Of a stretch of DNA of 64,000 nt, positions 1-64,000 are shown in pieces (within the stretch, counting starts at the first letter, position 1; each line of letters begins with the position of its first letter). Location: positions 4,650,001 through 4,714,000 of the forward strand of contig NC_017030.1 of assembly GCF_000255295.1 (NCBI RefSeq), read 5' to 3'. This DNA comes from Corallococcus coralloides DSM 2259. GTDB taxonomy: Bacteria > Myxococcota > Myxococcia > Myxococcales > Myxococcaceae. The notes under the pieces are model-generated. The model was not told the DNA's origin. It saw only the letters and a list, made by a program, of their open reading frames with translations, and did not search any database. The position numbers and the translations under genes are program-made.

Positions 1-399
1 GAGCACCACGTCGTTCATCCGCACGCGGCGGCCCGCGGCGATGGCGGCCACCACCAGGCTGACGCCAAGCGCCCCCAGGAAGGCCGCGGCGGTGATGAGC
101 GGCAGCCAGCCCGATGCCAGCCGCGCCCCCAGGATGATGGCCACCAGCGCGCCCAGGGTCGCCCCCGCGGTGGTGCCCACGGTGCTGGGCGCGGCGAGCG
201 GGTTCGCGAAGAGGGACTGGTACACCGCGCCCACCAGCGACAGCGTGCCGCCCACCAGCATGGCCATCAGCGTGCGGGGCACGCGCAGCTGCCAGAAGAC
301 GAAGTCCGCCGACTCGGGAGAGAACCCCGGCCCGATGAACGGCGCCACCGCGCACGCGGCCACGCAGACCGCCACGAGGATCCAGGCCTTCACCTTCAC
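1..399 (-). CDS. FecCD/BtuC-family ABC permease, N-terminal part (cut by window edge)
   Basis: Inner-membrane permease subunit of a metal-chelate importer (iron-siderophore or cobalamin class). Reading leftward from a GTG at 399, the translation has an N-terminal membrane segment, then the family-typical stretch RVPRTLMAMLVGG and the motif NPLAAPSTVG, followed by more hydrophobic segments; the frame is still open at position 1. The GTG overlaps the stop of the upstream ATPase gene in a GTGA, and GGAGG lies just before it, so translation is coupled. Genes for the ATPase and binding protein precede it in the same operon. The substrate (Fe-siderophore, haem or B12) cannot be told from sequence alone. 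Confidence 0.9.
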   Translation of the reverse strand, partial: MKVKAWILVAVCVAACAVAPFIGPGFSPESADFVFWQLRVPRTLMAMLVGGTLSLVGAVYQSLFANPLAAPSTVGTTAGATLGALVAIILGARLASGWLPLITAAAFLGALGVSLVVAAIAAGRRVRMNDVVL

Positions 400-1190
400 G
401 GAGCACCTCCGCTCCGGGGCAGGCCCACGAAGATGCGGTGGCCCTCCACGGAGGTCGCGTGCATGCGCACGCCGAACAGCTCGCCCAGCTGTTCGCCCAG
501 GTCGGGGGCGTCGAGGTTCCTCTCGAAGGCCACGCGGCCCTGGGACAGGCCCACGACGCGGGGGGCGCGCGTGCCCGGCGCGTGGGCATGCGAGAGCACG
601 TTGACGTCGTGGGTGACGCAGAGGATGCCGCGTCCCGCGCGCCAGAGGTGGCCCATGCGCGCGTACAGCTCCAGCTGCTGCGCGGGGTCCAGGAAGTTGG
701 CGGGCTCGTCCAGCAGCACCAGCGGGGTCTCCTGCGCGAGCAGCCCCGCGACCGCCACGCGCTGCCGCTCGCCGCCGGACAGCTCCGTGATGGGGCGCAG
801 GGCGAAGGACTGCGCGCCTGCTTCCGCCAGCGCCTGGTGCGCCGCTGTCTCGGAGGCCCGGCGGGATTCGGGGAAGCGGTAGCGCGCGGAGACGACCTGC
901 TCCAGCGCGGTGATGGGCTCCGCCGCCTCCAGCCGCTGGGGCAGCCACGCGAGCCTCGCCGCGCGCTCCCGGGGGGCGAGGCTCGACACGTCCTGCCCGT
1001 CCACGAACGCATGGCCGGCATCCGGACGCAGCAGGCCCAGCGCCGCGCGCAGGAGCGTGGACTTGCCCGCGCCGTTGGGCCCGACGATGGCCACGAAGTC
1101 TCCGGGGGCCACGCGCAGGGACACGCTGTCCAGCAGCGTCCGACCTCGCGCCCGCACCGTCACCGCGTCCAGCGTCAGCCCGGCCGTCAT
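396..1190 (-). CDS. ABC transporter ATPase, BtuD/FecE type
   Basis: Cytoplasmic ATPase that powers the adjacent FecCD-type permease. It has 264 residues. Walker A is GPNGAGKST at residues 37-45, the signature is LSGGERQRVAVAG, and Walker B is LVLLDEPANFLD. The start is the ATG at 1190, which overlaps the stop of the binding-protein gene in an ATGA; its own stop overlaps the permease GTG. A much longer open frame continues upstream of 1190, but that part is only the other-frame reading of the binding-protein gene. Three tightly overlapping genes indicate one operon in the order binding protein, ATPase, permease. The class is certain; the substrate is not. Confidence 0.93.
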   Translation of the reverse strand: MTAGLTLDAVTVRARGRTLLDSVSLRVAPGDFVAIVGPNGAGKSTLLRAALGLLRPDAGHAFVDGQDVSSLAPRERAARLAWLPQRLEAAEPITALEQVVSARYRFPESRRASETAAHQALAEAGAQSFALRPITELSGGERQRVAVAGLLAQETPLVLLDEPANFLDPAQQLELYARMGHLWRAGRGILCVTHDVNVLSHAHAPGTRAPRVVGLSQGRVAFERNLDAPDLGEQLGELFGVRMHATSVEGHRIFVGLPRSGGAP

Positions 1191-2056
1191 CGCGCGGAGG
1201 GCAGGGTGCCCAGGGCGGCGCGGAGCCGCTCGACGACGTCGAGGATGGCGGGCCCGGTGGACTGCACGTCGGGTCCGGTGACCAGCCGCACCCGGTCCTC
1301 CCGCGCCGCGCGCAGTCCGGTGAGCTGCTTCCACGGGGCCAGCAGCTGCGCCTGCTTCGCGGCATCCAGGGACGGCGCGCTGATCAGCACCAGCACCGCG
1401 TCCGGATCCAGCGCGATGACGCCCTCCAGCGACAGGTTGGGAGGCCCCGTGACGTCCTCCGCGACCGCGTTGCGAGCCCCCGCTGCCTCCAGCGCCGCGC
1501 CGTGCAGCGACGCGCGCTTCATGTACCAGACCTCCGACAGGGTGCCCGCCGTGTCGCCCAGCACCAGCAGCACGCGGGGAGCATCCTTCGGCGCGGGGCG
1601 CGACAGCGTCTGGTTCAGCTTCTCCGCGAGCGCGGTGGCCTGGGGCTCGCGCCCGCTCAGCCGGCCCAGCTCCTTCACGCTCTCCACGACCTCCGGGAGC
1701 GAAGTCCAGGGCAGCACCTTCAGCGGCGCGAGCGCGGAGAGCGACTCCGCGGGGGCCTGCTTCACCTGTTGATCCACGAGCAGCGTGGGCTTGAGCTTCG
1801 CGATGGCCTCGAAGTTCGGCGCGAACGTGGTGCCCACCCTGGGCAGGGCGGGCGTGCCCTGGGGCAGGGCGGTGTAGTCGGACACGCCCACGATCTCCGC
1901 GCCCGCGCCCAGGGCGAACAGCGTCTCCGTGACGGAGGGCGACAGCGAGACGATCCGCCGCGCCTGGGCTTCCGGAGCGGGGGACGCGGGACGCTGGCAG
2001 CCCGCCGCGAGCGCGAGCACCACGCACAGCAAAGAGGGGAGGCGGAAGAGACTCAT
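1187..2056 (-). CDS. BtuF/FepB-like periplasmic binding lipoprotein
   Basis: Substrate-binding lipoprotein of the metal-chelate importer. The start ATG at 2056 gives a 289-residue protein beginning with a lipoprotein signal (hydrophobic run ending LAAGC, lipid-modified Cys about residue 20). An in-frame upstream start at 2086 would bury the signal behind ten extra residues and is less likely. The mature part opens with RRIVSLSPSVTETLFALGAG and has GVSDY and a later WKQLTGLRAA stretch, as in BtuF/class III binding proteins with a rigid helix between two lobes. The stop overlaps the ATPase start. There is no room for a long cobalamin riboswitch in the 102 bp upstream. Confidence 0.88.
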   Translation of the reverse strand: MSLFRLPSLLCVVLALAAGCQRPASPAPEAQARRIVSLSPSVTETLFALGAGAEIVGVSDYTALPQGTPALPRVGTTFAPNFEAIAKLKPTLLVDQQVKQAPAESLSALAPLKVLPWTSLPEVVESVKELGRLSGREPQATALAEKLNQTLSRPAPKDAPRVLLVLGDTAGTLSEVWYMKRASLHGAALEAAGARNAVAEDVTGPPNLSLEGVIALDPDAVLVLISAPSLDAAKQAQLLAPWKQLTGLRAAREDRVRLVTGPDVQSTGPAILDVVERLRAALGTLPSAR

Positions 2057-2158
2057 GGGCGGGCCGACTTCTAGCACGCGCGTCACGGACGGGTGTCCGG
2101 GAAGCGGTGTCTGGGTTTCGCTTATCCTGGGAACTCCTCACAGAGGGGATACCCGGAC

Positions 2159-3367
2159 ATGACCTGGATGAATTGGACGTCCCGCGCGCTCTGCGCCGCG
2201 GCGCTGCTTTGCACTTCCCCGGCCCTTGCGGCGTCGCCGTTCGCGGAAGGGATGATCTCCATCACGTTGGATGACGGTTGGAGCACGCAGTACACGCTGG
2301 CGCGGCCAGCGCTGAAGTCGCGGAACATCCCCGCGACGTACTACCTGGTCACCGACGCGGTGGCGCAAGGGTGGGGCGGCTACATGAGCCTCGCGCAGGT
2401 GCAGACGCTCAAGGCGGAGGGCAATGAGATCGCCAGCCACACGCGCACGCACGCGGACCTGCCCACGCTGACGCCGGTGCAGCTGACGTCGGAGCTGCAT
2501 GACTCGCGCGCGTGGCTGGAGACGAACGTGGGGGCGATGTGCGGCAAGAACTTCGCGTCACCCTACGGCGCGTACAACGCGACGGTGATGACGGCGTTGA
2601 AGGCGGAGTACGCCAGCCACCGCACCATCAACGCGGGCCGCAACTACAAGGACACGGTCATCTACGAGCTGCGCGCCAACGACGTGTCGAGCGCGGTGAC
2701 GGTGGCGCAGGTGAAGGGGTGGATCAACCAGGCCATCGCGGAGAAGAGCTGGCTCATCATCCTCTTCCACGAGTTCACCAGCGGCACGCCCACGCGCGAG
2801 ACGCAGTACCGAACGACGAACTTCACGAACATCCTCAACTACGTGCAGTCCACGGGCATCCGCACGGTGACGGTGGAGGAGGGGCTCGCGCTGACGGACG
2901 GCCTCACGGAGGCGCCGCCGTCCGTGGGCACGGTCGTCTACGACGACGCGATGGGCAGCGGCTTCCAGGACTGGAGCTGGGCGACGCACGACCTGGACCA
3001 GTCCGTCACGGTGCACTCCGGCTCCACGGCGGTCAGCTTCGAGCCGGACTACTGGGAGGCGCTGATGTTCCACCACACGGGGCTGGACCTGTCGCAGTAC
3101 CAGTCCATCGACCTCTGGGTGCACGGAGGCACGACGGGCGGGCAGCAGGTGCGGCTGGCGCTCTACAACGGCGGCACGCCGCTGGGCAGCATCAGCCTGG
3201 AGACGGCGCTGGGGCACCCCATCACGGCGGGGATCTGGCAGAAGGTCTCCATTCCGCTCAGCGCCCTGGGCGCGACGTCCGGCACGGTGGATGACTTCTA
3301 CGTGATGGACGAATCCGGATCGGATCAGGGCACGCTGTACGTGGACGACTTCGTGCTCGTCCCGTAG
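2159..3367 (+). CDS. Secreted polysaccharide deacetylase (CE4) with C-terminal carbohydrate-binding-like domain
   Basis: Predicted exported enzyme that removes acetyl groups from a polysaccharide such as chitin, peptidoglycan or an acetylated matrix polymer. It has 402 residues with a signal peptide ending near ALAA (residue 25). The NodB core carries the first CE4 motif as TLDDGW (Asp38/Asp39) and the metal-binding motif as SHTRTH near residues 92-97. The C-terminal ~130 residues (from VVYDDAMGSGFQDW) form a separate beta-rich module like those that bind carbohydrate. ATG 2159 follows a purine-rich AGAGGGG; an in-frame ATG at 2093 would leave no signal peptide at the N-terminus. It converges on the GH16 gene, suggesting joint action on extracellular glycans. 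Confidence 0.88.
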   Translation: MTWMNWTSRALCAAALLCTSPALAASPFAEGMISITLDDGWSTQYTLARPALKSRNIPATYYLVTDAVAQGWGGYMSLAQVQTLKAEGNEIASHTRTHADLPTLTPVQLTSELHDSRAWLETNVGAMCGKNFASPYGAYNATVMTALKAEYASHRTINAGRNYKDTVIYELRANDVSSAVTVAQVKGWINQAIAEKSWLIILFHEFTSGTPTRETQYRTTNFTNILNYVQSTGIRTVTVEEGLALTDGLTEAPPSVGTVVYDDAMGSGFQDWSWATHDLDQSVTVHSGSTAVSFEPDYWEALMFHHTGLDLSQYQSIDLWVHGGTTGGQQVRLALYNGGTPLGSISLETALGHPITAGIWQKVSIPLSALGATSGTVDDFYVMDESGSDQGTLYVDDFVLVP

Positions 3368-3379
3368 TCGCCGAACCAC

Positions 3380-3411
3380 CGCGCGCGCCGGTGTCTGCTC
3401 CGGCGCGCGCG
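3380..3411. terminator. Perfect 12-bp GC-rich hairpin between convergent genes
   Basis: CGCGCGCGCCGG (3380-3391) pairs perfectly with CCGGCGCGCGCG (3400-3411) across an 8-nt loop. It lies between the stop of the deacetylase gene and the stop of the opposing GH16 gene, so it can end transcription from both sides. No U-tract follows on either strand, which is common in GC-rich genomes and lowers certainty that it is fully intrinsic. Confidence 0.6.
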
Positions 3412-3427
3412 TGAAGACAGGCGTGGC

Positions 3428-4783
3428 CTACAGCTTGATCAGCTCCACGTCATCCATGTGGATGAAGTTGGCGCCGTTGTGGGCCGGCGACTTGCTGTGC
3501 AGGCCGAACTCCAGGTAGCCGTTGGTGACGTTGATGGCGGGCGTCTCCAGCAGCGTGTAGTTGCCGTAGGTGCCCAGGTTGGTGATGGCCGGCGCGCAAT
3601 CACCGCAGTTCTTCACCTGGAAGCGCGCGAAGTCGAACGTGCCTCCCTTTCGGAACCAGGCGCGCAGCTTGTAGTTGCCGGACGCCAGGCCCGACTTCGT
3701 CTGGTACGTCCACGCCTCGTACGGCGCCGCGGACGTCCAGTGCGTCAAGTGGAAGCTGCCCGAGTGCCCGCCGTTGTACGTCTCCGAGAACGCCGCCGTC
3801 GCCGTGCCGTTCGGGCTCCAGGTGTTCCAGCCCGTCATGCCCTGCTCGAAGCCGGCGTTGGTGAGCCCCAGCGACTGCGAGCCGCCCGGCTGGTACCAGC
3901 GCACCCACTCCACCTCCATCGTCTTCTTCGCGCCCCAGGCCAGGTCGATGGAGGCCGGCGCCGGGTTCCCGTACCAGACGCCTCCCAGCGCCAGGTTCAG
4001 GATGAGGTAGTGGTTCTGCTGGAACTCCGATTCGTTGTGATTGAACGTCGCCGTGGACACGAAGTCCTTGTCCAGGCGGAACACCATGGTGTTCGCCGTC
4101 CACTCCACTTCATACGTGTGGAAGTCCTGGGACAGGTCCACGCCACGGCTCGCGCCCGTGCCCCAGTCCGCGTTGCCGCCGTTGTGCCAGTGCACCGCGG
4201 ACTTCATCCACGTGGGCTCCGTGGACTTCCACTCCAGGATGTCGATCTCCCCCGCGGCCGGCCAGCCCGCGCTCTGGATGTTCGAGCCCAGCGTCCAGAA
4301 GGCCGGCCACATGCCGTAGCCCGGCGGAACCTTGATGCTCGCGACGATCTTCCCGTAGCGCCCCTCCACCTTGCCCTTGGTGTGGATGCGGCCGGAATAG
4401 AACGACCGGTACTGCCCCGGGCAGCGCGAGTCCGTGGGGTTGTCCGCCGTGCGCTCCGCCGAGATGATCAGCTTGCCGTTGGCCACCGCCACGTTCTGCG
4501 CGCGCGGGAACTCCAGCTCACTCGTGCCGAAGTTGCAGTTGTTGGTCACCGGATCCCAGTTGCTCGTCAGCACGTTCCACGCGCCCGTGTTCAGCGCCGT
4601 GCCCGTGAAGTCGTCCTGCCATGACAGCGACCACCCCGCGCCCGGGTCGTACGCGCGCTCGCCCTGCTGCGTCTGGCCGTAGCCTTCCGCCTCCACCGGG
4701 GCGGCTTCCGGCTCGGGAGAACAGCCGGAGAGGGTGGTCAGGAGTCCTGCGGCGACAAGGCCTGCTCGAAGAGGGCGGTGCAT
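3428..4783 (-). CDS. GH16 endo-beta-glucanase lipoprotein with C-terminal carbohydrate-binding module
   Basis: Surface-attached or secreted glycoside hydrolase that likely cuts beta-1,3 or mixed-linkage glucans (laminarinase type). It has 451 residues. The signal ends LSGC (Cys21), a lipobox. The GH16 catalytic signature ExDxxE is present as EIDILEW near residue 175; the two Glu are the expected nucleophile and acid/base. The C-terminal part (from about residue 310, SLGLTNAGFEQGMTGW) looks like a CBM4/9-type beta-sandwich. ATG 4783 is chosen because it puts the lipobox at the right distance; a longer in-frame start at 4864 would precede it with 27 unrelated residues. Useful for degrading fungal or other microbial walls, as expected of a predator. 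Confidence 0.92.
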   Translation of the reverse strand: MHRPLRAGLVAAGLLTTLSGCSPEPEAAPVEAEGYGQTQQGERAYDPGAGWSLSWQDDFTGTALNTGAWNVLTSNWDPVTNNCNFGTSELEFPRAQNVAVANGKLIISAERTADNPTDSRCPGQYRSFYSGRIHTKGKVEGRYGKIVASIKVPPGYGMWPAFWTLGSNIQSAGWPAAGEIDILEWKSTEPTWMKSAVHWHNGGNADWGTGASRGVDLSQDFHTYEVEWTANTMVFRLDKDFVSTATFNHNESEFQQNHYLILNLALGGVWYGNPAPASIDLAWGAKKTMEVEWVRWYQPGGSQSLGLTNAGFEQGMTGWNTWSPNGTATAAFSETYNGGHSGSFHLTHWTSAAPYEAWTYQTKSGLASGNYKLRAWFRKGGTFDFARFQVKNCGDCAPAITNLGTYGNYTLLETPAINVTNGYLEFGLHSKSPAHNGANFIHMDDVELIKL

Positions 4784-4856
4784 GAGTGCTCCGGGGTTGG
4801 GGGAGCATTCATATTTGCCGGTTTTGACATGTCTTGCCAGGAAGTCAGGAACAACC

Positions 4857-5849
4857 TCAACCAAGCCACTGGGGATTCTGGACGGTTCCGTCGAAGTGGT
4901 GGCTCGTCTTGTACTTCTCGTAGGCGCCGTCCTGGGCCGCGTCCTTCGTCCTGGCGAGCAGGGCCTGGACGTCCTTTTCGGTCAGGGGCTTGAAGGTGCG
5001 CGCGGCGGTCAGCGCCTGCTGCAGTCGCTCCTGCGAGTCGATGCCGGTGATGACGACACTCACGGGCAGGGACAGGTTGTAGCGGAGGCACTCGGGCGCG
5101 GTGACGGTCTTGCTGTCGAGGATGAACGGGTCGCCCATGGACTTCATGGCGAGCACGCCGATGCCCTCCTTCACGAGCACGGGCAGCACGCGCTTCTCGA
5201 AGCTGTTGAAGTGGGCGTCCATCACGTTGAGGGGCAGCTGCACGGTGTCGAAGCGGAAGCCGTGCTGCTTCGCTGTCTCCAGCATCTTCAGGTGGATGTC
5301 CGGTGACTTGTGGCCGGTGAAGCCCAGGAAGCGCGCCTTGCCGGCCTTCTGCGCGTCCTTCATCGCCTCGATGGCGCCGCCTTCGGCGAAGGCGCGGTCG
5401 GGGTCGCTGTCGCGGATGACTTCATGGAGCTGGAGCAGGTCCAGGTGGTCCGTCTGGAGGCGCTGGAGGGATTCGTCGATCTGCTTCGCGGCGGTCTTCT
5501 TGTCGCGGCCGTCGATCTTCGTCATCAGGAAGGCCTTGGCGCGGTAGCCGTCGCGCAGCGCCTTGCCCATGCGCTCCTCGCTCTTGCCGTCGTTGTAGTC
5601 CCAGCAGTTGTCCAGGAAGTTGATGCCCTGGTCCAACGCGCCGCGGATGAGCGCGATGCTCTCCGACTCCTCCTTCTGCTTGCCGATGTGGAAGCCCCCG
5701 AGCCCGATGCACGACACCTCCTGGCCGGTGCGGCCCAGCTTGCGGCGGGGCACGGCAAGCGCGTTCTTCGCCTTCCTGGGTGAAGCCCCGAGCACGGGAG
5801 GGGCAACCATCAGCGACAGCGTCGCGGCGAGGAATTCCTTCCGGGTCAT
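4857..5849 (-). CDS. Aldo/keto reductase with N-terminal export-like sequence
   Basis: NAD(P)H-dependent oxidoreductase of the aldo/keto reductase superfamily, 330 residues. The N-terminus (MTRKEFLAATLSLMVAPPVLGAS) resembles a signal sequence with little charge. The barrel starts at KLGRTGQEVSCIGLGG. Tetrad candidates are visible: Asp and Tyr in NFLDNCWDY, Lys in MTKIDG and His in LQLHEV. A C-terminal segment (PLTEKDVQALLARTKD) matches the usual AKR tail. Start ATG 5849 is the first that does not add a long Arg-rich extension. It is divergent from the binding-protein gene at 6007. The substrate is unknown. Confidence 0.85.
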   Translation of the reverse strand: MTRKEFLAATLSLMVAPPVLGASPRKAKNALAVPRRKLGRTGQEVSCIGLGGFHIGKQKEESESIALIRGALDQGINFLDNCWDYNDGKSEERMGKALRDGYRAKAFLMTKIDGRDKKTAAKQIDESLQRLQTDHLDLLQLHEVIRDSDPDRAFAEGGAIEAMKDAQKAGKARFLGFTGHKSPDIHLKMLETAKQHGFRFDTVQLPLNVMDAHFNSFEKRVLPVLVKEGIGVLAMKSMGDPFILDSKTVTAPECLRYNLSLPVSVVITGIDSQERLQQALTAARTFKPLTEKDVQALLARTKDAAQDGAYEKYKTSHHFDGTVQNPQWLG

Positions 5850-5990
5850 GCGCGGGCGTCCTTCCAGAGAGGGCAGGTGGCGTCTGGGAGGCCGACGTTG
5901 GGACCGGGTGACGCCCGGGACAACGGGCGCGCGGGCTGAATGTGCAGGAGCCACCGCTGCGGACCAGGTGTGCAGGGTGGGCGTGTGCCG

Positions 5991-5996
5991 CATAAT
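5991..5996 (+). promoter_or_regulatory. -10-like hexamer just upstream of the binding-protein gene
   Basis: CATAAT lies 10 nt before the ATG at 6007 in otherwise very GC-rich sequence, and no Shine-Dalgarno sequence is visible between it and the ATG. If it is a -10 element, transcription would begin at or within a few bases of the start codon. No convincing -35 box is seen. Tentative. Confidence 0.3.
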
Positions 5997-6006
5997 CGAC
6001 ACCCGC

Positions 6007-7053
6007 ATGCGCATCCCCCTCCTTGTGCGGCGCGTGGGACCGCTCCTCGCGCTGATCCTCCTGGCCGCGTGCCGCATTGAATCCGCCGCGCCGTCGGGAG
6101 GCGCCGCCGTGGCTCAGGCTGAGACCCCGTCCGGCGAGGTGTGGGTCTACACGTCGATGTACCGGCACGTGCTGGACGCGCTGGAGCCCTTGCTCAAGGA
6201 GCGGCTGCCCGGCGTGCAGGTGCACTGGTACCAGGCGGGCAGTGAGAAGGTGGCCAGCCGGCTGGAGGCGGAGCGGGCTGCGGGCGCGGTGCGAGCGGAC
6301 GTGCTGATGACGTCGGATCCGTTCCTCTACGAGCGGCTGGCCCGGGAAGGCGCGTTCCTGCGCTACGCGTCCGTGAACGCGCTGCGCATTCCGCGAATGC
6401 TGCTGGACCTGGACGCGAGGTACGCGGCGGTGCGGCTGTCCACGATGGTGCTGGTGCACCGCGTGGGCGCGGGCGAGGCGCCGAAGTCATTCGCGGCGTT
6501 GGTGGATGGAAGCTGGAAGGGAAGGGTGGCCATCGGGGATCCCCTCACGTCGGGCACCGCGTTCACGTGGGCGGTGTTCCTGCACGCGCGGCGTGGGGAT
6601 GTGTACTTCGCGGGGCTGCGCGAGAAGGGCGCGGTGGTGGCGGGTGGCAACGCGGCGGTGCTCCAGAAGGTGGAGAGCGGAGAGGTGGACGCGGGCGTGC
6701 TGCTGCTGGAGAACGCGCTGGCGGCGAAGGCGAAGGGCAGTCCCATCGAGGTCGTCTGGCCGGAGGACGGCGCGGTGGTCATCCCGGGGCCGGTGGGGCT
6801 GTTCGCGTCGACACGCAATCCGGTGGCGTCGAAGGCGCTGATGGACGTGCTGCTGTCGCCCGAGGGCCAGCGCATCATCGTGGAGAAGGGCGACATGCAC
6901 GCGGTGGACCCACGCCTGAGTGGCCCGCGTGGTGAGCCCGGCGTGGACGGATTGCTGAGTCGCGCGCAGGCCTGGACGCCGGAGCTGCTGGAGCAGGGGC
7001 TGCTGCACGGCGGTGACATCAAGGAAGCCTTCAGCCGGGCCTTCGCGCGATGA
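6007..7053 (+). CDS. Extracellular solute-binding lipoprotein (Fe3+/polyamine ABC class)
   Basis: Captures the substrate for the permease and ATPase encoded at 8030-10722. It has 348 residues, a lipoprotein signal ending LLAAC (Cys22), then GEVWVYTSMYRHVLDALEPLL, typical of class II iron-type binding proteins such as FbpA, and the ADVLMTSDP segment. Start ATG 6007 places the signal at the N-terminus; the frame remains open for 133 codons upstream without a signal, so those starts are rejected. The stop overlaps, as ATGA, the ATG of the repeat-containing frame at 7050. In most related operons the permease follows directly. The substrate could be ferric iron, thiamine, phosphonate or polyamine. 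Confidence 0.88.
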   Translation: MRIPLLVRRVGPLLALILLAACRIESAAPSGGAAVAQAETPSGEVWVYTSMYRHVLDALEPLLKERLPGVQVHWYQAGSEKVASRLEAERAAGAVRADVLMTSDPFLYERLAREGAFLRYASVNALRIPRMLLDLDARYAAVRLSTMVLVHRVGAGEAPKSFAALVDGSWKGRVAIGDPLTSGTAFTWAVFLHARRGDVYFAGLREKGAVVAGGNAAVLQKVESGEVDAGVLLLENALAAKAKGSPIEVVWPEDGAVVIPGPVGLFASTRNPVASKALMDVLLSPEGQRIIVEKGDMHAVDPRLSGPRGEPGVDGLLSRAQAWTPELLEQGLLHGGDIKEAFSRAFAR

Positions 7054-8033
7054 GCCAGGAACGCCTCCGCGGCGGACGGGAGTGGGCCTCCGCCGGAGCG
7101 GCACGAGCAAAACCTGTCCGACAGTCGGACAGGTCTCTGTGGGGCGGATGGCACGGCGGGTCGCCATTTCTGGTGGGTGACGCGACCAACCCCATCCGAA
7201 TCATCCGCGGGTGCCCATCAGCCCAGGGCGACTGCCGCGGCGGTCCAAACCTGTCGGACAGTCGGACCAGTTCGCCCGGCGGCACCAACCTGTCGGACCG
7301 TCGGACCCGTTCGCACGGCGGCTCCAAGCTGTCGGACCGTCGGACCGGTTTGCACGGTGGTTCTGGCCCGTCGGAACGTCGGACGGGTTCGTGCGGGGGT
7401 TCCGGCTTGCCGGACTGTCGGACCGGTTTGCACGGTGGTGCAGGCTTGTCGGACTGTCGGACAGGTTCGAGTGGTGCCCGGTGTCCGGCCGCTGCCTGCG
7501 ATGAGGCCGGTCCAACAAGACGCGGCAGTGGGAGCCCGCCCGCTCAGGGGGCCCGCAGCTGTGGCCAAAACCTGTCGGACAGTCGGACAGGATCGAGCGG
7601 TGGACCTGGCTTGTCCGACAGTCGGGCAGGCCCGAGCGGTGGCCCCAACTTGTCCGACAGTCGGACAGGGCTGAGGGGTGGGCCCAACTTGTCCAACAGT
7701 CGGACAGGTCCGAGCGGTCTCAGCCTGTCCGGCTGTCGGACAGGTTTTTGCCATGTCCTCAACCTGTTCGATGCTCGAGCTGGTTCAAGCGGTGGCCTCA
7801 TCCGGTCGGACTGTCGGACAGGTTTCTGTGGTGGCGCCGGCTTGTCGGACCGTTGGACGGGTTCGTGCGGTGGTGCCGACTTGTCCGACTGTCGGACAGG
7901 TTTTTGGGGTGCCCCGCCGCCGGGGCGCTTCGGCGACCTTCTCCCTTTCTCATCCGTTTGGATTGGCGGACTGCCCGAGGGACTGGCGCGGTGCCGGCGC
8001 CAGCGCGTGAGCCTTGATGGGGGCTCGCGATGA
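7050..8033 (+). CDS. Possible 327-residue repeat protein (13-residue LSDxRTG repeats) inside the ABC operon
   Basis: An open frame joins the binding-protein gene (ATGA at 7050-7053) to the permease gene (ATGA at 8030-8033). It contains fifteen in-frame 39-bp units, each giving 13 residues with consensus LSDSRTGSSGGPN. Between units, differences often fall where the amino acid is unchanged: CTG/TTG Leu, TCC/TCG Ser, ACA/ACC/ACG Thr and GGN Gly at repeat positions 1, 2, 6, 7, 10 and 11; the one short unit lacks exactly three bases. This favours real coding. Against it, other frames are also open here, GGT/AGT/TGT codons are more common than in neighbours, and no signal peptide or known domain is visible. 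A non-coding hairpin array is the alternative. Confidence 0.45.
   Translation: MSQERLRGGREWASAGAARAKPVRQSDRSLWGGWHGGSPFLVGDATNPIRIIRGCPSAQGDCRGGPNLSDSRTSSPGGTNLSDRRTRSHGGSKLSDRRTGLHGGSGPSERRTGSCGGSGLPDCRTGLHGGAGLSDCRTGSSGARCPAAACDEAGPTRRGSGSPPAQGARSCGQNLSDSRTGSSGGPGLSDSRAGPSGGPNLSDSRTGLRGGPNLSNSRTGPSGLSLSGCRTGFCHVLNLFDARAGSSGGLIRSDCRTGFCGGAGLSDRWTGSCGGADLSDCRTGFWGAPPPGRFGDLLPFSSVWIGGLPEGLARCRRQRVSLDGGSR
7113..7133. repeat. Isolated perfect palindrome of the array type
   Basis: Arms CCTGTCCGAC and GTCGGACAGG flank a single central A. It matches the core of the 39-bp repeats downstream but lies 137 bp before the first of them, not a multiple of 3 or 39, and is read in another frame by the surrounding ORF. 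It may be the founder or a separate insertion of the element. Confidence 0.85.
7251..7919. repeat. 39-bp tandem repeat array, fifteen units in two blocks
   Basis: Cores start at 7250, 7289, 7328, 7367, 7406 and 7445, then after about 100 bp of unrelated sequence at 7571, 7610, 7649, 7688, 7724, 7763, 7802, 7841 and 7880. Spacing is 39 bp except one 36-bp step. Each core holds an invariant-like right half GTCGGAC. The left half is GTCGGAC (direct-repeat form) in most early units and GTCCGAC (inverted form, able to make a hairpin) in several late ones. The unit at 7763 is heavily decayed. The linkers are also similar to each other, so this is a minisatellite and not a CRISPR. Confidence 0.95.
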
Positions 8034-9688
8034 GGGGGCGGTGGGTTGCGTTGGCCTTGTGGCTCGTGCCGCTGCTGCTCTTCGCGGTGGTTCCGGTCGT
8101 GGCGCTCCTGGTTCGGGGCGTGGGGGCGGCGACGGGGGGATTGGGTTCGGTGCTCTCGGCGGAGTCCGGGGCGCTGTTGAACACACTGGGCATTTCGCTG
8201 GGCGCGACGGCGTGGGCGCTGTGCCTGGGCGCTCCGCTGGCCTTGCTCCTGTTCCGCACGGACCTGCCCCTGCGTGGCGCGTTCACCGTGCTGTTCACGC
8301 TGCCTTCCGCCATCCCCGCGTTCATCTGGGGCATGGGGTGGCTGTCGCTCGCGAGCCCTCGTGCTGGCTACCTGAACCGCATGCTGGGCGCGGACGTGTT
8401 CGACCTCTATGGCGCGGCGGGCATCGCGTTCGTGGAGGGACTTTCGGGCCTGCCGCTGGTGCTGCTCGCCGGGGCCGCGGCGCTTCGGCGCGTGGATCCG
8501 GCTCTGGAAGAGGCGGCTCGCGTCTGTGGCGCTTCGCCACTTCGCGCCGTGCTGAACACCACCGTGCCCCTGGTGATGCCCGCGCTGTTGTCTGGCGCGG
8601 TGATGGTGTTCCTCATGGCTGCGTCGTCCTTCGGCGTGCCGTACCTGCTTGGCGTGTCGGCGTCGCCGCCCACCCGTGTGCTCACCACCCGTATCTATGA
8701 ACTGGTGCTGCTGGGCAGCGAGGAGGGATTGCCACGGGCGTCGGTGCTCGCGTCGTTCCTCCTGCTGGTGACGCCGCTGGCGCTGGGACTGACCTGGATG
8801 CTGGGCCGAAGCGGTCGGGTGCGGTTGAGCGCGGGCAAGGGCGTGTCTCCTCGCGTGCTTGCGTTGGGGGCGTGGCGGACTGTCGCTCTGGCCGGTGTGG
8901 GCCTCGTGGGTGGGGTGCTGGTGGTGCTGCCCCTGGCGGCCATCCTGCTCACTTCGCTGCAACGCAGCTTCGGCGCGGCACTGACCTGGGACACGCTGAC
9001 GCTGTCGCACTGGTCCGGGGTGCTTGGGGATGCGCGCACGCTCCGGGCCACCGGGCGCAGTGTGTTGCTCGCGGCCGGGGCGGGGCTGCTCGTGGTGGGG
9101 CTGGGCCTTTCGGCGGCGCTCCTTCGGCGGGCCTTCCGTCGCGGCGGCGCGGGCGTGGAGGCCATGGCGGTGTGGCCCTTCGCGGTTCCGGGCACGGTGC
9201 TGGCGCTCGCGCTGCTGGTGGCGTTCTCTCGGGACTGGCGGCTGGTGGTGCTGGACCGCTTCGCGTTCGTGCTGGCCCTGGCGCATACACCGTGGCTGAT
9301 GCTCGTGGGTTACGTGGGGAAGTACCTGGCGCTCGGCGAGCGCAACAGCTCCGAGGCCCTGGCCCAGGTGGACCCTTCGCTCGCGGAGGCTGCTCGCGTC
9401 GGCGGTGCAGGGCCTGGGCGGGCGTTCGTGGACGCGACACTGCCGCTGCTCCGGCCCGCGCTCACGGTGGCGTTCGTGCTCGCGTTCCTCGCGTGCGCCA
9501 CGGAGATCACCTTGTCCGTGCTGCTGGTGCCCGCGGGCTCCGAGGTGCTGGGCACGCTGTTGTTCGAGTTGCAGAGCTATGCGGACCCGGCCGCCGCGGC
9601 CGTGCTCGCTTGCGCGTTCGTGGCGCTGGTGGTCGCGGGGCAGGCGGTGCTGGCGTGGGCCCGGCGTCGCGTACCGGAGGTGCGGTGA
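8030..9688 (+). CDS. Iron-type ABC transporter double permease (FbpB/ThiP-like)
   Basis: Inner-membrane permease of 552 residues containing two fused BPD-type transport domains, about twelve membrane helices in all. Each half carries an EAA loop for ATPase contact: EAARVCGASPLRAVLNTTVP and, in the second half, EAARVGGAGPGRAFVDATLP. Such fused permeases are usual for ferric iron and thiamine importers. The ATG at 8030 overlaps the stop of the preceding repeat frame and has GGGGG about eight bases upstream. Its stop overlaps the ATPase start (GTGA), so these two genes are translationally coupled. Confidence 0.92.
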   Translation: MRGRWVALALWLVPLLLFAVVPVVALLVRGVGAATGGLGSVLSAESGALLNTLGISLGATAWALCLGAPLALLLFRTDLPLRGAFTVLFTLPSAIPAFIWGMGWLSLASPRAGYLNRMLGADVFDLYGAAGIAFVEGLSGLPLVLLAGAAALRRVDPALEEAARVCGASPLRAVLNTTVPLVMPALLSGAVMVFLMAASSFGVPYLLGVSASPPTRVLTTRIYELVLLGSEEGLPRASVLASFLLLVTPLALGLTWMLGRSGRVRLSAGKGVSPRVLALGAWRTVALAGVGLVGGVLVVLPLAAILLTSLQRSFGAALTWDTLTLSHWSGVLGDARTLRATGRSVLLAAGAGLLVVGLGLSAALLRRAFRRGGAGVEAMAVWPFAVPGTVLALALLVAFSRDWRLVVLDRFAFVLALAHTPWLMLVGYVGKYLALGERNSSEALAQVDPSLAEAARVGGAGPGRAFVDATLPLLRPALTVAFVLAFLACATEITLSVLLVPAGSEVLGTLLFELQSYADPAAAAVLACAFVALVVAGQAVLAWARRRVPEVR

Positions 9689-10722
9689 TAGCGGCCATCG
9701 TCCTGGAGGACCTGGTCAAGGCGTACGGCGGGATGCCCGTGGTGCGTGGCTTGAGCCTGCAAGTGGGGCAGGGCGAGCTGGTGTCCCTGCTGGGCCCTTC
9801 TGGATGCGGGAAGACGACGACGCTGCGGATGCTCGCGGGGTTGGAACATCCGGACGCGGGCGTCATCCGCCTCGGGGAGGAAGTGGTCGCCGGCCCCGGC
9901 GTGCGTGTTCCTCCCGAGAAGCGCGGCCTGGGAATGGTGTTCCAGAGCTACGCCATCTGGCCGCATCGCAGCGTCGAGGCGAACGTCGCCTATCCGCTGG
10001 CGCTCCGGAAGGTGCCTCGCCACGAGATGGCTTCACGCGTGCGCGAAGCCCTGCGCTGGGTGCGGCTGGAGGCCTATGCGGCGCGGATGCCGCATGAGCT
10101 GTCCGGTGGACAGTTGCAGCGCGTGGCGCTCGCGCGGGCGCTGGTGGCGGGGCCTCGCGTGCTGCTGTTGGACGAACCCCTTTCAAACCTGGACGCCGCC
10201 CTGCGCGAGGAGCTGCGCGCGGAGATCGCCGCGCTGCGGGCCCGGCTGGGCACGACGCTGGTGTTCGTCACGCATGATCAGGGCGAGGCCCTGGCCCTGT
10301 CGGATCGCATCGCCGTGATGAACCGGGGCGTCATCGAACAGGTGGATACGCCGGAGCGGCTGTACCGGGAACCGGCGACGCCGTTCGTCGCGGGCTTCGT
10401 CGGGGGCGCGAACGTGCTGCGGGGCGAGGTGCGCGCGGGCGGCTTCCACTGCGCGGGGACGGAGACCGCGTTCGACCTGCCCGTGGATGCGAAGCCCGGG
10501 CCGGGGACGCTGGTGGTGCGTCCGGAGGACCTGGAGCTGGGGGAGACCGGAACGCCCCTGGTGCTCTCCGCTCGCCTGTTCCTGGGGCATGCGGCGGAGT
10601 ACCGGTTCCCGGTGGGAGATGCGTTCCTGCGCGTCATCGGGCCGGCGCTGGAGGGCGTGCGCGCCGGTCAGACGCTCCGCGTCCGCGTGCGCAAGGCCAC
10701 GGTGTTCGACGCGGGCGCCTGA
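9685..10722 (+). CDS. ABC transporter ATPase with TOBE-like tail (FbpC/PotA type)
   Basis: Energises the import system encoded upstream. It has 345 residues, with Walker A GPSGCGKTT at 37-45, signature LSGGQLQRVALARAL, Walker B LLLDEPLSNLD and switch His in VFVTHDQGEA. Beyond about residue 240 comes a C-terminal beta-rich segment (NVLRGEVRAGG, LVVRPEDLELG) that fits a TOBE regulatory/substrate-sensing domain. The start is GTG 9685, overlapping the permease stop and preceded by GGAGG at 9676-9680. The operon appears to end here: the next gene is convergent, only 3 bp beyond the stop. Confidence 0.93.
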   Translation: MIAAIVLEDLVKAYGGMPVVRGLSLQVGQGELVSLLGPSGCGKTTTLRMLAGLEHPDAGVIRLGEEVVAGPGVRVPPEKRGLGMVFQSYAIWPHRSVEANVAYPLALRKVPRHEMASRVREALRWVRLEAYAARMPHELSGGQLQRVALARALVAGPRVLLLDEPLSNLDAALREELRAEIAALRARLGTTLVFVTHDQGEALALSDRIAVMNRGVIEQVDTPERLYREPATPFVAGFVGGANVLRGEVRAGGFHCAGTETAFDLPVDAKPGPGTLVVRPEDLELGETGTPLVLSARLFLGHAAEYRFPVGDAFLRVIGPALEGVRAGQTLRVRVRKATVFDAGA

Positions 10723-10725
10723 GGC

Positions 10726-11337
10726 TCAGTACAGCGTCGTCTTCACCCGGGCTGGCAGCTCGCGGTCGTACTCGCCGCCGTCGAAGTTCTCCGGACTCAG
10801 CGCCTCGAGGATGGAGCCGGGGCTTGGGAACTCGGCGCGGGCGACTTGCCGTGCAGGGTCCCAGAGTCCGGAGCGGATCAACGCGCGGCTGCACTGGAAG
10901 TAGACCGTCTCCACGGCGATGCGCAGCACGGAGCGCGGCGCCTTCCCATCGAAGGTGAAGCGCTCGAGCATGGACGGCTCGATGACGATGCTCGCCCGGC
11001 CGTTGACGCGCAGGGTTTCGTTCACACCCGGGACGAAGAACAGCAGCGCGACGCGCGGATCCGCCAGGATGTTCCGCAGCGAGTCCATGCGGTTGTTGCC
11101 CCGGCGGTCGGGCAGCAGCAGCGTGTGCGCGTCCTCGATGACCACGAACCCGGCGGGGTCTCCTCGCGGCGAGGCATCCAGCCCTCCAGGGCCGGATGTG
11201 GCGAGGACCATGAACGGCGAGCGTTCAATGAAGGGCCGGTACGCCGGGTGGAGGTGGTCCACCTCCTTGAGCACGGACGACTTCCCGGGAACCCCGTACA
11301 GGCGTTCGAGCGTCTCCACATCGGTCACGGTCTTCAT
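10726..11337 (-). CDS. Pyridoxamine 5'-phosphate oxidase-fold FMN protein
   Basis: A 203-residue flavin-binding split-barrel protein of the PPOX superfamily, in the subgroup that opens with a helical segment and MVLATSGPGGLDASPRGDPAGFV. FMN-contact features such as LLLPDRRGNNRMDSLRNIL and VALLFFVPG are visible. Members often reduce small molecules or handle haem or F420; this one cannot be assigned. ATG 11337 has GGAGG upstream. It is divergent from the AhpD-like gene at 11457, and the shared 119-bp region carries the predicted ECF41 promoter facing the other way, so co-regulation is possible but not shown. Confidence 0.85.
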   Translation of the reverse strand: MKTVTDVETLERLYGVPGKSSVLKEVDHLHPAYRPFIERSPFMVLATSGPGGLDASPRGDPAGFVVIEDAHTLLLPDRRGNNRMDSLRNILADPRVALLFFVPGVNETLRVNGRASIVIEPSMLERFTFDGKAPRSVLRIAVETVYFQCSRALIRSGLWDPARQVARAEFPSPGSILEALSPENFDGGEYDRELPARVKTTLY

Positions 11338-11381
11338 CCGGGGGCGCCTCCTGGGCCCTTCTTAGGCCTTTAAAATGGCCA

Positions 11382-11409
11382 TGTCACACGCGGCACCGGC
11401 TGCGTCGTC
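11382..11409 (+). promoter_or_regulatory. Candidate ECF41-type promoter, copy 1
   Basis: TGTCACA at 11382-11388 is followed by CGTC at 11403-11406 and again at 11406-11409, giving spacers of 14 or 17 bp. TGTCACA with a downstream CGTC is the promoter pattern I recall for ECF41 sigma factors, and an ECF41 gene lies 1.1 kb downstream. It is about 50 bp before the first AhpD-like gene. An identical arrangement occurs before the second copy. Confidence 0.65.
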
Positions 11410-11456
11410 CTGGGGATGGAAGGGCACTTCGCCCCCTCCAGAACGAGGACCTACAC

Positions 11457-11918
11457 ATGAAGCCCCGGATGAATGCCTTCGCGGTCGCGCCGGACGCTCT
11501 CGGTCTCATGGTGGATTTCAGCAAGAACGTGGAGGCCTTGGGGCTGGAGCCAGGCCTCTGCGAGCTGGTCAAGATCCGCTCGTCCCAGATCAACGGCTGC
11601 GCCTTCTGCATCCACCTGCACACCCGCGACGCCCGTGCCCAGGGGATGAGCGAGGAGCGCATCTACCTGCTGGACGGCTGGCGTGAGTCGCCGCTGTACA
11701 CCGAGCGCGAGCGCGCGGCCCTGGGCTGGACGGAGGCCCTGACGCTCGTCTCGGAGACGCACGCACCCGACGAGGACTACGCCGCGCTCAAGCCGCACTT
11801 CACCGAAGAGGAGATCGTGAAGCTGACCCTCATGATTGGCGTCATCAACGTCGCGAACCGGATCATCCTCGGCTTCCGGGCCGTGCACCCGGTGACGCCT
11901 CGCAGTGAAGCCGCCTGA
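11457..11918 (+). CDS. AhpD-like carboxymuconolactone decarboxylase family protein, copy 1
   Basis: A 153-residue all-helical protein of the CMD/AhpD family with the redox motif CAFCIH (CxxC plus His) in NGCAFCIHLHTRDARAQG. Such proteins reduce peroxides or act in unidentified redox steps and are the classic partner genes of ECF41 sigma factors. ATG 11457 follows GAGGACC. By my count it differs from the next gene product at about 20 of 153 residues, and the duplication includes the promoter. Its 3' end still carries the bases that in copy 2 form the sigma-factor start, so it looks like the relic side of a tandem duplication. Confidence 0.9.
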   Translation: MKPRMNAFAVAPDALGLMVDFSKNVEALGLEPGLCELVKIRSSQINGCAFCIHLHTRDARAQGMSEERIYLLDGWRESPLYTERERAALGWTEALTLVSETHAPDEDYAALKPHFTEEEIVKLTLMIGVINVANRIILGFRAVHPVTPRSEAA

Positions 11919-11944
11919 GCCTCGAATCGCTTTTTAAATGCCCA

Positions 11945-11972
11945 TGTCACACGCGGTACCCGCTGCGTCGTC
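11945..11972 (+). promoter_or_regulatory. Candidate ECF41-type promoter, copy 2
   Basis: TGTCACA at 11945-11951 with CGTC at 11966-11969 and 11969-11972, the same spacing as in copy 1. It drives the second AhpD-like gene and, through it, the overlapping sigma gene, so the sigma factor probably activates itself. Confidence 0.65.
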
Positions 11973-12021
11973 CTGGGGATGGAAGGGCACTTCGCCCCAC
12001 CCAAAGAATGAGGACCTACAC

Positions 12022-12483
12022 ATGAAGACCCGAATGAATCCCTTCGCTGTCGCGCCGGACGCCGTCAACCTCATGCTCGAGTTCAGCAAGAAGGTGGAGG
12101 CCCTGGGGCTGGAGCCGAGCCTCCGCGAGCTGGTGAAGATCCGCTCCTCGCAGCTCAACGGCTGCGCGTTCTGCATCCACATGCACACCCGCGACGCCCG
12201 TGCCCAGGGGATGAGCGAGGAGCGCATCTACCTGCTGGACGGCTGGCGCGAGTCGCCGCTGTACACCGAGCGCGAGCGCGCGGCCCTGGGCTGGACGGAG
12301 GCACTCACGCTGGTTTCCCAGACGCACGCCCCGGATGAGGACTACGCTGCGCTCAAGCCGCACTTCACCGAAGAGGAGATCGTGAAGCTGACCCTCATGA
12401 TTGGTGTCATCAACTCCTGGAACCGGTTCGCCATCGGCTTCCGGTCCATCCACCCGGTGACCGCTCGCAGTGAAGCCGCCTGA
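12022..12483 (+). CDS. AhpD-like carboxymuconolactone decarboxylase family protein, copy 2
   Basis: Paralogue of the preceding gene, 153 residues with the same CAFCIH redox motif. Differences cluster in the N-terminal ~25 residues and near the end (GVINSWNRFAIGF versus GVINVANRIILGF), which could alter the substrate pocket. The start is ATG 12022 preceded by GAGGACC; an in-frame ATG at 11938 lies upstream of the predicted transcription start and is rejected. Its last 14 bases overlap the sigma-factor gene, the arrangement expected when this copy is the original operon partner. Confidence 0.9.
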   Translation: MKTRMNPFAVAPDAVNLMLEFSKKVEALGLEPSLRELVKIRSSQLNGCAFCIHMHTRDARAQGMSEERIYLLDGWRESPLYTERERAALGWTEALTLVSQTHAPDEDYAALKPHFTEEEIVKLTLMIGVINSWNRFAIGFRSIHPVTARSEAA

Positions 12484-13348
12484 CCCGAGCCCCGCGGACG
12501 TCTTCGACCCGCTCCGCCCCCGGCTGCTCCGCATCGCGTACCGGATGCTGGGCATCGTCGCGGAGGCGGAGGACGTGGTGCAGGAGGCGTATCTCCGTTG
12601 GCACCAGACCGACCGCGACGCCGTACGGGACGCGGAGGCCGTGCTCGTCCGCACGGTGACGCGCCTGTGCCTGGACGTCCTGAAGTCCGCGCGCGTCCGG
12701 CGCGAGGAGTACGTGGGGACCTGGCTTCCAGAGCCCATCATCGAGACAGTGGAGGGCGACGACTTGACGCTGACCCTGATGATGGCCCTGGAGCGCCTGT
12801 CCCCGCTGGAGCGCGCCGCGTTCCTCCTGCACGACGTGTTCGGCATGGACTTCGAGCAGGTGGCGAAGGCCATCGACCGCGATCCCGCGGCGTGCCGCCA
12901 GCTCGCCAGCCGGGCCCGGGCCCACGTGCAGGAGGCCCGGCCCCGCTTCCCCGTGACCGAGGCGAAGGGCCACGAGCTGGCCTCGGCGTTCCATGCCGCG
13001 TCCCGGAGCGGTGACACGCACGCGCTCCAGGCACTGCTGGCCCAGGACGTCATCCTGTACTCCGATGGCGGCGGCAAGGCGAAGGCGGTGCTCAATCCCA
13101 TCTATGGCCAGGAGAAGATCGTGCGCATGCTCGAGGCGTTCGTCCGGCGCACGGGCGTGAACTCGTCTCAGCTCGTGTACGAGGGCACCATCGACGGCCT
13201 GCCCGCGTTCGTCACGCTGGAGGCGGATGGAACGCTGCAGACCACGGCGCTCGGCATCGAGGACGGCCGCATCGTCGCCCTCTACATCACGCGCAACCCC
13301 GACAAGCTGATGGGCATCCGGCGGGCAGTGGGCGGCGAGCCGTCGTAG
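12470..13348 (+). CDS. ECF41-family sigma factor with C-terminal SnoaL-like domain (SigJ-like)
   Basis: Alternative sigma factor of 292 residues. Sigma-2 spans about residues 10-75 (RIAYRMLGIVAEAEDVVQEAYLRW) and sigma-4 about 105-160 (LSPLERAAFLLHDVFGMDFEQV). The extra C-terminal NTF2/SnoaL-like domain carries the ECF41 hallmarks DGGGK (in YSDGGGKAKAV) and NPDKL close to the end; in the family this domain replaces an anti-sigma factor and tunes activity. The start is GTG 12470, inside the end of the AhpD-like gene; no strong Shine-Dalgarno sequence is seen, consistent with coupling. Two upstream ECF41-type promoters suggest self-regulation together with the two AhpD-like genes. Confidence 0.92.
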   Translation: MKPPDPSPADVFDPLRPRLLRIAYRMLGIVAEAEDVVQEAYLRWHQTDRDAVRDAEAVLVRTVTRLCLDVLKSARVRREEYVGTWLPEPIIETVEGDDLTLTLMMALERLSPLERAAFLLHDVFGMDFEQVAKAIDRDPAACRQLASRARAHVQEARPRFPVTEAKGHELASAFHAASRSGDTHALQALLAQDVILYSDGGGKAKAVLNPIYGQEKIVRMLEAFVRRTGVNSSQLVYEGTIDGLPAFVTLEADGTLQTTALGIEDGRIVALYITRNPDKLMGIRRAVGGEPS

Positions 13349-13352
13349 GGCT

Positions 13353-14246
13353 TCAGTGCGCGGCGAAGGACTCGCGCGCGAACTCGACGAACCGGAGCAG
13401 GGCCGGGGAGCTTCCGGCCTTGCGCCACGCGATGACGGTGTTCGTCACCGGCGCGTCCTCCGGCAGGTCGATGAAGGCCACGCCGGAGTGGTGCTCCGTG
13501 TCGGGCGTGTGCGGCATGGGCGCGATGCCGAAGCCCGCGGAGACGAACCAGATCTTCGTCGCGACGTTCTGCGCGTACTGGCGCACCGCCGGTTCGACCC
13601 CCGCGTCGCGGAGCCGGTCGAAGAACCCCGCGTAGTAGTCCGGTGGAGCGACGCCGGGCTCCACCAGGACGAGCGGTTCATCGCGCAGGTCCTTCCACGC
13701 CACCGCCTTGCGCTTCGCGAATGGATGCCGCGAGGGCACCGCCAGCCGGAAGGGTTCCCGCCGGATGAAGTGCGAGACGACATCCGGAGGCATCCGCTCG
13801 CGAGGACGCAGGATGCCCACGTCCAGCGTGCCCCGCTCCAGTGCCTCCAGCTGCCATGCGGACGGATGGTTGCTCAGCTCGATGTGGACGCCCGGCATCT
13901 TCTTCTGGAAGGCCCGGAGCATCGCCGCGAACCGGGGCGTCGCGAACGACGAGATGAGGCCCAGCACCAGCACGTCCTGTTCGCCCCGGGCCTGCCGGGC
14001 CGCGTGCTCCTGGAACCGCTTCGCGCGCTCCAGGAGTTGGTGCGCTTCCGGCAGCAGCTCGCGTCCCAGCTTCGTGAGGCGCACCGCGCGGGCTTCGCGC
14101 TCGAAGAGGGCTCCGCCCAGCTCCGCTTCGAACTTGCGGATCTGCTGACTGAGCGGCGGCTGGGCGATGTGCAGCCGCTTCGCGGCGCGGGTGAAGCTGA
14201 GCTCCTCCGCGACCGCGACGAAGTACCTCAGGTGGCGCAGCTCCAT
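13353..14246 (-). CDS. LysR-family transcriptional regulator
   Basis: A 297-residue LysR regulator starting MELRHLRYFVAVAEELSFTRAA with the N-terminal winged helix-turn-helix (residues 1-60; HIAQPPLSQQIRKFEAELG) and a two-lobed effector domain. The effector is unknown. ATG 14246 is the family-consistent start; a longer in-frame start at 14411 would run across the intergenic operator and into the MFS gene. It is divergent from the MFS gene at 14324, and a perfect inverted repeat sits between them, so it likely controls that exporter and itself. Confidence 0.92.
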   Translation of the reverse strand: MELRHLRYFVAVAEELSFTRAAKRLHIAQPPLSQQIRKFEAELGGALFEREARAVRLTKLGRELLPEAHQLLERAKRFQEHAARQARGEQDVLVLGLISSFATPRFAAMLRAFQKKMPGVHIELSNHPSAWQLEALERGTLDVGILRPRERMPPDVVSHFIRREPFRLAVPSRHPFAKRKAVAWKDLRDEPLVLVEPGVAPPDYYAGFFDRLRDAGVEPAVRQYAQNVATKIWFVSAGFGIAPMPHTPDTEHHSGVAFIDLPEDAPVTNTVIAWRKAGSSPALLRFVEFARESFAAH

Positions 14247-14261
14247 GGTCCATACGCTCCA

Positions 14262-14278
14262 GGTCTGGGTTCCAGACC
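14262..14278. promoter_or_regulatory. Inverted repeat in LysR-MFS intergenic region, candidate operator
   Basis: GGTCTGG (14262-14268) and CCAGACC (14272-14278) are perfect complements around GTT. The site is 16 bp from the LysR start and about 45 bp from the MFS start, and an AT-rich stretch (ATATATT) follows at about 14283. Position and symmetry fit a LysR binding site. Confidence 0.55.
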
Positions 14279-14323
14279 CAGGATATATTGGAAGTATGGA
14301 TGGGGGAGCGCTAGGCATGTCGC

Positions 14324-15547
14324 ATGGAGACCTCCTCCGCCGTGCTCCCCGCCGCCGTGCCGCAAGCCGCGCCGATGGACCGCCGGCTGCTGTGGACGAT
14401 GACGACGGCAACGGTGCTCGCGGTGGGCAACGTCTATTACAGCCAGCCGCTGCTGGGCGTCATCGCGCAGACCTTCGGCCTGTCCGCCTCCGCCGTGGGC
14501 TCCGTGCCGATGATGTCGCAGCTGGGCTACGTGGCCGGATTGGTGCTCCTGACGCCGCTGGGTGACGTGCTGGAGAAGCGCGGCCTGCTGGTGACCATGC
14601 TGGGGCTCGCGGCGGCGGCGCTCTTCGCGGCGGGCCTGGCGCCCACGTTCCCCCTGTTCCTGGTCGCCTGCGTGGCCATTGGCCTGACGTCCGTGCTGGT
14701 GCAGATCCTCATCCCGTTCGTCGCGGCGCTCAGCTCGCCCGAGGAGCGGGGGAGGAACCTGGGCGTGGTGCTCAGTGCCGCGCTGGTGGGCGTTCTCATC
14801 TCCCGCACGCTCAGCGGCTTCGTGGCCACGCACCTGGGCTGGCGCGGGGTGTACTTCGCGGCCGGTGCGACGATGGTGGGGCTGGCGATGACGCTGCGGC
14901 TGGGACTGCCTCGCTACGAGTCCTCCACGCGGCTGACGTACCCGCGCCTCCTGCAGTCGCTGTGGACGCTGCTGCGGGACGTGCCGGGACTGCGGGCCAT
15001 CGCGCTCACGGGCGCCCTGATGTACGCCGCGCTCTCCGCGTTCTGGGCGTCGCTGGCGTTCTTCCTGAGCAGTGACGCGTACCACCAGGGGCCGGGTACC
15101 GCGGGCATGTTCGGGCTCATCGGGACGGTGGGGGCGCTCGCCGCGAACGTCACGGGCCGGCACGCGCAGCGCATTGGCGCGCGGCGGATCGTTCGGGCGT
15201 GCATCGTCACGATGCTGGCGGCCTTCGGCGTCTTCGCTGTCTTCGGCACGCTGTGGGCCGGGCTCATCGCGGGCGTGGTGCTGCTGGACCTGGGGGCGCA
15301 GGCCGCCACGGTGTCCAACCAGACGGAGCTGTACCGCCTGCACCCCACGGCGCAGACGCGCCTCAACACGCTCTACAAGATGTTCTACTTCGTGGGTGGC
15401 GCCTGCGGTTCCGCGCTCTCCGCCATCTCGTGGGACCACGCGGGCTGGCGGGGCGTGTGCGCGGTGGGCGGTGGGTTCCTGGTCATCGCGTTCGTGTGGG
15501 AGCAGGTCCAGGCGCGGCGGGCCGCCGCATCGCCTTCCGTCACTTGA
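14324..15547 (+). CDS. MFS transporter (putative exporter)
   Basis: A 407-residue major facilitator protein with about twelve membrane helices. The loop after helix 2 has LGDVLEKRGLLVTMLG, in place of the usual GxxxDRxGRR, and helix 4-5 has EERGRNLGVVLSAALVG. It resembles YnfM/arabinose-polymer-efflux-type exporters that are often paired with LysR regulators. Start ATG 14324 is downstream of the inverted repeat. The 3' end overlaps the opposing second LysR gene by 8 bp. The substrate is unknown. Confidence 0.88.
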   Translation: METSSAVLPAAVPQAAPMDRRLLWTMTTATVLAVGNVYYSQPLLGVIAQTFGLSASAVGSVPMMSQLGYVAGLVLLTPLGDVLEKRGLLVTMLGLAAAALFAAGLAPTFPLFLVACVAIGLTSVLVQILIPFVAALSSPEERGRNLGVVLSAALVGVLISRTLSGFVATHLGWRGVYFAAGATMVGLAMTLRLGLPRYESSTRLTYPRLLQSLWTLLRDVPGLRAIALTGALMYAALSAFWASLAFFLSSDAYHQGPGTAGMFGLIGTVGALAANVTGRHAQRIGARRIVRACIVTMLAAFGVFAVFGTLWAGLIAGVVLLDLGAQAATVSNQTELYRLHPTAQTRLNTLYKMFYFVGGACGSALSAISWDHAGWRGVCAVGGGFLVIAFVWEQVQARRAAASPSVT

Positions 15548-16451
15548 CGGAGCCCGGCAGCTTCGCCGCGAGCGCATCGATGGCGACGCGAACGCGCACG
15601 GGCAGGTGCGGCGACGTGGGCCAGAGCGCGTGGATGTCGAAGCAGAGCCCCGGCAGGTCCGTCAGCACGCGCACCAGCTTCTTGTCGCGCACGGCGTCCT
15701 GGATGAGCCAGCAGGGCAGCCACGCCAGCCCCATGCCCGCGACGGCCGCGTCCATGATGGCCTCCAGGTCGTCGAAGCGCAGCCGTGACCGGGGGAGGAG
15801 CTCCACGTTCGTGCCGTCCTCCTGGGGAAACAGCCACGGGCGCGCCGTCCCGGAGCGGACGTAGCGGATGGTGTCGTGGCCGGACAGTGCTTCCAGCGTG
15901 CGCGGCGTGCCGTGCTTGCGGAGGTACGCGGGGGACGCGCAGACGGTCATGCGCTGGAAGCCCACGCGGCGGGCGGTGAGGCCGTCACCCGCGTCGAGTC
16001 CCCGCGTCCCGACGCTGCGAAGGACCAGGTCGAAGCCGTCCTCCAGCAGGTCCACGAGGCGGTCGTTGAACGACAGGTCCAGCTCCAGCTTCGGGTGTGC
16101 TCGGGCCAGGTCGCGCAGGATGGGCGCCACGCAGCGGCGGCCGTAGAGCACGGGCATGCTGACGCGCAGGCGGCCCGCGACCTCCTGCTTGCCGGATTCG
16201 AGCAGGGCCTCGCCCGCACGCAGTTCGCCCAGGGCGCGCAGGCATCGTTCGTAGAAGACCTGACCGTCCTGGGTCAGGCCCTGTGAGCGCGTGGTGCGGT
16301 GGAAGAGGCGCACGCCCAGCCGTTCCTCCAGTCGCGCCACCGTCTTGCCCACGGCGGAGCGCGACAGGTTCAGCTTCGTGGCCGCGGCGGAGAAGCCTCC
16401 GGCCTCCACGGCCTCCACGAAGACGGCCACGCCCTGAAGAGGATCGCTCAT
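15540..16451 (-). CDS. LysR-family transcriptional regulator
   Basis: A 303-residue LysR protein. The winged HTH is in the first 60 residues (FVEAVEAGGFSAAATKLNLS, then SRSAVGKTVARLEERLG), followed by an effector-binding domain of the CrgA/DntR-like type (RLRVSMPVLYGRRCVAPIL). ATG 16451 matches the usual short N-terminus; the frame extends 33 codons upstream without support. It is divergent from the dehydrogenase at 16578, with three TGTCGCC half-sites between, and convergent with the MFS gene. Confidence 0.92.
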   Translation of the reverse strand: MSDPLQGVAVFVEAVEAGGFSAAATKLNLSRSAVGKTVARLEERLGVRLFHRTTRSQGLTQDGQVFYERCLRALGELRAGEALLESGKQEVAGRLRVSMPVLYGRRCVAPILRDLARAHPKLELDLSFNDRLVDLLEDGFDLVLRSVGTRGLDAGDGLTARRVGFQRMTVCASPAYLRKHGTPRTLEALSGHDTIRYVRSGTARPWLFPQEDGTNVELLPRSRLRFDDLEAIMDAAVAGMGLAWLPCWLIQDAVRDKKLVRVLTDLPGLCFDIHALWPTSPHLPVRVRVAIDALAAKLPGSVK

Positions 16452-16462
16452 GGTCCAACCAT

Positions 16463-16502
16463 TGTCGCCCTGGTGGCGACAGTGAAAGGAATTCTTGTCG
16501 CC
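16463..16502. promoter_or_regulatory. Inverted repeat plus extra half-site, candidate LysR operator
   Basis: TGTCGCC (16463-16469) and GGCGACA (16475-16481) form a perfect inverted repeat with a 5-bp spacer. A third TGTCGCC is at 16496-16502, exactly 33 bp (three helical turns) from the first. A primary site plus an activation half-site is the classic layout for LysR regulators. Confidence 0.6.
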
Positions 16503-16577
16503 ACCGGAGAAATTGCTTCGCCAATACCTTCCCCCACGAACCTGTTGCAAGGAGCTGTGCGCGTGGGGACTTCGACG

Positions 16578-17591
16578 ATGAAGCGCTGGGAGCTGGATGC
16601 CGTGGGGCGTGGCGGGCCGCAGCTGCGGACCGTGGCGATTCCGGAGCCCGGGCCGGGAGAGGTGCTGGTGAAGGTGGCGGCCGTGTCGCTGAACTACCGG
16701 GACCTGCTGGTGATGGAGAGCGGGATGGGGCTGTCCCTGGCGTTCCCGTTCACGCCGGGCTCGGACCTGGCGGGCGTGGTGGCGGCGGTGGGCGCGGGCG
16801 TGACCCGGTTCGCGGTGGGGGAGAAGGTCCTCTCCACGTTCTCACCGGGACGCCTGGACGGGCCGGCGCTTGGGACCGCGCGCGTGCCTCCGTACAAGAC
16901 GCTGGGTGGGGCGTACCCGGGCGTGCTCGCGGAGTACGTCGCGTTTCCGGAGGACTGGTTCGTGAAGGCTCCCGCCACGCTGGACGCGGGTGAGGCCAGC
17001 ACGTTGCCGTGCGCGGGACTGACCGCGTGGACCGCGCTGGTCGAGTACGGCCCGGTCCGTCCGGGACAGTCGGTGCTGGTGCAGGGCACGGGCGGCGTGG
17101 CGCTGTTCGGCTTGCAGCTCGCTCGGGCACAAGGCGCGGACGTCATCGTGACCTCCGGGAGCGACGAGAAGCTGGAGCGCGCGAAGGCGCTGGGGGCGAC
17201 GCACGGCATCCACCGTGAGCGCGAGGACTGGGTGGAGGCCGTCTACCGCATCACCGCGGACCGGGGCGTGGACCACATCCTGGAGCTGGCGGGTGGCACG
17301 AACCTGGGCCGGTCCATCGAGGCGGTGGCGCTGCACGGGACCATCTCCGTGATTGGCGTCTTCGAGGGCTTCACGGTGACGGGGCCGTCCGGGCCGCTCC
17401 TGCTCAAGGAGCCCACGATTCGAGGCATCAACGTGGGCACCCGGAGGGCGCTGGAGTCCCTGGTGCGCGCGGTGGATGCCACCGGGCTCAAGCCGGTCAT
17501 CGACGCGCGCTATCCGCTGGAGGCCCTGCCCGCCGCGCTGGAGCACCTGCGCAAGGGTGCGTTCGGGAAGATCGTGGTGGAGTCCCACTGA
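16578..17591 (+). CDS. MDR-family NAD(P)-dependent dehydrogenase/quinone reductase
   Basis: A 337-residue medium-chain dehydrogenase. The catalytic N-terminal domain has LNYRDLLVMESG and GSDLAGVVAAVGAGV; the Rossmann part has VQGTGGVALFGLQLARAQGADVI. The typical Cys/His zinc ligands of alcohol dehydrogenases are not evident around the NYRD motif, so a zinc-free quinone oxidoreductase-like activity is more likely. ATG 16578 is used; an in-frame GTG at 16563 is possible. Probably regulated by the divergent LysR protein. Confidence 0.88.
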   Translation: MKRWELDAVGRGGPQLRTVAIPEPGPGEVLVKVAAVSLNYRDLLVMESGMGLSLAFPFTPGSDLAGVVAAVGAGVTRFAVGEKVLSTFSPGRLDGPALGTARVPPYKTLGGAYPGVLAEYVAFPEDWFVKAPATLDAGEASTLPCAGLTAWTALVEYGPVRPGQSVLVQGTGGVALFGLQLARAQGADVIVTSGSDEKLERAKALGATHGIHREREDWVEAVYRITADRGVDHILELAGGTNLGRSIEAVALHGTISVIGVFEGFTVTGPSGPLLLKEPTIRGINVGTRRALESLVRAVDATGLKPVIDARYPLEALPAALEHLRKGAFGKIVVESH

Positions 17592-17615
17592 GCCGCACGG
17601 AGTAGGGTGCGGCGC

Positions 17616-18578
17616 ATGTCGTCGCGCCCCTCCTCCGAAAGTCCTCGCCGCTTCCACTCCGAGCCGTTGATCCAGGTGCTGCGCCATCTGGAGGCGTTGC
17701 TGCCGTCCGGGCCCGTTTCCATCGACGTGCCGGATCCGGACCTGGGACACGGGCGCTATCCCGGCGAGCGCGTGGAGGGTGGGCTCGTGCACCGGCCGCT
17801 GCGCAGCTGGTGCGACCTGGCGGAGGGACTGTCGTGCCGTCTGCGCACGCCTCGCGGGGTGGACGCGACGCACGTGCGGCTCACGTTCGAACCGCTGGGT
17901 TCGGAGGCCTCGTGGCACGCGGGAGGCGGGGCGCGGACGGAGGCGCCGCAGGAGCGCTATGGCGCCGCGTCCGACTTCGCGCGCGTGCGGAAGTTCGAGG
18001 ACGCGGGCTTCCTGATGCCCTGGCTGGAGGCGGTGGGGCGACTGGTGCTGCCCACGGGCCCGAGGCTCCTGGACCTGGGCGTCAACCGGGGCGATGAGCT
18101 GGCCGCGTTCGCGGAGGTGGAGGGCATCCGCTTCGTCGGCGTGGACCACAGCGCGAGCGCGTTGGCGGAGGCCCGGGCTGCGTTTCCGGATCCTCGCCAT
18201 GCGTTCGTGCAGGCGGACCTGAACGCGCTGCCCGCGGACCTGGGCCGCTTCGACGTGGTGGTGTCGGTGGGCACGTTGCAGAGCCCGGGTGTGGATGACC
18301 GGGCGCTCTTGCGCAAGCTGGTGCAGGAGCACCTGGAACCCAAGGCCTCGCTGGTGCTGGGCTTCCCCAACTCACGCTTCCGAGACGGGGAGGTCGTGTA
18401 CGGCGCGCGCGTGCGCAACCTGCGCGAGCCGGACCTGTCGCTGCTGGTGAAGGACCTGTCCTTCTACCGCCGCTACCTGCACCAGCACGGCTTCCGCACG
18501 TTCCTGGGCGGCAAGTACGACCTGCTGCTCACGGCGGTGAGAGGTCAGGCTTTCGGTTCGGGGGATGCGGACGACTGA
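17616..18578 (+). CDS. Class I SAM-dependent methyltransferase
   Basis: A 320-residue protein with a Rossmann-type methyltransferase core in its second half: motif I is LLDLGVNRGDEL, followed by FVGVDHSASAL (acidic residue for the ribose) and FVQADLNALPADLGRFDVVVS. The first ~125 residues (VSIDVPDPDLGHGRYPGERVEGG) are a separate N-terminal region I do not recognise. ATG 17616 has AGGG eight bases upstream; a GTG three codons earlier is possible. The 3' end overlaps the opposing membrane-protein gene by 34 bp. The methyl acceptor is unknown. Confidence 0.82.
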   Translation: MSSRPSSESPRRFHSEPLIQVLRHLEALLPSGPVSIDVPDPDLGHGRYPGERVEGGLVHRPLRSWCDLAEGLSCRLRTPRGVDATHVRLTFEPLGSEASWHAGGGARTEAPQERYGAASDFARVRKFEDAGFLMPWLEAVGRLVLPTGPRLLDLGVNRGDELAAFAEVEGIRFVGVDHSASALAEARAAFPDPRHAFVQADLNALPADLGRFDVVVSVGTLQSPGVDDRALLRKLVQEHLEPKASLVLGFPNSRFRDGEVVYGARVRNLREPDLSLLVKDLSFYRRYLHQHGFRTFLGGKYDLLLTAVRGQAFGSGDADD

Positions 18579-19048
18579 GGATCGGGCTGCGAGAGGTGAT
18601 GGGCGGTGGCGGGGATGACGGCCATGCTGCCCAGCCAGAAGATGAACCCGATGGAGGGGGAGAGCAGTTCCAGGTAGCGGTTCCCGCCGCTCTCATCCGC
18701 GGGGACGGGGTTCACGTACCAGGTGAGCGAAGACAGCGCGAGGACGCACGCCGCGCCGCCGACGCAGAGCGCCTTCCGGTCCGCGCCCGCGAGGAGCAGG
18801 ACGAAGGCCAGGGCCAGCAGGGGATTCGCGTACCAGCCGAACTGGAACGTGAAGACGCCCACCCAGCCCACGAGCAGCAGCGGCATGCCCCACATGTGTT
18901 CCTCGGCACGCTGGTTCGTGTTGTACACGGTCATCGCGGGCGTCGCACAGGCGAGCACGAAGAGCAGGGCCGACACACCACAGGCGGTGAGGCGTGTCTT
19001 CTGTTGCGACTGGGCGTGGGCGGAAGGCGCTGGACGGGGCGAGGTCAT
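18545..19048 (-). CDS. Small four-helix membrane protein, paralogue of its neighbour
   Basis: A 167-residue membrane protein with about four hydrophobic helices (ACGVSALLFVLACATPAMTV; LLLVGWVGVFTFQFGWYANPLLALAF; ALCVGGAACVLALSSLTW; IGFIFWLGSMAVIPAT). Its ATG at 19048 overlaps the stop of the upstream gene in an ATGA, so both are made together. The shared pattern GW.GV...FGW.ANPLL.LA in both proteins shows that they arose by duplication. No known function. Confidence 0.75.
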   Translation of the reverse strand: MTSPRPAPSAHAQSQQKTRLTACGVSALLFVLACATPAMTVYNTNQRAEEHMWGMPLLLVGWVGVFTFQFGWYANPLLALAFVLLLAGADRKALCVGGAACVLALSSLTWYVNPVPADESGGNRYLELLSPSIGFIFWLGSMAVIPATAHHLSQPDPQSSASPEPKA

Positions 19049-19491
19049 CGGGAAGGGGGCTTTCGAAGGAAGAGCGCCGCGACGGGGACAATCAGCAGGC
19101 TGGCCATCCAGACATAGAAGCCGATGGCGGTCCCCTGCACGTCGGAGTTGTAGGCGTGCATCGTGGCGATTGAAGACAGCCCGAGGATGCACGCCGTACC
19201 GCCGAACCAGAACGCCTTCTGGTTCCTCCTCAGCCCGAGCATGAAGAGCGCCACGAGCAGCAGGGGATTGGCGAGCCAGCCGAAGTTCCCGGAGACCACG
19301 CCCGTCCAGCCGATGAGCAGCAGGAACGCCCCATTCGTTGCCGAATCCCCCCCGCCGTGCGGAGTGCGAGTGATCAGCGCGGGCAGGAAGCAGGCGATGA
19401 CGTAGAGCCCGATGGACACGCTACAGGCCGTGAGGCGTGCGTTCGCGTCGTCGACGCCGCTGGCAGGACGGACCGGGGTGGATGAGGCCAT
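19045..19491 (-). CDS. Small four-helix membrane protein, paralogue of its neighbour
   Basis: A 148-residue membrane protein (LTACSVSIGLYVIACFLPAL; FLLLIGWTGVVSGNFGWLANPLLLVALFML; AFWFGGTACILGLSSI; FYVWMASLLIVPVAALFL). The motif LTAC, then GW.GV...FGW.ANPLL and GG.AC.L.LSS recur in the downstream gene product. First gene of a coupled two-gene unit. I do not recognise the family. Confidence 0.75.
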   Translation of the reverse strand: MASSTPVRPASGVDDANARLTACSVSIGLYVIACFLPALITRTPHGGGDSATNGAFLLLIGWTGVVSGNFGWLANPLLLVALFMLGLRRNQKAFWFGGTACILGLSSIATMHAYNSDVQGTAIGFYVWMASLLIVPVAALFLRKPPSR

Positions 19492-19575
19492 GCGGGGGGG
19501 AGGCTACTTCAGCCCTGAGCCGGTCCGCGCGAGGCGCCGGGGACCCACCAGCAGACACTGTCTACGGGAGAAGGC

Positions 19576-20091
19576 TCACGGCGATTCTTCGCCAGCGGTC
19601 AGCCACCAGTACGGATCGAAGCCATCGGCGCGATGGACCGAGGCGCTGAAGTCCTCGCAGTCCAGCCCCAGTCGCAGGCTCTCTTCGGGAGACAGGCCCG
19701 CGAGCCGGGTGGCCTGCTCGAAGACGGCTGCACGCGTCAGTTGGGGATTCGAGCGCGCCAGCCGGCAGGCCTCCGGGGCCACCGCATGAAGCCGGTACAG
19801 CCGCCGGGTGTCGGCCGCTTCACTGATGAAATACAGGCTCACCGGTACGGCTAGGAGCAGTGCGGAGACCGACACCCACCGGCTCGCCTTGAAGGCCCGT
19901 GACAGGAGGGCCACGACGGCCAGGCTGAAGGACAGCTCCGCGCCGATCAGGAAGACGCTTCCCCGGTAGTGATGCAGGTCCTTGAGGAAGGGCGCGAAGA
20001 AGGCGCCTGCTACCAGGAGCAGCAGCAGCGCCACGATGGGCACTGCCCGCCACACTCTTGAGTCCTCGCGTCGAAGCCACGTGGGAGCCAT
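19576..20091 (-). CDS. Hypothetical membrane protein
   Basis: A 171-residue protein with three hydrophobic helices in the N-terminal half (VPIVALLLLLVAGAFFAPFL; VFLIGAELSFSLAVVALL; WVSVSALLLAVPVSLYFISEA) and a soluble C-terminal region rich in Arg and Glu ending GFDPYWWLTAGEESP. ATG 20091 is preferred over the GTG at 20103 because the GGAGG at 20104-20108 abuts the GTG. It follows the DUSAM gene by 69 bp on the same strand. No known function. Confidence 0.65.
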   Translation of the reverse strand: MAPTWLRREDSRVWRAVPIVALLLLLVAGAFFAPFLKDLHHYRGSVFLIGAELSFSLAVVALLSRAFKASRWVSVSALLLAVPVSLYFISEAADTRRLYRLHAVAPEACRLARSNPQLTRAAVFEQATRLAGLSPEESLRLGLDCEDFSASVHRADGFDPYWWLTAGEESP

Positions 20092-20160
20092 GCCTTCGGG
20101 CACCTCCGAGCCGGTTCGCTCCCAATGCTACTTCATCGCGTGTTGCGCGGACGTGAGAGG

Positions 20161-20562
20161 TCAGGCGTCGGAATCCGTTTGGGTATCGTCTTCAGGCACG
20201 TCGACGTGGTCGAGCGCGATCCGAACCTGGTCTTGGTAAAATGGGACGATCTCCACGGCGGCTACGCGGTTGAGTACCTCCCGCGCTGCGGCGAAGTCTC
20301 CTGTCTGCTTGAGCTTGTGTGACTCCACGAGGGCTCGTGACAGTCGGCGTGACCCATCCCGGATGCGGCGATGCATTTCACGCAAGAGCGCTGCGGCTGT
20401 GTCGGGGGCGTTCAATGCCCGCCGCGCTTCTTCTTGGCTGAGCGCCACATCTGGCGCGACGCGAAACAACAGCTCGCGCACTTCCTCTGTCAATGGAAGC
20501 GCGCCATCATCCGGGAGCTGGCCTGCCAGAGACCGGACTCGATCCCAATCGCCAGGGTTCAT
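20161..20562 (-). CDS. DUSAM domain-containing protein
   Basis: A 133-residue protein matching, from memory, the DUSAM family of myxobacteria: WDRVRSLAGQL, TEEVRELLFRVAPDVALS, then the conserved core ALLREMHRRIRDGSRRLS and AAREVLNRVAAVEIVPFY. The fold appears all-helical; function is unknown. ATG 20562 has GGAGG six bases upstream and overlaps the stop of the Cys-rich gene (ATGA), so the two are translationally coupled. A longer frame to 20604 lies inside the upstream gene and is rejected. Confidence 0.8.
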   Translation of the reverse strand: MNPGDWDRVRSLAGQLPDDGALPLTEEVRELLFRVAPDVALSQEEARRALNAPDTAAALLREMHRRIRDGSRRLSRALVESHKLKQTGDFAAAREVLNRVAAVEIVPFYQDQVRIALDHVDVPEDDTQTDSDA

Positions 20563-20996
20563 CCTCGCCCTCCAGGCCCCTGATGGCACATCTCGAAGGG
20601 CCACTCATGCTGGCCTTTGCAGCGCTCCATGCACGCACTGCAGTCGCCTGTCCATCGTGGCTTCTTCTGCCCCGCGCACAAGGTGTAGGTGTCGATGCAG
20701 TGCTGTCTCCAGCCGTCATCGGATGAATCGCCTGATTCGGCACTCGTTGCTTTCTGGGCCTGACGCGTTGCCTCGATCAACGTAGCGGTCTCGGCTGCCT
20801 CCGCTGCTGTCAGCCCACAGCCTTCGGCACTCCGAAACTTCTTCCAGCAGCACACCGTCGATGGGTCCCCTGGACGGCATGCATCCGTCGCTTGGGCGAG
20901 GAAGGCATTCGCGTTCCGGTCTGGAGCATGTTGAGTGGCGGTTGCGCAGTTCGCGCTGATTCCGAGCACGGCGATCAATCGTGGCGTGATGGTCAC
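20559..20996 (-). CDS. Cysteine-rich, probably exported small protein
   Basis: A 145-residue protein with eleven Cys. It starts at a GTG (20996) overlapping the stop of the YdeI-like gene. The N-terminus (MTITPRLIAVLGISANC) is weakly signal-like with a Cys where a lipoprotein Cys might be, though the lipobox is poor. The body has CRPGDPSTVCCWKKF and, in the second half, HCIDTYTLC followed by CSACMERC and a final Cys. From memory this module also occurs at the end of large myxobacterial toxin-like proteins; here it stands alone. Coupling to DUSAM suggests a joint role, unknown. Confidence 0.65.
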   Translation of the reverse strand: MTITPRLIAVLGISANCATATQHAPDRNANAFLAQATDACRPGDPSTVCCWKKFRSAEGCGLTAAEAAETATLIEATRQAQKATSAESGDSSDDGWRQHCIDTYTLCAGQKKPRWTGDCSACMERCKGQHEWPFEMCHQGPGGRG

Positions 20997-21454
20997 GGCT
21001 TCATCGCCCTGGCGCGCAGCTTCTCCAGCGTCTGCGCGAGGCGGCGAGCGCGGGTCTCCTCTTTCTTCGCCTCGGTGAGCGCCTTCACGAACTCCTTGCG
21101 GTGCGTGAACGCCAGGTTCGTGAACACGTCCCGCAGCGCGGGCTCCGCGTCCAGCGCGCGCTGGAGGTCCTCCGGCACCTCGATCTCCCGAGGTGCCGTG
21201 TCCCGCTCCAGCGTGATGCTCAGCATCGCGCCGTCCTCGATGCCCGCGGCCTCTCGCACCTCCTTGGTGAAGCCCAGGTAGGTCAGGCCGCCGTACACCA
21301 TCAACCGGCTCCGGAAGGGCTGCCCGTTGACGGTGCCCACCACGGGGGGCCGTGCCTCGCCGTAGGCCTCCTTGCTGTCGAACGGACAGCGCACGAAGCG
21401 GCCTCCCACGTCGTTGGCCACTTCGAGCTTCGCCTTGAACTTGCGCACGGCCAT
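20993..21454 (-). CDS. DUF1905 / YdeI-OmpD-associated family protein
   Basis: A 153-residue soluble protein with an N-terminal DUF1905 barrel (FKAKLEVAND, VNGQPFRSRLMVYGG, YLGFTKEVREAAGI) and a C-terminal YdeI-like helical tail (VPEDLQRALDAEPALRDVFTNLAFTHRKEFVKAL). The family is linked in the literature to bacteriocin protection in E. coli, but its biochemical role is unclear. ATG 21454 is the only reasonable start. The stop overlaps the start of the Cys-rich gene (GTGA), heading a coupled unit. Confidence 0.85.
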   Translation of the reverse strand: MAVRKFKAKLEVANDVGGRFVRCPFDSKEAYGEARPPVVGTVNGQPFRSRLMVYGGLTYLGFTKEVREAAGIEDGAMLSITLERDTAPREIEVPEDLQRALDAEPALRDVFTNLAFTHRKEFVKALTEAKKEETRARRLAQTLEKLRARAMKP

Positions 21455-21469
21455 GAGCGTGTCCCCGTC

Positions 21470-22252
21470 CTACGGCTTGACGAACTTCAGCGCGAACCGG
21501 TCGCTCGTGCCCCGGCGCTCACCCGCGGCTCCCGGACTGGAGTTCCAATCGCGCGTGTCCTCCGGGTTGCGCCAGGTGTTGCTCTCCTCCTGGAACTGGA
21601 AGCCCGCGGCCTGCACCTCGTCGCGCACCAACTGCTCGTCGATGCGGTGCAGCGTCTGGCCTTCCGTGATGCCCGTGCCCGGCTTCGCGCTGGAGTCGAG
21701 GATGACGTACACGCCGCCCGGCTTGAGCGCCTGGAACACCGCCGCGTTCATCTTCGCCCGGTCCACGCCCATCCATCCCGCGTCGTGGTAGATGATGTGG
21801 CTCACCACCGCGTCCAGCGTGCCGTTCAGCTCGGGCGGGAAGGGCGCGTCCAGCTCACGGTCCAGGCGCACCACGTTCTGGTTCACCGGCCGCGCCAGCC
21901 GCTCCTGCCACGGCTTCGCCGCGAACTTCTCCAGCACGACCTGGGGGTTCTCGCCGTACACCTTGCCCTCGGGCCCCACCGCGCGCGCCAGCAGCTCCGT
22001 GGTGTAGCCGCCACCCGTCATCAGCTCCGCCACGTGCATGCCGGGCTTCACGCCCACGAACTCCAGCAGGGCGGCCGGATGCCGGCCCGCGTCCAGCTTG
22101 CGATCCGCCTCCGTGCGGTCCGGCGCGTCCACCAGCGCCTGCGCGGACACGGCCGCCGCCTGCGCCTGGGTGGAGGACGCCGGAGCCGTGGGCGTCGAGT
22201 GGGAACAGCCCACGAGGGCCAGGAACGATGCCGCCATCAGTGCATTTCGCAT
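21470..22252 (-). CDS. SAM methyltransferase-fold protein with lipoprotein signal
   Basis: A 260-residue protein beginning MRNALMAASFLALVGC, a clear lipobox with Cys16. The mature part is a methyltransferase-like Rossmann fold of the type annotated as predicted methyltransferase (COG4798-like): HVAELMTGGGYTTELLARAVG as motif I, then VVRLDRELDAPFPPELNGTLDAVVSH and LKPGGVYVILD. Export is odd because SAM is not expected outside the cytoplasm; it may bind another ligand. ATG 22252 is the start that gives the signal. Divergent from the orphan permease at 22419. Confidence 0.82.
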   Translation of the reverse strand: MRNALMAASFLALVGCSHSTPTAPASSTQAQAAAVSAQALVDAPDRTEADRKLDAGRHPAALLEFVGVKPGMHVAELMTGGGYTTELLARAVGPEGKVYGENPQVVLEKFAAKPWQERLARPVNQNVVRLDRELDAPFPPELNGTLDAVVSHIIYHDAGWMGVDRAKMNAAVFQALKPGGVYVILDSSAKPGTGITEGQTLHRIDEQLVRDEVQAAGFQFQEESNTWRNPEDTRDWNSSPGAAGERRGTSDRFALKFVKP

Positions 22253-22282
22253 GGGCAATCCATATCGCCCGCGACCGCGCCT

Positions 22283-22340
22283 GCCTTCCGAAAAGAAGGC
22301 CGCTGTCCGCTTGCGGGACGCCACGTGCCATGAGCGGACA
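22283..22340. promoter_or_regulatory. Two inverted repeats in divergent intergenic region
   Basis: GCCTTC (22283-22288) / GAAGGC (22295-22300) with a 6-nt loop CGAAAA, then TGTCCGCT (22304-22311) / AGCGGACA (22333-22340), perfect over 8 bp with a 21-bp spacer. They lie between the methyltransferase and permease genes; the second could be a two-site operator. No factor can be named. Confidence 0.35.
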
Positions 22341-22418
22341 CCGCGCGTCCGTCCCCTGGGCCCTCGGCGCCGCTGCGCCGCCGTGGCGCTAGAGTTGCAA
22401 CCGCCCCGGACCGACGCC

Positions 22419-24824
22419 ATGTCCCAGCTCCTCCAAGACGCCCGCCTGTCGCTGCGCCGGATGCGCCGCGAGCCCGTGTTCACCTCGGTCGTGGTGGCCA
22501 CGCTCGCGCTCGCCATCGGGGCCACCACCGCGGTCTTCAGCCTCGTGTACCAGGTGCTGCTCAAGCCCCTGCCGTACCCCGAACCCCAGGAGCTGCTGCG
22601 CCTCTACCAGTCCACGCCGCAGCGTGAGCGGGGCGGTGTGGCGTACTCGTACCTCCAGGCGTGGCGCGAACGCCCGGGCGCGTTCCAGGCCATCGAGGGC
22701 GTCACCTCCATGGACCAGACGCTGACCGGACCGGGCGCGGCGCAGCGGGTGCGCGCGGGGCTCGCGACCCCGGGCCTGCTGTCACTGCTGGGCGTGCGGC
22801 CCGCGCGTGGGCAGGACTTCGGACCGGAGTCCCAGGGGCCCGGGCGCGACCCGGCCGTGCTCGTGTCCCACGCCTTCTGGCGGAGCCACTTCGGTGGACG
22901 CGCGGACGTGGTGGGCCAGACGCTCACGCTGGATGGCGCGCCCCACGTCGTCCAGGGCGTGCTGCCCGCGTCGTTCCGCTTCTGGCCGGGCGTGGACCTG
23001 TGGAAGCCCCTGCCTCCCGCGCGCTCGAATCAGGCCTCGGAAGAGCTCTACCTGCGTGGCGTGGGCCGGTTGCGGCCGGGTGTCCCGCTGGAGCGCGCCC
23101 GCGCGGAGCTGGAGGAGCACTCGCGCGTCTGGGCCGCGACGCTGGGCGGAAATGAAGCGGTGCCCGGGGTGCGGCTGGTGCCGCTGCATGAGCAGGTGGT
23201 GGAGACCTCGCGCGAACAGCTGTGGCTGCTGGCCGGAGTGATGGCGCTGGTGCTGTGCGTGGCGTGCGCCAACGTGGCGAACCTGCTGCTCGCGCGCGCC
23301 AGTGCCCGGGAGCGCGAGGTGGCGGTGCGCGCCGCGCTGGGCGCGGACCGGGGACGTCTGGTGCGGCAGTTCCTGGTGGAGAGCGCGGTGCTGGCCCTGA
23401 TGGGCGGCGCGGTGGGCCTGCTGCTGGCGTTGTGGGGGATGGACCTGCTGCGCGTGTTCGTCCCCGGCGAGGTCGTGTCGCCGGAGGAGCTCCGGCTGGA
23501 GCCGCACGTGCTCGCCATCGCGGCGGGCCTGTCCCTGACGACCAGCGTGCTCTTCGGCCTGGTGCCCGCGCTGCGCGCCTCCCGCGCGGAGGCGAAGGGG
23601 GCGCTCGGGGGGCTTCGCGGAGGGAAGGGCGCGACCGGGCCCATGCGGGCGCGGGCCGTGCTGGTGGTGGCGCAGGTCGCGCTGGCGCTCGTGCCGCTGG
23701 TGGGGGCGGGGCTGATGCTGCGCACGCTCCATGCGCTGCACACCGTGGCGCCGGGCTTCGACCCGCGAGGCGTCAGCGCGATGGACCTGTCCTTTCCCCG
23801 CGAGGCCTACGGGCGGAATGACACCCGCAGGCGACAGGTGAGCGCGGAGCTGCTGGCGCGGGTGCGGGCGTTGCCGTCGGTGCAGGCGGCGGGACTGGCC
23901 AGCACGCTGCCGCTGTGGAACCGCAACGGCTTCAGCGCGGTGGTGCTGCCCGGTGAGTCGGAGCCCGAGGCCCAGGCGCGCGAGCCCGTGAACTTCCGCG
24001 CGGTGAGCGACGGCTACTTCGCCACGCTGCGCATCCCGCTGAAAGAGGGCCGCGACGTGAGCGCCGCGGACGGCGCGGGCACGGCGCCGGTGATGGTGGT
24101 CAACGAGACCTTCGCGCGGCGCTTCCTGTCGAAGGGCTCCGCGTTGGGCCAGCGCGCGCGGCTGACGCTCGACGGCGAGCCGTTCCGGGAGGTGGTGGGC
24201 GTGGTGGGCGACGTGCACCACGCGAGCCTCGCGGAGGAGCCGCGCGCGGAGGTGTATCTGCCCATGGCGCAGTTCGAGGGCCTGTTCATGGTCATCGCCG
24301 TGCGCGCCACCCGGGACGCGCAGGCGCTGCTGCCCGCGCTGCGCGAACAGCTTCGCGCGGTGGATCCAGCCATGCCGCTCGTCCAGGTGCGCGACCTGGA
24401 GGCCGTGATGGAGGAGAGCCTGGGCCGCACGCGGGTGATGGGCGGCCTGCTCACGGCCATGGCGGTGCTCGCGCTGACGCTGGCGGGCGTGGGGCTGTAC
24501 GGCGTGCTGGCGTACACGGTGAGCCAGCGCACGCGCGAGCTGGGCATCCGCATGGCGCTGGGCGCGACGGACCGGCAGGTGCTGTGGCTGGTGGTGGGGC
24601 AGGGACTGCGGCTGGCGGCGATCGGCGTGGGGGTGGGGCTCGTGGGGGCGGCGGTGCTCGCGCGCGGCCTCGCGGGGATGCTCTACGGCGTGGGCGCGCT
24701 GGACGCCCTGACGTTCGCAGGCGTGCCCCTGCTGCTGGGGGCCGTGGCGCTCGTGGCCAGCTGGCTGCCCGCACGCCGTGCGCTGCGCGTGACGCCCGCC
24801 ATCGCGCTCCGGGCGGACGAATAG
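22419..24824 (+). CDS. ADOP-type orphan ABC permease (MacB/FtsX family)
   Basis: A 801-residue membrane protein with two MacB-like periplasmic domains and two FtsX transmembrane blocks, about eight helices in total. It starts LQDARLSLRRMRREPVFTSV, the typical opening of Acidobacteria/myxobacteria duplicated orphan permeases, and ends with the FtsX block EL GIRMALGAT...ARRALRVTPAIALRADE. No ATPase gene is next to it, as usual for this class. ATG 22419 fixes the start at the expected N-terminal motif. Function is unknown; transport or lipoprotein/envelope handling is plausible. Confidence 0.88.
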   Translation: MSQLLQDARLSLRRMRREPVFTSVVVATLALAIGATTAVFSLVYQVLLKPLPYPEPQELLRLYQSTPQRERGGVAYSYLQAWRERPGAFQAIEGVTSMDQTLTGPGAAQRVRAGLATPGLLSLLGVRPARGQDFGPESQGPGRDPAVLVSHAFWRSHFGGRADVVGQTLTLDGAPHVVQGVLPASFRFWPGVDLWKPLPPARSNQASEELYLRGVGRLRPGVPLERARAELEEHSRVWAATLGGNEAVPGVRLVPLHEQVVETSREQLWLLAGVMALVLCVACANVANLLLARASAREREVAVRAALGADRGRLVRQFLVESAVLALMGGAVGLLLALWGMDLLRVFVPGEVVSPEELRLEPHVLAIAAGLSLTTSVLFGLVPALRASRAEAKGALGGLRGGKGATGPMRARAVLVVAQVALALVPLVGAGLMLRTLHALHTVAPGFDPRGVSAMDLSFPREAYGRNDTRRRQVSAELLARVRALPSVQAAGLASTLPLWNRNGFSAVVLPGESEPEAQAREPVNFRAVSDGYFATLRIPLKEGRDVSAADGAGTAPVMVVNETFARRFLSKGSALGQRARLTLDGEPFREVVGVVGDVHHASLAEEPRAEVYLPMAQFEGLFMVIAVRATRDAQALLPALREQLRAVDPAMPLVQVRDLEAVMEESLGRTRVMGGLLTAMAVLALTLAGVGLYGVLAYTVSQRTRELGIRMALGATDRQVLWLVVGQGLRLAAIGVGVGLVGAAVLARGLAGMLYGVGALDALTFAGVPLLLGAVALVASWLPARRALRVTPAIALRADE

Positions 24825-24828
24825 GGCT

Positions 24829-27800
24829 TCAGGACACGGTGTCGTAGGCGGGGGGCGCTTCCCTCGGCAGGTGGACCGTGAACGTCGTACCGGCCTCTTC
24901 GCTGGAGGCCACGCTCACGTGGCCCCCGTGCGCGCGCGCCACCTGCTGCACGATGTAGAGCCCCAGCCCCACGCTACGCGAGGACCGGCTTTCGTCATGG
25001 TGGCCGCGCCGCATGGCCTGGAAGAGCGTGGGCAGCATCTCCGGCGGAATGGGGCGGCCCCGGTTGTGGACCTCCAGCACCAGGTCGTCCCCCGCCTCGC
25101 GCGTGGACACCCGCACCGTGGCGCCCGGCTCGCCGTAGCGAAGGGCGTTGGTGACCAGGTTCTGCACCACCTGGCCCAGCCGCTCCTCGTCCCACGAGCC
25201 CAGGCCGTCGCCCTGTTGGTCCAGGACCACCTGCCGCTCCGGGAACGCCACCTGGACCTCCTCCAGCGCCCGGCGCGTGGCCTCGTGGAAGTCCATGCGG
25301 CGGCGGTGCACCGGCAGCCCTCCGCCCAGCCTCGCCTGGGTCACGTCCAGCAGGTCGCGGATGAGGCGGTTGGCGCGCTCGGCGCTGCTGATGATGCGGC
25401 CGGTGTTCTTCGTCGCGCGGTCCCCCAGGTCGTCACGCTGGAGCAGGGCATTCGCCGACAGGAGGATGGCGTTGAGCGGATTGCGCAGGTCGTGGCTGAC
25501 GATGCCAATGAGCTGCTGTTCGAACTCCCGCTGCTCCCGCGCCTCCGCCTCGCGCCGGTGGCGTTCGGTGATGTCGCGGCTCACCGTGGCGATGCCGATG
25601 TCCTCGCCCGTCGCGGCGTCGCGCAGCATGAAGAAGTTGTAGTGCACGGGCACCGCCGCCCCGGTGCGGAAGTTGCGGAGGCGGAACTCGCCGTCCCAGC
25701 GCCCGTGCTCGCGCAGCCTGGGCAGGATGACGTCGCGCACGTAGGGGCGGTCCTCCGTCAGGAAGTAGTCGAACAGGTGCGTGCTCCGCACCGCCTCCGG
25801 CCCCTCCAGTCCCAGCATCCGCTGGCCCGCCTCGTTGATGAACAGCGCCCGTCCGTCCGGCCCGCCAATGCCGATGAGGTCCGAGGACTGCTCCACCACC
25901 GCGATCAGCTTCTCGCGCTCCCGCTCCGCCTGACGCTGCTCCCGGCGCGCCCGCGCCGCCGCGAGGTTGCCCTCCACGCGCGCCAGCAGCTCCCGCGCGG
26001 AGAACGGCTTCACCAGGTAGGCGGTGGCGCCCATGCGCAGGCCCTCCACCGTGGCCTCTTCGCCGGCGCGCGCGGACAGCAGGATGACGGGCACGTGCAC
26101 CGTCGCCGGGTCCTCGCGCAGCCGCCGCAGGAGCCCGAAGCCATCCAGCTCCGGCATCATCACATCGCTGATGACGAGGTCCGGCATCCGGGCCCGGCAG
26201 ACCTCCAGCGCCTCCAGCCCGTTCGCCGCGAGCGTCACCTCGAAGCGCTCCGACAGCAGCGAATGCACATACGCGCGCATGTCCGCGTTGTCGTCCGCGA
26301 ACAGGACGTGGCCGCCCACGGTCCTTGTGAGGGGAGCGGGGGACGCGTCGACCGCGAGCATGGCTGGCATGCCCGCTGGCTCCGACCAGCCGGAAGCCTC
26401 TTCCAGGAACGCATCGAGGGTCGCGCCCGTCGGGACGCGCGCAGGCGTGGACGTGTTCTCGGTGGGGGCGGCCATGGAGGCCGCGTCCGCGGGCAGCGTC
26501 ACCGTGAAGGTGCTGCCCTGGCCGGGGTGGCTCTCCGCCTGCACGTCGCCGCCATGCAGGCGCGCCAGCTCCCGCACCAGCGCGAGCCCGATGCCGCTGC
26601 CCTCGTAGCTGCGTCCCTGCGCGCCCTGCACGCGGTGGAAGCGGTCGAAGATGCGCGGCAGTTCCTCCGGCGGGATGCCCGTGCCGGTGTCCACCACGCG
26701 CAGCACCACCTGCGTTCCCCGCCAGCGCAGGCTCACGCGGATGCCGCCCTGGTGCGTGAACTTGAACGCGTTGGAGATGAGGTTGAGGACGATCTTCTCC
26801 CACTGCTCCGGATCCACCTTCACGGGATGCGGCAGCGGGGGACAGTCCACGTCGAGCGTCAGGCCCGCGCGCTCCACGGTGGAGCGGAAGCCGCTGGCGA
26901 GCCCGCGGGTGAGCGCGGCGAGGTCGGTGGGCACCGCGGTGGCGTGCAGGCGGCCCGCTTCGATGCGGGAGAACTCCAGCAGCGTGTTGACGAGCTTGAG
27001 CAGCCGCAGCCCGTTGCGGTGCACCGTCCGCTGCCGTTCGAGCTGCCGGGGACCGAGCGGCTCCAGCGGATCCTGGAGGCCGTCCTCCACCGGCCCCAGC
27101 ATCAGCGCCAGCGGCGTGCGGAACTCGTGGCTCACGTTGCTGAAGAAGTCCGTCTTCGCGCGGTCCAACGCGGCCAGCGCCTCCGCGCGGCGGCGGTCCT
27201 CCTCACGAGCGCGGGCCTGGGAGATGGCCGTCGTCACGCCCCGGGCCAGCAGCTCCAGGAAGCCCCGGTACTTCTCATCGAGCGCGAGCCGGCGGCTCAG
27301 CCCCGTCACCAGGAAGCCCGCGGGCCGTGCATGTCCCACGCGCGGCAGGGGCTGCACGCACGCGGACGCCGTTCCCTCCGGCCACGGCCCCACCGCGACG
27401 GTGCCTGTCTCCCCAGGCAATCTCTCCCAGAGGAAGGTCGCGCCGGTGCTCGCGGCGGCCCCCAGGGGCCAGTCCGCGCCCGCCTCGCCGGGACCGTCCG
27501 GGAGGGGCAGGGTTTCGGGAGCGAGCGCATCCCCGGCGGTAAGTCCGCTGGTCCCGGCGAGCCGCGCGGTGCCGGTGGCGTCATCCACGAGGTAGAGCAG
27601 GGCGAAGGGCACGTCGAGCGGCGCCGCGGCGATGACGCGCAGGGCTTCGCGGCAGGCGTCCTCCGTGGTGGCCCGGTCCGAGGTGGAGGCCCCCAGCTCG
27701 CGCAGCGTGTCCAGCCGCCGCGTGCCCACCACCTGTCCGGTGGTTTCCTTGAGCGCCGCGAAGATGCCCGCCACGTCGCCGGACTCGTCGCGCACGGGCG

Positions 27801-28203
27801 AGTGGCTGTAGGTGAAGTAGCACTCCTCGACGAAGCCGTTGCGGTCGAGCGGCATCATCAGGTCATTGACGAAGATGGCCTCGCCGGTCCGGCGCATGCG
27901 CTCCCAGCCGGGGCCGAGCATGTGCCAGACCTCCGGCCAGGTGACGGGCGCGGCCTGTCCCAGGGCGGCGGGGTGCTTCGTGCGTCCGCAGATGGGCCGG
28001 TACGCGTCGTTGTAGAACTGGACGAACTCCGGGCCCCACGCGACGTAGAGCGGATAGTCGGAAGCGAGCACGATGCCGACGGCCGTGCGCAGCGACTGGG
28101 GCCACGTCTCCACGGGGCCCAGGGGCGTCTGCGCCCAGTCCACCTGGCGAAGCAGCGCGCCACAGGCGCCGCCACCTCGCAGGACTTCGTCTACCGCGCC
28201 CAT
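24829..28203 (-). CDS. Hybrid sensor histidine kinase with two transmitter modules
   Basis: A 1124-residue soluble signalling protein. Order of domains: PAS-like sensor (about 20-155, WGPEFVQFYNDAYRPICG), GAF (about 165-340), HisKA (His near residue 358 in NVSHEFRTPLALML), HATPase (GTGIPPEELPRIFDRF, GSGIGLALVRELARL), REC (DLVISDVMMPELDGF near residue 678, LLSARAGEEATVEGLRMGA), second PAS (LIGIGGPDGRALFINEAGQ), second HisKA (His near 904 in IVSHDLRNPLNAI) and second HATPase (GLGLYIVQQVARAHGGHV). No membrane segment is seen. Two kinase cores around one receiver suggest an internal relay. It converges on the permease gene; no response regulator is adjacent. Confidence 0.92.
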   Translation of the reverse strand: MGAVDEVLRGGGACGALLRQVDWAQTPLGPVETWPQSLRTAVGIVLASDYPLYVAWGPEFVQFYNDAYRPICGRTKHPAALGQAAPVTWPEVWHMLGPGWERMRRTGEAIFVNDLMMPLDRNGFVEECYFTYSHSPVRDESGDVAGIFAALKETTGQVVGTRRLDTLRELGASTSDRATTEDACREALRVIAAAPLDVPFALLYLVDDATGTARLAGTSGLTAGDALAPETLPLPDGPGEAGADWPLGAAASTGATFLWERLPGETGTVAVGPWPEGTASACVQPLPRVGHARPAGFLVTGLSRRLALDEKYRGFLELLARGVTTAISQARAREEDRRRAEALAALDRAKTDFFSNVSHEFRTPLALMLGPVEDGLQDPLEPLGPRQLERQRTVHRNGLRLLKLVNTLLEFSRIEAGRLHATAVPTDLAALTRGLASGFRSTVERAGLTLDVDCPPLPHPVKVDPEQWEKIVLNLISNAFKFTHQGGIRVSLRWRGTQVVLRVVDTGTGIPPEELPRIFDRFHRVQGAQGRSYEGSGIGLALVRELARLHGGDVQAESHPGQGSTFTVTLPADAASMAAPTENTSTPARVPTGATLDAFLEEASGWSEPAGMPAMLAVDASPAPLTRTVGGHVLFADDNADMRAYVHSLLSERFEVTLAANGLEALEVCRARMPDLVISDVMMPELDGFGLLRRLREDPATVHVPVILLSARAGEEATVEGLRMGATAYLVKPFSARELLARVEGNLAAARARREQRQAEREREKLIAVVEQSSDLIGIGGPDGRALFINEAGQRMLGLEGPEAVRSTHLFDYFLTEDRPYVRDVILPRLREHGRWDGEFRLRNFRTGAAVPVHYNFFMLRDAATGEDIGIATVSRDITERHRREAEAREQREFEQQLIGIVSHDLRNPLNAILLSANALLQRDDLGDRATKNTGRIISSAERANRLIRDLLDVTQARLGGGLPVHRRRMDFHEATRRALEEVQVAFPERQVVLDQQGDGLGSWDEERLGQVVQNLVTNALRYGEPGATVRVSTREAGDDLVLEVHNRGRPIPPEMLPTLFQAMRRGHHDESRSSRSVGLGLYIVQQVARAHGGHVSVASSEEAGTTFTVHLPREAPPAYDTVS

Positions 28204-28390
28204 GTGCCTCCACGCCCAGGCGCGCCTTCAAGGAAGGAGGCCACTGCTGGGAGACGAAACTTCGAGGTTTCTCCGTCCAATGGCCAGTGCGACGGGAGGA
28301 GCCCCTGGCGAAACGTGCGTCGATGAACGGCGGGCGCCTGGAGGGTGACCAGGCGACCGGATGCCGCGTGTGTTGGGTGGCTCAGGTCGG

Positions 28391-29725
28391 TCAGGCGACC
28401 TCGTGCGCGGTTCGGGCCCAGCGCACTCCATCCAACCCCAGGCTCCGCACCTCGGCCTCCATCAACGCGCCGTACTGCTCCTCGACCCATTGGCGGAAGT
28501 AGGCGTCCGGCGCCGCGAGCACCAGGTGTCCGTCCTCCAGTCCCACCGCGCGGGCCTTGCCCAGCCACGACAGCGCGTACCGCTTGCCCTGCGCGCGCAC
28601 CCCCTCCAGGCAGGCACTCCAGACGCGCGCCGCTTCCGTGGACGCGCCTTCGTCCGTGGCAGGTCCGCCGGAGGCTTCGGAGTCCACCTCCGCACCGTCC
28701 TCCAGGGGCGGGACGTAGCGCGTCCACACCCGGGGCGAGCAGAACGCGATCACGGTGCCCGGAGGCTGCCGGGCGCGGCCCCAGTCGGACTGGAGGTAGC
28801 CCTGGCAGGCCGCATGGAGCCGGGCCTCGTCGCCGGCCACGCCGCGCAGCGCCTGGGCGTACCAGTCCGCCCAACCGGCGGGCGGCTTCTCGCGGGGCAC
28901 GCCGCGGAAGGTCCGGGCGCGGGCGTCCTGGAAGGTGTCGAAGAAGGCCGCCGCGCGGGCGGCCAGGGTGGGGGCGGGGAGCGGACGTCCGGCGTCCGGG
29001 GACGGCGCGGGGGCGTCCTCGCGGGGCGGGGTGGCGGGGACCAGGTGCGTGCCGGGGAGGGAGAGCTGGATGGGGTCCTGCTCCGCGTCCGGGGGCGTGT
29101 CCTCGATGGGCATGAGCGCCACGGGGGCCAGGTGGGCCGTGAGCGGCGGCGCGGTTTCCAGTTCATCCAGGCCGGCAGCAGCAGATGAAGATCTCTTTTT
29201 CTCCTTCTCCCTTCTGTTTCTGGGGGAGGACGTCCCTGCCGTGTCCCGCGGACGTCCGGCGGACACATCGAGCCCCTTCGCGGCGGCCCGTTCCCTCCGC
29301 TTGCGCTCGGCCTCCTTCTTCCGCTTGTCGAGCACTCCGACGTAGCGATCGCAGAGGGTGAGGCGCACGCCGTCCTCTTCACGGACCAGGAGGCGGGCAT
29401 GGAGGAGGGCGGACCAGAAGGCGCCGGGCGTGCCCGTCCAGCGGACGGCGGACTCCAGCGCTTCGATCCACACGGCTTCGTCCAGGGACGCGTCCCACGC
29501 CTGTCCGCCGGACATGTCCGCGGACGGTCCGAAGGACACGAAGCGCCCTTCGGGCAGGGCCTGCACGGCCCAGATCTGCAGCTCCACCATCGCGCCCAGG
29601 AACGCGCGCCGCTCCATGCCCAGGGCACGCGCGGCGCCGATCACCGCGAGGCTCATGGGGAAGCCCACGTCCACCTGAACCCAGTCCAGACCCGCCACGT
29701 CCACGCCTCCCAGCCCGGACACCAC
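28391..29725 (-). CDS. Protein with C-terminal DnaA domain I-like region
   Basis: A 444-residue protein. The N-terminal ~130 residues (FPMSLAVIGAARALGMERRAF... ) look like a winged-helix replication-organiser type domain, followed by a Lys/Arg-rich stretch (KRKKEAERKRRERAAAKG), a Pro-rich linker and a helical region (WADWYAQALRGVAGDEARL). The last ~75 residues (ARVWSACLEGVRAQGKRYALSWLGKARAVGLEDGHLVLAAPDAYFRQW in parts) match the pattern of DnaA domain I. No AAA+ ATPase or DnaA box-binding domain is present. The start is uncertain: GTG 29725 has a poor ribosome site. It resembles phage/plasmid replication-initiation proteins, but no phage genes are nearby. Confidence 0.55.
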   Translation of the reverse strand: MVSGLGGVDVAGLDWVQVDVGFPMSLAVIGAARALGMERRAFLGAMVELQIWAVQALPEGRFVSFGPSADMSGGQAWDASLDEAVWIEALESAVRWTGTPGAFWSALLHARLLVREEDGVRLTLCDRYVGVLDKRKKEAERKRRERAAAKGLDVSAGRPRDTAGTSSPRNRREKEKKRSSSAAAGLDELETAPPLTAHLAPVALMPIEDTPPDAEQDPIQLSLPGTHLVPATPPREDAPAPSPDAGRPLPAPTLAARAAAFFDTFQDARARTFRGVPREKPPAGWADWYAQALRGVAGDEARLHAACQGYLQSDWGRARQPPGTVIAFCSPRVWTRYVPPLEDGAEVDSEASGGPATDEGASTEAARVWSACLEGVRAQGKRYALSWLGKARAVGLEDGHLVLAAPDAYFRQWVEEQYGALMEAEVRSLGLDGVRWARTAHEVA

Positions 29726-30024
29726 CGCGCGCCCGGTCCTGTGCCCTGGTGCCCGCTACGGGCGTCCGTCCCTGCCCGATGTCGTGGGTCGTCCCCCGGT
29801 CCGCTGATCCAGCGTTGATCGCAGCGACCCGGCCGGAAGCCGGGCGCTACACGAGCGCAGGAGGTGGGATGGGGGAGGGGGATGATCCACGGATCCGCGA
29901 TCTGTGTCGTCAGGCCCGAACCGTCTACCCCCTGGGTTCTCCAGCGGACGTCCGTTCTTTGGACGCTACAGGGCGCTACAGAAGAGGGCCGCCGCGGCGC
30001 GGTTGGGGGTGTCCTCCAGGCGGA
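29726..30024. other. Intergenic region with CGCTAC repeats upstream of the DnaA-I-like gene
   Basis: This 299-bp gene-free stretch has CGCTAC at 29754, CGCTACA at 29845, 29964 and 29974, the last two 10 bp apart as GCTACAG direct repeats. Read on the minus strand they are TGTAGCG motifs upstream of the DnaA-I-like gene. They could be operator or iteron sites. No ORF in the stretch has support. Confidence 0.4.
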
Positions 30025-32268
30025 TCAGGGAGGAACGCAACCACCCGTGGAGGCGGGGCTGATCACTGCTCCACTGTTGAGGACGCAGGACTGAACGCTG
30101 CGCAGGTGGATGGATCCCGCGGCGCCTCCGCCACCGCCGCCGCCTCCACCGTAGTTGAGCAGCACCGCCGTTCCGTCATCGCCAGGGGCAGGCTTGCTAA
30201 AACTGCCACCCGCGCCACCGTTGCCACCCGCGGTAGCAAGGCCGGAGCCGCCGTTGGCTCTGCTGCCGCTGTCCTCGCTGCCATTCGAGCCATTGGCTCC
30301 GTGACTTGAGGTATCGGAGCTCGCGGCGGCGCCCTCTCCACCACCGCCACCATTGGCGGTGAGCCGAGCGTTGGACGTCAGGTTCACCTGGAAGGCTTCC
30401 AGCACAATGCGGCCCCCGCTCCCTCCGCCACCGCCACCCGCTGCCGCAGTAGGCGAAACGCTCGCCTTGCCACCCAGTCCACCGCCGCCACTCACGGAGA
30501 GGATCTTCCCGATGGTCAGTCTCCTGGCCACGGAGATCTGGAGTGCGCCACCGCCTGCACCGCCGAACCCACCGGCTGCGCTGCCCGTGCCTCCACCATT
30601 GCCGCCCGCACACCCACCAAGGAGGGGCGAGAGGGAGGAGCCCTGCACGGCGCCTGCGCCGCCCCATGCTGCGTTGGGGTTGTAGCCCCAGCCGCCATTG
30701 GCTCCGGCCGTCGCTCCGCCCGCGCCACCTCCGCCTCCGCCCTGACCTTCGCTGTAGAGCCCGTTCTTGCCCTGTGATGCGGTGCACGCCTGATTGCCTC
30801 CGGCTCCGGGGACCGGTGCACCGTTCACGATGCGCCCGCTGGCCAGGATGTCGTGATTCAGCGTCGCATCCCCATACACGGCGAGGATGACCGGACGGCT
30901 GCCCACGATGCGCAGCTCGCCGCCCAGGGCCAGGGTCCGCACCGGGATGAGCAGGGTGTTGGGTGCACCTCCAGACTGGGGCAGGAGCTTGATGGTGAAC
31001 GCGCTGGTGTCCGGGCCGGTGGCCACGGGCGTCCAGGACAGCGTGTCCGTATCGAACACCCCCGCTCCGGTGGTCCTCAGCTCGCCAATCTCACCGCCAG
31101 GAATGATGTTCGGATTGAAGTTGCTGGGCGTGTACGGGAACGCGACGCACTGGCCCGTCGCGCTGCACACGCGCGGAGTTCCCGCGCCGTCTTCGCTGCA
31201 GGGCAGATTGAGCCGAGCCGGATCCCCCGAATAGATACAGGAGTTGTTCGCCGTGCAGCCCGCGACCGTGTTGCATTCCCTGGGAGGGCAGGGCGTGTCC
31301 GTGCCGATGCACGTGCCATTGCCATCGCAGAAGCCCGAGGTGTGGCAGACATTGCCGTCCACGCAGGACGTGGTGGCCGGCTTGGGAGAGTACTCACAGC
31401 TGCCGGTGGTCGGGTTGCAGGTGCCCATGGGCTCCTGACACTGAGGGTTCGCTGGCACGGGGCACATCCGCACATCGCCCACGCACTGCCTATCAGCCGT
31501 GCAGCGGTCATCGGTCATGCACGGATTCCCGGAGTCGCAAGCCTGGCCCACCGGTACGGAACCTTCGATGCATGCACCCGTGGAGGCTTCGCAGGTCACC
31601 GTGGGCTGGCATTGCCCGGGCGTCTGGGTGCACTTCGGCGTTCCACCCGCGCACATCGCCGCGGCGCCAATCCCCACGCATCGCTTGTCCACCGTGCACG
31701 GGTCCCCGTCCGTGCACGTCTTCTCCGTGCAATCGCTGTCCGCGCACGACTTGTGACCGTCGCAGTCGTAGTCGACATTCGCGTCGCATTGTTCCGTAGC
31801 GCCTGGATGAACATCCGCCCGCGTGTCATCGCAGTCGGGCGACTCCACGCCGGGACCGCTCGCGACGAAGCCGTCACCATCCGCGTCCACCGCCCGCAGG
31901 GTGACGGTCCAGTCAATGGACTTTCCGGCGGGTGCATCCAAAGCGCGGTCCTCGTGAACCTCCACGAGCGCTCCCGTGCATTGATTGCCGCTGAAGGCCG
32001 CGAACGAAGTCGCCTTGACGTTGAGCCGTTCGCCCCACGCCGGCTTGCGGACCATCGCGACCTGGATCTCTTTCGCGTCAGGGTCCTTGAACTGACTGGA
32101 GGGAAGGTCGGTTCCCGCCTGGTTGATTCCGTCACCGACCTCCACGCGCAGGCACTGGGGCCTGTAGGAGGGGTACTTCACCGTCACGCGAAGCACGCCC
32201 TCGGCGGGGTCCTTCATGCGGCAGGCGGAGAGCAGCACCATGCAGGTCAATAGACAGAACAGACGCAT
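30025..32268 (-). CDS. Surface lipoprotein, Cys-rich then Gly-rich (paralogue 3 of 3)
   Basis: A 747-residue protein with signal [16 protein letters not shown] (Cys16). After a ~120-residue N-terminal domain comes a MopE-like metal-binding motif (DADGDGF...[18 protein letters not shown]), then about 200 residues of repeated Cys-rich units ([27 protein letters not shown]), a middle beta domain ([18 protein letters not shown]) and a C-terminal ~260 residues dominated by GG and GGGGG blocks, ending [18 protein letters not shown]. Two longer homologues lie upstream on the same strand. A surface or secreted adhesive/structural role is inferred; no enzyme motif is seen. Confidence 0.85.
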
Positions 32269-32276
32269 GGTGCCGC

Positions 32277-32306
32277 ACTGTACCCGTCAGCCCTCTGTTA
32301 CTGGAA
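32277..32306 (-). promoter_or_regulatory. Candidate promoter TTCCAG-N18-TACAGT
   Basis: On the minus strand TTCCAG (32306-32301) and TACAGT (32282-32277) are separated by 18 bp; TACAGT ends 8 nt before the ATG and no Shine-Dalgarno sequence is seen. The same pair with the same spacing precedes the next paralogue. TTCCAG is part of a 12-bp palindrome CTGGAATTCCAG (32301-32312). Confidence 0.4.
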
Positions 32307-32325
32307 TTCCAGGAGGCGGCGGGCG

Positions 32326-34572
32326 TCAGAGAGGCTGGCAGCCTCCCGTGGCGGCGGGGCTGATCACATAACCGTCTGCCTGGGTGCAGCTCTGGAGGCT
32401 GCGCAGATAGATGGAGCCCGCGGCGCCACCGCCGCCACCGCCACCGCCACTACCCAACACGACCGTTCCTCCGTTTTCACCAGAAGTGGGCGTGTTCGAG
32501 GTGCCACCCTTGCCACCATCTCCACCCGTGGTGGCGCCATCCTTGCCGCCGTTCGCGCTGGTGGCGGTGTCCTCGCTGCCACTGATGCCATCCGCTCCTG
32601 GATTCGCGACGCCAGCGCCGGCGCCGCCACCCTCTCCACCGCCGCCGCCATTGGCGGTAAGCCGCGCGTTGGACGTCAGGCTCACCTGGAAGGCTTCCAG
32701 CACGATGCGGCCCCCGCTCCCACCGCCGCCGCCACCCGCCGCAGCGTCATTCGAAGCGTTCGCCTTGCCGCCCAGGCCACCGCCACCGCTCACGGAGAGG
32801 GTCTTGCCGACAGTCAGCGTCCTGGCGACGGAGATCTGAATCGCGCCACCTCCCGCGCCACCAGGCCCACCGGCCGCGTTGCCCGTGCCTCCACCCGCAC
32901 CTCCCGCGCACCCGCCGAGGAGTGGAATGAAGGCCGATGCCTGCAGCGAACCTCCGTCGCCCCGCGTGGCGTTGGCGTTGAGGCCCCTGCCGCCATTGGC
33001 TCCGGCCGTCGCGCCACCCGCGCCACCTCCGCCTCCGCCCTGTCCCCCGCTGAATGTCCCGTTATTGCCCTGTGACGTGGTGCACGCTTGATTGCCTCCG
33101 GCTCCGGGAACTGGTGCGCCATTCACGATCTGCCCGCTGGCCAGGATGGAGTGGTTCAGCGTCGCATCCCCATACACGGCGAGGATGACGGGGCGGCTGC
33201 CCACGATGCGCAGCTCACCACCCAGAGCCAGGGTCCGTACCGGGATGAGCAGGATGTCGGGTGCGCCTCCGCCCTGGGCCACGGTCTTGAGGGTGAATGC
33301 AGTGGTGTCCGGGCCTCCGTTCGCCTGGGGTGTCCAGGTCTGGGTTTCCGTGTCGAACACCACCGCTCCGGTGGTCCTCAGTTCGCCAATCTCACCGCCA
33401 GGAATGGCGTTCGGGTCGAAGTTGCTGGGCGTATACGGGAACGCGACGCACTGGCCCGTCACGGTGCACACGCGCGGCGTTCCGGACTCGTCCAGGCTGC
33501 AGGGCAGGTTGAGCTGGGCCGGGTCTCCCGAATAGACGCAGGAGTTGTTCGCCGTGCAGCCCACGGCGGTCTTGCACTCCATGGGAGGGCAGGGCGTGTC
33601 CGTGCCGATGCACGTGCCATTGCCATCGCAGAACCCCGGTTCATGGCAGACGTTGCCGTCCACACAGGACGTGGTGACCGGCTTGGGAGTGTACTCACAG
33701 ATGCCGTTGGTCGGGTTGCAGGTGCCCGTGGGCTCCTGGCACGCGGGGCTCGTCGGCGTGGTGCACGTCTTCAAGGTCCCCACGCACTGCTTGTCGGCAG
33801 TACAGCGGCCATCGGTCATGCACGGGTTCCCGGGGTCGCAAGCCGCGCCCTCCTGCACGTTCCCCTCGATGCACTCACCCGTGGAGGACTCGCACGTCAC
33901 CGTCGTCTGGCATTGACCCACGGACTGCTGGCACTTGGGCGTGCCACCTCCGCACTGCGCCGATGCCCCCACGCCGATGCACCGCTTGCCCGTGTTGCAC
34001 AGGTCGCCGTCCGTGCACGTCCTCTCCGTGCAGTCCGAATCCGCGCACGCGAACTTCCCATCACAGTCGTAGTCGATGGTCGTGTCGCACTTCTCCTCTG
34101 CGCCCGGGCGGACGTCCGCCTTCGTTTCGTCGCAGTCGGAAATGCCTGCCCATTCGATGCCGGAAGGAGAGCCGTCGCCGTCAGCGTCCACCGCCTTCAG
34201 CGCCACGTCGAAGCGCGTGTACTCCTTGGGAACGATCGTGAGCGCGGCGTTCGTGAACCGCTCCACCGCCTCACCCGAGCACCGGTTGCCGTCAGTCTCC
34301 GCGTACGACGACACCGTGAGGTCCAGCGTCGCGTCCCAGTCCGCCTTGCGGCGCACCGCGACCAGGACTTCATTCTTCTCCGCGTTCTTGAACTGGCTGG
34401 AGAGGATGTCCGTGGCTTCCTGGTGCCCGTTCGCATCCTTCGCCTCCACGCGCACGCACGCGGGCTTGAAGGAGCCGTACTTCACGGACACGCGGATGGC
34501 GCCTTCGTCGGGAGCCTTCTCCCGACAGGCAGCCAGCAACACCACACATCCCAGCAGGCAGAGCCGATTCAT
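32326..34572 (-). CDS. Surface lipoprotein, Cys-rich then Gly-rich (paralogue 2 of 3)
   Basis: A 748-residue paralogue of its two neighbours: signal MNRLCLLGCVVLLAAC, N-terminal domain (KAPDEGAIRVSVKYGSFKP, nearly identical to the third copy), MopE-like motif (DADGDGSPSGIEWAGISDCDE...CDTTIDYDCDG), Cys-rich units, beta domain and a Gly-rich C-terminus ending SLQSCTQADGYVISPAATGGC. Its C-terminal two-thirds are closest to the 30025-32268 copy while its N-terminus is closest to the 34627-36816 copy, a mosaic that points to recombination between the copies. ATG 34572 rather than GTG 34581 because it begins the lipoprotein signal. Confidence 0.85.
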   Translation of the reverse strand: MNRLCLLGCVVLLAACREKAPDEGAIRVSVKYGSFKPACVRVEAKDANGHQEATDILSSQFKNAEKNEVLVAVRRKADWDATLDLTVSSYAETDGNRCSGEAVERFTNAALTIVPKEYTRFDVALKAVDADGDGSPSGIEWAGISDCDETKADVRPGAEEKCDTTIDYDCDGKFACADSDCTERTCTDGDLCNTGKRCIGVGASAQCGGGTPKCQQSVGQCQTTVTCESSTGECIEGNVQEGAACDPGNPCMTDGRCTADKQCVGTLKTCTTPTSPACQEPTGTCNPTNGICEYTPKPVTTSCVDGNVCHEPGFCDGNGTCIGTDTPCPPMECKTAVGCTANNSCVYSGDPAQLNLPCSLDESGTPRVCTVTGQCVAFPYTPSNFDPNAIPGGEIGELRTTGAVVFDTETQTWTPQANGGPDTTAFTLKTVAQGGGAPDILLIPVRTLALGGELRIVGSRPVILAVYGDATLNHSILASGQIVNGAPVPGAGGNQACTTSQGNNGTFSGGQGGGGGGAGGATAGANGGRGLNANATRGDGGSLQASAFIPLLGGCAGGAGGGTGNAAGGPGGAGGGAIQISVARTLTVGKTLSVSGGGGLGGKANASNDAAAGGGGGGSGGRIVLEAFQVSLTSNARLTANGGGGGEGGGAGAGVANPGADGISGSEDTATSANGGKDGATTGGDGGKGGTSNTPTSGENGGTVVLGSGGGGGGGGAAGSIYLRSLQSCTQADGYVISPAATGGCQPL

Positions 34573-34579
34573 GGCCCGC

Positions 34580-34609
34580 ACTGTACCTGTCGTTCCTTGC
34601 CGACTGGAA
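34580..34609 (-). promoter_or_regulatory. Candidate promoter TTCCAG-N18-TACAGT
   Basis: Minus-strand TTCCAG (34609-34604) and TACAGT (34585-34580) with an 18-bp spacer, 7 nt before the ATG at 34572. It matches the arrangement before the neighbouring paralogue at 32268 although much of the spacer differs. Confidence 0.4.
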
Positions 34610-34626
34610 TTTCAGGTCAGGATGGC

Positions 34627-36816
34627 TCAGGGGGCCGTGCACCCACTGGAAGGACTGACCACGGCGCCAATGTCGATGGCACAAGACTGGACGCTGCGCA
34701 GGTGGATGTGGCCCGCGGCGCCACCCCCGCCACCACCACCGCCGCGTGTTCCAAATCCATCCTGGGTGCCATCGCTGCCCATGACGGGCACCGTCATCCC
34801 TGCGCCGCCCGCGCCGCCCCCGCCGCCCGTGGTGTTTCCCGTGTTGCCTCCACTGGCAGGGGTTGCCGTCGTCTGGGAGCCGTTGGTGCCACCCGAGCCT
34901 GCATTGTTGGCGTCGGAGCCTCCCTTGCCTCCACCACCCCCGTTGGCGGTGATTCGTGCAGCGGACGTGAGTTGAATCTGGAAGGCCTCCAGGACGACGC
35001 GCCCGCCACTTCCTCCTCCACCGCCGCCAGCCCCGGCGGAGCCACTCGCCTTGCCACCTTCTCCGCCGTTGCCGCTCGCAGAGACGTTCTTGGACACGGT
35101 CAGCGTGCGTGACACCGAGAGTTGGAGTGCGCCGCCTCCCGCTCCACCCTTGCCGCCCGCGGCGGATGCATTGCCGCCACCATTGCCTCCCGCGCAGCCG
35201 CCCAGAAGGGGCTCGGGCGTGGTGGGGCGGCTGATGCCCGCTCCGCCCTGCGTCGCACCATTGCTGGTCTTGCCACCGCTTGCGCCGGAGGTCCCGTTCC
35301 CCGCTCCACCACCGCCACCCCCCGTGGAGCCGGAGTAGGTTCCGGCAACGCCGTTGGACGCACCGCACTCCGTATTCCCATTCGGGATGTTGCCGGTGGT
35401 CAGGATGGACTGGTTGACGTTCGCGTCTCCATACACGGCCAGGATGACCGGGGAGGGGCCCTTGATGGTCAGATCCCCCTTCAGGTCCAAGACCCGCACC
35501 GGAATGAGGAGTGCCGGCGGTCCGCCCGCCTGGGGAATCGAGATGATCTTGAGCGTCCCCGCGGTCGTGATGGCTCCCGCGGGAGTCCAGCTCGAATCGG
35601 TGGTGTCGAACGTCACGTTCGCATTGGTCCGCAGCTCCCCGATGTCCGTGGCAGCAATGCTGTTCGGATCGAAGTTGTAGGGCCGGTAGGGGAACGGGGT
35701 GCAGGTGAGATCCGCCTGGCACACGCCTGGAACTCCAGCCGAGGTCGTGCAGAGCCCGTTGACGTCGGGCTCGAACTCGCACTCGTTGCTCGCCGTGCAC
35801 TGCTGCTTGACGCGGTAGCACGTCTGCGGCGTGCAGGTCGTGGGCGTGCCCACGCAGTGCCCGTTCCCGTCGCAGCGGTCCGGCGTGGTGCACGCGAGCG
35901 GGTCCTGACAGGCGGTCGTGTCCGGGAGCGGAGTGAAGACACATTGGCCGTTGGCCGGGTTGCACGTCCCCGAACTGGCCAGACACTGCTCCGAGGTGGT
36001 GCACGTCCGCGCGGTGCCGCCGCACTTCCCATCGGCCCCGCACGTGTCTCCATCCGTGCATGCGTTCCCGTCGTCACACGTCTTGCCCACGGTGGACTCC
36101 ACGACTTCACAGAGCCCGGAGGTGGGATTGCACGTCTGACGCGCGTCGCAGACGCCCGTGGGCTGGGTGCACGTCGTCGTCTGCGTGGGCACGCACTTCG
36201 CTTCCAGGCCCGAGCCCTCGCAGCGGTCCCCCGTCGTGCAGGCATTGCCGTCGTCGCACGGATTGCCCCAGCAGTTCGCCTCCTGGCAGCCCGTCCGCTC
36301 GTTGCAGTTGAGGTCCACGGTGGAGCCACAGGTCTCCGTGGCGCCCGGATGAACGGCCGGATTCGAGTCATCACAGTCCGCGGGCTCGCCCCACATGGCG
36401 CCCGCCAGATGACCGTCACCATCTCCGTCCGTCGCCTTCAGCGTCACCTCGAAGTTCGTGAACTTCCTGGCGACGATGGTGAGGGGCCCAGCGCTCGAGT
36501 GCTGCTCCACGAAGGGGCCGTCACAACCGGTGGGGGTCGCGGAAGCGTACGAAGACGCCGTCACGTTCAGCGCCGTGTCCCAGTCCGCCTTGCGGCGCAC
36601 CGCGACCAGGACCTCGTTCTTCTCCGCGTTCTTGAACTGGCTGGAGAGGATGTCCGTGGCTTCCTGGTGTCCCTTCGCGTCCTTCGCCTCCACGCGCACG
36701 CACGCGGGCTTGAAGGAGCCGTACTTCACGGACACACGGATGGCGCCTTCGTCGGGGGCCTTCTCCCCACAGGCGGCCAGGAGCACCACACATCCCAACA
36801 GGCAGAGCCGATACAT
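34627..36816 (-). CDS. Surface lipoprotein, Cys-rich then Gly-rich (paralogue 1 of 3)
   Basis: A 729-residue lipoprotein: signal MYRLCLLGCVVLLAAC, N-terminal domain, metal-binding motif (GDGDGHLAGAMWGEPADCDDSNPAVHPGA), Cys-rich units (CEGSGLEAKC, CDDGNACTDGDTC, CTTSEQC), a beta domain ([21 protein letters not shown]) and a Gly-rich tail ending [18 protein letters not shown]. It is first in the set and diverges from the other two in the Cys-rich and Gly-rich parts. ATG 36816 is selected because an upstream in-frame start at 36885 adds 23 residues before the signal; TACAGT lies 8 nt before the ATG. Confidence 0.85.
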   Translation of the reverse strand: MYRLCLLGCVVLLAACGEKAPDEGAIRVSVKYGSFKPACVRVEAKDAKGHQEATDILSSQFKNAEKNEVLVAVRRKADWDTALNVTASSYASATPTGCDGPFVEQHSSAGPLTIVARKFTNFEVTLKATDGDGDGHLAGAMWGEPADCDDSNPAVHPGATETCGSTVDLNCNERTGCQEANCWGNPCDDGNACTTGDRCEGSGLEAKCVPTQTTTCTQPTGVCDARQTCNPTSGLCEVVESTVGKTCDDGNACTDGDTCGADGKCGGTARTCTTSEQCLASSGTCNPANGQCVFTPLPDTTACQDPLACTTPDRCDGNGHCVGTPTTCTPQTCYRVKQQCTASNECEFEPDVNGLCTTSAGVPGVCQADLTCTPFPYRPYNFDPNSIAATDIGELRTNANVTFDTTDSSWTPAGAITTAGTLKIISIPQAGGPPALLIPVRVLDLKGDLTIKGPSPVILAVYGDANVNQSILTTGNIPNGNTECGASNGVAGTYSGSTGGGGGGAGNGTSGASGGKTSNGATQGGAGISRPTTPEPLLGGCAGGNGGGNASAAGGKGGAGGGALQLSVSRTLTVSKNVSASGNGGEGGKASGSAGAGGGGGGSGGRVVLEAFQIQLTSAARITANGGGGGKGGSDANNAGSGGTNGSQTTATPASGGNTGNTTGGGGGAGGAGMTVPVMGSDGTQDGFGTRGGGGGGGGAAGHIHLRSVQSCAIDIGAVVSPSSGCTAP

Positions 36817-36893
36817 GGCGCCGCACTGTAGCGAACACTTCCCAGGGCAGGGAGCGGGGCCATCCAGACCCCGACCCCCTGTCACACGGTGTT

Positions 36894-39308
36894 TCAGCCG
36901 CGCAGGGACACCACGGTGACGCCGTCTCCGCCCTCGTGGCTCTCACCGGGGCGGAACATGCGGATGTAGGGCGACGCGGCCAGGTGGTCCCGGATGGCCT
37001 GCTTGAGCGCTCCGGTGCCGTGGCCGTGGATGATGAGCGCGGCCTCCTCACCCTTGCGCAGGCCCTGGTCCAGGAACGTCTCCAGCTCCGCCAGCGCGTC
37101 GTCCGCGCGCATGCCGCGCACGTCGCAGCGGAAGTTCGTGGCCTCCACCTGCGACGGCGCCGCGGAGGCCGCGCGCTTCAGGGCCGCTTCGCCCTTGCGC
37201 TGCTCCGGGAACTTCGCCTGCTGCGGCTTCTTGCCTCGCGACCCGGACAGCTCCGTCGTGGGCACGCGCATCTTCAGCGCGCCGCCCGCGGACACCACCG
37301 CCTGGCCGTCCGTCAGCTCCAAAATCTCCACGTCCCGGCCCAGGCCGGAGTGGTGCACCCACGCGCCCACCTTGAGGTTCGCGGGCCCCGGGGCCTCCAC
37401 CTGGAACAGCTCCGCCTTGGCCGCCGTCGCGCGCTTCAGCGCCTCGTCCGCGCGCTGCTGTAGCTGCATCCGCGCCTCGGAGAGCGCCTTCTCGTTCTGC
37501 TCGGAGCGCAGCTTCGTCAGGAGGTCGCGGACCTCCTGGGCGGCGTGCTCGCTGGCCGCATGCACGTCCTCGTTGAACTGCATCATGCGGCCCTTGCGCT
37601 CGCGCTCGAAGGCGACCTTCTGCTTCTCCAGGTCCGCGCGGAGGGCCTCCGCCTCCTTCGCCGCGATGCGCGCCTTCTCCAGCTCCTCGGAGAGCTTGCG
37701 CCGCTCGTCCTCCGCCGCCGCCAGCGCCTTGGTGAGCGGGCCGCCCGCGTTGAGCGACAGCTCCCGCGCGCGCTCGCACACGGAGGTGGGCAGGCCCACC
37801 CGCGCCGCCACGTCGATGGCGGACGATTGACCGGACGCGCCCATCTGCAGCCGGAACGTGGGCGCCATCCGCTTGGAGTCGAAGCCCACGCGCGCGTTGA
37901 GGAAGCGCGGATCCATGTGCGCCAGCGCCTTGAGCTCCTCCAGGTGCGTCGTCACCAGGACGTACGCCCCCTTGCCCAACAGCTCCTCCAGCACCGCGAT
38001 GGCGATGGCCGCGCCCTCGCGCGGATCCGTGTCCGACGCGATCTCGTCGATGAGCACCAGCGAGTCCGTCGCCACCGCTGCCAGGATGTCCCGCAGCAGG
38101 GTGACGTGGCCGCTGAACGACGACAGGCCCTGCGACAGGTCCTGCGTGTCACCCACGGTGGAGTGCACGGAGCGGTACAGCGGCATCCGCGACCCTTCGC
38201 CCACCGGGATGGGCAGGCCCGCGCGCAGCATCAGCGCGCACAGCCCCACGCCCGTCAGCGTCACCGTCTTGCCGCCCGCGTTGGGGCCGGAGACCACCAG
38301 CGCCCGGGCGCTCTCGGTGAGCGTCACGTCGTTGGACACCACCTCCGTGCCCTTGAGCACCAGGCGCGGGTGGCGCAGCCCGCGCAGCTGCAGCTCCTTC
38401 ACACCCTCGAAGGTGGGCGTCGTGGCATCCAGGTCCGCGGACAGGGTGGCGATGGCCTCCACCTCGTCCAGCTCCGCCACCGCTTCCAGGCCCTCCAGCA
38501 TGCGCGCGGACTCACGGCCCACGAGCCGGCTCAGCTCCTGGAGGACCTTGAGCTCCTCCTCCGCGACCTCCGACTGCGCGATGGCCAGGTCGTTGCCCAG
38601 GCCCACCATCGCCTGGGGCTCCATGAAGAGCGTCTGCCCCGTCTGGCTGGCGTTGTGGACGATGCCGTCCACCTCCGCGCGGTAGTTCGACACCACCGGC
38701 ACCACGTACCGCCCGTTGCGCAGCGTGTAGTAGTTCTCGCGCAGCTTGGCGGTGAACGTCAGGTCGTGGAGCATCTCGTCCAGGCGCGCCTTGATCCGCC
38801 GGTGCAGGCCGCGTGCGCGGTCCCGCGCGTCCTTCAGCTCCGGGCTGGCGCGGTCGGAGATGGTTCCGTCCGGCTCGAAACACTGATCCAACCGGCGCGC
38901 CATGGCCTCCAGGAAGGGCAGGCGCTTGGAGATCTCCACCAGGCGGGGGACGCGCTCCTTGCGCTCGTCCAGGGCCTCGCGGGTGCGGGCGAAGGCGAAG
39001 AGCAGCTGGGCCGCGTCGATGAGCTGGCGGGGCTCCAGCACGCCGCCCTTCTCCGCGTGGCCCACCGCGGTGCGCAGGTCCGTCACGCCGCCCAGGGGCA
39101 GGGAGAACTGCTGCTGGGAGAGGAAGCGGGCCTCGTCGACGAGGGCCAGCGCTTCGGCCACTTCCGTCTCGGTGTCCAGGAATGGACGGGCCAGCACCCG
39201 CTCCCTCCCTGGCTCGGTGCGGCAGCGCTGCGTCAGCGCGCGGAGCACTTCCGAGAAACCAAGGTCTTCCAACGTCCTTTGGGAAATCTGCACAGTCATG
39301 GGTTTCAT
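36894..39308 (-). CDS. mutS2: MutS2 family ATPase with C-terminal Smr domain
   Basis: An 804-residue MutS2. Regions seen: N-terminal clamp/core (FSEVLRALTQRCRTEPGRERV), a connector with TLRNGRYVVPV, ATPase with Walker A GPNAGGKT near residue 344, Walker B SLVLIDEIASDTDP, a long coiled coil (about 500-640, rich in Glu/Lys/Ala) and the C-terminal Smr nuclease domain with DVRGMRADDA and HGHGTGALKQAI. MutS2 acts on branched DNA and on stalled/collided ribosomes in other bacteria. ATG 39308 is used; 39299 is an in-frame alternative. Divergent from a TPR gene. Confidence 0.95.
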   Translation of the reverse strand: MKPMTVQISQRTLEDLGFSEVLRALTQRCRTEPGRERVLARPFLDTETEVAEALALVDEARFLSQQQFSLPLGGVTDLRTAVGHAEKGGVLEPRQLIDAAQLLFAFARTREALDERKERVPRLVEISKRLPFLEAMARRLDQCFEPDGTISDRASPELKDARDRARGLHRRIKARLDEMLHDLTFTAKLRENYYTLRNGRYVVPVVSNYRAEVDGIVHNASQTGQTLFMEPQAMVGLGNDLAIAQSEVAEEELKVLQELSRLVGRESARMLEGLEAVAELDEVEAIATLSADLDATTPTFEGVKELQLRGLRHPRLVLKGTEVVSNDVTLTESARALVVSGPNAGGKTVTLTGVGLCALMLRAGLPIPVGEGSRMPLYRSVHSTVGDTQDLSQGLSSFSGHVTLLRDILAAVATDSLVLIDEIASDTDPREGAAIAIAVLEELLGKGAYVLVTTHLEELKALAHMDPRFLNARVGFDSKRMAPTFRLQMGASGQSSAIDVAARVGLPTSVCERARELSLNAGGPLTKALAAAEDERRKLSEELEKARIAAKEAEALRADLEKQKVAFERERKGRMMQFNEDVHAASEHAAQEVRDLLTKLRSEQNEKALSEARMQLQQRADEALKRATAAKAELFQVEAPGPANLKVGAWVHHSGLGRDVEILELTDGQAVVSAGGALKMRVPTTELSGSRGKKPQQAKFPEQRKGEAALKRAASAAPSQVEATNFRCDVRGMRADDALAELETFLDQGLRKGEEAALIIHGHGTGALKQAIRDHLAASPYIRMFRPGESHEGGDGVTVVSLRG

Positions 39309-39374
39309 GCGAGGCCGGGTGTCCGTCAAGGGGAAGTATTGAGGTGGCCCACCGGGACCTGCTATCTGCCAACC

Positions 39375-40109
39375 ATGATGTGGGTTCTCGTGGCGGCGCT
39401 GCTTGCGGGCGCGTCCGACGCACCGGCCTCTCCGGTCCTGACGGCGCAAGCAACCCCGGCCCCCAGTCCGCTTGCGGATGCGCTGGCGTTGGAGACCGCG
39501 GGCAACGACGCGGGAGCCCTCGTTGCCCTGGAGCGGCTGATTACTAACCAGCCCCGCTGGGAGCTGCCTCGGCTGGAGGCCGCGCGGCTGCTCCTCAAGG
39601 GAGGCAGCGCCCCGGAGCTGGAGCGCGCCCGGACCCATCTGGACACGGCCCTGCGCGAGGCCCCGGACAACCCCCGCGTGTACTTCCTCCAGGGGCAGCT
39701 GCTGGAGGAGCAGGGCGCCACCTTCGACGCCATCCGCGCCTATGAGAAGGCCGTGTCCCTGCGCCCGTCCTATGACGACGCGAGGTTCCGGCTCGCGGGC
39801 CTCTGGGCCCAGGCGGGGGACTGGCTCAAGTCAGAGCTGCACTACCGCCCCCTGTCCAAGTCCCGGCCCGCGTGGGTGCAGGTGCGCATGCAGCTGGCGG
39901 TGGTGCTGGAGAAGCAGGGCCGCACGCTGGACGCGGAGCGGGAGTTCCTGGCCGCGCGCGACGCCCAGCCGGACAACCCGGGCGTCCTGAGGACCCTGGC
40001 GGCGTTCTACGAGCGGACGGACAGGCCCCAGCTCGCAGCGAAGGTGAGGGCGCAGCTGACGGCGCCGGCGAAGCGCAACATGCGGGCCCTCAAACCTTCG
40101 AAGCGCTGA
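39375..40109 (+). CDS. Exported TPR-repeat protein
   Basis: A 244-residue protein with a short signal-like N-terminus (MMWVLVAALLAGASDAPASP) and about four to five tetratricopeptide repeats: ALALETAGNDAGALVALERLI, ARTHLDTALREAPDNPRVYFLQGQLLEEQG, TFDAIRAYEKAVSLRPSYDDARFRLAGLW and EREFLAARDAQPDNPGVLRTLAAFYERTDR. It probably scaffolds protein contacts in the periplasm. The start is the ATG pair at 39375/39378. The cyclase gene follows 67 bp downstream. No specific partner is apparent. Confidence 0.8.
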   Translation: MMWVLVAALLAGASDAPASPVLTAQATPAPSPLADALALETAGNDAGALVALERLITNQPRWELPRLEAARLLLKGGSAPELERARTHLDTALREAPDNPRVYFLQGQLLEEQGATFDAIRAYEKAVSLRPSYDDARFRLAGLWAQAGDWLKSELHYRPLSKSRPAWVQVRMQLAVVLEKQGRTLDAEREFLAARDAQPDNPGVLRTLAAFYERTDRPQLAAKVRAQLTAPAKRNMRALKPSKR

Positions 40110-40176
40110 CAGCGAGCGGCGGGACGCGGTCCGTGGCGATTGCTTCGCGCGACGCGCTGCATACACTGCCCCCGCT

Positions 40177-41499
40177 TTGAAGACCGCCAACCTCGCCATC
40201 GTCTTCACCGACATCAAGGGCTTCACCGAACGCACCAGTCGGCAGACGCTGGAGGAGAACCAGCGGCTGCTCCAGGTGCATGAGGCGTTGCTCGCGCCGC
40301 TGTTCAAGGCGTTCGGTGGGCGCATCATCAAATCGATTGGCGACGCGTTCCTCGTCACCTTCGAGTCCCCCACCCAGGCGGTGCTGAGCGGCATCGCCAT
40401 CCAGGACCGGCTCTGGCACCACAACCGGCAGCTCGTGGAGGATGAGCAGATCCACGTGCGCGTCGCCGTGAACGTGGGCGAGGTGCGGGTGGAGGCCAAC
40501 GACATCTTCGGCGAGCCGGTGAACATCGCCGCCCGCGTGGAGGGCATCACCGACGCGGACGAGGTCTTCTTCACGGAGGCCGTCTACCTCTCCATGAACA
40601 AGGCGGAGGTGCCGTCGCAGGAGGTGGGCTCCTTCGACTTGAAGGGCATCCCCGGGAAGATCCGCGTCTTCCGCGTGCCGCGCGCGCCCTACCGGGTGCT
40701 GGCGCCGGCGCCGGACGCGGTGCTGCCCCCGCCGGAGGAGGCGGCCCTGCTGCCGCCCTTCGGCAACCTGGCCCTGGCGCGCGTGGAGGCGAACCTGGAC
40801 CTGGGCCAGCGCGCGGCGGCGGTGGGGCAGGGCGCGGTGGCGGTGGGCCAGCGCGCGGCGGCGGGCGCGGTGGCGGTGGGGCAGCGGGCCACGGTGCTGG
40901 GCAAGCAGGCGCGCACCGCGACGGATGCGCTCTGGGCGCGCATGTACGCGAGGCTGCCGCCCGCCATCACCACCAAGGTGTCGTCCACCGTGGCCGGCTG
41001 GGGCGTGTGCGCGGGGCTGCTGACGGTGGTGCTGCTGGGCGGATGGGTGCTCGTCAACGGAGGCGGCCCCGCGATGCGGGCCATCCGCGACGTGGAGGGC
41101 GCCTCCAGCACGGAGAAGGCCGCGCGCGTGAACGAGGCGAAGCGGCTCATCAAGCTGGAGGAGGCGGACCAGCGCGCCTACCTCAGCGGGCGGCTGGAGG
41201 AGGCGCAGGGCAACATGGGCGCCGCGGTGGTCCACTACGCGGCGGCGGTGCGCAAGGACAACAACGGCCGCGCGGAGTCCCGGCTCATCTCGCTCCTGAA
41301 GCATGAGCAGTGCGGCGTGCGCTCCAGCGCGGCGACGGCCGTGGGCGGCCTGCGCCTGGAGTCCGCGCGCGGGGCGCTGGAGTCCCTGGCCGACGACGGA
41401 GGCCCGAACGAAGGGGGCGCCGGTGGGTTCCTCGGCCTGGGCACCTGTGACTCGAAGCAGGCGGCGGCGGACGCGCTCAAGCGTCTCCCCGCGAACTGA
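40177..41499 (+). CDS. Membrane class III adenylate/guanylate cyclase
   Basis: A 440-residue protein starting at TTG 40177. Residues 1-170 are a class III cyclase domain: metal-binding FTDIKGFTERT, SIGDAFLVTF and AVNVGEVRVEANDIFGEPVNIAARVEG. A low-complexity stretch of alternating GQRAAAVGQ-type units (about 205-250) leads to one membrane helix (GWGVCAGLLTVVLLGGWVLV, about 277-297); the C-terminal ~130 residues are helical (ARVNEAKRLIKLEEADQRAYLSG, VVHYAAAVRKDNNG). Cyclase inside and sensory part outside is the likely topology. No Shine-Dalgarno is visible before the TTG; TTGCTT and TACACT at 40140 and 40162 may be its promoter. Confidence 0.88.
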   Translation: MKTANLAIVFTDIKGFTERTSRQTLEENQRLLQVHEALLAPLFKAFGGRIIKSIGDAFLVTFESPTQAVLSGIAIQDRLWHHNRQLVEDEQIHVRVAVNVGEVRVEANDIFGEPVNIAARVEGITDADEVFFTEAVYLSMNKAEVPSQEVGSFDLKGIPGKIRVFRVPRAPYRVLAPAPDAVLPPPEEAALLPPFGNLALARVEANLDLGQRAAAVGQGAVAVGQRAAAGAVAVGQRATVLGKQARTATDALWARMYARLPPAITTKVSSTVAGWGVCAGLLTVVLLGGWVLVNGGGPAMRAIRDVEGASSTEKAARVNEAKRLIKLEEADQRAYLSGRLEEAQGNMGAAVVHYAAAVRKDNNGRAESRLISLLKHEQCGVRSSAATAVGGLRLESARGALESLADDGGPNEGGAGGFLGLGTCDSKQAAADALKRLPAN

Positions 41500-41543
41500 C
41501 CCTTCCTGCGCCCGCGCGTATCCGCGGGACGAGGCGAACGAAC

Positions 41544-42734
41544 GTGACGAAGGTGAAGACGGGACTGGATGTGTGGGCGGCGCAGGGGTTCTCCGCGCTC
41601 AAGGGCAAGCGCGTGGGCGCCATCGTCAATCCCACGAGCGTGGACTCGCGCTTCCGCCACCTGGCGGATCTGCTGGCCGGCACGGACGGCGTGACGCTGG
41701 CGGCGCTCTTCGGGCCGGAGCACGGCATCCGCGGTGAAGCCCAGTACATGGTGGCCGTGGACGAGGCGCGCGACCGCAAGACGGGCGTCCCGGTGCACAG
41801 CCTCTACGGCTCCACCTTCGAGTCGCTGTCCCCGCGCCAGGAGTGGCTCAAGGGGCTGGACGCGCTGGTGTTCGACATCCAGGACGTGGGCAGCCGCTAC
41901 TACACCTACGTCTACACCATGGCCCTGGCGATGAAGGCCGCGGCCCAGGCCCGCGTGGCGTTCTACGTGCTGGATCGGCCCAACCCGCTGGATGGGGTGA
42001 CGCTGGAGGGCAACCTGGTGGGGGAGAAGTTCCGCTCCTTCGTGGGGCTGTACGCGCTGCCCAACCGCCACGGCATGACGGCGGGAGAGCTGGCGCGGCT
42101 GTTCAACGCGCAGGAGGGCTTCGGCTGCGACCTCACGGTGGTGCCGTGCGAGGGCTGGACGCGCGACATGTACTGGAGCGACACGGGCCTGCCGTTCCTG
42201 CCGCCGTCGCCCAACATGCCCACCGCGGACACGGCGCTGGTGTACCCGGGCATGTGCCAGCTGGAGGGCACCAACGTGTCCGAGGGCCGCGGCACCTGCC
42301 GGCCCTTCGAGCAGTTCGGCGCGCCGTGGGTGGACACGGATCAGCTGATGGCCCGGCTGGACAAGGAGCGGCTGCCGGGCGTGGCCTTCCGTCCGGTGGG
42401 CTTCACCCCCACGTTCGACAAGTACACGGGCCAGTCGTGCAGCGGGGCCTTCATCCACGTCACGGACCGCAAGGCGTACCAGCCGCTGCGCACGGGCATC
42501 GCCATCACCCAGGCGCTGCACGACATTGGCCCGGGGCACTTCGCCTGGCGGGCGGACGCGTACGAGTTCGTGGAGGACGTGCCCGCGTTCGACCTGCTGT
42601 GTGGCACCGACCAGGTGCGTCGCGGCATCGAGGAGGGGTGGTCCCTGGACCGGATGCTGGAGGGCTTCGAGGCGCAGGCGGAGGCCTTCCGCAAGCGCCG
42701 CGAGCCCGCCCTGCTGTACGCTTCCTCGCGGTGA
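41544..42734 (+). CDS. namZ: DUF1343/NamZ-family exo-beta-N-acetylmuramidase
   Basis: A 396-residue member of the DUF1343 family, whose characterised member NamZ releases MurNAc from peptidoglycan fragments. Diagnostic stretches are GKRVGAIVNPTSVD, LFGPEHGIRGEAQ, VFDIQDVGSRYYTYVYTM, RPNPLDGV and LEGTNVSEGRGT. No signal peptide is seen, so it probably acts in the cytoplasm on recycled wall fragments. The start is GTG 41544. It heads a three-gene cluster with a phosphoesterase-like gene and nadD. Confidence 0.88.
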   Translation: MTKVKTGLDVWAAQGFSALKGKRVGAIVNPTSVDSRFRHLADLLAGTDGVTLAALFGPEHGIRGEAQYMVAVDEARDRKTGVPVHSLYGSTFESLSPRQEWLKGLDALVFDIQDVGSRYYTYVYTMALAMKAAAQARVAFYVLDRPNPLDGVTLEGNLVGEKFRSFVGLYALPNRHGMTAGELARLFNAQEGFGCDLTVVPCEGWTRDMYWSDTGLPFLPPSPNMPTADTALVYPGMCQLEGTNVSEGRGTCRPFEQFGAPWVDTDQLMARLDKERLPGVAFRPVGFTPTFDKYTGQSCSGAFIHVTDRKAYQPLRTGIAITQALHDIGPGHFAWRADAYEFVEDVPAFDLLCGTDQVRRGIEEGWSLDRMLEGFEAQAEAFRKRREPALLYASSR

Positions 42735-42741
42735 CCCCCAC

Positions 42742-43416
42742 GTGATTGGCGTCTTCTCCGATACGCATGGCGACCTGGACGCCTTCGACGCGGCCTACGA
42801 GCTGCTGCGTGCGAAGGGCGCCCGGCGCTTCCTCTTCACCGGCGCGCGCTACACGGACCTGGATGAGTGGGTGCTGTGGCGCCGCAAGAAGAGCCGGGGC
42901 GGGCGCGAGTACTCGGACGCGGACTTCCTGGCGGACGTGACGCAGTGGCTGGTGGCGCCCCAGGACGGACTCGGTCGCACGACCGCGTCCCGCGAGGCCC
43001 CCGCGGACCTGGCCTCCGAGGACGACCGGCGGCTGGTGATGGAGCGCTTCGTGCGCGTGCCGGAGCGCGACTCGCTGGCGTACCGGGACCCCACCGTGGC
43101 CAACAAGGCCATGGACCTGGTGGGGGACACGCTCTGCTGCGTGGTGCACGACAAGAACGACCTGGTGCGGGACGACCTGCTCAACGCGCAGGTGTTCATC
43201 CACGGCAAGGAGTCCGAGCCGGCGGTGGTGCAGATTGGCCCGCGCTACTTCGTGACGCCGGGCCGGCTGGTGGGGGCCGCGGAGCAGACGTGCGGCCTGT
43301 TGGAGAAGGCGGAGCGCAACCTGAGCTTCTCCGCGTTCCGGTTGGATGGACACCTGGTGCTGCCGCCCCGGGTGCTGCAGGTCGACTCGCGCTCGACGAA
43401 GCTCACCGTCAAATAA
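42742..43416 (+). CDS. Metallophosphoesterase-like protein with degenerate metal site
   Basis: A 224-residue protein whose N-terminus VIGVFSDTHGDLDAF carries the first phosphoesterase motif (Asp7, His9). The next expected motifs are altered: GARYTD where GDxxD is usual, HDKND where GNHD is usual, and GKES where GHTH is usual. A central insert (about 45-100) is unusual. It may bind metal weakly or have lost phosphatase activity. GTG 42742 lies 7 bp after the namZ stop with no clear ribosome site. Confidence 0.6.
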   Translation: MIGVFSDTHGDLDAFDAAYELLRAKGARRFLFTGARYTDLDEWVLWRRKKSRGGREYSDADFLADVTQWLVAPQDGLGRTTASREAPADLASEDDRRLVMERFVRVPERDSLAYRDPTVANKAMDLVGDTLCCVVHDKNDLVRDDLLNAQVFIHGKESEPAVVQIGPRYFVTPGRLVGAAEQTCGLLEKAERNLSFSAFRLDGHLVLPPRVLQVDSRSTKLTVK

Positions 43417-43426
43417 GAGGCCCGCC

Positions 43427-43987
43427 GTGAAGGTCGCGCTGCTCGGAGGCTCGTTCAACCCGCCGCACGTGGGCCACCTGATGGCGGCCTCCTACGTCCA
43501 TGCGACGCAGGGCGTGGATGCCGTCTGGCTGATGCCCACGTTCCATCATCCGTTCGGCAAGCAGCTGGAGCCCTTCGACGCGCGCGTGCGCATGTGCGAG
43601 GCGCTCTGCCGCGAGACGTCCGGCTGGCTCCAGACGAGCCTGGTGGAGCGCGAGCTGGGCGGCGGCGGGCGCACGGTGGACACGCTGGCGTACCTGGTGG
43701 AGCGCCATCCGGACACGCGGTTCTCGTTGATCATCGGCAGCGACATCCTGAGGGACCTGCCGCAGTGGAAGGACTTCGACCGCATCCAGCGGATGGCCCA
43801 TGTCATCGTGCTCTACCGCGCGGGCTACCCGGCGCCGGACACGGTGGGGCCGCCGCTGGCGGAGGTGTCCTCCACGCAGGTGCGCGACCAGCTGGCGCGA
43901 GGCCTGGAGCCGTCGGAGCTGGTGCCCTCCGCGGTGCTCCAGGTGGCGCGTGAGGAAGGCCTCTATGGCCTGCGCGGGCCTCGCTAG
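43427..43987 (+). CDS. nadD: Nicotinate-nucleotide adenylyltransferase-like protein
   Basis: A 186-residue nucleotidyltransferase that should convert nicotinate mononucleotide to deamido-NAD. It has the ATP-binding motif GGSFNPPHVGH at residues 6-16, FSLIIGSDILRDLPQWKDFDRI, the family VIVLYRAGYPAP stretch and SSTQVRDQLARG, the ISSTxxR motif. GTG 43427 places the first motif correctly. It is slightly shorter than most NadD proteins. The stop overlaps the stop of the opposing gene by 4 bp. Confidence 0.85.
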   Translation: MKVALLGGSFNPPHVGHLMAASYVHATQGVDAVWLMPTFHHPFGKQLEPFDARVRMCEALCRETSGWLQTSLVERELGGGGRTVDTLAYLVERHPDTRFSLIIGSDILRDLPQWKDFDRIQRMAHVIVLYRAGYPAPDTVGPPLAEVSSTQVRDQLARGLEPSELVPSAVLQVAREEGLYGLRGPR

Positions 43988-46900
43988 AAGGTCATCCCGA
44001 TGAGGTGCAGGTCGCCGAAGCCGTCATCGAAGCGGTGGGCGTACTGGTAGAAGAACGAGAGCGCGTAGGCCTGGCCCACGGAGAGCCGCAGCGTGGCGGA
44101 GCCGCCCACCGCCGCGTGGTTGTCCCGGTTGTCCGTGCGCGCGATGGACCCGAAGCCGTCCAGCTCCACCTGGCTGATGAAGAGGGACGGCAGCACCCAC
44201 AACGTGGATGCCCAGCCGTAGTCGATGATGAAGCGGTAGCGGTAGCGCGCGTTGGCGAGCAGCACGTTGCGCGCGCGGAAGGTGTGGTCCTCGTAGCCGC
44301 GCAGGTACTCGCTGAAGGCGAGGCCCGGCTGGAGCTGGAGCGGCAGGCCGCCCTCCGTGGTGCTGTCGCGGTTGAGGAAGAAGGCCTGGCCCGCGACGAT
44401 GCCGCCCACCTCCAGCAGCTCGGTGGGCGCGCCGGGCAGGGCGCGGCCCGCCACGGAGAGCTGGAGGTTGTCCTTGCCGGTGAAGGGCAGGCCGCCCAGG
44501 TAGCCGTCCACGCCCAGGCGCACGTCGCCCACGGTGGAGTCGAGCGTGAAGGCCTTCGGGAAGATGCCGCCGCTCACGGACAGGCCCAGGCCGCGCTGCG
44601 TGCCGCCGTAGGACGTGCCCTCGCCGGCGAAGTACGACGCGGCGACCTCCGGTCCGATGAGGCGCGTGGTGATGGCCGGCCGGCGCTCCGTGGCGTCGAA
44701 GCGGCGGTCGAGCGCGAGCACGCCGAAGCTCACGGGCGTGGTCCAGAACGTGCGGGACGCGAACGCGGTGGCCTGCAGGTCCGTGCGTTCGTTCTCGCGC
44801 AGGCGTGACGCGGAGACCTGGAGGTAGAAGGGCGACAGCATCGCGTTGCCGTATGCGAACGACACGCCGGGCTGTTTCTCCTTCAGGTCGTACGTCAGCG
44901 TGAGCGCGTAGGCGTTGAAGCCCAACCGATCCTGTCCCGCGATGGAGATGCCACCCGCGAAGTACGGGTCGTTCTCGTCGACGTCGTTGGGGACCGTGTA
45001 GAAGTAGGGGACGCGGTAGTTCGGGATGAAGAAGCCTTCGAGTGGCGAATAGGGCTCGTCCTTCAGCACGTCCACCGCGTGGCCGACGACGGCCGGAGGC
45101 GTCACGGGCGCGTCCACGTCATGGGCGGGATCCACCGGCAGGGGCGGCGGCGCCACCGGTGCCGAGGCGATGTCGGAAGCAGCCTGTGTGGGGGCATCCG
45201 TCGGGGGCGCGGGTTGGCCTGGGAAGGCGACGAAGCCGTCCTGCGCGTCCGTGCCCCGGGGCTCGGTGTGAGGGGGCGCTGGCTCGGGTGCCGGCGCGGT
45301 CGCGACGCTCGTGGACGGCGGCTCGGGCGTCGCGCTCAGCTCGGCCAGGGCGTCCGTGAGGGGCGCGCGGTCCACGGTGAAGTTGATGCCGTCGCGGTTG
45401 AGGAAGGCCACGGCGTCCGTGCCCACGGGTGCCGCGTCCATCACCAGGATTGGCGCGTCGGTCACGCGGGCGATGCGCCGGGTGGACACCGTCATCACGT
45501 GCGCCTGGAGCCGGCCTTCGTGCTCGCGCAGGAAGACGAGATGGTCGTCGTCCAGCCACCGGGGCGAGTAGTTGAACAGCCCATCCCGCGTGAGCCAGCG
45601 CAGGGAGCCATCCGGCTCGCGCAGCACCAGGTCCCAGCCTTGCGCGCCGTTCATGGGGAACACGTACCGTGCACCGTCCGGTGACGTCACGGGCGTGCCC
45701 AAGGCCGTATGCGCCTTGAAGTCCGTCAGCCGCTCGCGCTGACCGCTCTCCAGCTCCAACCGCACGAGGTTGGCCGCGTCGCCGCTCACCTCCACGAACA
45801 CGTAGGACCGGCCATCCGCCGTCACGTCGCCGCCCATGCCCACCAGACCGTCCCACAGCCGCACCACGTCACCCGTGCGCGCGTCCACCCGCCACAGCTT
45901 CCCCGTGTAGCTGCCCACCGCGTCGATGTCCGCGCTGACCAGGTACAGCCACTGGCCGTCCCGGCTGAACGTCATGCCGCTGACCACCGACGGGCTGGCC
46001 ACCACCCACCGGCGCCCCGGCAACAGCTGCACCAGCGCGCGGCTGAAGCGCTCGCGGCCGTCGCGCTCGCGCACGGTGAGGTGGGTGATCTCTTCACGGC
46101 CCACGCTCACCAGCGCCGTGCTGCCGTCAGCGGGGTTCGCGACGAGCCGCGAGAAGTAGCCCGCTTCCCGCACGAGCACCTGCTGCGTGGCGGGGCGCTC
46201 GCGCACCTGGAGGTTCTTCTGGAGGCTCTGCTCGAATTCGCTGAACAGCGACCCGATGTCCTTGCCGTACACCCGCTTGAACCGCAGCGTCACCGCGATG
46301 GGCGGGAACAGCGAGTTGCCCTGTTCCTCCACCAGCTTCCACAGGCGCTTCTCGCCGTACGTCTTCGCCAGGTACTCCACGAAGTTCATCCCGCTCAGGT
46401 AGTTGCCGCCGAACGGATCCAGCGCGCGGTTCTCCGGGGAGAGGTAGCCCGCGTTGAGCTCGCCCTTTCGGGCAACCACCGCGCCCTCCCACCAGCCGCG
46501 CCACACCGGGCTGTAGGGACGGCCCGTTTCCTTGCCCAGCCGGCCCTCGTAGTAGGTCGCCAGGCCCTCCAGGAACCAGGACTCGGTGAAGATGTTGGGC
46601 TGGAAGAGGCCGCCCGTGACCTTGTTCAGGACGTTCCACAGCCCGCCCACCTGCTGCATCTGCACGTAGTGGACGGACTCGTGACAGGCCACGTCGCCGA
46701 TGTCCGTCTCACCCAGACCCAGCAGGTTGAACTGCTCCAGCGTCATGTGCTGCGGCAGCACCATCTGCTGCGGCGTGCTGGCGAACTCCGACTGGACGTA
46801 CGCGTTGTTGAAGTCCGCGCTCGTCAGGTAGACGAGCACCCGCTTGCGCTCGGCCTTGCTCCACGCGTCGCTGCGCAGCCGCTCCACGCAGCCTTCCATC

Positions 46901-47109
46901 CGGGCAGCCACCCGCAGCGCCGTTCCGCGCAGGTGCGCCGGGTAGTACAGCTCCATCGACTGCGTGGTCAGCTTGTGCATGTCGTCCCGGGCGAACGACG
47001 CCTGGACGTTCTGCGGAAAACGGGGTGCGACGAAAGCACACCCCGATGTCAGCAGCAGGAGACAAGCGAGGATGGCGGGCTGGCGGGCAGGCCCGCGAGA
47101 AGCTGACAT
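43984..47109 (-). CDS. HExxH metalloprotease / beta-propeller / outer-membrane barrel lipoprotein
   Basis: A 1041-residue protein with a lipoprotein signal ending LTSGC (Cys24). A gluzincin-like protease core has H143-E-S-V-H147 and a candidate third ligand Glu181 in WFLEGLATYYEG. Next come TolB/DPP-like beta-propeller repeats (about 350-590: TFSRDGQWLYLVS, TADGRSYVFVE, TSPDGARYVFPMNG, WLDDDHLVFLREH). A Pro/Ala linker (about 615-690) precedes a C-terminal region of many alternating strands (YALTLTYDL, FYLQVSAS, NVLLANARYRYRF) ending in Phe, as outer-membrane barrels do. A surface-bound protease or transport assembly is inferred. Confidence 0.78.
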   Translation of the reverse strand: MSASRGPARQPAILACLLLLTSGCAFVAPRFPQNVQASFARDDMHKLTTQSMELYYPAHLRGTALRVAARMEGCVERLRSDAWSKAERKRVLVYLTSADFNNAYVQSEFASTPQQMVLPQHMTLEQFNLLGLGETDIGDVACHESVHYVQMQQVGGLWNVLNKVTGGLFQPNIFTESWFLEGLATYYEGRLGKETGRPYSPVWRGWWEGAVVARKGELNAGYLSPENRALDPFGGNYLSGMNFVEYLAKTYGEKRLWKLVEEQGNSLFPPIAVTLRFKRVYGKDIGSLFSEFEQSLQKNLQVRERPATQQVLVREAGYFSRLVANPADGSTALVSVGREEITHLTVRERDGRERFSRALVQLLPGRRWVVASPSVVSGMTFSRDGQWLYLVSADIDAVGSYTGKLWRVDARTGDVVRLWDGLVGMGGDVTADGRSYVFVEVSGDAANLVRLELESGQRERLTDFKAHTALGTPVTSPDGARYVFPMNGAQGWDLVLREPDGSLRWLTRDGLFNYSPRWLDDDHLVFLREHEGRLQAHVMTVSTRRIARVTDAPILVMDAAPVGTDAVAFLNRDGINFTVDRAPLTDALAELSATPEPPSTSVATAPAPEPAPPHTEPRGTDAQDGFVAFPGQPAPPTDAPTQAASDIASAPVAPPPLPVDPAHDVDAPVTPPAVVGHAVDVLKDEPYSPLEGFFIPNYRVPYFYTVPNDVDENDPYFAGGISIAGQDRLGFNAYALTLTYDLKEKQPGVSFAYGNAMLSPFYLQVSASRLRENERTDLQATAFASRTFWTTPVSFGVLALDRRFDATERRPAITTRLIGPEVAASYFAGEGTSYGGTQRGLGLSVSGGIFPKAFTLDSTVGDVRLGVDGYLGGLPFTGKDNLQLSVAGRALPGAPTELLEVGGIVAGQAFFLNRDSTTEGGLPLQLQPGLAFSEYLRGYEDHTFRARNVLLANARYRYRFIIDYGWASTLWVLPSLFISQVELDGFGSIARTDNRDNHAAVGGSATLRLSVGQAYALSFFYQYAHRFDDGFGDLHLIGMTF

Positions 47110-47142
47110 GGCGGCATCCTACCGAGCACAAATCGTAGTCAC

Positions 47143-47172
47143 GAACGCGTTTTTCACGGTAAGGGAACGCGT
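47143..47172. promoter_or_regulatory. Two GAACGCGT direct repeats 22 bp apart
   Basis: GAACGCGT occurs at 47143-47150 and 47165-47172, each containing the palindrome ACGCGT, in an 87-bp divergent region with a rare AT-rich tract (TTTTT) between them. A spacing of two helical turns suits a paired regulator site controlling the barrel-protease gene and the unknown gene at 47197. Confidence 0.4.
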
Positions 47173-47196
47173 CGCATTCCTCACAGGAACCTTCCC

Positions 47197-48522
47197 ATGA
47201 CCGAACCCGCCGAGCCCCAGGGGCTCCCCGTTCCGCAGCACGTCCACAATGCGCAGCTCCAGCTTTCCGCCGCGTTGGAGAAGGCCAGCGGCGCGCCGGT
47301 CGACCTGACGAAGGCGCCGTGGGCGGACGTGGAGAAGTCGGTCATCCAGCTCCTGGGCGGCCGGTTCGACCCGAACAACCCGAACCACCAGGGCGCGGCG
47401 CTGGGCCTGGCGGGCGGCTTCGCGCTGCGCCTCATCTCCGAGCACCAGGCGTTCTGGTTCCCCAACCGGGACTCGCCGGAAGGCGCCTCGCTGGGCTTCC
47501 CGGAGGCCATCATCATGCTGTCCCCGTTCGGGGCGGTGATGGACGCGCTGGCGCAGGGCAAGTTGACGCGGCTGGACGACCTGGCCGCCGACATCCGCCG
47601 CTCGCTGGGGCAGGTGAAGTTCGGCACCAACCCGGCGCAGGCCCTGGGCGGCGGTCAGCCCCAGCGGCTGGGGCCCCAGGAGTACCAGCGCCTGTTCGAC
47701 CCGGGCTTCCTCCAGTTCATCGTGGTGGACCCGGCCAAGGTGAAGCAGGCGCTGGAGGCGAAGACGGACGCGCTGGCGCGCGACGTGCGTGACGCGCTGG
47801 GCCGCACCCAGCCGCCGCTGCCGCCGGAGGCCCGCCAGCAGTTCGAGGGGCAGATCGTCACGTCGCTGCAGCGCATGGAGCAGGGCAAGTCGCTGGCTGA
47901 TCAGGCCGAGCGCGCCCCGCGGCTCGCGGAGCTGCTGACGCACCTGGTGGCGACGGTGGGCGGCACGGGCTCCGCGCCGGAGGAGTTCTGGCACGACGTG
48001 GTGCTGCCGCTGCTGTTCATCGGCGCGCCCGCGAGCTTCCCGCCGCTGGATGACGACGAGCTGGAGGCGTTCAAGCAGGGCGCGGATCCGCTGGCGCTCT
48101 TCGTGGACGTGGTGCCGCACTCGCACCGCGCGCCGGACGAGGGCCTGCTGGGCGCGTTCGAGATGTCGGAGATCGGTCTGGTGCACCCGGCCTTCCAGAA
48201 GGTCGGCGCGCTGCGCCTGATCCGCATCAACCCGGAGCGGCTGAAGCCGATGCTGGAGAAGTACGACCCGAACGCGACCATGGACGCGGTGCAGCGCTTC
48301 ACGGCGCACGTGTCCCAGGCGGCGGGCAAGCCGGCCGCGGAGTCCCCGCAGGGCAAGGAGATGCTGCAGGCGGCGCTGACGCTGCTGGCGGACCTGAAGC
48401 GCTCCGTGTCGGTGGGCGGCGACGTCTGCCTGCGCCGCCTCACGGAGGCCGAGGCCGCTTCCGAGCAGGCGCTGGCCATCGTGCGCCGCGCGCTGCAGAG
48501 CCCGCGCATCATCCTCACCTAG
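47197..48522 (+). CDS. Conserved hypothetical soluble protein
   Basis: A 441-residue acidic, mostly helical soluble protein starting MTEPAEPQGLPVPQHVHNAQ, with no signal peptide, membrane helix or motif I recognise. Features: WADVEKSVIQLLGGRFDPNNPNHQ near residue 45, a helical LSDQ-rich middle (QFEGQIVTSLQRMEQGKSLADQ), an acidic stretch (PPLDDDELEAFKQGADPLALF) and a helical end (CLRRLTEAEAASEQALAIVRRALQ). ATG 47197 has GGAA(CC)TT upstream only. Divergent from the protease-barrel gene. Function unknown. Confidence 0.75.
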   Translation: MTEPAEPQGLPVPQHVHNAQLQLSAALEKASGAPVDLTKAPWADVEKSVIQLLGGRFDPNNPNHQGAALGLAGGFALRLISEHQAFWFPNRDSPEGASLGFPEAIIMLSPFGAVMDALAQGKLTRLDDLAADIRRSLGQVKFGTNPAQALGGGQPQRLGPQEYQRLFDPGFLQFIVVDPAKVKQALEAKTDALARDVRDALGRTQPPLPPEARQQFEGQIVTSLQRMEQGKSLADQAERAPRLAELLTHLVATVGGTGSAPEEFWHDVVLPLLFIGAPASFPPLDDDELEAFKQGADPLALFVDVVPHSHRAPDEGLLGAFEMSEIGLVHPAFQKVGALRLIRINPERLKPMLEKYDPNATMDAVQRFTAHVSQAAGKPAAESPQGKEMLQAALTLLADLKRSVSVGGDVCLRRLTEAEAASEQALAIVRRALQSPRIILT

Positions 48523-48534
48523 TCCGGTGGGAAG

Positions 48535-48566
48535 GGCGCGCGTCCGGGGCGACCGGGACGCGCGCC
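48535..48566. terminator. Perfect 11-bp hairpin between convergent genes
   Basis: GGCGCGCGTCC (48535-48545) and GGACGCGCGCC (48556-48566) pair fully across a 10-nt loop, directly between the stops of the genes at 47197 and 48568. It can serve both. No T-tract is present. Confidence 0.6.
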
Positions 48567-48567
48567 G

Positions 48568-49491
48568 TCACTTCTTCGCGAGCAGGGCTTCCAGCGCGGT
48601 ACGGGGCTCCGGACGGAGCCGCTCCGAGGCCAGTTGCAGGGCCCGCCGCGAGAGCTGTGCGTAGAGCGGTGCGATGTCTGGAGGCAGCGCCGAGAGGTGC
48701 GCCGCGACGACGCCCGCGTCTCCCCGGACGATGGGGCCGGTGAGTCCCCCCGAAAGACCGCGAGCTTCGATGCCGCGCAACGCCGAGCGCATCAGCGGCA
48801 GCAGGGCCTTCAGCGCGGCTTCAGGATCGATGCCCGCCGCGCCCAGCGCGCCCACCGCCGCGTCCGCCAGGGCCACCAGCCCACCGGCGCTCAGCACCGC
48901 ACCCGCGTGGTAGGCCGCGCGGTGCGCCTCCGGCACGTCGAACATCGCGAAGCCCACGTCCTCCGCCATGCGCTGGAGCACGGCGCGCAGGGCAGGGGAG
49001 CGCGTGCTGATGGCGGCGGTGTGACCCGCGAGCGAGTCCCGTGCGGAGGACACGGCGCAGAGCGGATGGAACGAACCCACCGCGCGGCCCCGCTGCGTGC
49101 CCAGCGCGGAGAGGGGCAGGGCGCCCGCGGTGTGCACCAGCGCCACCGTGCGCGGCAGCTCGCGTGAGAGGGCTTCGGACACCGACGGCACCGCCGCGTC
49201 CGGAACGCACAACACGCAGACGCGCGCCTTCTTCAGGTCCGCTGGGGTCGCGGGCTTCAAGCCCAGGGCCCGCGTGCGCTCGCGGCCCGAGTCGTCGCGC
49301 GAGTACACGCGCACGGGCCAGCGCTTCGCCTGCAACGCCAGCGCGAGTGCCCCCCCCAGCCGCCCCGCGCCGACGATGACCACGGGGGCGCGCTTCGCCT
49401 TCGGCGTCACGGAGGAGCCAGGCCGACTTCGCGAGCCCGTCGGCTTCACGGGCTCGGAGCGAAGGGTGCCGCTCCGGCCTCGCAGCGCCAC
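48568..49491 (-). CDS. Rossmann-fold DUF2520 (ketopantoate reductase-like) protein
   Basis: A 307-residue NAD(P)-binding protein: PVVIVGAGRLGGALALALQ is the dinucleotide site (about residue 36), with KKARVCVLCVPDAAV and the second-domain segment VGSFHPLCAVSSA that marks DUF2520 proteins. The C-terminal helical part (YHAGAVLSAGGLVALADAAVGALG) binds substrate in related proteins. GTG 49491 starts 2 bp after the ClpA/B-like stop; the first ~30 residues are Arg/Ser-rich and may not be translated. The substrate is unknown. Confidence 0.82.
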   Translation of the reverse strand: MALRGRSGTLRSEPVKPTGSRSRPGSSVTPKAKRAPVVIVGAGRLGGALALALQAKRWPVRVYSRDDSGRERTRALGLKPATPADLKKARVCVLCVPDAAVPSVSEALSRELPRTVALVHTAGALPLSALGTQRGRAVGSFHPLCAVSSARDSLAGHTAAISTRSPALRAVLQRMAEDVGFAMFDVPEAHRAAYHAGAVLSAGGLVALADAAVGALGAAGIDPEAALKALLPLMRSALRGIEARGLSGGLTGPIVRGDAGVVAAHLSALPPDIAPLYAQLSRRALQLASERLRPEPRTALEALLAKK

Positions 49492-49493
49492 CG

Positions 49494-52088
49494 TCAGGCG
49501 GCGTCCCGGGCGAACTGGAGCTGACCGGCCTGCACGGCCACTCGCACGCGGTCGCCCGCGCCGAACTCGCCGGAGAGGATGCGCTCCGCCAGGGGGCCTT
49601 CCACCAGCCGCTGCACCACCTGGCGCATGGGCCGCGCGCCCAGCATCGGGTCGAAGCCGCCGGACTTGAGCAGGTGCCCCACCACGTCCGTGCCCGCCGT
49701 GTAGACGATGCCGCGCTCCGTCGCGAGCCGCTTGCTGCTCTCCGCCAGGATGAGCGTGGCGATCTTCGCCACCTCCTGCTCCGCCAGCGGACGGAACGGC
49801 AGCCGCTCATCGATGCGGTTCCACAGCTCCGGCGGCAGCGCCTTGCGCGCCGTGTCCGACGCCATGTCCAGCGCCTTGCCCTCGGCCGCGTCCGCCGCGC
49901 CAAAGCCCACCGCGCGGCCCGTGCGGCTGAACGCCTCCGCGCCCAGGTTCGTGGTCATCACGATGACCGTGTTCGAGAAGTCGATGTGCCGGCCCTTGCC
50001 GTCCGTCAGCCGCCCCTCCTCCAACACCTGGAGCAGCAGCATCTGCACCTCGCGGTGCGCCTTCTCGATCTCGTCCAGCACCACCACCGACGACGGCCGG
50101 CGGCGCACCGGCTCCGTGAGCTGCCCGCCCTCGCCGAAGCCCACGTAGCCCGCGGGCGAACCGATGAGGCGCGACACGCCGTGGGCCTCGGACATCTCGC
50201 TCATGTCCAGGCGCACCAGCGCGTCCCGGTTGCCGAACAGCACCTCCGCCAGCGCCCGAGCCATCTCCGTCTTGCCCACGCCCGTGGGGCCCAGGAAGAG
50301 GAAGCTGCCCATGGGGCGGCGCGACGCGAAGCCCGCGTAGTTGCGGCGGATGACCCGGGCAATCCGCACCACCGCGTCGCCGTGGCCAATCACGCGCTCC
50401 GCCAGGTCGTTCTCCAACCGGAGCAGCCGCGCGGAGTCGTTCATCAAGAGCCGCTCTTCCGGCACGCCCGCCAGCTTCGCCACCACGCGCGCCACGTCCG
50501 CCGCGTCCACCCGGTGCTTGCCCTCGCGGTGGCAGCGGCTGCCCGCCAGGTCCACCACGCTGATGGCCTTGTCCGGCATGAACCGGTCCGTCACGTAGCG
50601 GCTCGCCAGCGACGCGGCCGCCTCCAGCGCCTCCGGCAGGTAGCGCAGCGCGTGGTGCTCCTCGTAGCGCCCGATGATGCCCTGGAGGATCTGCACCGTC
50701 TCCGGCACGGACGGCTCGTTCACCACCACCGGCGTGAAGCGCCGCTCCAGCGCCGGGTCCGCCGCGATGAACTTGCGGTACTCGTCGTGCGTCGTCGCCC
50801 CGATGCAGGGGAACTCGCCGCGCGCCATCGCCGTCTTCAGCTCGTTGGCCGCGTCCTGCGGTCCCTCGCCCGTGGAGCCCGCGCCCACCAGCGTGTGGAT
50901 CTCGTCGATGAAGACCACCACGCGCCCCTCGGCCCGCCGCACCTCTTCCTTCAGCGCGTTGAGCTTCTCGGAGAACGAGCCGCGCAGCTGCGTGCCCGCC
51001 ACCAGCGTGGCCATGTCCAGCTCGACGAGGATCTTCTCCGCCAGCGTGCCGCGCAGACCCAGCAGGCGCTGCGCCACGCCCTCCACCACCGCCGTCTTGC
51101 CCACGCCGGGCTCGCCCAGCAGGCACGGGTTGTTGGTGCGGCGCTTGCCCAGGATGTCGATGACCTCCTCGACCTCCCGCGCGCGGCCCACCACCGGGTC
51201 CAGCTTCCCCTCGCGGGCGGCCTGGCTCAGGTTGCGGCCCAGCGACGTGAGCATCGGGAACGCCTTGGCGTCCAGCGTCAGCGGCTGCCCCTTGGCCTGC
51301 GAGGGCGCCGAGGACGGCCGGCTCACCGGAGCCGAGGGAGCCGAGGGAGCCGGGGGGGCCACGGGCGCGGGAGGCGGCGGGGCGGGCGGCGTCGCGCGGG
51401 CGACCGGGGCCGGGGGCGCCATGCGCGGCATCGGAGGGGGAGGCAGTTCCGCGACGGCGTCCTGCGTCACGTCGTCCTCGTCCACGTCGATGAGGTCCCG
51501 GGGCGACAGCGCGGGCGTCGCGCGCGCGGCCGGCGGCGGGGTCGTCACCGGAGGCGTCGTGATGGGCGCCGGACGCGGCACGCTCAGCGCGAACGTGGAG
51601 GAGGGAAGGGGAGACGGCGGCGCGCCCACCGGACGGCTCACCGGCGCGCGCGTGGCCACCGCCTGGCCATAGCCCGGCTGGAGCCGGCGCGGCAGGCCAC
51701 CACTGGTGGAATAGGCGAGCGCCGTGTTGGACAGGGAGATGAGGTCCAGCCCCGTCCGCCCCAGCAGGTCGCTGGCGGCGCAGCGCTTGCGGATGATGGC
51801 GATGAGCAGGTGCAGGCAGTCCGCCTCGCCCGCACGGAAGGTGCTCGCCAGCTCGCGGGCGCGCGCGGTCAGCTCCTGCACCACGTTGCCCGTCTCCGCC
51901 GGGGCCTCCGTGATGAGTTGGAGCAGCGCGTCCTCATCCACGCCCTTCTCCTTCAGGAGGAGCTGGGCACGGTTCTCCACCGTGAAGAGCGCCAGCAACA
52001 CGTGGGCCGACGTGGGCTTCTGGGCGACGCTGCGGGCGATGTCATGCGCCTCATGGAGAACCTGGGCGAGATCCGTGCTGTCGACCAT
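49494..52088 (-). CDS. ClpA/ClpB-type AAA+ unfoldase with Pro-rich linker
   Basis: An 864-residue protein. It has a Clp_N double repeat (residues 1-145; DSTDLAQVLHEAHDIA, SAHVLLALF, GEADCLHLLIAII), then an unusual ~110-residue Pro/Ala-rich linker (about 150-265). AAA1 has Walker A GEPGVGKT (about 329) and Walker B VVFIDEIHTLVGAGS; AAA2 has GPTGVGKT (about 599) and VVVLDEIEKAH. The middle coiled coil of ClpB is not apparent, so a ClpA/C-like role is possible; the ClpP-binding loop (IGL/F) is not obvious. ATG 52088 is preceded by GAGCATGA. Confidence 0.9.
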   Translation of the reverse strand: MVDSTDLAQVLHEAHDIARSVAQKPTSAHVLLALFTVENRAQLLLKEKGVDEDALLQLITEAPAETGNVVQELTARARELASTFRAGEADCLHLLIAIIRKRCAASDLLGRTGLDLISLSNTALAYSTSGGLPRRLQPGYGQAVATRAPVSRPVGAPPSPLPSSTFALSVPRPAPITTPPVTTPPPAARATPALSPRDLIDVDEDDVTQDAVAELPPPPMPRMAPPAPVARATPPAPPPPAPVAPPAPSAPSAPVSRPSSAPSQAKGQPLTLDAKAFPMLTSLGRNLSQAAREGKLDPVVGRAREVEEVIDILGKRRTNNPCLLGEPGVGKTAVVEGVAQRLLGLRGTLAEKILVELDMATLVAGTQLRGSFSEKLNALKEEVRRAEGRVVVFIDEIHTLVGAGSTGEGPQDAANELKTAMARGEFPCIGATTHDEYRKFIAADPALERRFTPVVVNEPSVPETVQILQGIIGRYEEHHALRYLPEALEAAASLASRYVTDRFMPDKAISVVDLAGSRCHREGKHRVDAADVARVVAKLAGVPEERLLMNDSARLLRLENDLAERVIGHGDAVVRIARVIRRNYAGFASRRPMGSFLFLGPTGVGKTEMARALAEVLFGNRDALVRLDMSEMSEAHGVSRLIGSPAGYVGFGEGGQLTEPVRRRPSSVVVLDEIEKAHREVQMLLLQVLEEGRLTDGKGRHIDFSNTVIVMTTNLGAEAFSRTGRAVGFGAADAAEGKALDMASDTARKALPPELWNRIDERLPFRPLAEQEVAKIATLILAESSKRLATERGIVYTAGTDVVGHLLKSGGFDPMLGARPMRQVVQRLVEGPLAERILSGEFGAGDRVRVAVQAGQLQFARDAA

Positions 52089-52151
52089 TCATGCTCCGGC
52101 AAGCGTCCAGCCGAGCGGAATACACCGTCCGCCGCTCCGCCGCAAAATTTA

Positions 52152-52169
52152 GGCTACAGACCGCTACAG
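52152..52169 (-). promoter_or_regulatory. Tandem CTGTAGC motif upstream of ClpA/B-like gene
   Basis: On the minus strand CTGTAGC occurs twice 10 bp apart (GCTACAG at 52153-52159 and 52163-52169 on the plus strand), just before an AT-rich CTAAATTTT stretch about 60 bp upstream of the start. The same 10-bp-spaced pair occurs at 29965-29981. A helical-turn-spaced regulator site is the simplest reading. Confidence 0.4.
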
Positions 52170-52305
52170 GATGGATGCAAGGCAGGATAAACCTTGGGGC
52201 GCGGCCGGATTTCGTTTGGCTGCCCGCCCGTTTCCCGACTCAATTCAAGGGACCGGGCAATCACTCCGGGAGGGCTGCGTAATTCCGCCCTGAGACCCCA
52301 TCCCT

Positions 52306-53004
52306 ATGACCTCCCTTGCTCAACCGGCGCGCGTCTTCGTGGACCCTCTTGGGGGCACGCGCGCGGCCGTCGAGGCCCGGCGCTGGCTGTGGCCCCTCCT
52401 CATCCTCGCCTTCTGCGTCGCCCTCTCCGGCACCGTCTTCGCGCTGCGCTGGGACGCCACCGCCTCCATCGTGAGCGCCCTGCCCACGGACTCGACCGCG
52501 TCCAGCGTGTCCGAGTCCGACATCGCCGAGCAGATCCAGACGGCGTCGCGCAAGGCGCTGGTGGGCGGCATCGCCAATGGGCTCATCGTGATGCCCCTGA
52601 TGGTGCTGCTGCTCGCGTGCATCCTCTGGGTCACCGCGTGGCTCTTCAACAAGCCCGCGGCCTTCGGGCAGCTGATGGCGGCCGCCGCGGTGGCGCTGCT
52701 GCCCATCGCGCTGTACCACCTCATCTACGCGGTGTGCGCGGCCTACCAGCACTCGCTCACCGACGTGCGCGCGGTGCGGCTCGTGCCCTCCAGCCTGGCC
52801 CTCCTGGACGGCCTGTCGCCGAAGATGCAGCGCGTGCTCAAGGGCGCGGATTTCTTCAACCTGTGGAGCGTGGGCCTGCTGGGAGTGGGCTTCTCCACCG
52901 CCACCGGCATGCGCCTGGGGCGCGCGCTGGTGCTCATCGGGGTGATGTACCTCATGTACGTGGGCGTCTTCTTCATTGGTCTTCCGGCGGGAGGTGCGCA
53001 GTGA
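52306..53004 (+). CDS. Yip1-family-like membrane protein
   Basis: A 232-residue membrane protein with about five hydrophobic helices (WLWPLLILAFCVALSGTVFAL; GLIVMPLMVLLLACILWVTAWLFN; LMAAAAVALLPIALYHLIYAV; FNLWSVGLLGVGFSTATG; LVLIGVMYLMYVGVFFIGLP) and the FNKPAAFGQLMAAAA loop typical of Yip1-type proteins. It opens the exporter operon and its stop overlaps the TolC start (GTGA at 53001-53004). It may assemble or modulate the exporter; not proven. Confidence 0.72.
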   Translation: MTSLAQPARVFVDPLGGTRAAVEARRWLWPLLILAFCVALSGTVFALRWDATASIVSALPTDSTASSVSESDIAEQIQTASRKALVGGIANGLIVMPLMVLLLACILWVTAWLFNKPAAFGQLMAAAAVALLPIALYHLIYAVCAAYQHSLTDVRAVRLVPSSLALLDGLSPKMQRVLKGADFFNLWSVGLLGVGFSTATGMRLGRALVLIGVMYLMYVGVFFIGLPAGGAQ

Positions 53005-54326
53005 GCGCCTTCCTCGTCGTCGCGACGCTGCTCACCGCCACGCCCATCACGCTGGAGGAGACGCGCCAGCTGGGCCGCAAGAACACCCAGGCGCTCCAGG
53101 CCGCGCTGGATGTCGCCGTGGCCCAGGAGGACCAGCGCGTGGCGCGCTCCGGCCTCCTGCCGCAGGTGCAGCTCAACCTGGGCCCCAGCCTGGACTACGT
53201 GGGCCGGCGACGGCAGGTCTTCACCGTCCCCATCAGTGAGACGGAGACCGTCACGCGGGAGGTGGTGGCTACCTCCAACACGGCGGACAGCTACTTCGCG
53301 TCCCTGGGCCTGTCGCAGGTCATCTACAACCGCGGCCTCTGGAAGCAGCTGGAGCAGGCGGGCGTCAACGTGGACGCAGTGCGCAACCAGGCCATTGAAG
53401 AGTCGGACACCTCCGAGCTGGAGGCCATCCGCCGCTTCTTCAACCTCTTCCTGTCGCAGGCCTCGCTGGACGTGCTCAAGGCCACCGCGCAGCGCAGCGA
53501 GGAGCAGCTGGAGCGCGCGCGCGCCCTCTTCACCGCGGGCCGCGTGGGCAAGTCCGAGGAGATCGCCGCCCGGGTCAACCTGGGCAACGACCGCATCAAC
53601 GTCGTGCAGCGCCAGAACCAGCTGGTGGCGGACCAGGTGCAGCTGGCCGTGTGGCTGGCGCGCCCCGGCACGGAGCTGCTCCAGGCGGTGGACCCCGGCG
53701 TGCTCCAGCAGGAGCCCGCGCCGGCGCCCGCCCTGGATGACGCCATCAAGCAGGCCCGCGAGCACCGCGCCCTGCTCAAGGCGCTCCAGCAGCGCGTGCA
53801 GGTGGCGGAGCTGCAGCGGGCCATCGTGCAGGGCGACTACATCCCCCGCGTGGGCCTGTCCGCGCGGTACTCGCACAACAGCCAGGCCCCGGGCCCGTTC
53901 TTCAGCGAGCCCGGCTACGGCAACATCTTCAACGGCGGCATCACGCTGACGTGGGACCTGTTCAACGGCTTCAACACGGACGCCCAGTCCGCGCGCGCCC
54001 AGGTCAACATCCGCAAGGCGGAGCTGACGTTCGCGCAGACGGCGCGGGAGCTGGAGGCGGAGGTGCGCCGCTCCCACCAGGTGCTGGAAGGACAGATTGC
54101 CTCCGCGAAGCTCGCGACGGACAACCGCGCGGTCGCCCAGCAGGGCCTGGCGCTGGCGGAGGAGCGCTTCCGCGCGGGCGCCGGCTCCACGCTGGACGTG
54201 CGAGACGCGCAGCTCAAGTTGACCCAGGCGGAGCTGGTGTTGCTCCAGAGCCGCATCGATGTCGAAATCGCCCGCTATGCCCTGTTCCGGGCCATGGGCA
54301 CGCTGAACCCGGGAGACTCACAATGA
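53001..54326 (+). CDS. TolC-family outer-membrane efflux protein
   Basis: Forms the outer-membrane exit duct of the exporter encoded downstream. It has 441 residues, a short signal-like N-terminus (VSAFLVVATLLTATP) and the two TolC repeats with long helices (TLEETRQLGRKNTQALQAALDVAVAQED; AQTARELEAEVRRSHQVLEGQIASAKLA) and barrel strands (SYFASLGLSQVIYNRGLW; GGITLTWDLFNGFNT). GTG 53001 overlaps the previous stop and has GGGAGG upstream. Its stop overlaps the adaptor ATG (ATGA). Confidence 0.92.
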   Translation: MSAFLVVATLLTATPITLEETRQLGRKNTQALQAALDVAVAQEDQRVARSGLLPQVQLNLGPSLDYVGRRRQVFTVPISETETVTREVVATSNTADSYFASLGLSQVIYNRGLWKQLEQAGVNVDAVRNQAIEESDTSELEAIRRFFNLFLSQASLDVLKATAQRSEEQLERARALFTAGRVGKSEEIAARVNLGNDRINVVQRQNQLVADQVQLAVWLARPGTELLQAVDPGVLQQEPAPAPALDDAIKQAREHRALLKALQQRVQVAELQRAIVQGDYIPRVGLSARYSHNSQAPGPFFSEPGYGNIFNGGITLTWDLFNGFNTDAQSARAQVNIRKAELTFAQTARELEAEVRRSHQVLEGQIASAKLATDNRAVAQQGLALAEERFRAGAGSTLDVRDAQLKLTQAELVLLQSRIDVEIARYALFRAMGTLNPGDSQ

Positions 54327-55572
54327 CGTGGTGGAAGGCGGCAATCGCCGGCGCGCTGTTGCTTGGAGCGGTGGCCATCACCGTGGGCGGCCTGCGGGAC
54401 CGGCCGCCCCCGACGCAGGAAGTCCAGATGGCCAAGGCCCGCAAGGGCACCATCACCCGCACCATCACCGGTGCGGGCAAGGTGCAGGCGGCCACCACCG
54501 TGAAGATCTCCTCCAACCTGTCCGGCGACCTGGTCGCCCTCAAGGTGAAGGACGGCGACGCCATCACCAAGGGGCAGGTGCTGGGGCAGATCGACAAGCG
54601 CTACTACGAGGCGGCCGTGAAGCAGGCCACCGCGTCGCGCGACGCGGCCCGCTCCGAGGTCCAGGTGTCGGAGGTGGACGCCGTGCGCCAGCGCGCGGAG
54701 CTGGCCCGCGTGAAGGGGCTCGCGGAGAAGGGGCTCGCGTCCGCCGCGGAGGTGGAGCAGTCCCAGGCGGTGGTGGACACCGCCGAGGCGCGCCTTGCCG
54801 CCGCCCGGCAGCGCGTGGCCCAGAGCAGCGCCGTGCTGGAGCAGGCCTCCACGGACCTGGCGCGCACCACGCTCCTGTCCCCCATCGACGGCAACGTGAT
54901 TGAGCTGACGCGTGAAGTGGGCGAGCGCGTGCGCGGCTCCGACTTCTCCGAGGACGTGGTGATGACCATCGCCGCGCTCAACCAGATGGAGGTGAAGTTC
55001 GAGGTGGGTGAGCACGAGGTCGTCCACCTGAAGTACGGCCAGCCCGCGGAGGTGACGCTGGACGCGCTGGAGGGCCAGTCCTTCACCGGCACCGTGGTGG
55101 AGATCGCCCAGAAGGCCACCATCAAGAACCCGGGCACGGAGGCCGAAGTCACGAGCTTCCCCATCACCGTCGCCCTGGACGCGCGTCCGCCGGGCGTGCT
55201 CCCCGGCATGAGCGCCGAGGCGCGCATCAGCGCGGAGACGCACAACGACGCGGTGCTGGTGCCCATCCAGGCCGTCACGGTGCGCGCGGAGCGCTCGCTG
55301 CCGGACTACCAGGCGCCGGTGGAGGGCACGTCCCTCACCGCCAAGCGCCGCACGGAGGCGCTGGCCAAGGTCGTGTTCGTGGTGGACAACGACAACAAGG
55401 CGCAGGTGCGCCGCGTGCGCACCGGCATCGCCTCCGACACGGAGCTGGAGGTGCTGGAGGGCCTGCAGGTCGGCGACCGCGTGGTGGAGGGCCCCTACCG
55501 CACGCTGTCCAAGGAGCTGTCCCACGGGGACGCGGTGCGCGAGCCGGAGAAGGCCGCGGCGAAGGGCAAGTC

Positions 55573-55576
<4 letters not shown>
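54323..55576 (+). CDS. Periplasmic membrane-fusion adaptor (HlyD/MacA type)
   Basis: Links the inner-membrane ABC permeases to TolC. It has 417 residues: one N-terminal membrane helix ([22 protein letters not shown]), a lipoyl half ([21 protein letters not shown]), a coiled coil (about 90-180, [23 protein letters not shown]) and the other lipoyl half ([21 protein letters not shown]), then barrel and membrane-proximal domains. ATG 54323 overlaps the TolC stop and is preceded by GGGAGA. Confidence 0.92.
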
Positions 55577-56330
<754 letters not shown>

Positions 56331-56334
<4 letters not shown>

Positions 56335-57569
56335 GCTTCCGGCGGGTCTTCCGCGTGGACGTGCTGGAGGGGGCCCGCATCGCGGTGTTCTCCCTCCAGG
56401 CGAACCGGATGCGCACGGTGCTCACGACGCTGGGCATCGGCATCGGCGTGGCCACGCTGCTCGCCATTGTCGGCATCATCCAGGGGCTCAACTCGTCCTT
56501 CGAGAAGCAACTGGCCACGCTGGGCGCGAACACGGTCTTCATCTCCAAGTACCCCTGGATGATCAAGGGGAACTGGTGGATCTACCGCAACCGGAAGAAC
56601 TTCACGCTGGAGCAGGTGGCGCAGCTGCGCTCCCAGGCGGACTTCATCACCGCCATCTCCCCGGCGGTGATGCGCATGTCGGACGTGGCGCACGGCGCCC
56701 TCCAGGTCTCCAACGTGCGCATCAACGGCGTGTGGAGCGACTACCAGGCCATCGGCAACTACGAGGTGGTGTCCGGTCGCTTCCTCACCCGCGCTGACGA
56801 GGAGGTGAACCGGGCGGTGACGGTGCTGGGCGCGGACGTGGCCGCCTCGCTCTTTCCCAGCATCAGCCCGCTGGGGCAGACGGTGCGCATCGACGGGCGG
56901 CCCTTCCAGGTGGTGGGCACGCTGGGGCGCAAGGGGAAGGTCGTGGCGGAGAACATGGACCTGTCCGTGTTCATGCCCTTCAAGACCTTCAACTCGCACT
57001 TCGGCAAGGGGCGGCCCATGCAGATCGCCATCGCCGTGGCGGACGCGGGGCAGATGGCGAAGGTGGAGGACCAGCTGGTGGGCATCATGCGGCGCGTGCG
57101 CGCGACGCCGCCGGGCCAGGCGGACGACTTCAACGTCAACCGGACGGACTCGCTCGCGGCGACCTACGAGCAGCTCACCGGCGCACTCTACGCGGTGGCC
57201 ACGGGCGTAGGCCTCATCACGCTGCTGGTGGGCGGCATCGGCATCATGAACATCATGCTGGTGTCGGTGCGTGAGCGGACGCGGGAGATTGGTGTCCGCC
57301 GGGCGCTGGGCGCGCGCCAGCGCACCATCGTGCTCCAGTTCCTGATGGAGGCCTCCAGCGTGTCCGCGGTGGGGGGCCTGTTGGGGACGACGGTCGGGCT
57401 GGGCACGGCGAAGATCGTCTCCCTGGTGACGCCGCTGGCGGCGGACGTGCGCCCCAGCACGGTGGTGGGCGGGGTGGCATTCGCCGCGCTGGTAGGCCTG
57501 CTGTTCGGCATCTGGCCGGCCGCGCGGGCGGCGAAGCTGGACCCGGTGGAAGCGCTCCGCTACGAATAA
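56331..57569 (+). CDS. MacB-type ABC permease 1
   Basis: A 412-residue FtsX/MacB permease with one helix near the N-terminus ([24 protein letters not shown]), a ~220-residue periplasmic MacB_PCD domain ([30 protein letters not shown]) and three C-terminal helices with the family motif [32 protein letters not shown] 56331 overlaps the ATPase stop (ATGA). It probably pairs with the next permease as a heterodimer. Confidence 0.92.
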
Positions 57570-57573
57570 GGCG

Positions 57574-58803
57574 ATGCGGGCCTTCCTGGACAACCTTCGG
57601 CTGGCGCTGGGCACGTTCCTGGGCAACCCGCTGCGCTCGCTGCTGACGCTGGTGGGTATCGTCATCGGCGTGGCCACCGTCATCACGATGATGGCCCTCA
57701 TCGAGGGCCTGCGCGAACAGGTGAACAAGAACCTGGGCAGCCTGGGCGCGCACACCTTCGAGGTGACGAAGTGGCCCACCGGCTTCGGCCGCATCAACTG
57801 GGCGAAGTACGCCAAACGCAAGGACCTGCTCGGCGACGACGTGCGCGCCATCGTGGAGTCGTGTCCCTCGGTGGGGGCGGCCACTCCTACGTCGCAGGAG
57901 TGGGGCAAGAAGCTGACCACGGCGTTCCGGGAGACGCCCCCTTCGGTGAGCGTCCTGGGCACGGAGCCCACGTACCTGGAGACGAGCGGCGTCGTCGTGT
58001 CGACTGGCCGCTTCTTCAACGAGACGGAGACGCTGGATGGCCGCCCGGTGATGGTCATTGGCGTGGACCTGGCGGACACTCTCTTCCCGGGCATGAATCC
58101 GGTGGGCTCCGAGGTGCGGCTGCAGGGCCGGCCGTTCCAGGTGATTGGCGTGCTGCAGAAGCGCGGCAGCGTCATGGGGATGGCCAGCCAGGACAACCAG
58201 GCCATCGTGCCCATGCGCGCCTTCCAGCAGTTCTACGGCAAGAACCGCTCGGTGGAGATCGACATCCAGGCGCGCGACGGTGAGTCCTTCCAGAAGGCGC
58301 AGGATGAAGTGGTGAACCTGATGCGCCGCCGCCGGGGCCTCACGCCGCAGGAGGCGAACGACTTCGAGGTGCACACCAACGAGTCCATGACGGCGTCCTT
58401 CAACGAGCTGTCACAGGTCATCGCGTTCGCGGGCGTGGGCGTGTGCCTGCTGTCGCTGGTGGTGGGCGGCATCGGCATCCTGAACATCATGCTGATGTCG
58501 GTGACGGAGCGGACGCGGGAGATTGGCATCCGCAAGGCGCTGGGCGCGCGCCGCCGCCGCATCCTGGGCCAGTTCGCCACGGAGGCGGTGATGCTGTCGC
58601 TCGTGGGCGGCGTGCTGGGGCTGGGGCTGGGCTTCGGGTTCGTCTTCCTGGGCAAGTGGGTGCTGCTGTTCCCCATGAGCGTGCCCATGTGGGCCGTGCT
58701 GCTGTCCTTGGGGATGAGCTGTGGCGTGGGGCTCATCTTCGGCATCTACCCGGCGTCGCGCGCGGCGCGGCTGGATCCGGTGGAGGCGATGCGCGCGGAG
58801 TAG
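57574..58803 (+). CDS. MacB-type ABC permease 2
   Basis: A 409-residue paralogue of the preceding permease: N-terminal helix (LLTLVGIVIGVATVITMMALIEGL), periplasmic MacB_PCD domain (SVLGTEPTYLETSGVVVSTGRFF, FNETETLDGRPVMVIG) and the C-terminal block GGIGILNIMLMSVTERTREIGIRKALGAR. Its ATG is 4 bp after the previous stop. Two different permeases with one ATPase suggest a heterodimeric exporter core. Confidence 0.92.
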   Translation: MRAFLDNLRLALGTFLGNPLRSLLTLVGIVIGVATVITMMALIEGLREQVNKNLGSLGAHTFEVTKWPTGFGRINWAKYAKRKDLLGDDVRAIVESCPSVGAATPTSQEWGKKLTTAFRETPPSVSVLGTEPTYLETSGVVVSTGRFFNETETLDGRPVMVIGVDLADTLFPGMNPVGSEVRLQGRPFQVIGVLQKRGSVMGMASQDNQAIVPMRAFQQFYGKNRSVEIDIQARDGESFQKAQDEVVNLMRRRRGLTPQEANDFEVHTNESMTASFNELSQVIAFAGVGVCLLSLVVGGIGILNIMLMSVTERTREIGIRKALGARRRRILGQFATEAVMLSLVGGVLGLGLGFGFVFLGKWVLLFPMSVPMWAVLLSLGMSCGVGLIFGIYPASRAARLDPVEAMRAE

Positions 58804-58812
58804 GGAGCCGTG

Positions 58813-60468
58813 ATGGGTGACGCACTGGCGGAAGCCCGGCGGCGGGCCTCCGGAGACGACCTTGCCTCGCTGCGCAGGCTGGACGCGCTGATGGTGCGCT
58901 CGGGCTTCCGGCACGCGGACCGCACGCCCCGCGAGTGGGTGGCGGAGCTGGTGGCGCAGGGGAAGTCGCGGAGGGGCGATACGTACGACGCGCACGAAGC
59001 GCTGCGGGCCATTGGCCTGGGAGCGGTGCCCGCGCTGCTGGAGGTGCTGGCGACGCCCCAACTGGCGGAGAAGGAGTCCGCGGACGCGAACATCCGCTTG
59101 AACGTGCTCGAGGCGTTGATGGCGCCGCGTCCGCCGCCCCGGTGCGCGGTGCCCGCGGTGTTGGGCCTCCTGTCCCGGCGGAGCGCCCGGGTCCAGCGCC
59201 AGGGGATGCGGGCCCTGGTGTCCCTGCGTCCCCGTCCCACCCGGCTCGCGGTGCGGCTGTTGCTGGAGGCCTGCCAGGACAAGACGCAGTGGCAGGCGCG
59301 AGCGACGGCGTTGGACGCGCTGGCGGCGCTGGACGGTCCCGTCCCGGACGACGTGCTGCACGAAGCCCTGAAGAGGCTCTCGGACGAGAGTCCCTATGTC
59401 CGCCGCTCCGCGCTGCGCCTGCTGGGCCGGTGCACTCCGCCTTCCGAGGAGGTCCTTCACGCGCTGGAGGAGCAGGTGGTGCTGGACGATGAGAGCCGCG
59501 TCGTCGTCCTCCAGGTGTTGTCCTGGCTGTCGCCTTCGCGTGCGCTGCCCCTGCTGGACAGGACGGCGCGGGGACTGGTGGGCCTTCTTCCGAACGACCG
59601 GGATGGGGCGCGGCAGGGGCTCTTCGCGCTCCATCTGCTCGCGGGGATGGGGGCCCGGGCCCGGCCGGCGGTGGGCCTGCTGCGGCGCGTGGTGACGCAT
59701 GCCGTGAAGCGGGGCCACGGAGATCCCTTCGCCTGGCGCATGCGCGTGCACGCCGAGTCGGTGGCGGACGCCATCGTCCGGTGCGCCCCGTTGCCCGTGG
59801 AGGCGCGGACCCCGGGGGCGGGCTCACCGCGACTGGCCCTGGCGCTCGCGGGGGCGGGGCCGCTGCCGGTGGACGCGGAGCATCCGGACTCCGCGCGACT
59901 GCAGGCCTGGGTGGATTCGCTGGGGCCGCTGAGCCAGGAAGAAGAGGTCCGGCTGTGCGTGGCGGTGGCGCGCGTCGCGGCGCGGGTCTGGGACAGGCAT
60001 GGGCCGGAGAACGACGGCGCCCAGTCGAGCCTCCTCGCGCTGGAGGAGTGGGTCCTCGCTCCGGATGAGGCGCACCAGCGCAGGGCGATGGAGATCGGCC
60101 TGTTCGTTCCCAGCCAGCTCCTGGCGTCGGAGTTGTTCAACGCGGCGTGGTGCCTCCATTACGCGACGCTGATGGTGGCGGACGCCGAAAAGCGGCACGT
60201 GGGCTTTACCGGCCTCACGCCCAAGGAGCCGGAGCACCTGCTGGCGACGTGCGCCTTCGCCGCGTACCGGGCGCTGAGGAGCGGAGCCTGCATGACCGTG
60301 GACGAGGGGTGGAGAGACTCCACCCTCACCTGGCAGCGCACGCCCGACGAGGCCCTGGCCTTCCTCCACCGGGCGATGGTGGACGAGGTGCTGCCGTGGG
60401 CGCGGGGGGAGTGGGATCCGCTGCGCGACGTCCTGCGCGAGCGGCGCCGGCTGCTGATGGAGGAGTGA
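58813..60468 (+). CDS. Large HEAT-repeat-like hypothetical protein
   Basis: A 551-residue soluble, mostly helical protein. The first ~320 residues contain HEAT/armadillo-like helix pairs (GAVPALLEVLATPQLAEK; CAVPAVLGLLSRRSARVQRQGMRALVSLRP; TALDALAALDGPVPDDVLHEALKRLSDESPYVRRSALRLLG). The C-terminal ~200 residues (LSQEEEVRLCVAVARVAARV) have no family I recognise. ATG 58813 is chosen over a GTG one codon upstream; AGGGAG lies ahead. Placed last in the exporter operon, 9 bp after permease 2, it may be a cytoplasmic partner. Confidence 0.72.
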   Translation: MGDALAEARRRASGDDLASLRRLDALMVRSGFRHADRTPREWVAELVAQGKSRRGDTYDAHEALRAIGLGAVPALLEVLATPQLAEKESADANIRLNVLEALMAPRPPPRCAVPAVLGLLSRRSARVQRQGMRALVSLRPRPTRLAVRLLLEACQDKTQWQARATALDALAALDGPVPDDVLHEALKRLSDESPYVRRSALRLLGRCTPPSEEVLHALEEQVVLDDESRVVVLQVLSWLSPSRALPLLDRTARGLVGLLPNDRDGARQGLFALHLLAGMGARARPAVGLLRRVVTHAVKRGHGDPFAWRMRVHAESVADAIVRCAPLPVEARTPGAGSPRLALALAGAGPLPVDAEHPDSARLQAWVDSLGPLSQEEEVRLCVAVARVAARVWDRHGPENDGAQSSLLALEEWVLAPDEAHQRRAMEIGLFVPSQLLASELFNAAWCLHYATLMVADAEKRHVGFTGLTPKEPEHLLATCAFAAYRALRSGACMTVDEGWRDSTLTWQRTPDEALAFLHRAMVDEVLPWARGEWDPLRDVLRERRRLLMEE

Positions 60469-60500
60469 GCACGCAAGTCATGGCGGTGATGGCGCCCACC

Positions 60501-60525
60501 CGGTAGGGTGCTCCCGTCCCTACCG
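60501..60525. terminator. 8-bp inverted repeat after the exporter operon
   Basis: CGGTAGGG (60501-60508) and CCCTACCG (60518-60525) are perfect complements with a 9-nt loop, in the 74-bp gap between the HEAT-like gene and the GNAT gene. It may end the operon or be an operator for the GNAT gene. Confidence 0.45.
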
Positions 60526-60542
60526 CAGGGGGCCTGCACCGC

Positions 60543-61121
60543 ATGTCCATGATCTCCGTCACGCTGCCGCTGCCCATCGTCCCCGCGCCGTTCCGGGTGC
60601 GCGTCTTCACCCCCGAGGACATGGACGGCGTCATCGCGCTGTACTCGCACCCGGAGGTGGCGCGGAGCCTGAACTTCACGGTGCCCGTGCCGCGGGAGAC
60701 GCTGCACCAGAAGCTGACCGGCGACCTGGAGGCGATGCGCCAGGGCAAGGGCATCCGGTGGGTGTTGTCGAAGGACGAGGACCCGACGCCCCTGGGCTAC
60801 CTGACCCTCTTCAACTGGAGCCAGAAGGACCGCCGCGCGGAGGTGGGCTACATGGTGGGCCGCTCTGTGTGGGGGCAGGGCGTGATGACGGGCATCCTGC
60901 CCGCGCTGATCCGCTTCGGCTTCGAGCAGCTGAACCTCCACCGCATCGAGGGCATGGTGAACGTGCGCAACACCGCGTCGTACAAGGCGCTGACGCGCGC
61001 GGGCTTCCAGCAGGAAGGCGTGATGCGCGGCTACCAGGCCGACGGGAACGGGGGCGGGTTCAACGACATCATCCTGCTCGCGCTGCTCGAGGACGCCTGG
61101 CGCGCGTCCGTCGCGACGTAG
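60543..61121 (+). CDS. GNAT-family N-acetyltransferase (RimJ/RimL-like)
   Basis: A 192-residue acetyltransferase: FRVRVFTPEDMDGVIALYSHPEV at the start, acetyl-CoA-binding loop in EVGYMVGRSVWGQGVMTGILPALIRFGFEQLNLHRIEG and the NVRNTASYKALTRAGFQQEGVMRG segment typical of RimJ/RimL-like enzymes. The acceptor (a protein N-terminus, an amine or an antibiotic) is unknown. ATG 60543 is used. It ends 3 bp before the opposing gene. Confidence 0.9.
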   Translation: MSMISVTLPLPIVPAPFRVRVFTPEDMDGVIALYSHPEVARSLNFTVPVPRETLHQKLTGDLEAMRQGKGIRWVLSKDEDPTPLGYLTLFNWSQKDRRAEVGYMVGRSVWGQGVMTGILPALIRFGFEQLNLHRIEGMVNVRNTASYKALTRAGFQQEGVMRGYQADGNGGGFNDIILLALLEDAWRASVAT

Positions 61122-61124
61122 GCC

Positions 61125-62924
61125 TCACGGCAGGTCGCGCGCGAACTGTTCGCGGTAGCGGGCCTGGAGCGTCTTCAGCTGGCGGGTACCCCGGTACTCG
61201 CGGGCGAGCAGGTGCCACGCCTCCGTGCGTGAAGGCTCCAGGGCGATGACCCGCTCCAGGTGCTTGCGTGCACGCGCATGCGCACGGGTGTTCGTCGCCA
61301 GCACGCCGAGCAGCAGGTGCGCCTGCACCGCATCCTCCCGGAACGCGAGCACCCGCTCACAGGCCGTGCGCGCGGAGCCCAGGCGCCCCTGGAACAGGTG
61401 CAGTTCGCATTGCAGGAGCGTGACGGAGGGGCTCGCCGGATACTCCTGCGCCAGCGCGGCGACGCGCTCCCGCGCGGGCCCCGACGAGCCGGCATGCAGC
61501 AGCGCCTCGATATCGGACACCGCGCGCACCAGGGCTCCCTCGCGCGCGGGATCAACGACAGCGGTGCGCGCCTCGGACCGGGCCGGCAGCGCCACCTGTC
61601 TGCGGAGCCGGGCCGCCTGTTCCAGCACGGCCGTGGAGGCCGCCAGCCCCTGGGCGCGGGCCGCCGTCTCCTCCGCCCACGTCACGCAGTGGGCGCGGAG
61701 GAAGAGGGCCGCCAGGTCCGCCCACTGCGCGGGCTCCACGTCCGCGCGGGCCTCCAGGTTCGTCCTCGCCGCCACCAGGCTGTCCCGGGCCTCGTCGAAG
61801 CGGCCCGCGTGCAGGTGGAGCAGCGCGACGTTCATGCGCAGGGAGGGCTCGCGGGGAAACCGCGCGATGGCCCGCTCGCAGCGCTCGCGCGTGGCATTCA
61901 GGCCCGGAGTGACGTGCACGGCGAGGTAGCACGCCAGCAACTGCACGCGTTCGTTGTGGGGATGCCGCACGGCCAGCGGCTCCAGGGCCTCCGCGGCCAC
62001 CTCCGGCCGGCCCGCCTTCTCCAGGGCGATGACCTCCGCCAGCCGCTGCCGCTCCTGCGGTGTCAGCGAATGGGGCGTGCCCTCCGGCCCCAGCACGACG
62101 CTCGAAGCGCGCACCCGCTCCGTCCATTCGAGGAGGAAGTCCCGCTCGGGCCCTTCCCAGGCCGGGCCCGTCATGGCCTCCACCGCCACACGCAGCTCGC
62201 GGGCCCAGGCTTTCTGCGCCTCCAGCTCCACACGCGCCCCGGGCAGGTGCCTCAGCCCCGCGCCCAGCAGCGCGAGCGTCCGCGCATCGAACCCCGTCTG
62301 GCCCGCGTCGTACTTTGGCGACATCCATCCCCGCCCGTCGCGCACATGCGGCGCACCCAGGGTGTGGGCCCACTCGTGCAGCAGGACCGCCACCTCCAGC
62401 CGCTGCCGCGCCTCCACCGGAAGCTCTCCGCCCAGGCCGCGCAACACGCAGTGCCGCCCCAGCACGCGCGCGAAGCCCAGCTCGTGCTGCGCGCCGCTGA
62501 AGGTCGCCGGCGCCGCCACCAGGCCCACGACGAGGTCCACGTCCTCGCCCGCGTCCACTTCCTCCAGCGCGTCCAGCACCGGCTCCAGCGGACCGTCCGA
62601 GCCGCGCCGATCCCACGCCCGCGCGGACTCCAGCTCGAACGTGATGCCCAGGGGACCGCGCACCGACTCGCTCGCGCGCTGGAGCCAGCCGGCAACGCCT
62701 CGCTCCCAATGGAGCCCCCGCGCGCGGTGGTCCACGTCCGCGTACACGCGCACCCGCAACACCTTCGCCGTAGGGGCAGGGGAGGAAACCGCTGACAGGG
62801 AGGTGCTCGCACGCGCGTTGTCACGCGACTGCGACGGAGCGGCGCAGCGCAGCTCCAGGAATCCGGCGAGGAGGAGCAGGACCGCCCGGAACCAGCCTGG
62901 CGTCCGCGGGGACCCGGGAATCAC
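61125..62924 (-). CDS. Exported metzincin-like metalloprotease with TPR repeats
   Basis: A 599-residue protein with a hydrophobic N-terminal signal (WFRAVLLLLAGFLELRC; lipobox not canonical). The protease-like part has the metzincin zinc motif HEWAHTLGAPH at residues 183-193 and a Met in GWMSP at 201, an unusually close candidate Met-turn. The C-terminal ~300 residues are tetratricopeptide-like (ALEKAGRPEVAAEALEPLAVRHPHNERVQLLA; RTEAWHLLAREYRG). Activity is likely but unproven. ATG 62924 is the only start that provides an export sequence. Confidence 0.75.
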   Translation of the reverse strand: MIPGSPRTPGWFRAVLLLLAGFLELRCAAPSQSRDNARASTSLSAVSSPAPTAKVLRVRVYADVDHRARGLHWERGVAGWLQRASESVRGPLGITFELESARAWDRRGSDGPLEPVLDALEEVDAGEDVDLVVGLVAAPATFSGAQHELGFARVLGRHCVLRGLGGELPVEARQRLEVAVLLHEWAHTLGAPHVRDGRGWMSPKYDAGQTGFDARTLALLGAGLRHLPGARVELEAQKAWARELRVAVEAMTGPAWEGPERDFLLEWTERVRASSVVLGPEGTPHSLTPQERQRLAEVIALEKAGRPEVAAEALEPLAVRHPHNERVQLLACYLAVHVTPGLNATRERCERAIARFPREPSLRMNVALLHLHAGRFDEARDSLVAARTNLEARADVEPAQWADLAALFLRAHCVTWAEETAARAQGLAASTAVLEQAARLRRQVALPARSEARTAVVDPAREGALVRAVSDIEALLHAGSSGPARERVAALAQEYPASPSVTLLQCELHLFQGRLGSARTACERVLAFREDAVQAHLLLGVLATNTRAHARARKHLERVIALEPSRTEAWHLLAREYRGTRQLKTLQARYREQFARDLP

Positions 62925-62954
62925 GGACAGGACCTGGCAGGTAGTGGGGAACAG

Positions 62955-62970
62955 TGCCCGCGAACGGGCA
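62955..62970. terminator. Short hairpin downstream of the STAS-like gene
   Basis: TGCCCG (62955-62960) and CGGGCA (62965-62970) around CGAA, in the 106-bp gap after the gene at 63031-63444 (minus strand). It is a small, stable stem and a possible terminator; no other feature is seen in this gap. Confidence 0.35.
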
Positions 62971-63030
62971 GGGGAGGCGGTGGGCCTCTACCGGAAGGAG
63001 GCTGCCACCGCCATCACCCGGGGACGGACC

Positions 63031-63444
63031 TCAGGCCGCGGCGTCCTCTTCCTTCGAGGGCTCCGTGGCGTTCGTGATCCAGTCGATCGCCTTGTGCTCC
63101 CAATCCGAGTCCTTCGACGCGTCGATGTAGCGCTCCCACTCGTACACGCCGCTCTGCTTGGCCATGCGCACCATCATCAGGCGGGCCACGGTGCTGTCGA
63201 GCACCACCGCCGAGCGCACCATGCCGTTCTGCCGGAGCCAGCCCATCGCCTGCTTGATGATCTCCTGGGTCTCCGGCGGGTTCGCCTTCTGGCCGCGGAT
63301 GTCCACCATCAGGCCAAAGGGCCGCCCGCGCTTGATCGCCACCTTGGCGCGAAGGTCCTCGAACCAGGCCTTGGCCTCGGCAGGGGTGATGTAGCCCGGC
63401 GCATTGAGCCGGAAGCCGTACTCCGTCCTCAGATTCTCAGCCAT
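63031..63444 (-). CDS. STAS/SpoIIAA-like protein
   Basis: A 137-residue soluble protein starting MAENLRTEYGFRLNAPGYITP. The alternating strand/helix pattern with FGLMVDIRGQKANPPETQEII and MVRSAVVLDSTVARLMMVRMAKQSG fits the SpoIIAA-like/STAS group used in partner-switching or as small scaffolds; the phospho-acceptor Ser/Thr cannot be assigned. ATG 63444 has GGGGG about six bases upstream. It is divergent from the partial gene at the window end. Confidence 0.75.
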   Translation of the reverse strand: MAENLRTEYGFRLNAPGYITPAEAKAWFEDLRAKVAIKRGRPFGLMVDIRGQKANPPETQEIIKQAMGWLRQNGMVRSAVVLDSTVARLMMVRMAKQSGVYEWERYIDASKDSDWEHKAIDWITNATEPSKEEDAAA

Positions 63445-63841
63445 GACAACCCCCACGTTGATTATGTGGTGCTCGTGCCATTCCCGTGTGACTCCGGCTG
63501 GATGGCAGCGCGCCCACGAGCCTACTCCAGTCAGCACGGGAGTGGATCCACTCCTGCTGCACCTGCGTACGCGCGCGAACCACGTCCTCTCCGTGAAGAT
63601 AGAGACGTCCCCCCGTAAACGTGGTACTCGTCACGAAGTGTGAGAATCCAGCGTCAGGCGAACTTTCCGCTATTTTTACTTCACACTCGCTCGCTTCTCC
63701 GCTATTAAGCGGATGCAGTTTTTCAGCACCCCCGCAACACTGTCACACGCATCGAGGTCCCCCCGGACTCGGTGGCAGCGAGTCGACGCGGTAGGCAGCG
63801 TCGAACCTCACGGGTTCCGGGGCCTTGGAGACCGTCCCTCA
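63445..63841. other. 397-bp gene-free region with AT-rich stretch and short repeats
   Basis: TCCGCTATT occurs at 63666-63674 and 63698-63706 (32 bp apart). The second is part of a perfect inverted repeat TCCGCT-ATTA-AGCGGA (63698-63713). An AT-rich run (TATTTTTACTT) sits between the repeats. This looks like a long regulatory region for the gene starting at 63842 and possibly for the STAS-like gene. No ORF or RNA gene is supported. Confidence 0.45.
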
Positions 63842-64000
63842 ATGTCCAACTCCTCGCTCGCTGAGCTCCAGGCCATCACGTCGAACACCCTGCGGAACGA
63901 GGTGCCCGTCGAGGCCCTCCGGCACGAGACGCCGGCCCCGGGGAAGACGAACGTGATGGAGGCGCGTCACGGCGATCCGATCCCGATGTACGGGGACGTG
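63842..64000 (+). CDS. Unidentified protein, N-terminal fragment (cut by window edge)
   Basis: An ATG at 63842 opens a frame that runs off the window after 53 codons: MSNSSLAELQAITSNTLR, then VPVEALRHETPAPGKTNVME and GDPIPMYGDV. There is no signal peptide. The fragment is too short for family assignment. The long upstream region with repeats supports a regulated gene. Confidence 0.55.
   Translation, partial: MSNSSLAELQAITSNTLRNEVPVEALRHETPAPGKTNVMEARHGDPIPMYGDV

Follow-up and report, generated by a model that had tools for sequence, protein, structure and literature searches.

A recombining array of lipoprotein genes after mutS2 in Corallococcus, with a possible role in adhesion or recognition

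The closest described systems are the following. TraA is a polymorphic myxobacterial adhesin with Cys-rich repeats and with alleles that are believed to recombine (PMC6372800), and the SitA proteins are polymorphic myxobacterial lipoprotein toxins with related N-termini, encoded in three tandem Mx-alpha units (PMC5562445). The PGRS part of the PE_PGRS proteins has been modelled as a polyglycine-II sandwich (PMC9436101), and the gp38 tips of phages are beta-helices with a polyglycine-II sandwich and distal variable loops, in which Gly-rich motifs are separated by hypervariable segments (PMC6851490, PMC12892980). No prior description of the lipoprotein family considered below was found in the literature covered, which left most subscription journals outside its scope.

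Within the window (the whole stretch of 64,000 nucleotides that was analysed, from Corallococcus coralloides DSM 2259), three intact lipoprotein open reading frames are listed in tandem on the minus strand: gene A (34627..36816, 729 aa), which is the first copy after mutS2, gene B (32326..34572, 748 aa), and gene C (30025..32268, 747 aa), with stop-to-start spacings of 54 and 57 nt. The array is anchored on its 5' side by mutS2 (MutS_V and Smr; 36894..39638 as listed, minus strand; the portion taken for comparison starts at 39386) and is flanked on its 3' side by a gene for a DnaA_N-domain protein (28391..29725, minus strand), a flank that recurs in several congeners. A lipobox-type sequence, read without a signal-peptide program, ends at Cys16 in each of A, B and C and is the basis of the lipoprotein call. 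Pfam recognizes a single domain per protein, the MopE metal motif PF11617 (Cu-binding_MopE; 36.2 bits in A, 27.5 in B and 32.9 in C, against a gathering cut-off of 27), which matches 12 of 13 aligned members of the family at E up to 1. The likeness to MopE of Methylococcus (2VOV) is limited to this motif (hmmsearch E 0.0026, profile positions 126-175).

Each protein has the same order of parts. With positions given for B, all on the minus strand, these are a putative lipid anchor, a small predicted beta-sandwich (residues 20-129; 34186..34515), a MopE-type, putatively metal-binding motif (residues 146-173; 34054..34137, with counterparts at 36295-36378 in A and 31753-31836 in C), a Cys-rich stalk that is probably disulfide-bonded (residues 176-376; 33445..34047), and a C-terminal head predicted to be a beta-helix-like scaffold bearing Gly-rich motifs and variable loops (residues 375-748; 32329..33450, corresponding to 34630..35703 in A and 30028..31149 in C). 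The shared architecture of lipobox, MopE motif, Cys-rich and Gly-rich parts that the sequence-only reading had proposed is borne out for all three genes. Its term "PGRS-like" holds for composition, but neither Pfam on A, B and C nor a search of the 13 members gave a match to the PE/PGRS family by sequence. The PE_PGRS proteins of mycobacteria have a Gly-rich domain in common with the array proteins, whereas the latter lack a PE domain and have a putative lipid anchor and predicted beta-strands between the Gly-rich motifs.

A lipobox and related N-termini in polymorphic myxobacterial lipoproteins are also features of SitA, and the array could conceivably encode SitA-like polymorphic toxins that pass between cells by outer membrane exchange. 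However, neither Pfam nor NCBIfam recognizes a toxin domain in the array proteins, no immunity gene is present in the 54- and 57-nt gaps between copies, and the C-terminus retains conserved Gly-rich blocks. With neither a toxin domain nor an immunity gene, we rejected a SitA-type identity and regard it as highly improbable.

Among the 41 Cys columns of B, 31 contain Cys in every copy that reaches them, eight more in 25 of 30 copies, and the two in the signal peptide in 29 of 30. In the head, six Gly-rich blocks of 10 residues have entropies of 0.27-0.57 bits, and the most variable blocks between them have 1.7-2.0 bits. The fold of the head (C-terminal third) is predicted with confidence (pTM 0.86), and structural matches to the model include beta-helices (Z 8.9 and 8.7) and the gp38 tips (PF05268) of S16 (6F45; Z 7.0 over 164 residues) and PP01 (9V85; Z 6.4 over 172 residues), scores that equal or barely exceed what a common arrangement alone can produce. 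The modelled head resembles beta-helices and, weakly, phage gp38 adhesins. Foldseek returned E values of 0.17 and 1.9 for the head against gp38; in the viral library the best two matches were giant-virus PA14 and collagen-like proteins (E 3e-4 and 6e-4), and a gp38-domain protein appeared at E 0.16. The whole model had no Foldseek match at E up to 0.001, and searching the PDB by sequence with the head yielded chance matches only. Structural matches to the N-terminal sandwich include Bacteroidales fimbrial adhesins and many Ig-like domains (Z 6.5-8.1), which is too unspecific to be informative.

In contrast to gp38, A, B and C are bacterial lipoproteins with a sandwich, a MopE motif and a Cys-rich stalk, they occur in one to three copies per intact array, and they lack a match to the gp38 sequence family. 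PF05268 had no match in the 13 members at E up to 1 or in the whole genome, and control genomes were likewise silent. A phage origin of the head was rejected, with no match for A, B or C in PHROGs and none by tblastn in 50,697 phage records (E up to 1, low-complexity filter on). The head would act like the receptor-binding tip of phage gp38, a likeness proposed for function rather than for descent.

Sliding-window identity among the three genes, a check suggested by the sequence-only reading, shows that divergence is uneven along them (40-column windows, with segments). In windows within columns 1-80, A and B are 93-97% identical in nucleotide sequence, and from column 81 on they are 49-73% identical; by segment, the values are 93-96% for residues 1-80 (36577..36816 in A, 34333..34572 in B, minus strand) and 49-71% for the rest. 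B and C are 69-71% identical in windows within columns 1-80, 50-62% in columns 81-180 and 71-90% in columns 221-640; by segment, the values are 69% for residues 1-80, 50-62% for residues 81-175 and 74-90% for residues 176-640, including a common tract at B residues 265-540 (32953..33780, minus strand; 77-90% by segment) whose counterpart in C is 30652..31479 (minus strand, ends approximate). Third-position identity shifts together with overall window identity in both comparisons. When B was compared with A and C by maximum chi-square, 115 of 147 informative sites were A-like left of the break and 113 of 578 right of it; for third positions only, the counts were 45/63 and 52/222, and in both cases none of 2000 shuffles reached the observed value. 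The segment trees are incongruent (AU p 7e-6, 5e-50 and 4e-4, for clades picked after the trees were inspected). Sliding windows, maximum chi-square and segment trees agree, and gene B, with its A-like N-terminus and C-like body, is a true mosaic made by recombination. The earlier description of B as matching the first copy at the N-terminus and the third elsewhere is correct on both counts, but residues 81-175 match neither well.

Conservation of the N-terminus by protein-level selection alone was rejected because the A/B synonymous distance also falls there (0.16, versus 0.35-0.64 in other segments). A mosaic of the opposite kind is found in the congener G012, in which residues 1-80 are 62-65% and residues 401-748 are 81-95% identical in nucleotide sequence. 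The N-terminal tracts are equally similar between species and within genomes, which means that recent conversion inside a genome stands out for some pairs only (e.g., in G012 and G002). Judged from head identity, possible own-genome conversion between the heads of B and C is not clearly shown, since an other-species head is equally close (0.83 nucleotide identity for the own head, 0.85 for the other); such conversion is clear in G012 (0.88 for the own head, 0.74 for the other).

The array lies directly after mutS2 in all 16 Corallococcus genomes examined, one per species. The eight intact arrays contain full-length copies only (1, 1, 2, 2, 2, 2, 3 and 3), eight of the 16 assemblies break within the array, and the reading frame stays open over 692-760 aa in the 20 complete copies. 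Tail-only partial copies were found inside contigs of two drafts, G005 (two) and G007 (one); these may reflect decay, partial copies or assembly errors, the drafts having more than 1200 contigs. Copy number and sequence vary between species, and so uniform divergence with a single fixed sequence, the outcome that would have spoken against the sequence-only reading, does not hold at the species level; the copy-number comparison it had proposed across strains was made here with one genome per species. Of that reading, mosaic formation by recombination and variation between species are supported, and a surface location and a part in kin recognition, adhesion or phage defence are candidate properties. 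The mutS2 anchor throughout the genus, the promoter-like elements, the two N-terminal types and the predicted folded head lay beyond what the letters alone could show. No mutS2 was found near 15 loci taken from other genera, and the neighbours therefore yield no functional lead.

The lipoproteins are also more divergent than the genes around them. Their pS is 0.26-0.54 and their amino acid identity 45-83%, B and C being compared with the best, often non-orthologous, copy in congeners with fewer copies; the corresponding neighbour medians, from 27-31 genes per congener, are 0.11-0.17 and 91-95%. This raised synonymous divergence indicates that divergent alleles have been exchanged. For B versus G014, pS (0.26) does not reach the neighbour maximum (0.34), and the neighbour at 19045-19491 shares only 39% identity with its G014 counterpart. 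Along a single gene pair, G000_1/G014_2, pS rises stepwise, from 0.12-0.15 up to 0.44-0.61, and it can be low in the head (0.09 at residues 491-590 in G015_3/G011x_3), which makes mutation rate or codon use unlikely as the entire cause. GC3 is lower in the head (0.75-0.76) than at the N-terminus (0.85-0.90), which may inflate pS there. Mosaics arise by exchange both within arrays and between lineages.

Such a pattern might arise through neutral concerted evolution, in which duplicated housekeeping or structural lipoproteins recombine as similar neighbours while their loops drift under relaxed constraint. Near-identical tandem tracts favour ectopic recombination, and the assembly breaks within the array, the predominance of segments with pN < pS, and the presence of only one copy in some genomes (G001 and G013) are all in keeping with this. 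Yet relaxed protein constraint does not raise pS, which is approximately 2-5 times the neighbour median and is raised even between the single-copy syntenic genes of G001 and G013 (0.43, against a neighbour median of 0.20 and maximum of 0.31, n=27), and the Cys and Gly-rich motifs remain conserved. We therefore consider this explanation unlikely, although it retains appreciable weight.

A -10-like element, TACAGTGC, begins 14 nt before the ATG of A (36823..36830), 13 nt before that of B (34578..34585) and 14 nt before that of C (32275..32282), all on the minus strand, and these are the only three such sites in the 64-kb window. TANNNT starts at -13 or -14 in 30/30 long copies (G008_1 being counted after its start was shifted by one codon), compared with 3/33 other window genes having TANNNT starting at -16 to -11. 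All 30 long copies have a start, a lipobox and a promoter-like element; the lipobox column is Cys in all 30, partly by construction because the lipobox pattern set the starts of most copies. Every complete copy would be transcribed separately, probably as leaderless mRNA. Variation from silent cassettes, with promoterless or partial donors, appears doubtful from these sequence features, but partial donors could exist in some genomes, given the tail-only pieces in the G005 and G007 drafts.

In Myxococcus FibA, Ala at position +7 of the mature protein directs the lipoprotein to the extracellular matrix, and replacing this Ala by Asp causes it to be retained in the outer membrane (PMC3222651). 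Our location clues are a reading of the +2 and +7 sorting residues. Among the 30 long copies, 26 carry Asp or Glu at mature +7 and four carry Ala (G000_3, which is gene C, G006_4, G004_2 and G012_3); in 4/4 intact arrays with an Ala copy, that copy comes last. Two N-terminal types, which differ in Asp/Glu versus Ala at +7, were assigned from a segment tree, with C belonging to type II and G011x_2 being type II by the tree yet having Glu at +7. Four of 17 within-genome pairs share a head type (0.80-0.88 nucleotide identity at residues 377-560; the other 13 are at most 0.65), and all four combine type I with type II, i.e., 4/8 such pairs versus 0/9 type I-type I pairs (one-sided Fisher p 0.03, a post hoc test in which pairs within a genome are non-independent). 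G004 has no matched head pair, and in G000 and G006 other-species heads are as close as the own one. These patterns might be read as a mix-and-match recognition kit in which recombination would join variable heads to one of two addresses, a reading that we consider improbable. If it were true, the presence of the same head on the cell surface and in the matrix would provide lineage-specific cell-to-matrix adhesion, and the head would be the cellular counterpart of the phage gp38 tip.

The explanation that we favour, with modest confidence, is that A, B and C represent one instance of a recombining array, found across Corallococcus, that encodes lipid-anchored proteins for adhesion or recognition. 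These proteins would sit at the cell surface or within the matrix, the variable loops of the head would bind a ligand, and selection for diversity would maintain module exchange. Social recognition is a special case of this explanation, in which the heads would drive homotypic or matched cell-cell or cell-matrix adhesion, TraA-like in effect. By analogy with TraA, a known polymorphic myxobacterial adhesin (PMC6372800), this is a tentative possibility: close species diverge while the anchor is conserved, but heads within one cell mostly differ (13/17 pairs below 0.66 nucleotide identity at residues 377-560), and the variable PA14 domain of TraA had no match in the 13 members at E up to 1. Polymorphism and a Cys-rich part are common to TraA, the outer-membrane-exchange receptor, and the array proteins, whereas the latter have the Cys-rich part before the head, a putative N-terminal lipid anchor and tandem copies. 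A, B and C had no match in NCBIfam, a MYXO-CTERM tag included, and no C-terminal hydrophobic helix with a basic tail was seen by eye. A second special case is an arms race with phages, in which envelope proteins serving as phage receptors would vary to escape adsorption. Hypervariable surface-type lipoproteins exchanged between lineages would fit this idea, but variable loops flanked by conserved motifs are just as compatible with a binding head, and a PADLOC search for defence genes had no match for A, B or C, leaving it rather doubtful.

If the array does encode adhesin or recognition proteins, it would be a further polymorphic surface system of predatory social bacteria, beside TraA and SitA. 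The natural chimeras would then map specificity, and the three adjacent genes would offer a ready genetic test. The two N-terminal types would provide a route to ask whether recombination redirects a protein between the cell surface and the matrix. The locus would further hint that bacteria may use, on their own envelope, the glycine-rich tip architecture known from phage adhesins.

Immediately after mutS2, the minus strand carries a recombining, hypervariable lipoprotein array of three genes: A encodes 729 aa (34627-36816), B 748 aa (32326-34572) and C 747 aa (30025-32268), with intergenic gaps of 54 and 57 nt. Each protein consists of a lipid anchor, a predicted beta-sandwich, a MopE motif, a Cys-rich stalk and a C-terminal head (residues 375-748 of B). 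The MopE metal motif is the sole Pfam match in each, and none of the three has a match in NCBIfam, PHROGs or PADLOC; among the 13 members of alignment A2, one matches NCBIfam NF033662, an acidic double-disulfide repeat (2e-12). Elsewhere in the genome, B has a single match at E up to 0.001, which is distant and N-terminal (32%, residues 26-173, near 5.79 Mb), and the head has no further match there.

The proposal of the sequence-only reading that the copies are mosaics is borne out by segment identities, maximum chi-square breaks and conflicting segment trees. Nucleotide identity between A and B is 93-96% for residues 1-80 and drops to 49-71% further on; between B and C it is 69% for residues 1-80, 50-62% for 81-175, 74-90% for 176-640 and 68-69% for 641-748. 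Third codon positions shift along with these identities. The maximum chi-square method located a breakpoint in B, and seven more triplets also showed one. Over 16 runs (eight triplets, all sites and third positions, 2000 shuffles each), the observed value was reached by no shuffle in 15 and by 11 of 2000 in the remaining one (copy G011_2, third positions). The topologies of three segment trees of 29 copies conflict: for clades chosen post hoc, once the trees had been viewed, AU tests rejected the body clade with the N-terminal data (p 7e-6) and the N-terminal type II clade with the middle (p 5e-50) and head data (p 4e-4). Mosaic patterns vary between genomes of the genus, with identities of 62-65% at residues 1-80 versus 81-95% at 401-748 in G012, and of 93-95% at residues 1-125 and 49-69% over the rest compared (to 540) in G002.

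The array also stands out from its surroundings in divergence. Against five congeners, neighboring genes (27-31 per comparison) have a median synonymous divergence (pS) of 0.11-0.17 and a median protein identity of 91-95%, versus 0.26-0.54 and 45-83% for the three lipoproteins, with B and C paired with the best copy available per congener and possibly non-orthologous in G001, G012 and G013. For A, the copy adjoining mutS2, the values are 0.35-0.47 and 64-75%. Exceptions are B versus G014, whose pS of 0.26 is below that of the highest neighbor there (0.34), and the neighboring gene at 19045-19491, whose identity in G014 is 39%. The excess is not accounted for by paralogy, because G001 and G013, which each have one syntenic copy, also differ more at this gene than at its neighbors (pS 0.43 versus a median of 0.20 and a maximum of 0.31, n = 27). 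Between G000_1, from the genome of the window, and G014_2, pS rises from 0.12-0.15 through residue 310 to 0.28 at 311-400 and 0.44-0.61 beyond, the pattern expected of exchange with old, divergent alleles. GC3 is lower in the head and may contribute further to pS there. In several pairs, nonsynonymous divergence (pN) at residues 81-125 is as high as pS or higher (0.36 and 0.35 for G000_1/G000_2; 0.46 and 0.33 for G012_2/G012_3), a hint of diversifying selection.

Other features of the window include 39-bp repeat arrays (7252-7469, 7550/7569-7718 and 7805-7911) with a palindrome-like TCCGAC-GTCGGA core. Searches of the syntenic 80 kb of five congeners matched a large hybrid histidine kinase beside the lipoprotein locus (24829-28203) in G012 only, and gave no match longer than 5% of the protein for a HEAT-repeat protein (58810-60468).

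The family, with a copy directly after mutS2, was found in all 16 Corallococcus genomes examined (one per species). Eight arrays are intact, with one copy in G001 and G013, two in G004, G009, G012 and G014, and three in G006 and the genome of the window, G000, where the window lies within a single contig of 10,080,619 bases. The array hits a contig end in the other eight assemblies, so copy numbers there are lower bounds only and these genes are under-reported in draft genomes. Tail-only head pieces (about 30 to 137 residues) inside contigs of two drafts are either decayed copies or misassemblies: two in G005 (L125, contig C681, 1034-1129 and 2054-2209) on a 949-base direct repeat, 83% identical, and one in G007 (L054, contig C948, 5195-5578) that starts at a Gly-rich stretch. 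In G012, a cluster of large ORFs (979-1269 aa; C1, 6467256-6501470) matches the Cys-rich stalk in many short stretches.

A search with A over 98 relatives, scoring at most 11 candidates per genome, gave matches at E up to 0.001 in at least 65; none of 15 loci from other genera has a mutS2 match nearby. At two syntenic loci of other genera (L093, L094, L095, L099 and L087-L089), the homologs vary more than most flanking genes. Identities are 62-64% in one syntenic set (flanking genes with a match, 78-100%) and 50-73% in another (mostly 76-95%, some 57-71%). For three genomes of genus g24 (G038, G049 and G055), coverage among the matches listed is limited to residues 3-210. In L098 (6682-8739), from one of these three genomes, and L012 (559-2019), a distant paralog from the genome of A-C, a related N-terminal module (signal peptide, sandwich-like part and MopE-type motif) is followed by another kind of C-terminal part, suggesting that the module may serve as a general anchor across Myxococcaceae. 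This C-terminal part appears propeller-like by eye.

A full-length model built from 13 sequences (pLDDT 70, pTM 0.49) has a predicted beta-sandwich at residues 20-129. Its matches to Bacteroidales adhesins and many Ig-like domains (Z 6.5-8.1) are too unspecific to carry weight. The head alone (B 375-748) gave a model with pLDDT 82.6 and pTM 0.86, for which Foldseek returned just six matches in the PDB (E up to 10), led by two phage gp38 tips (E 0.17 and 1.9). In VIA-align, two beta-helices scored Z 8.9 and 8.7 and the gp38 tips 7.0 and 6.4; matches of the predicted fold to both are borderline. In a viral structure library, the best matches were a Bathycoccus virus PA14-domain protein (E 3e-4) and a Pandoravirus collagen-like protein (E 6e-4), with a gp38-domain protein at E 0.16. 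In gp38, Gly-rich motifs on a beta-helix are described as building a polyglycine-II sandwich, and variation of the loops between them as accompanying host range (PMC6851490, PMC12892980). Entropy in the head, computed over the copies reaching each block, is 0.27-0.57 bits in six Gly-rich blocks, 1.7-2.0 bits in the most variable blocks in between, and 0.55-1.6 bits in strand-like and remaining blocks. No sequence link to gp38 was found with family profiles in the 13 members and the whole genome, where control genomes were also silent, or in phage genomes.

At position +7 of the mature lipoprotein, 26 copies carry Asp or Glu and four, including gene C, carry Ala. According to a study of M. xanthus, seven of ten matrix lipoproteins have Ala at +7, and replacing Ala with Asp in FibA results in retention in the outer membrane (PMC3222651). 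The Ala copy is the final gene in all four intact arrays having one; in G000, G006 and G012, but not G004, another copy in the genome has the same head type. The four form a single clade in the N-terminal tree, so Ala at +7 probably arose once. If the M. xanthus rule carries over to Corallococcus, an address swap between copies is possible.

The long copies look expressed. The window has three occurrences of the element TACAGTGC, one for each start codon (A, B and C) and starting 13-14 nt ahead of it; at least three matches occurred in 2 of 100 shuffles, so the count by itself is modest, unlike the placement. All 30 copies have TANNNT starting at -13 or -14 (G008_1 after its start was shifted one codon upstream to ATG), and none has a simple Shine-Dalgarno match. 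Among 33 other window genes, TANNNT starts at -16 to -11 in three, a weak control since their starts were set mechanically. The pattern fits separate transcription of the copies, probably as leaderless mRNAs, which we infer.

The architecture and evolution of the array make an adhesin or recognition function the best inference. The lipoproteins form a new family of a known kind, mosaic polymorphic proteins of putative surface location; their head is unusual, and their address may be swapped between copies.
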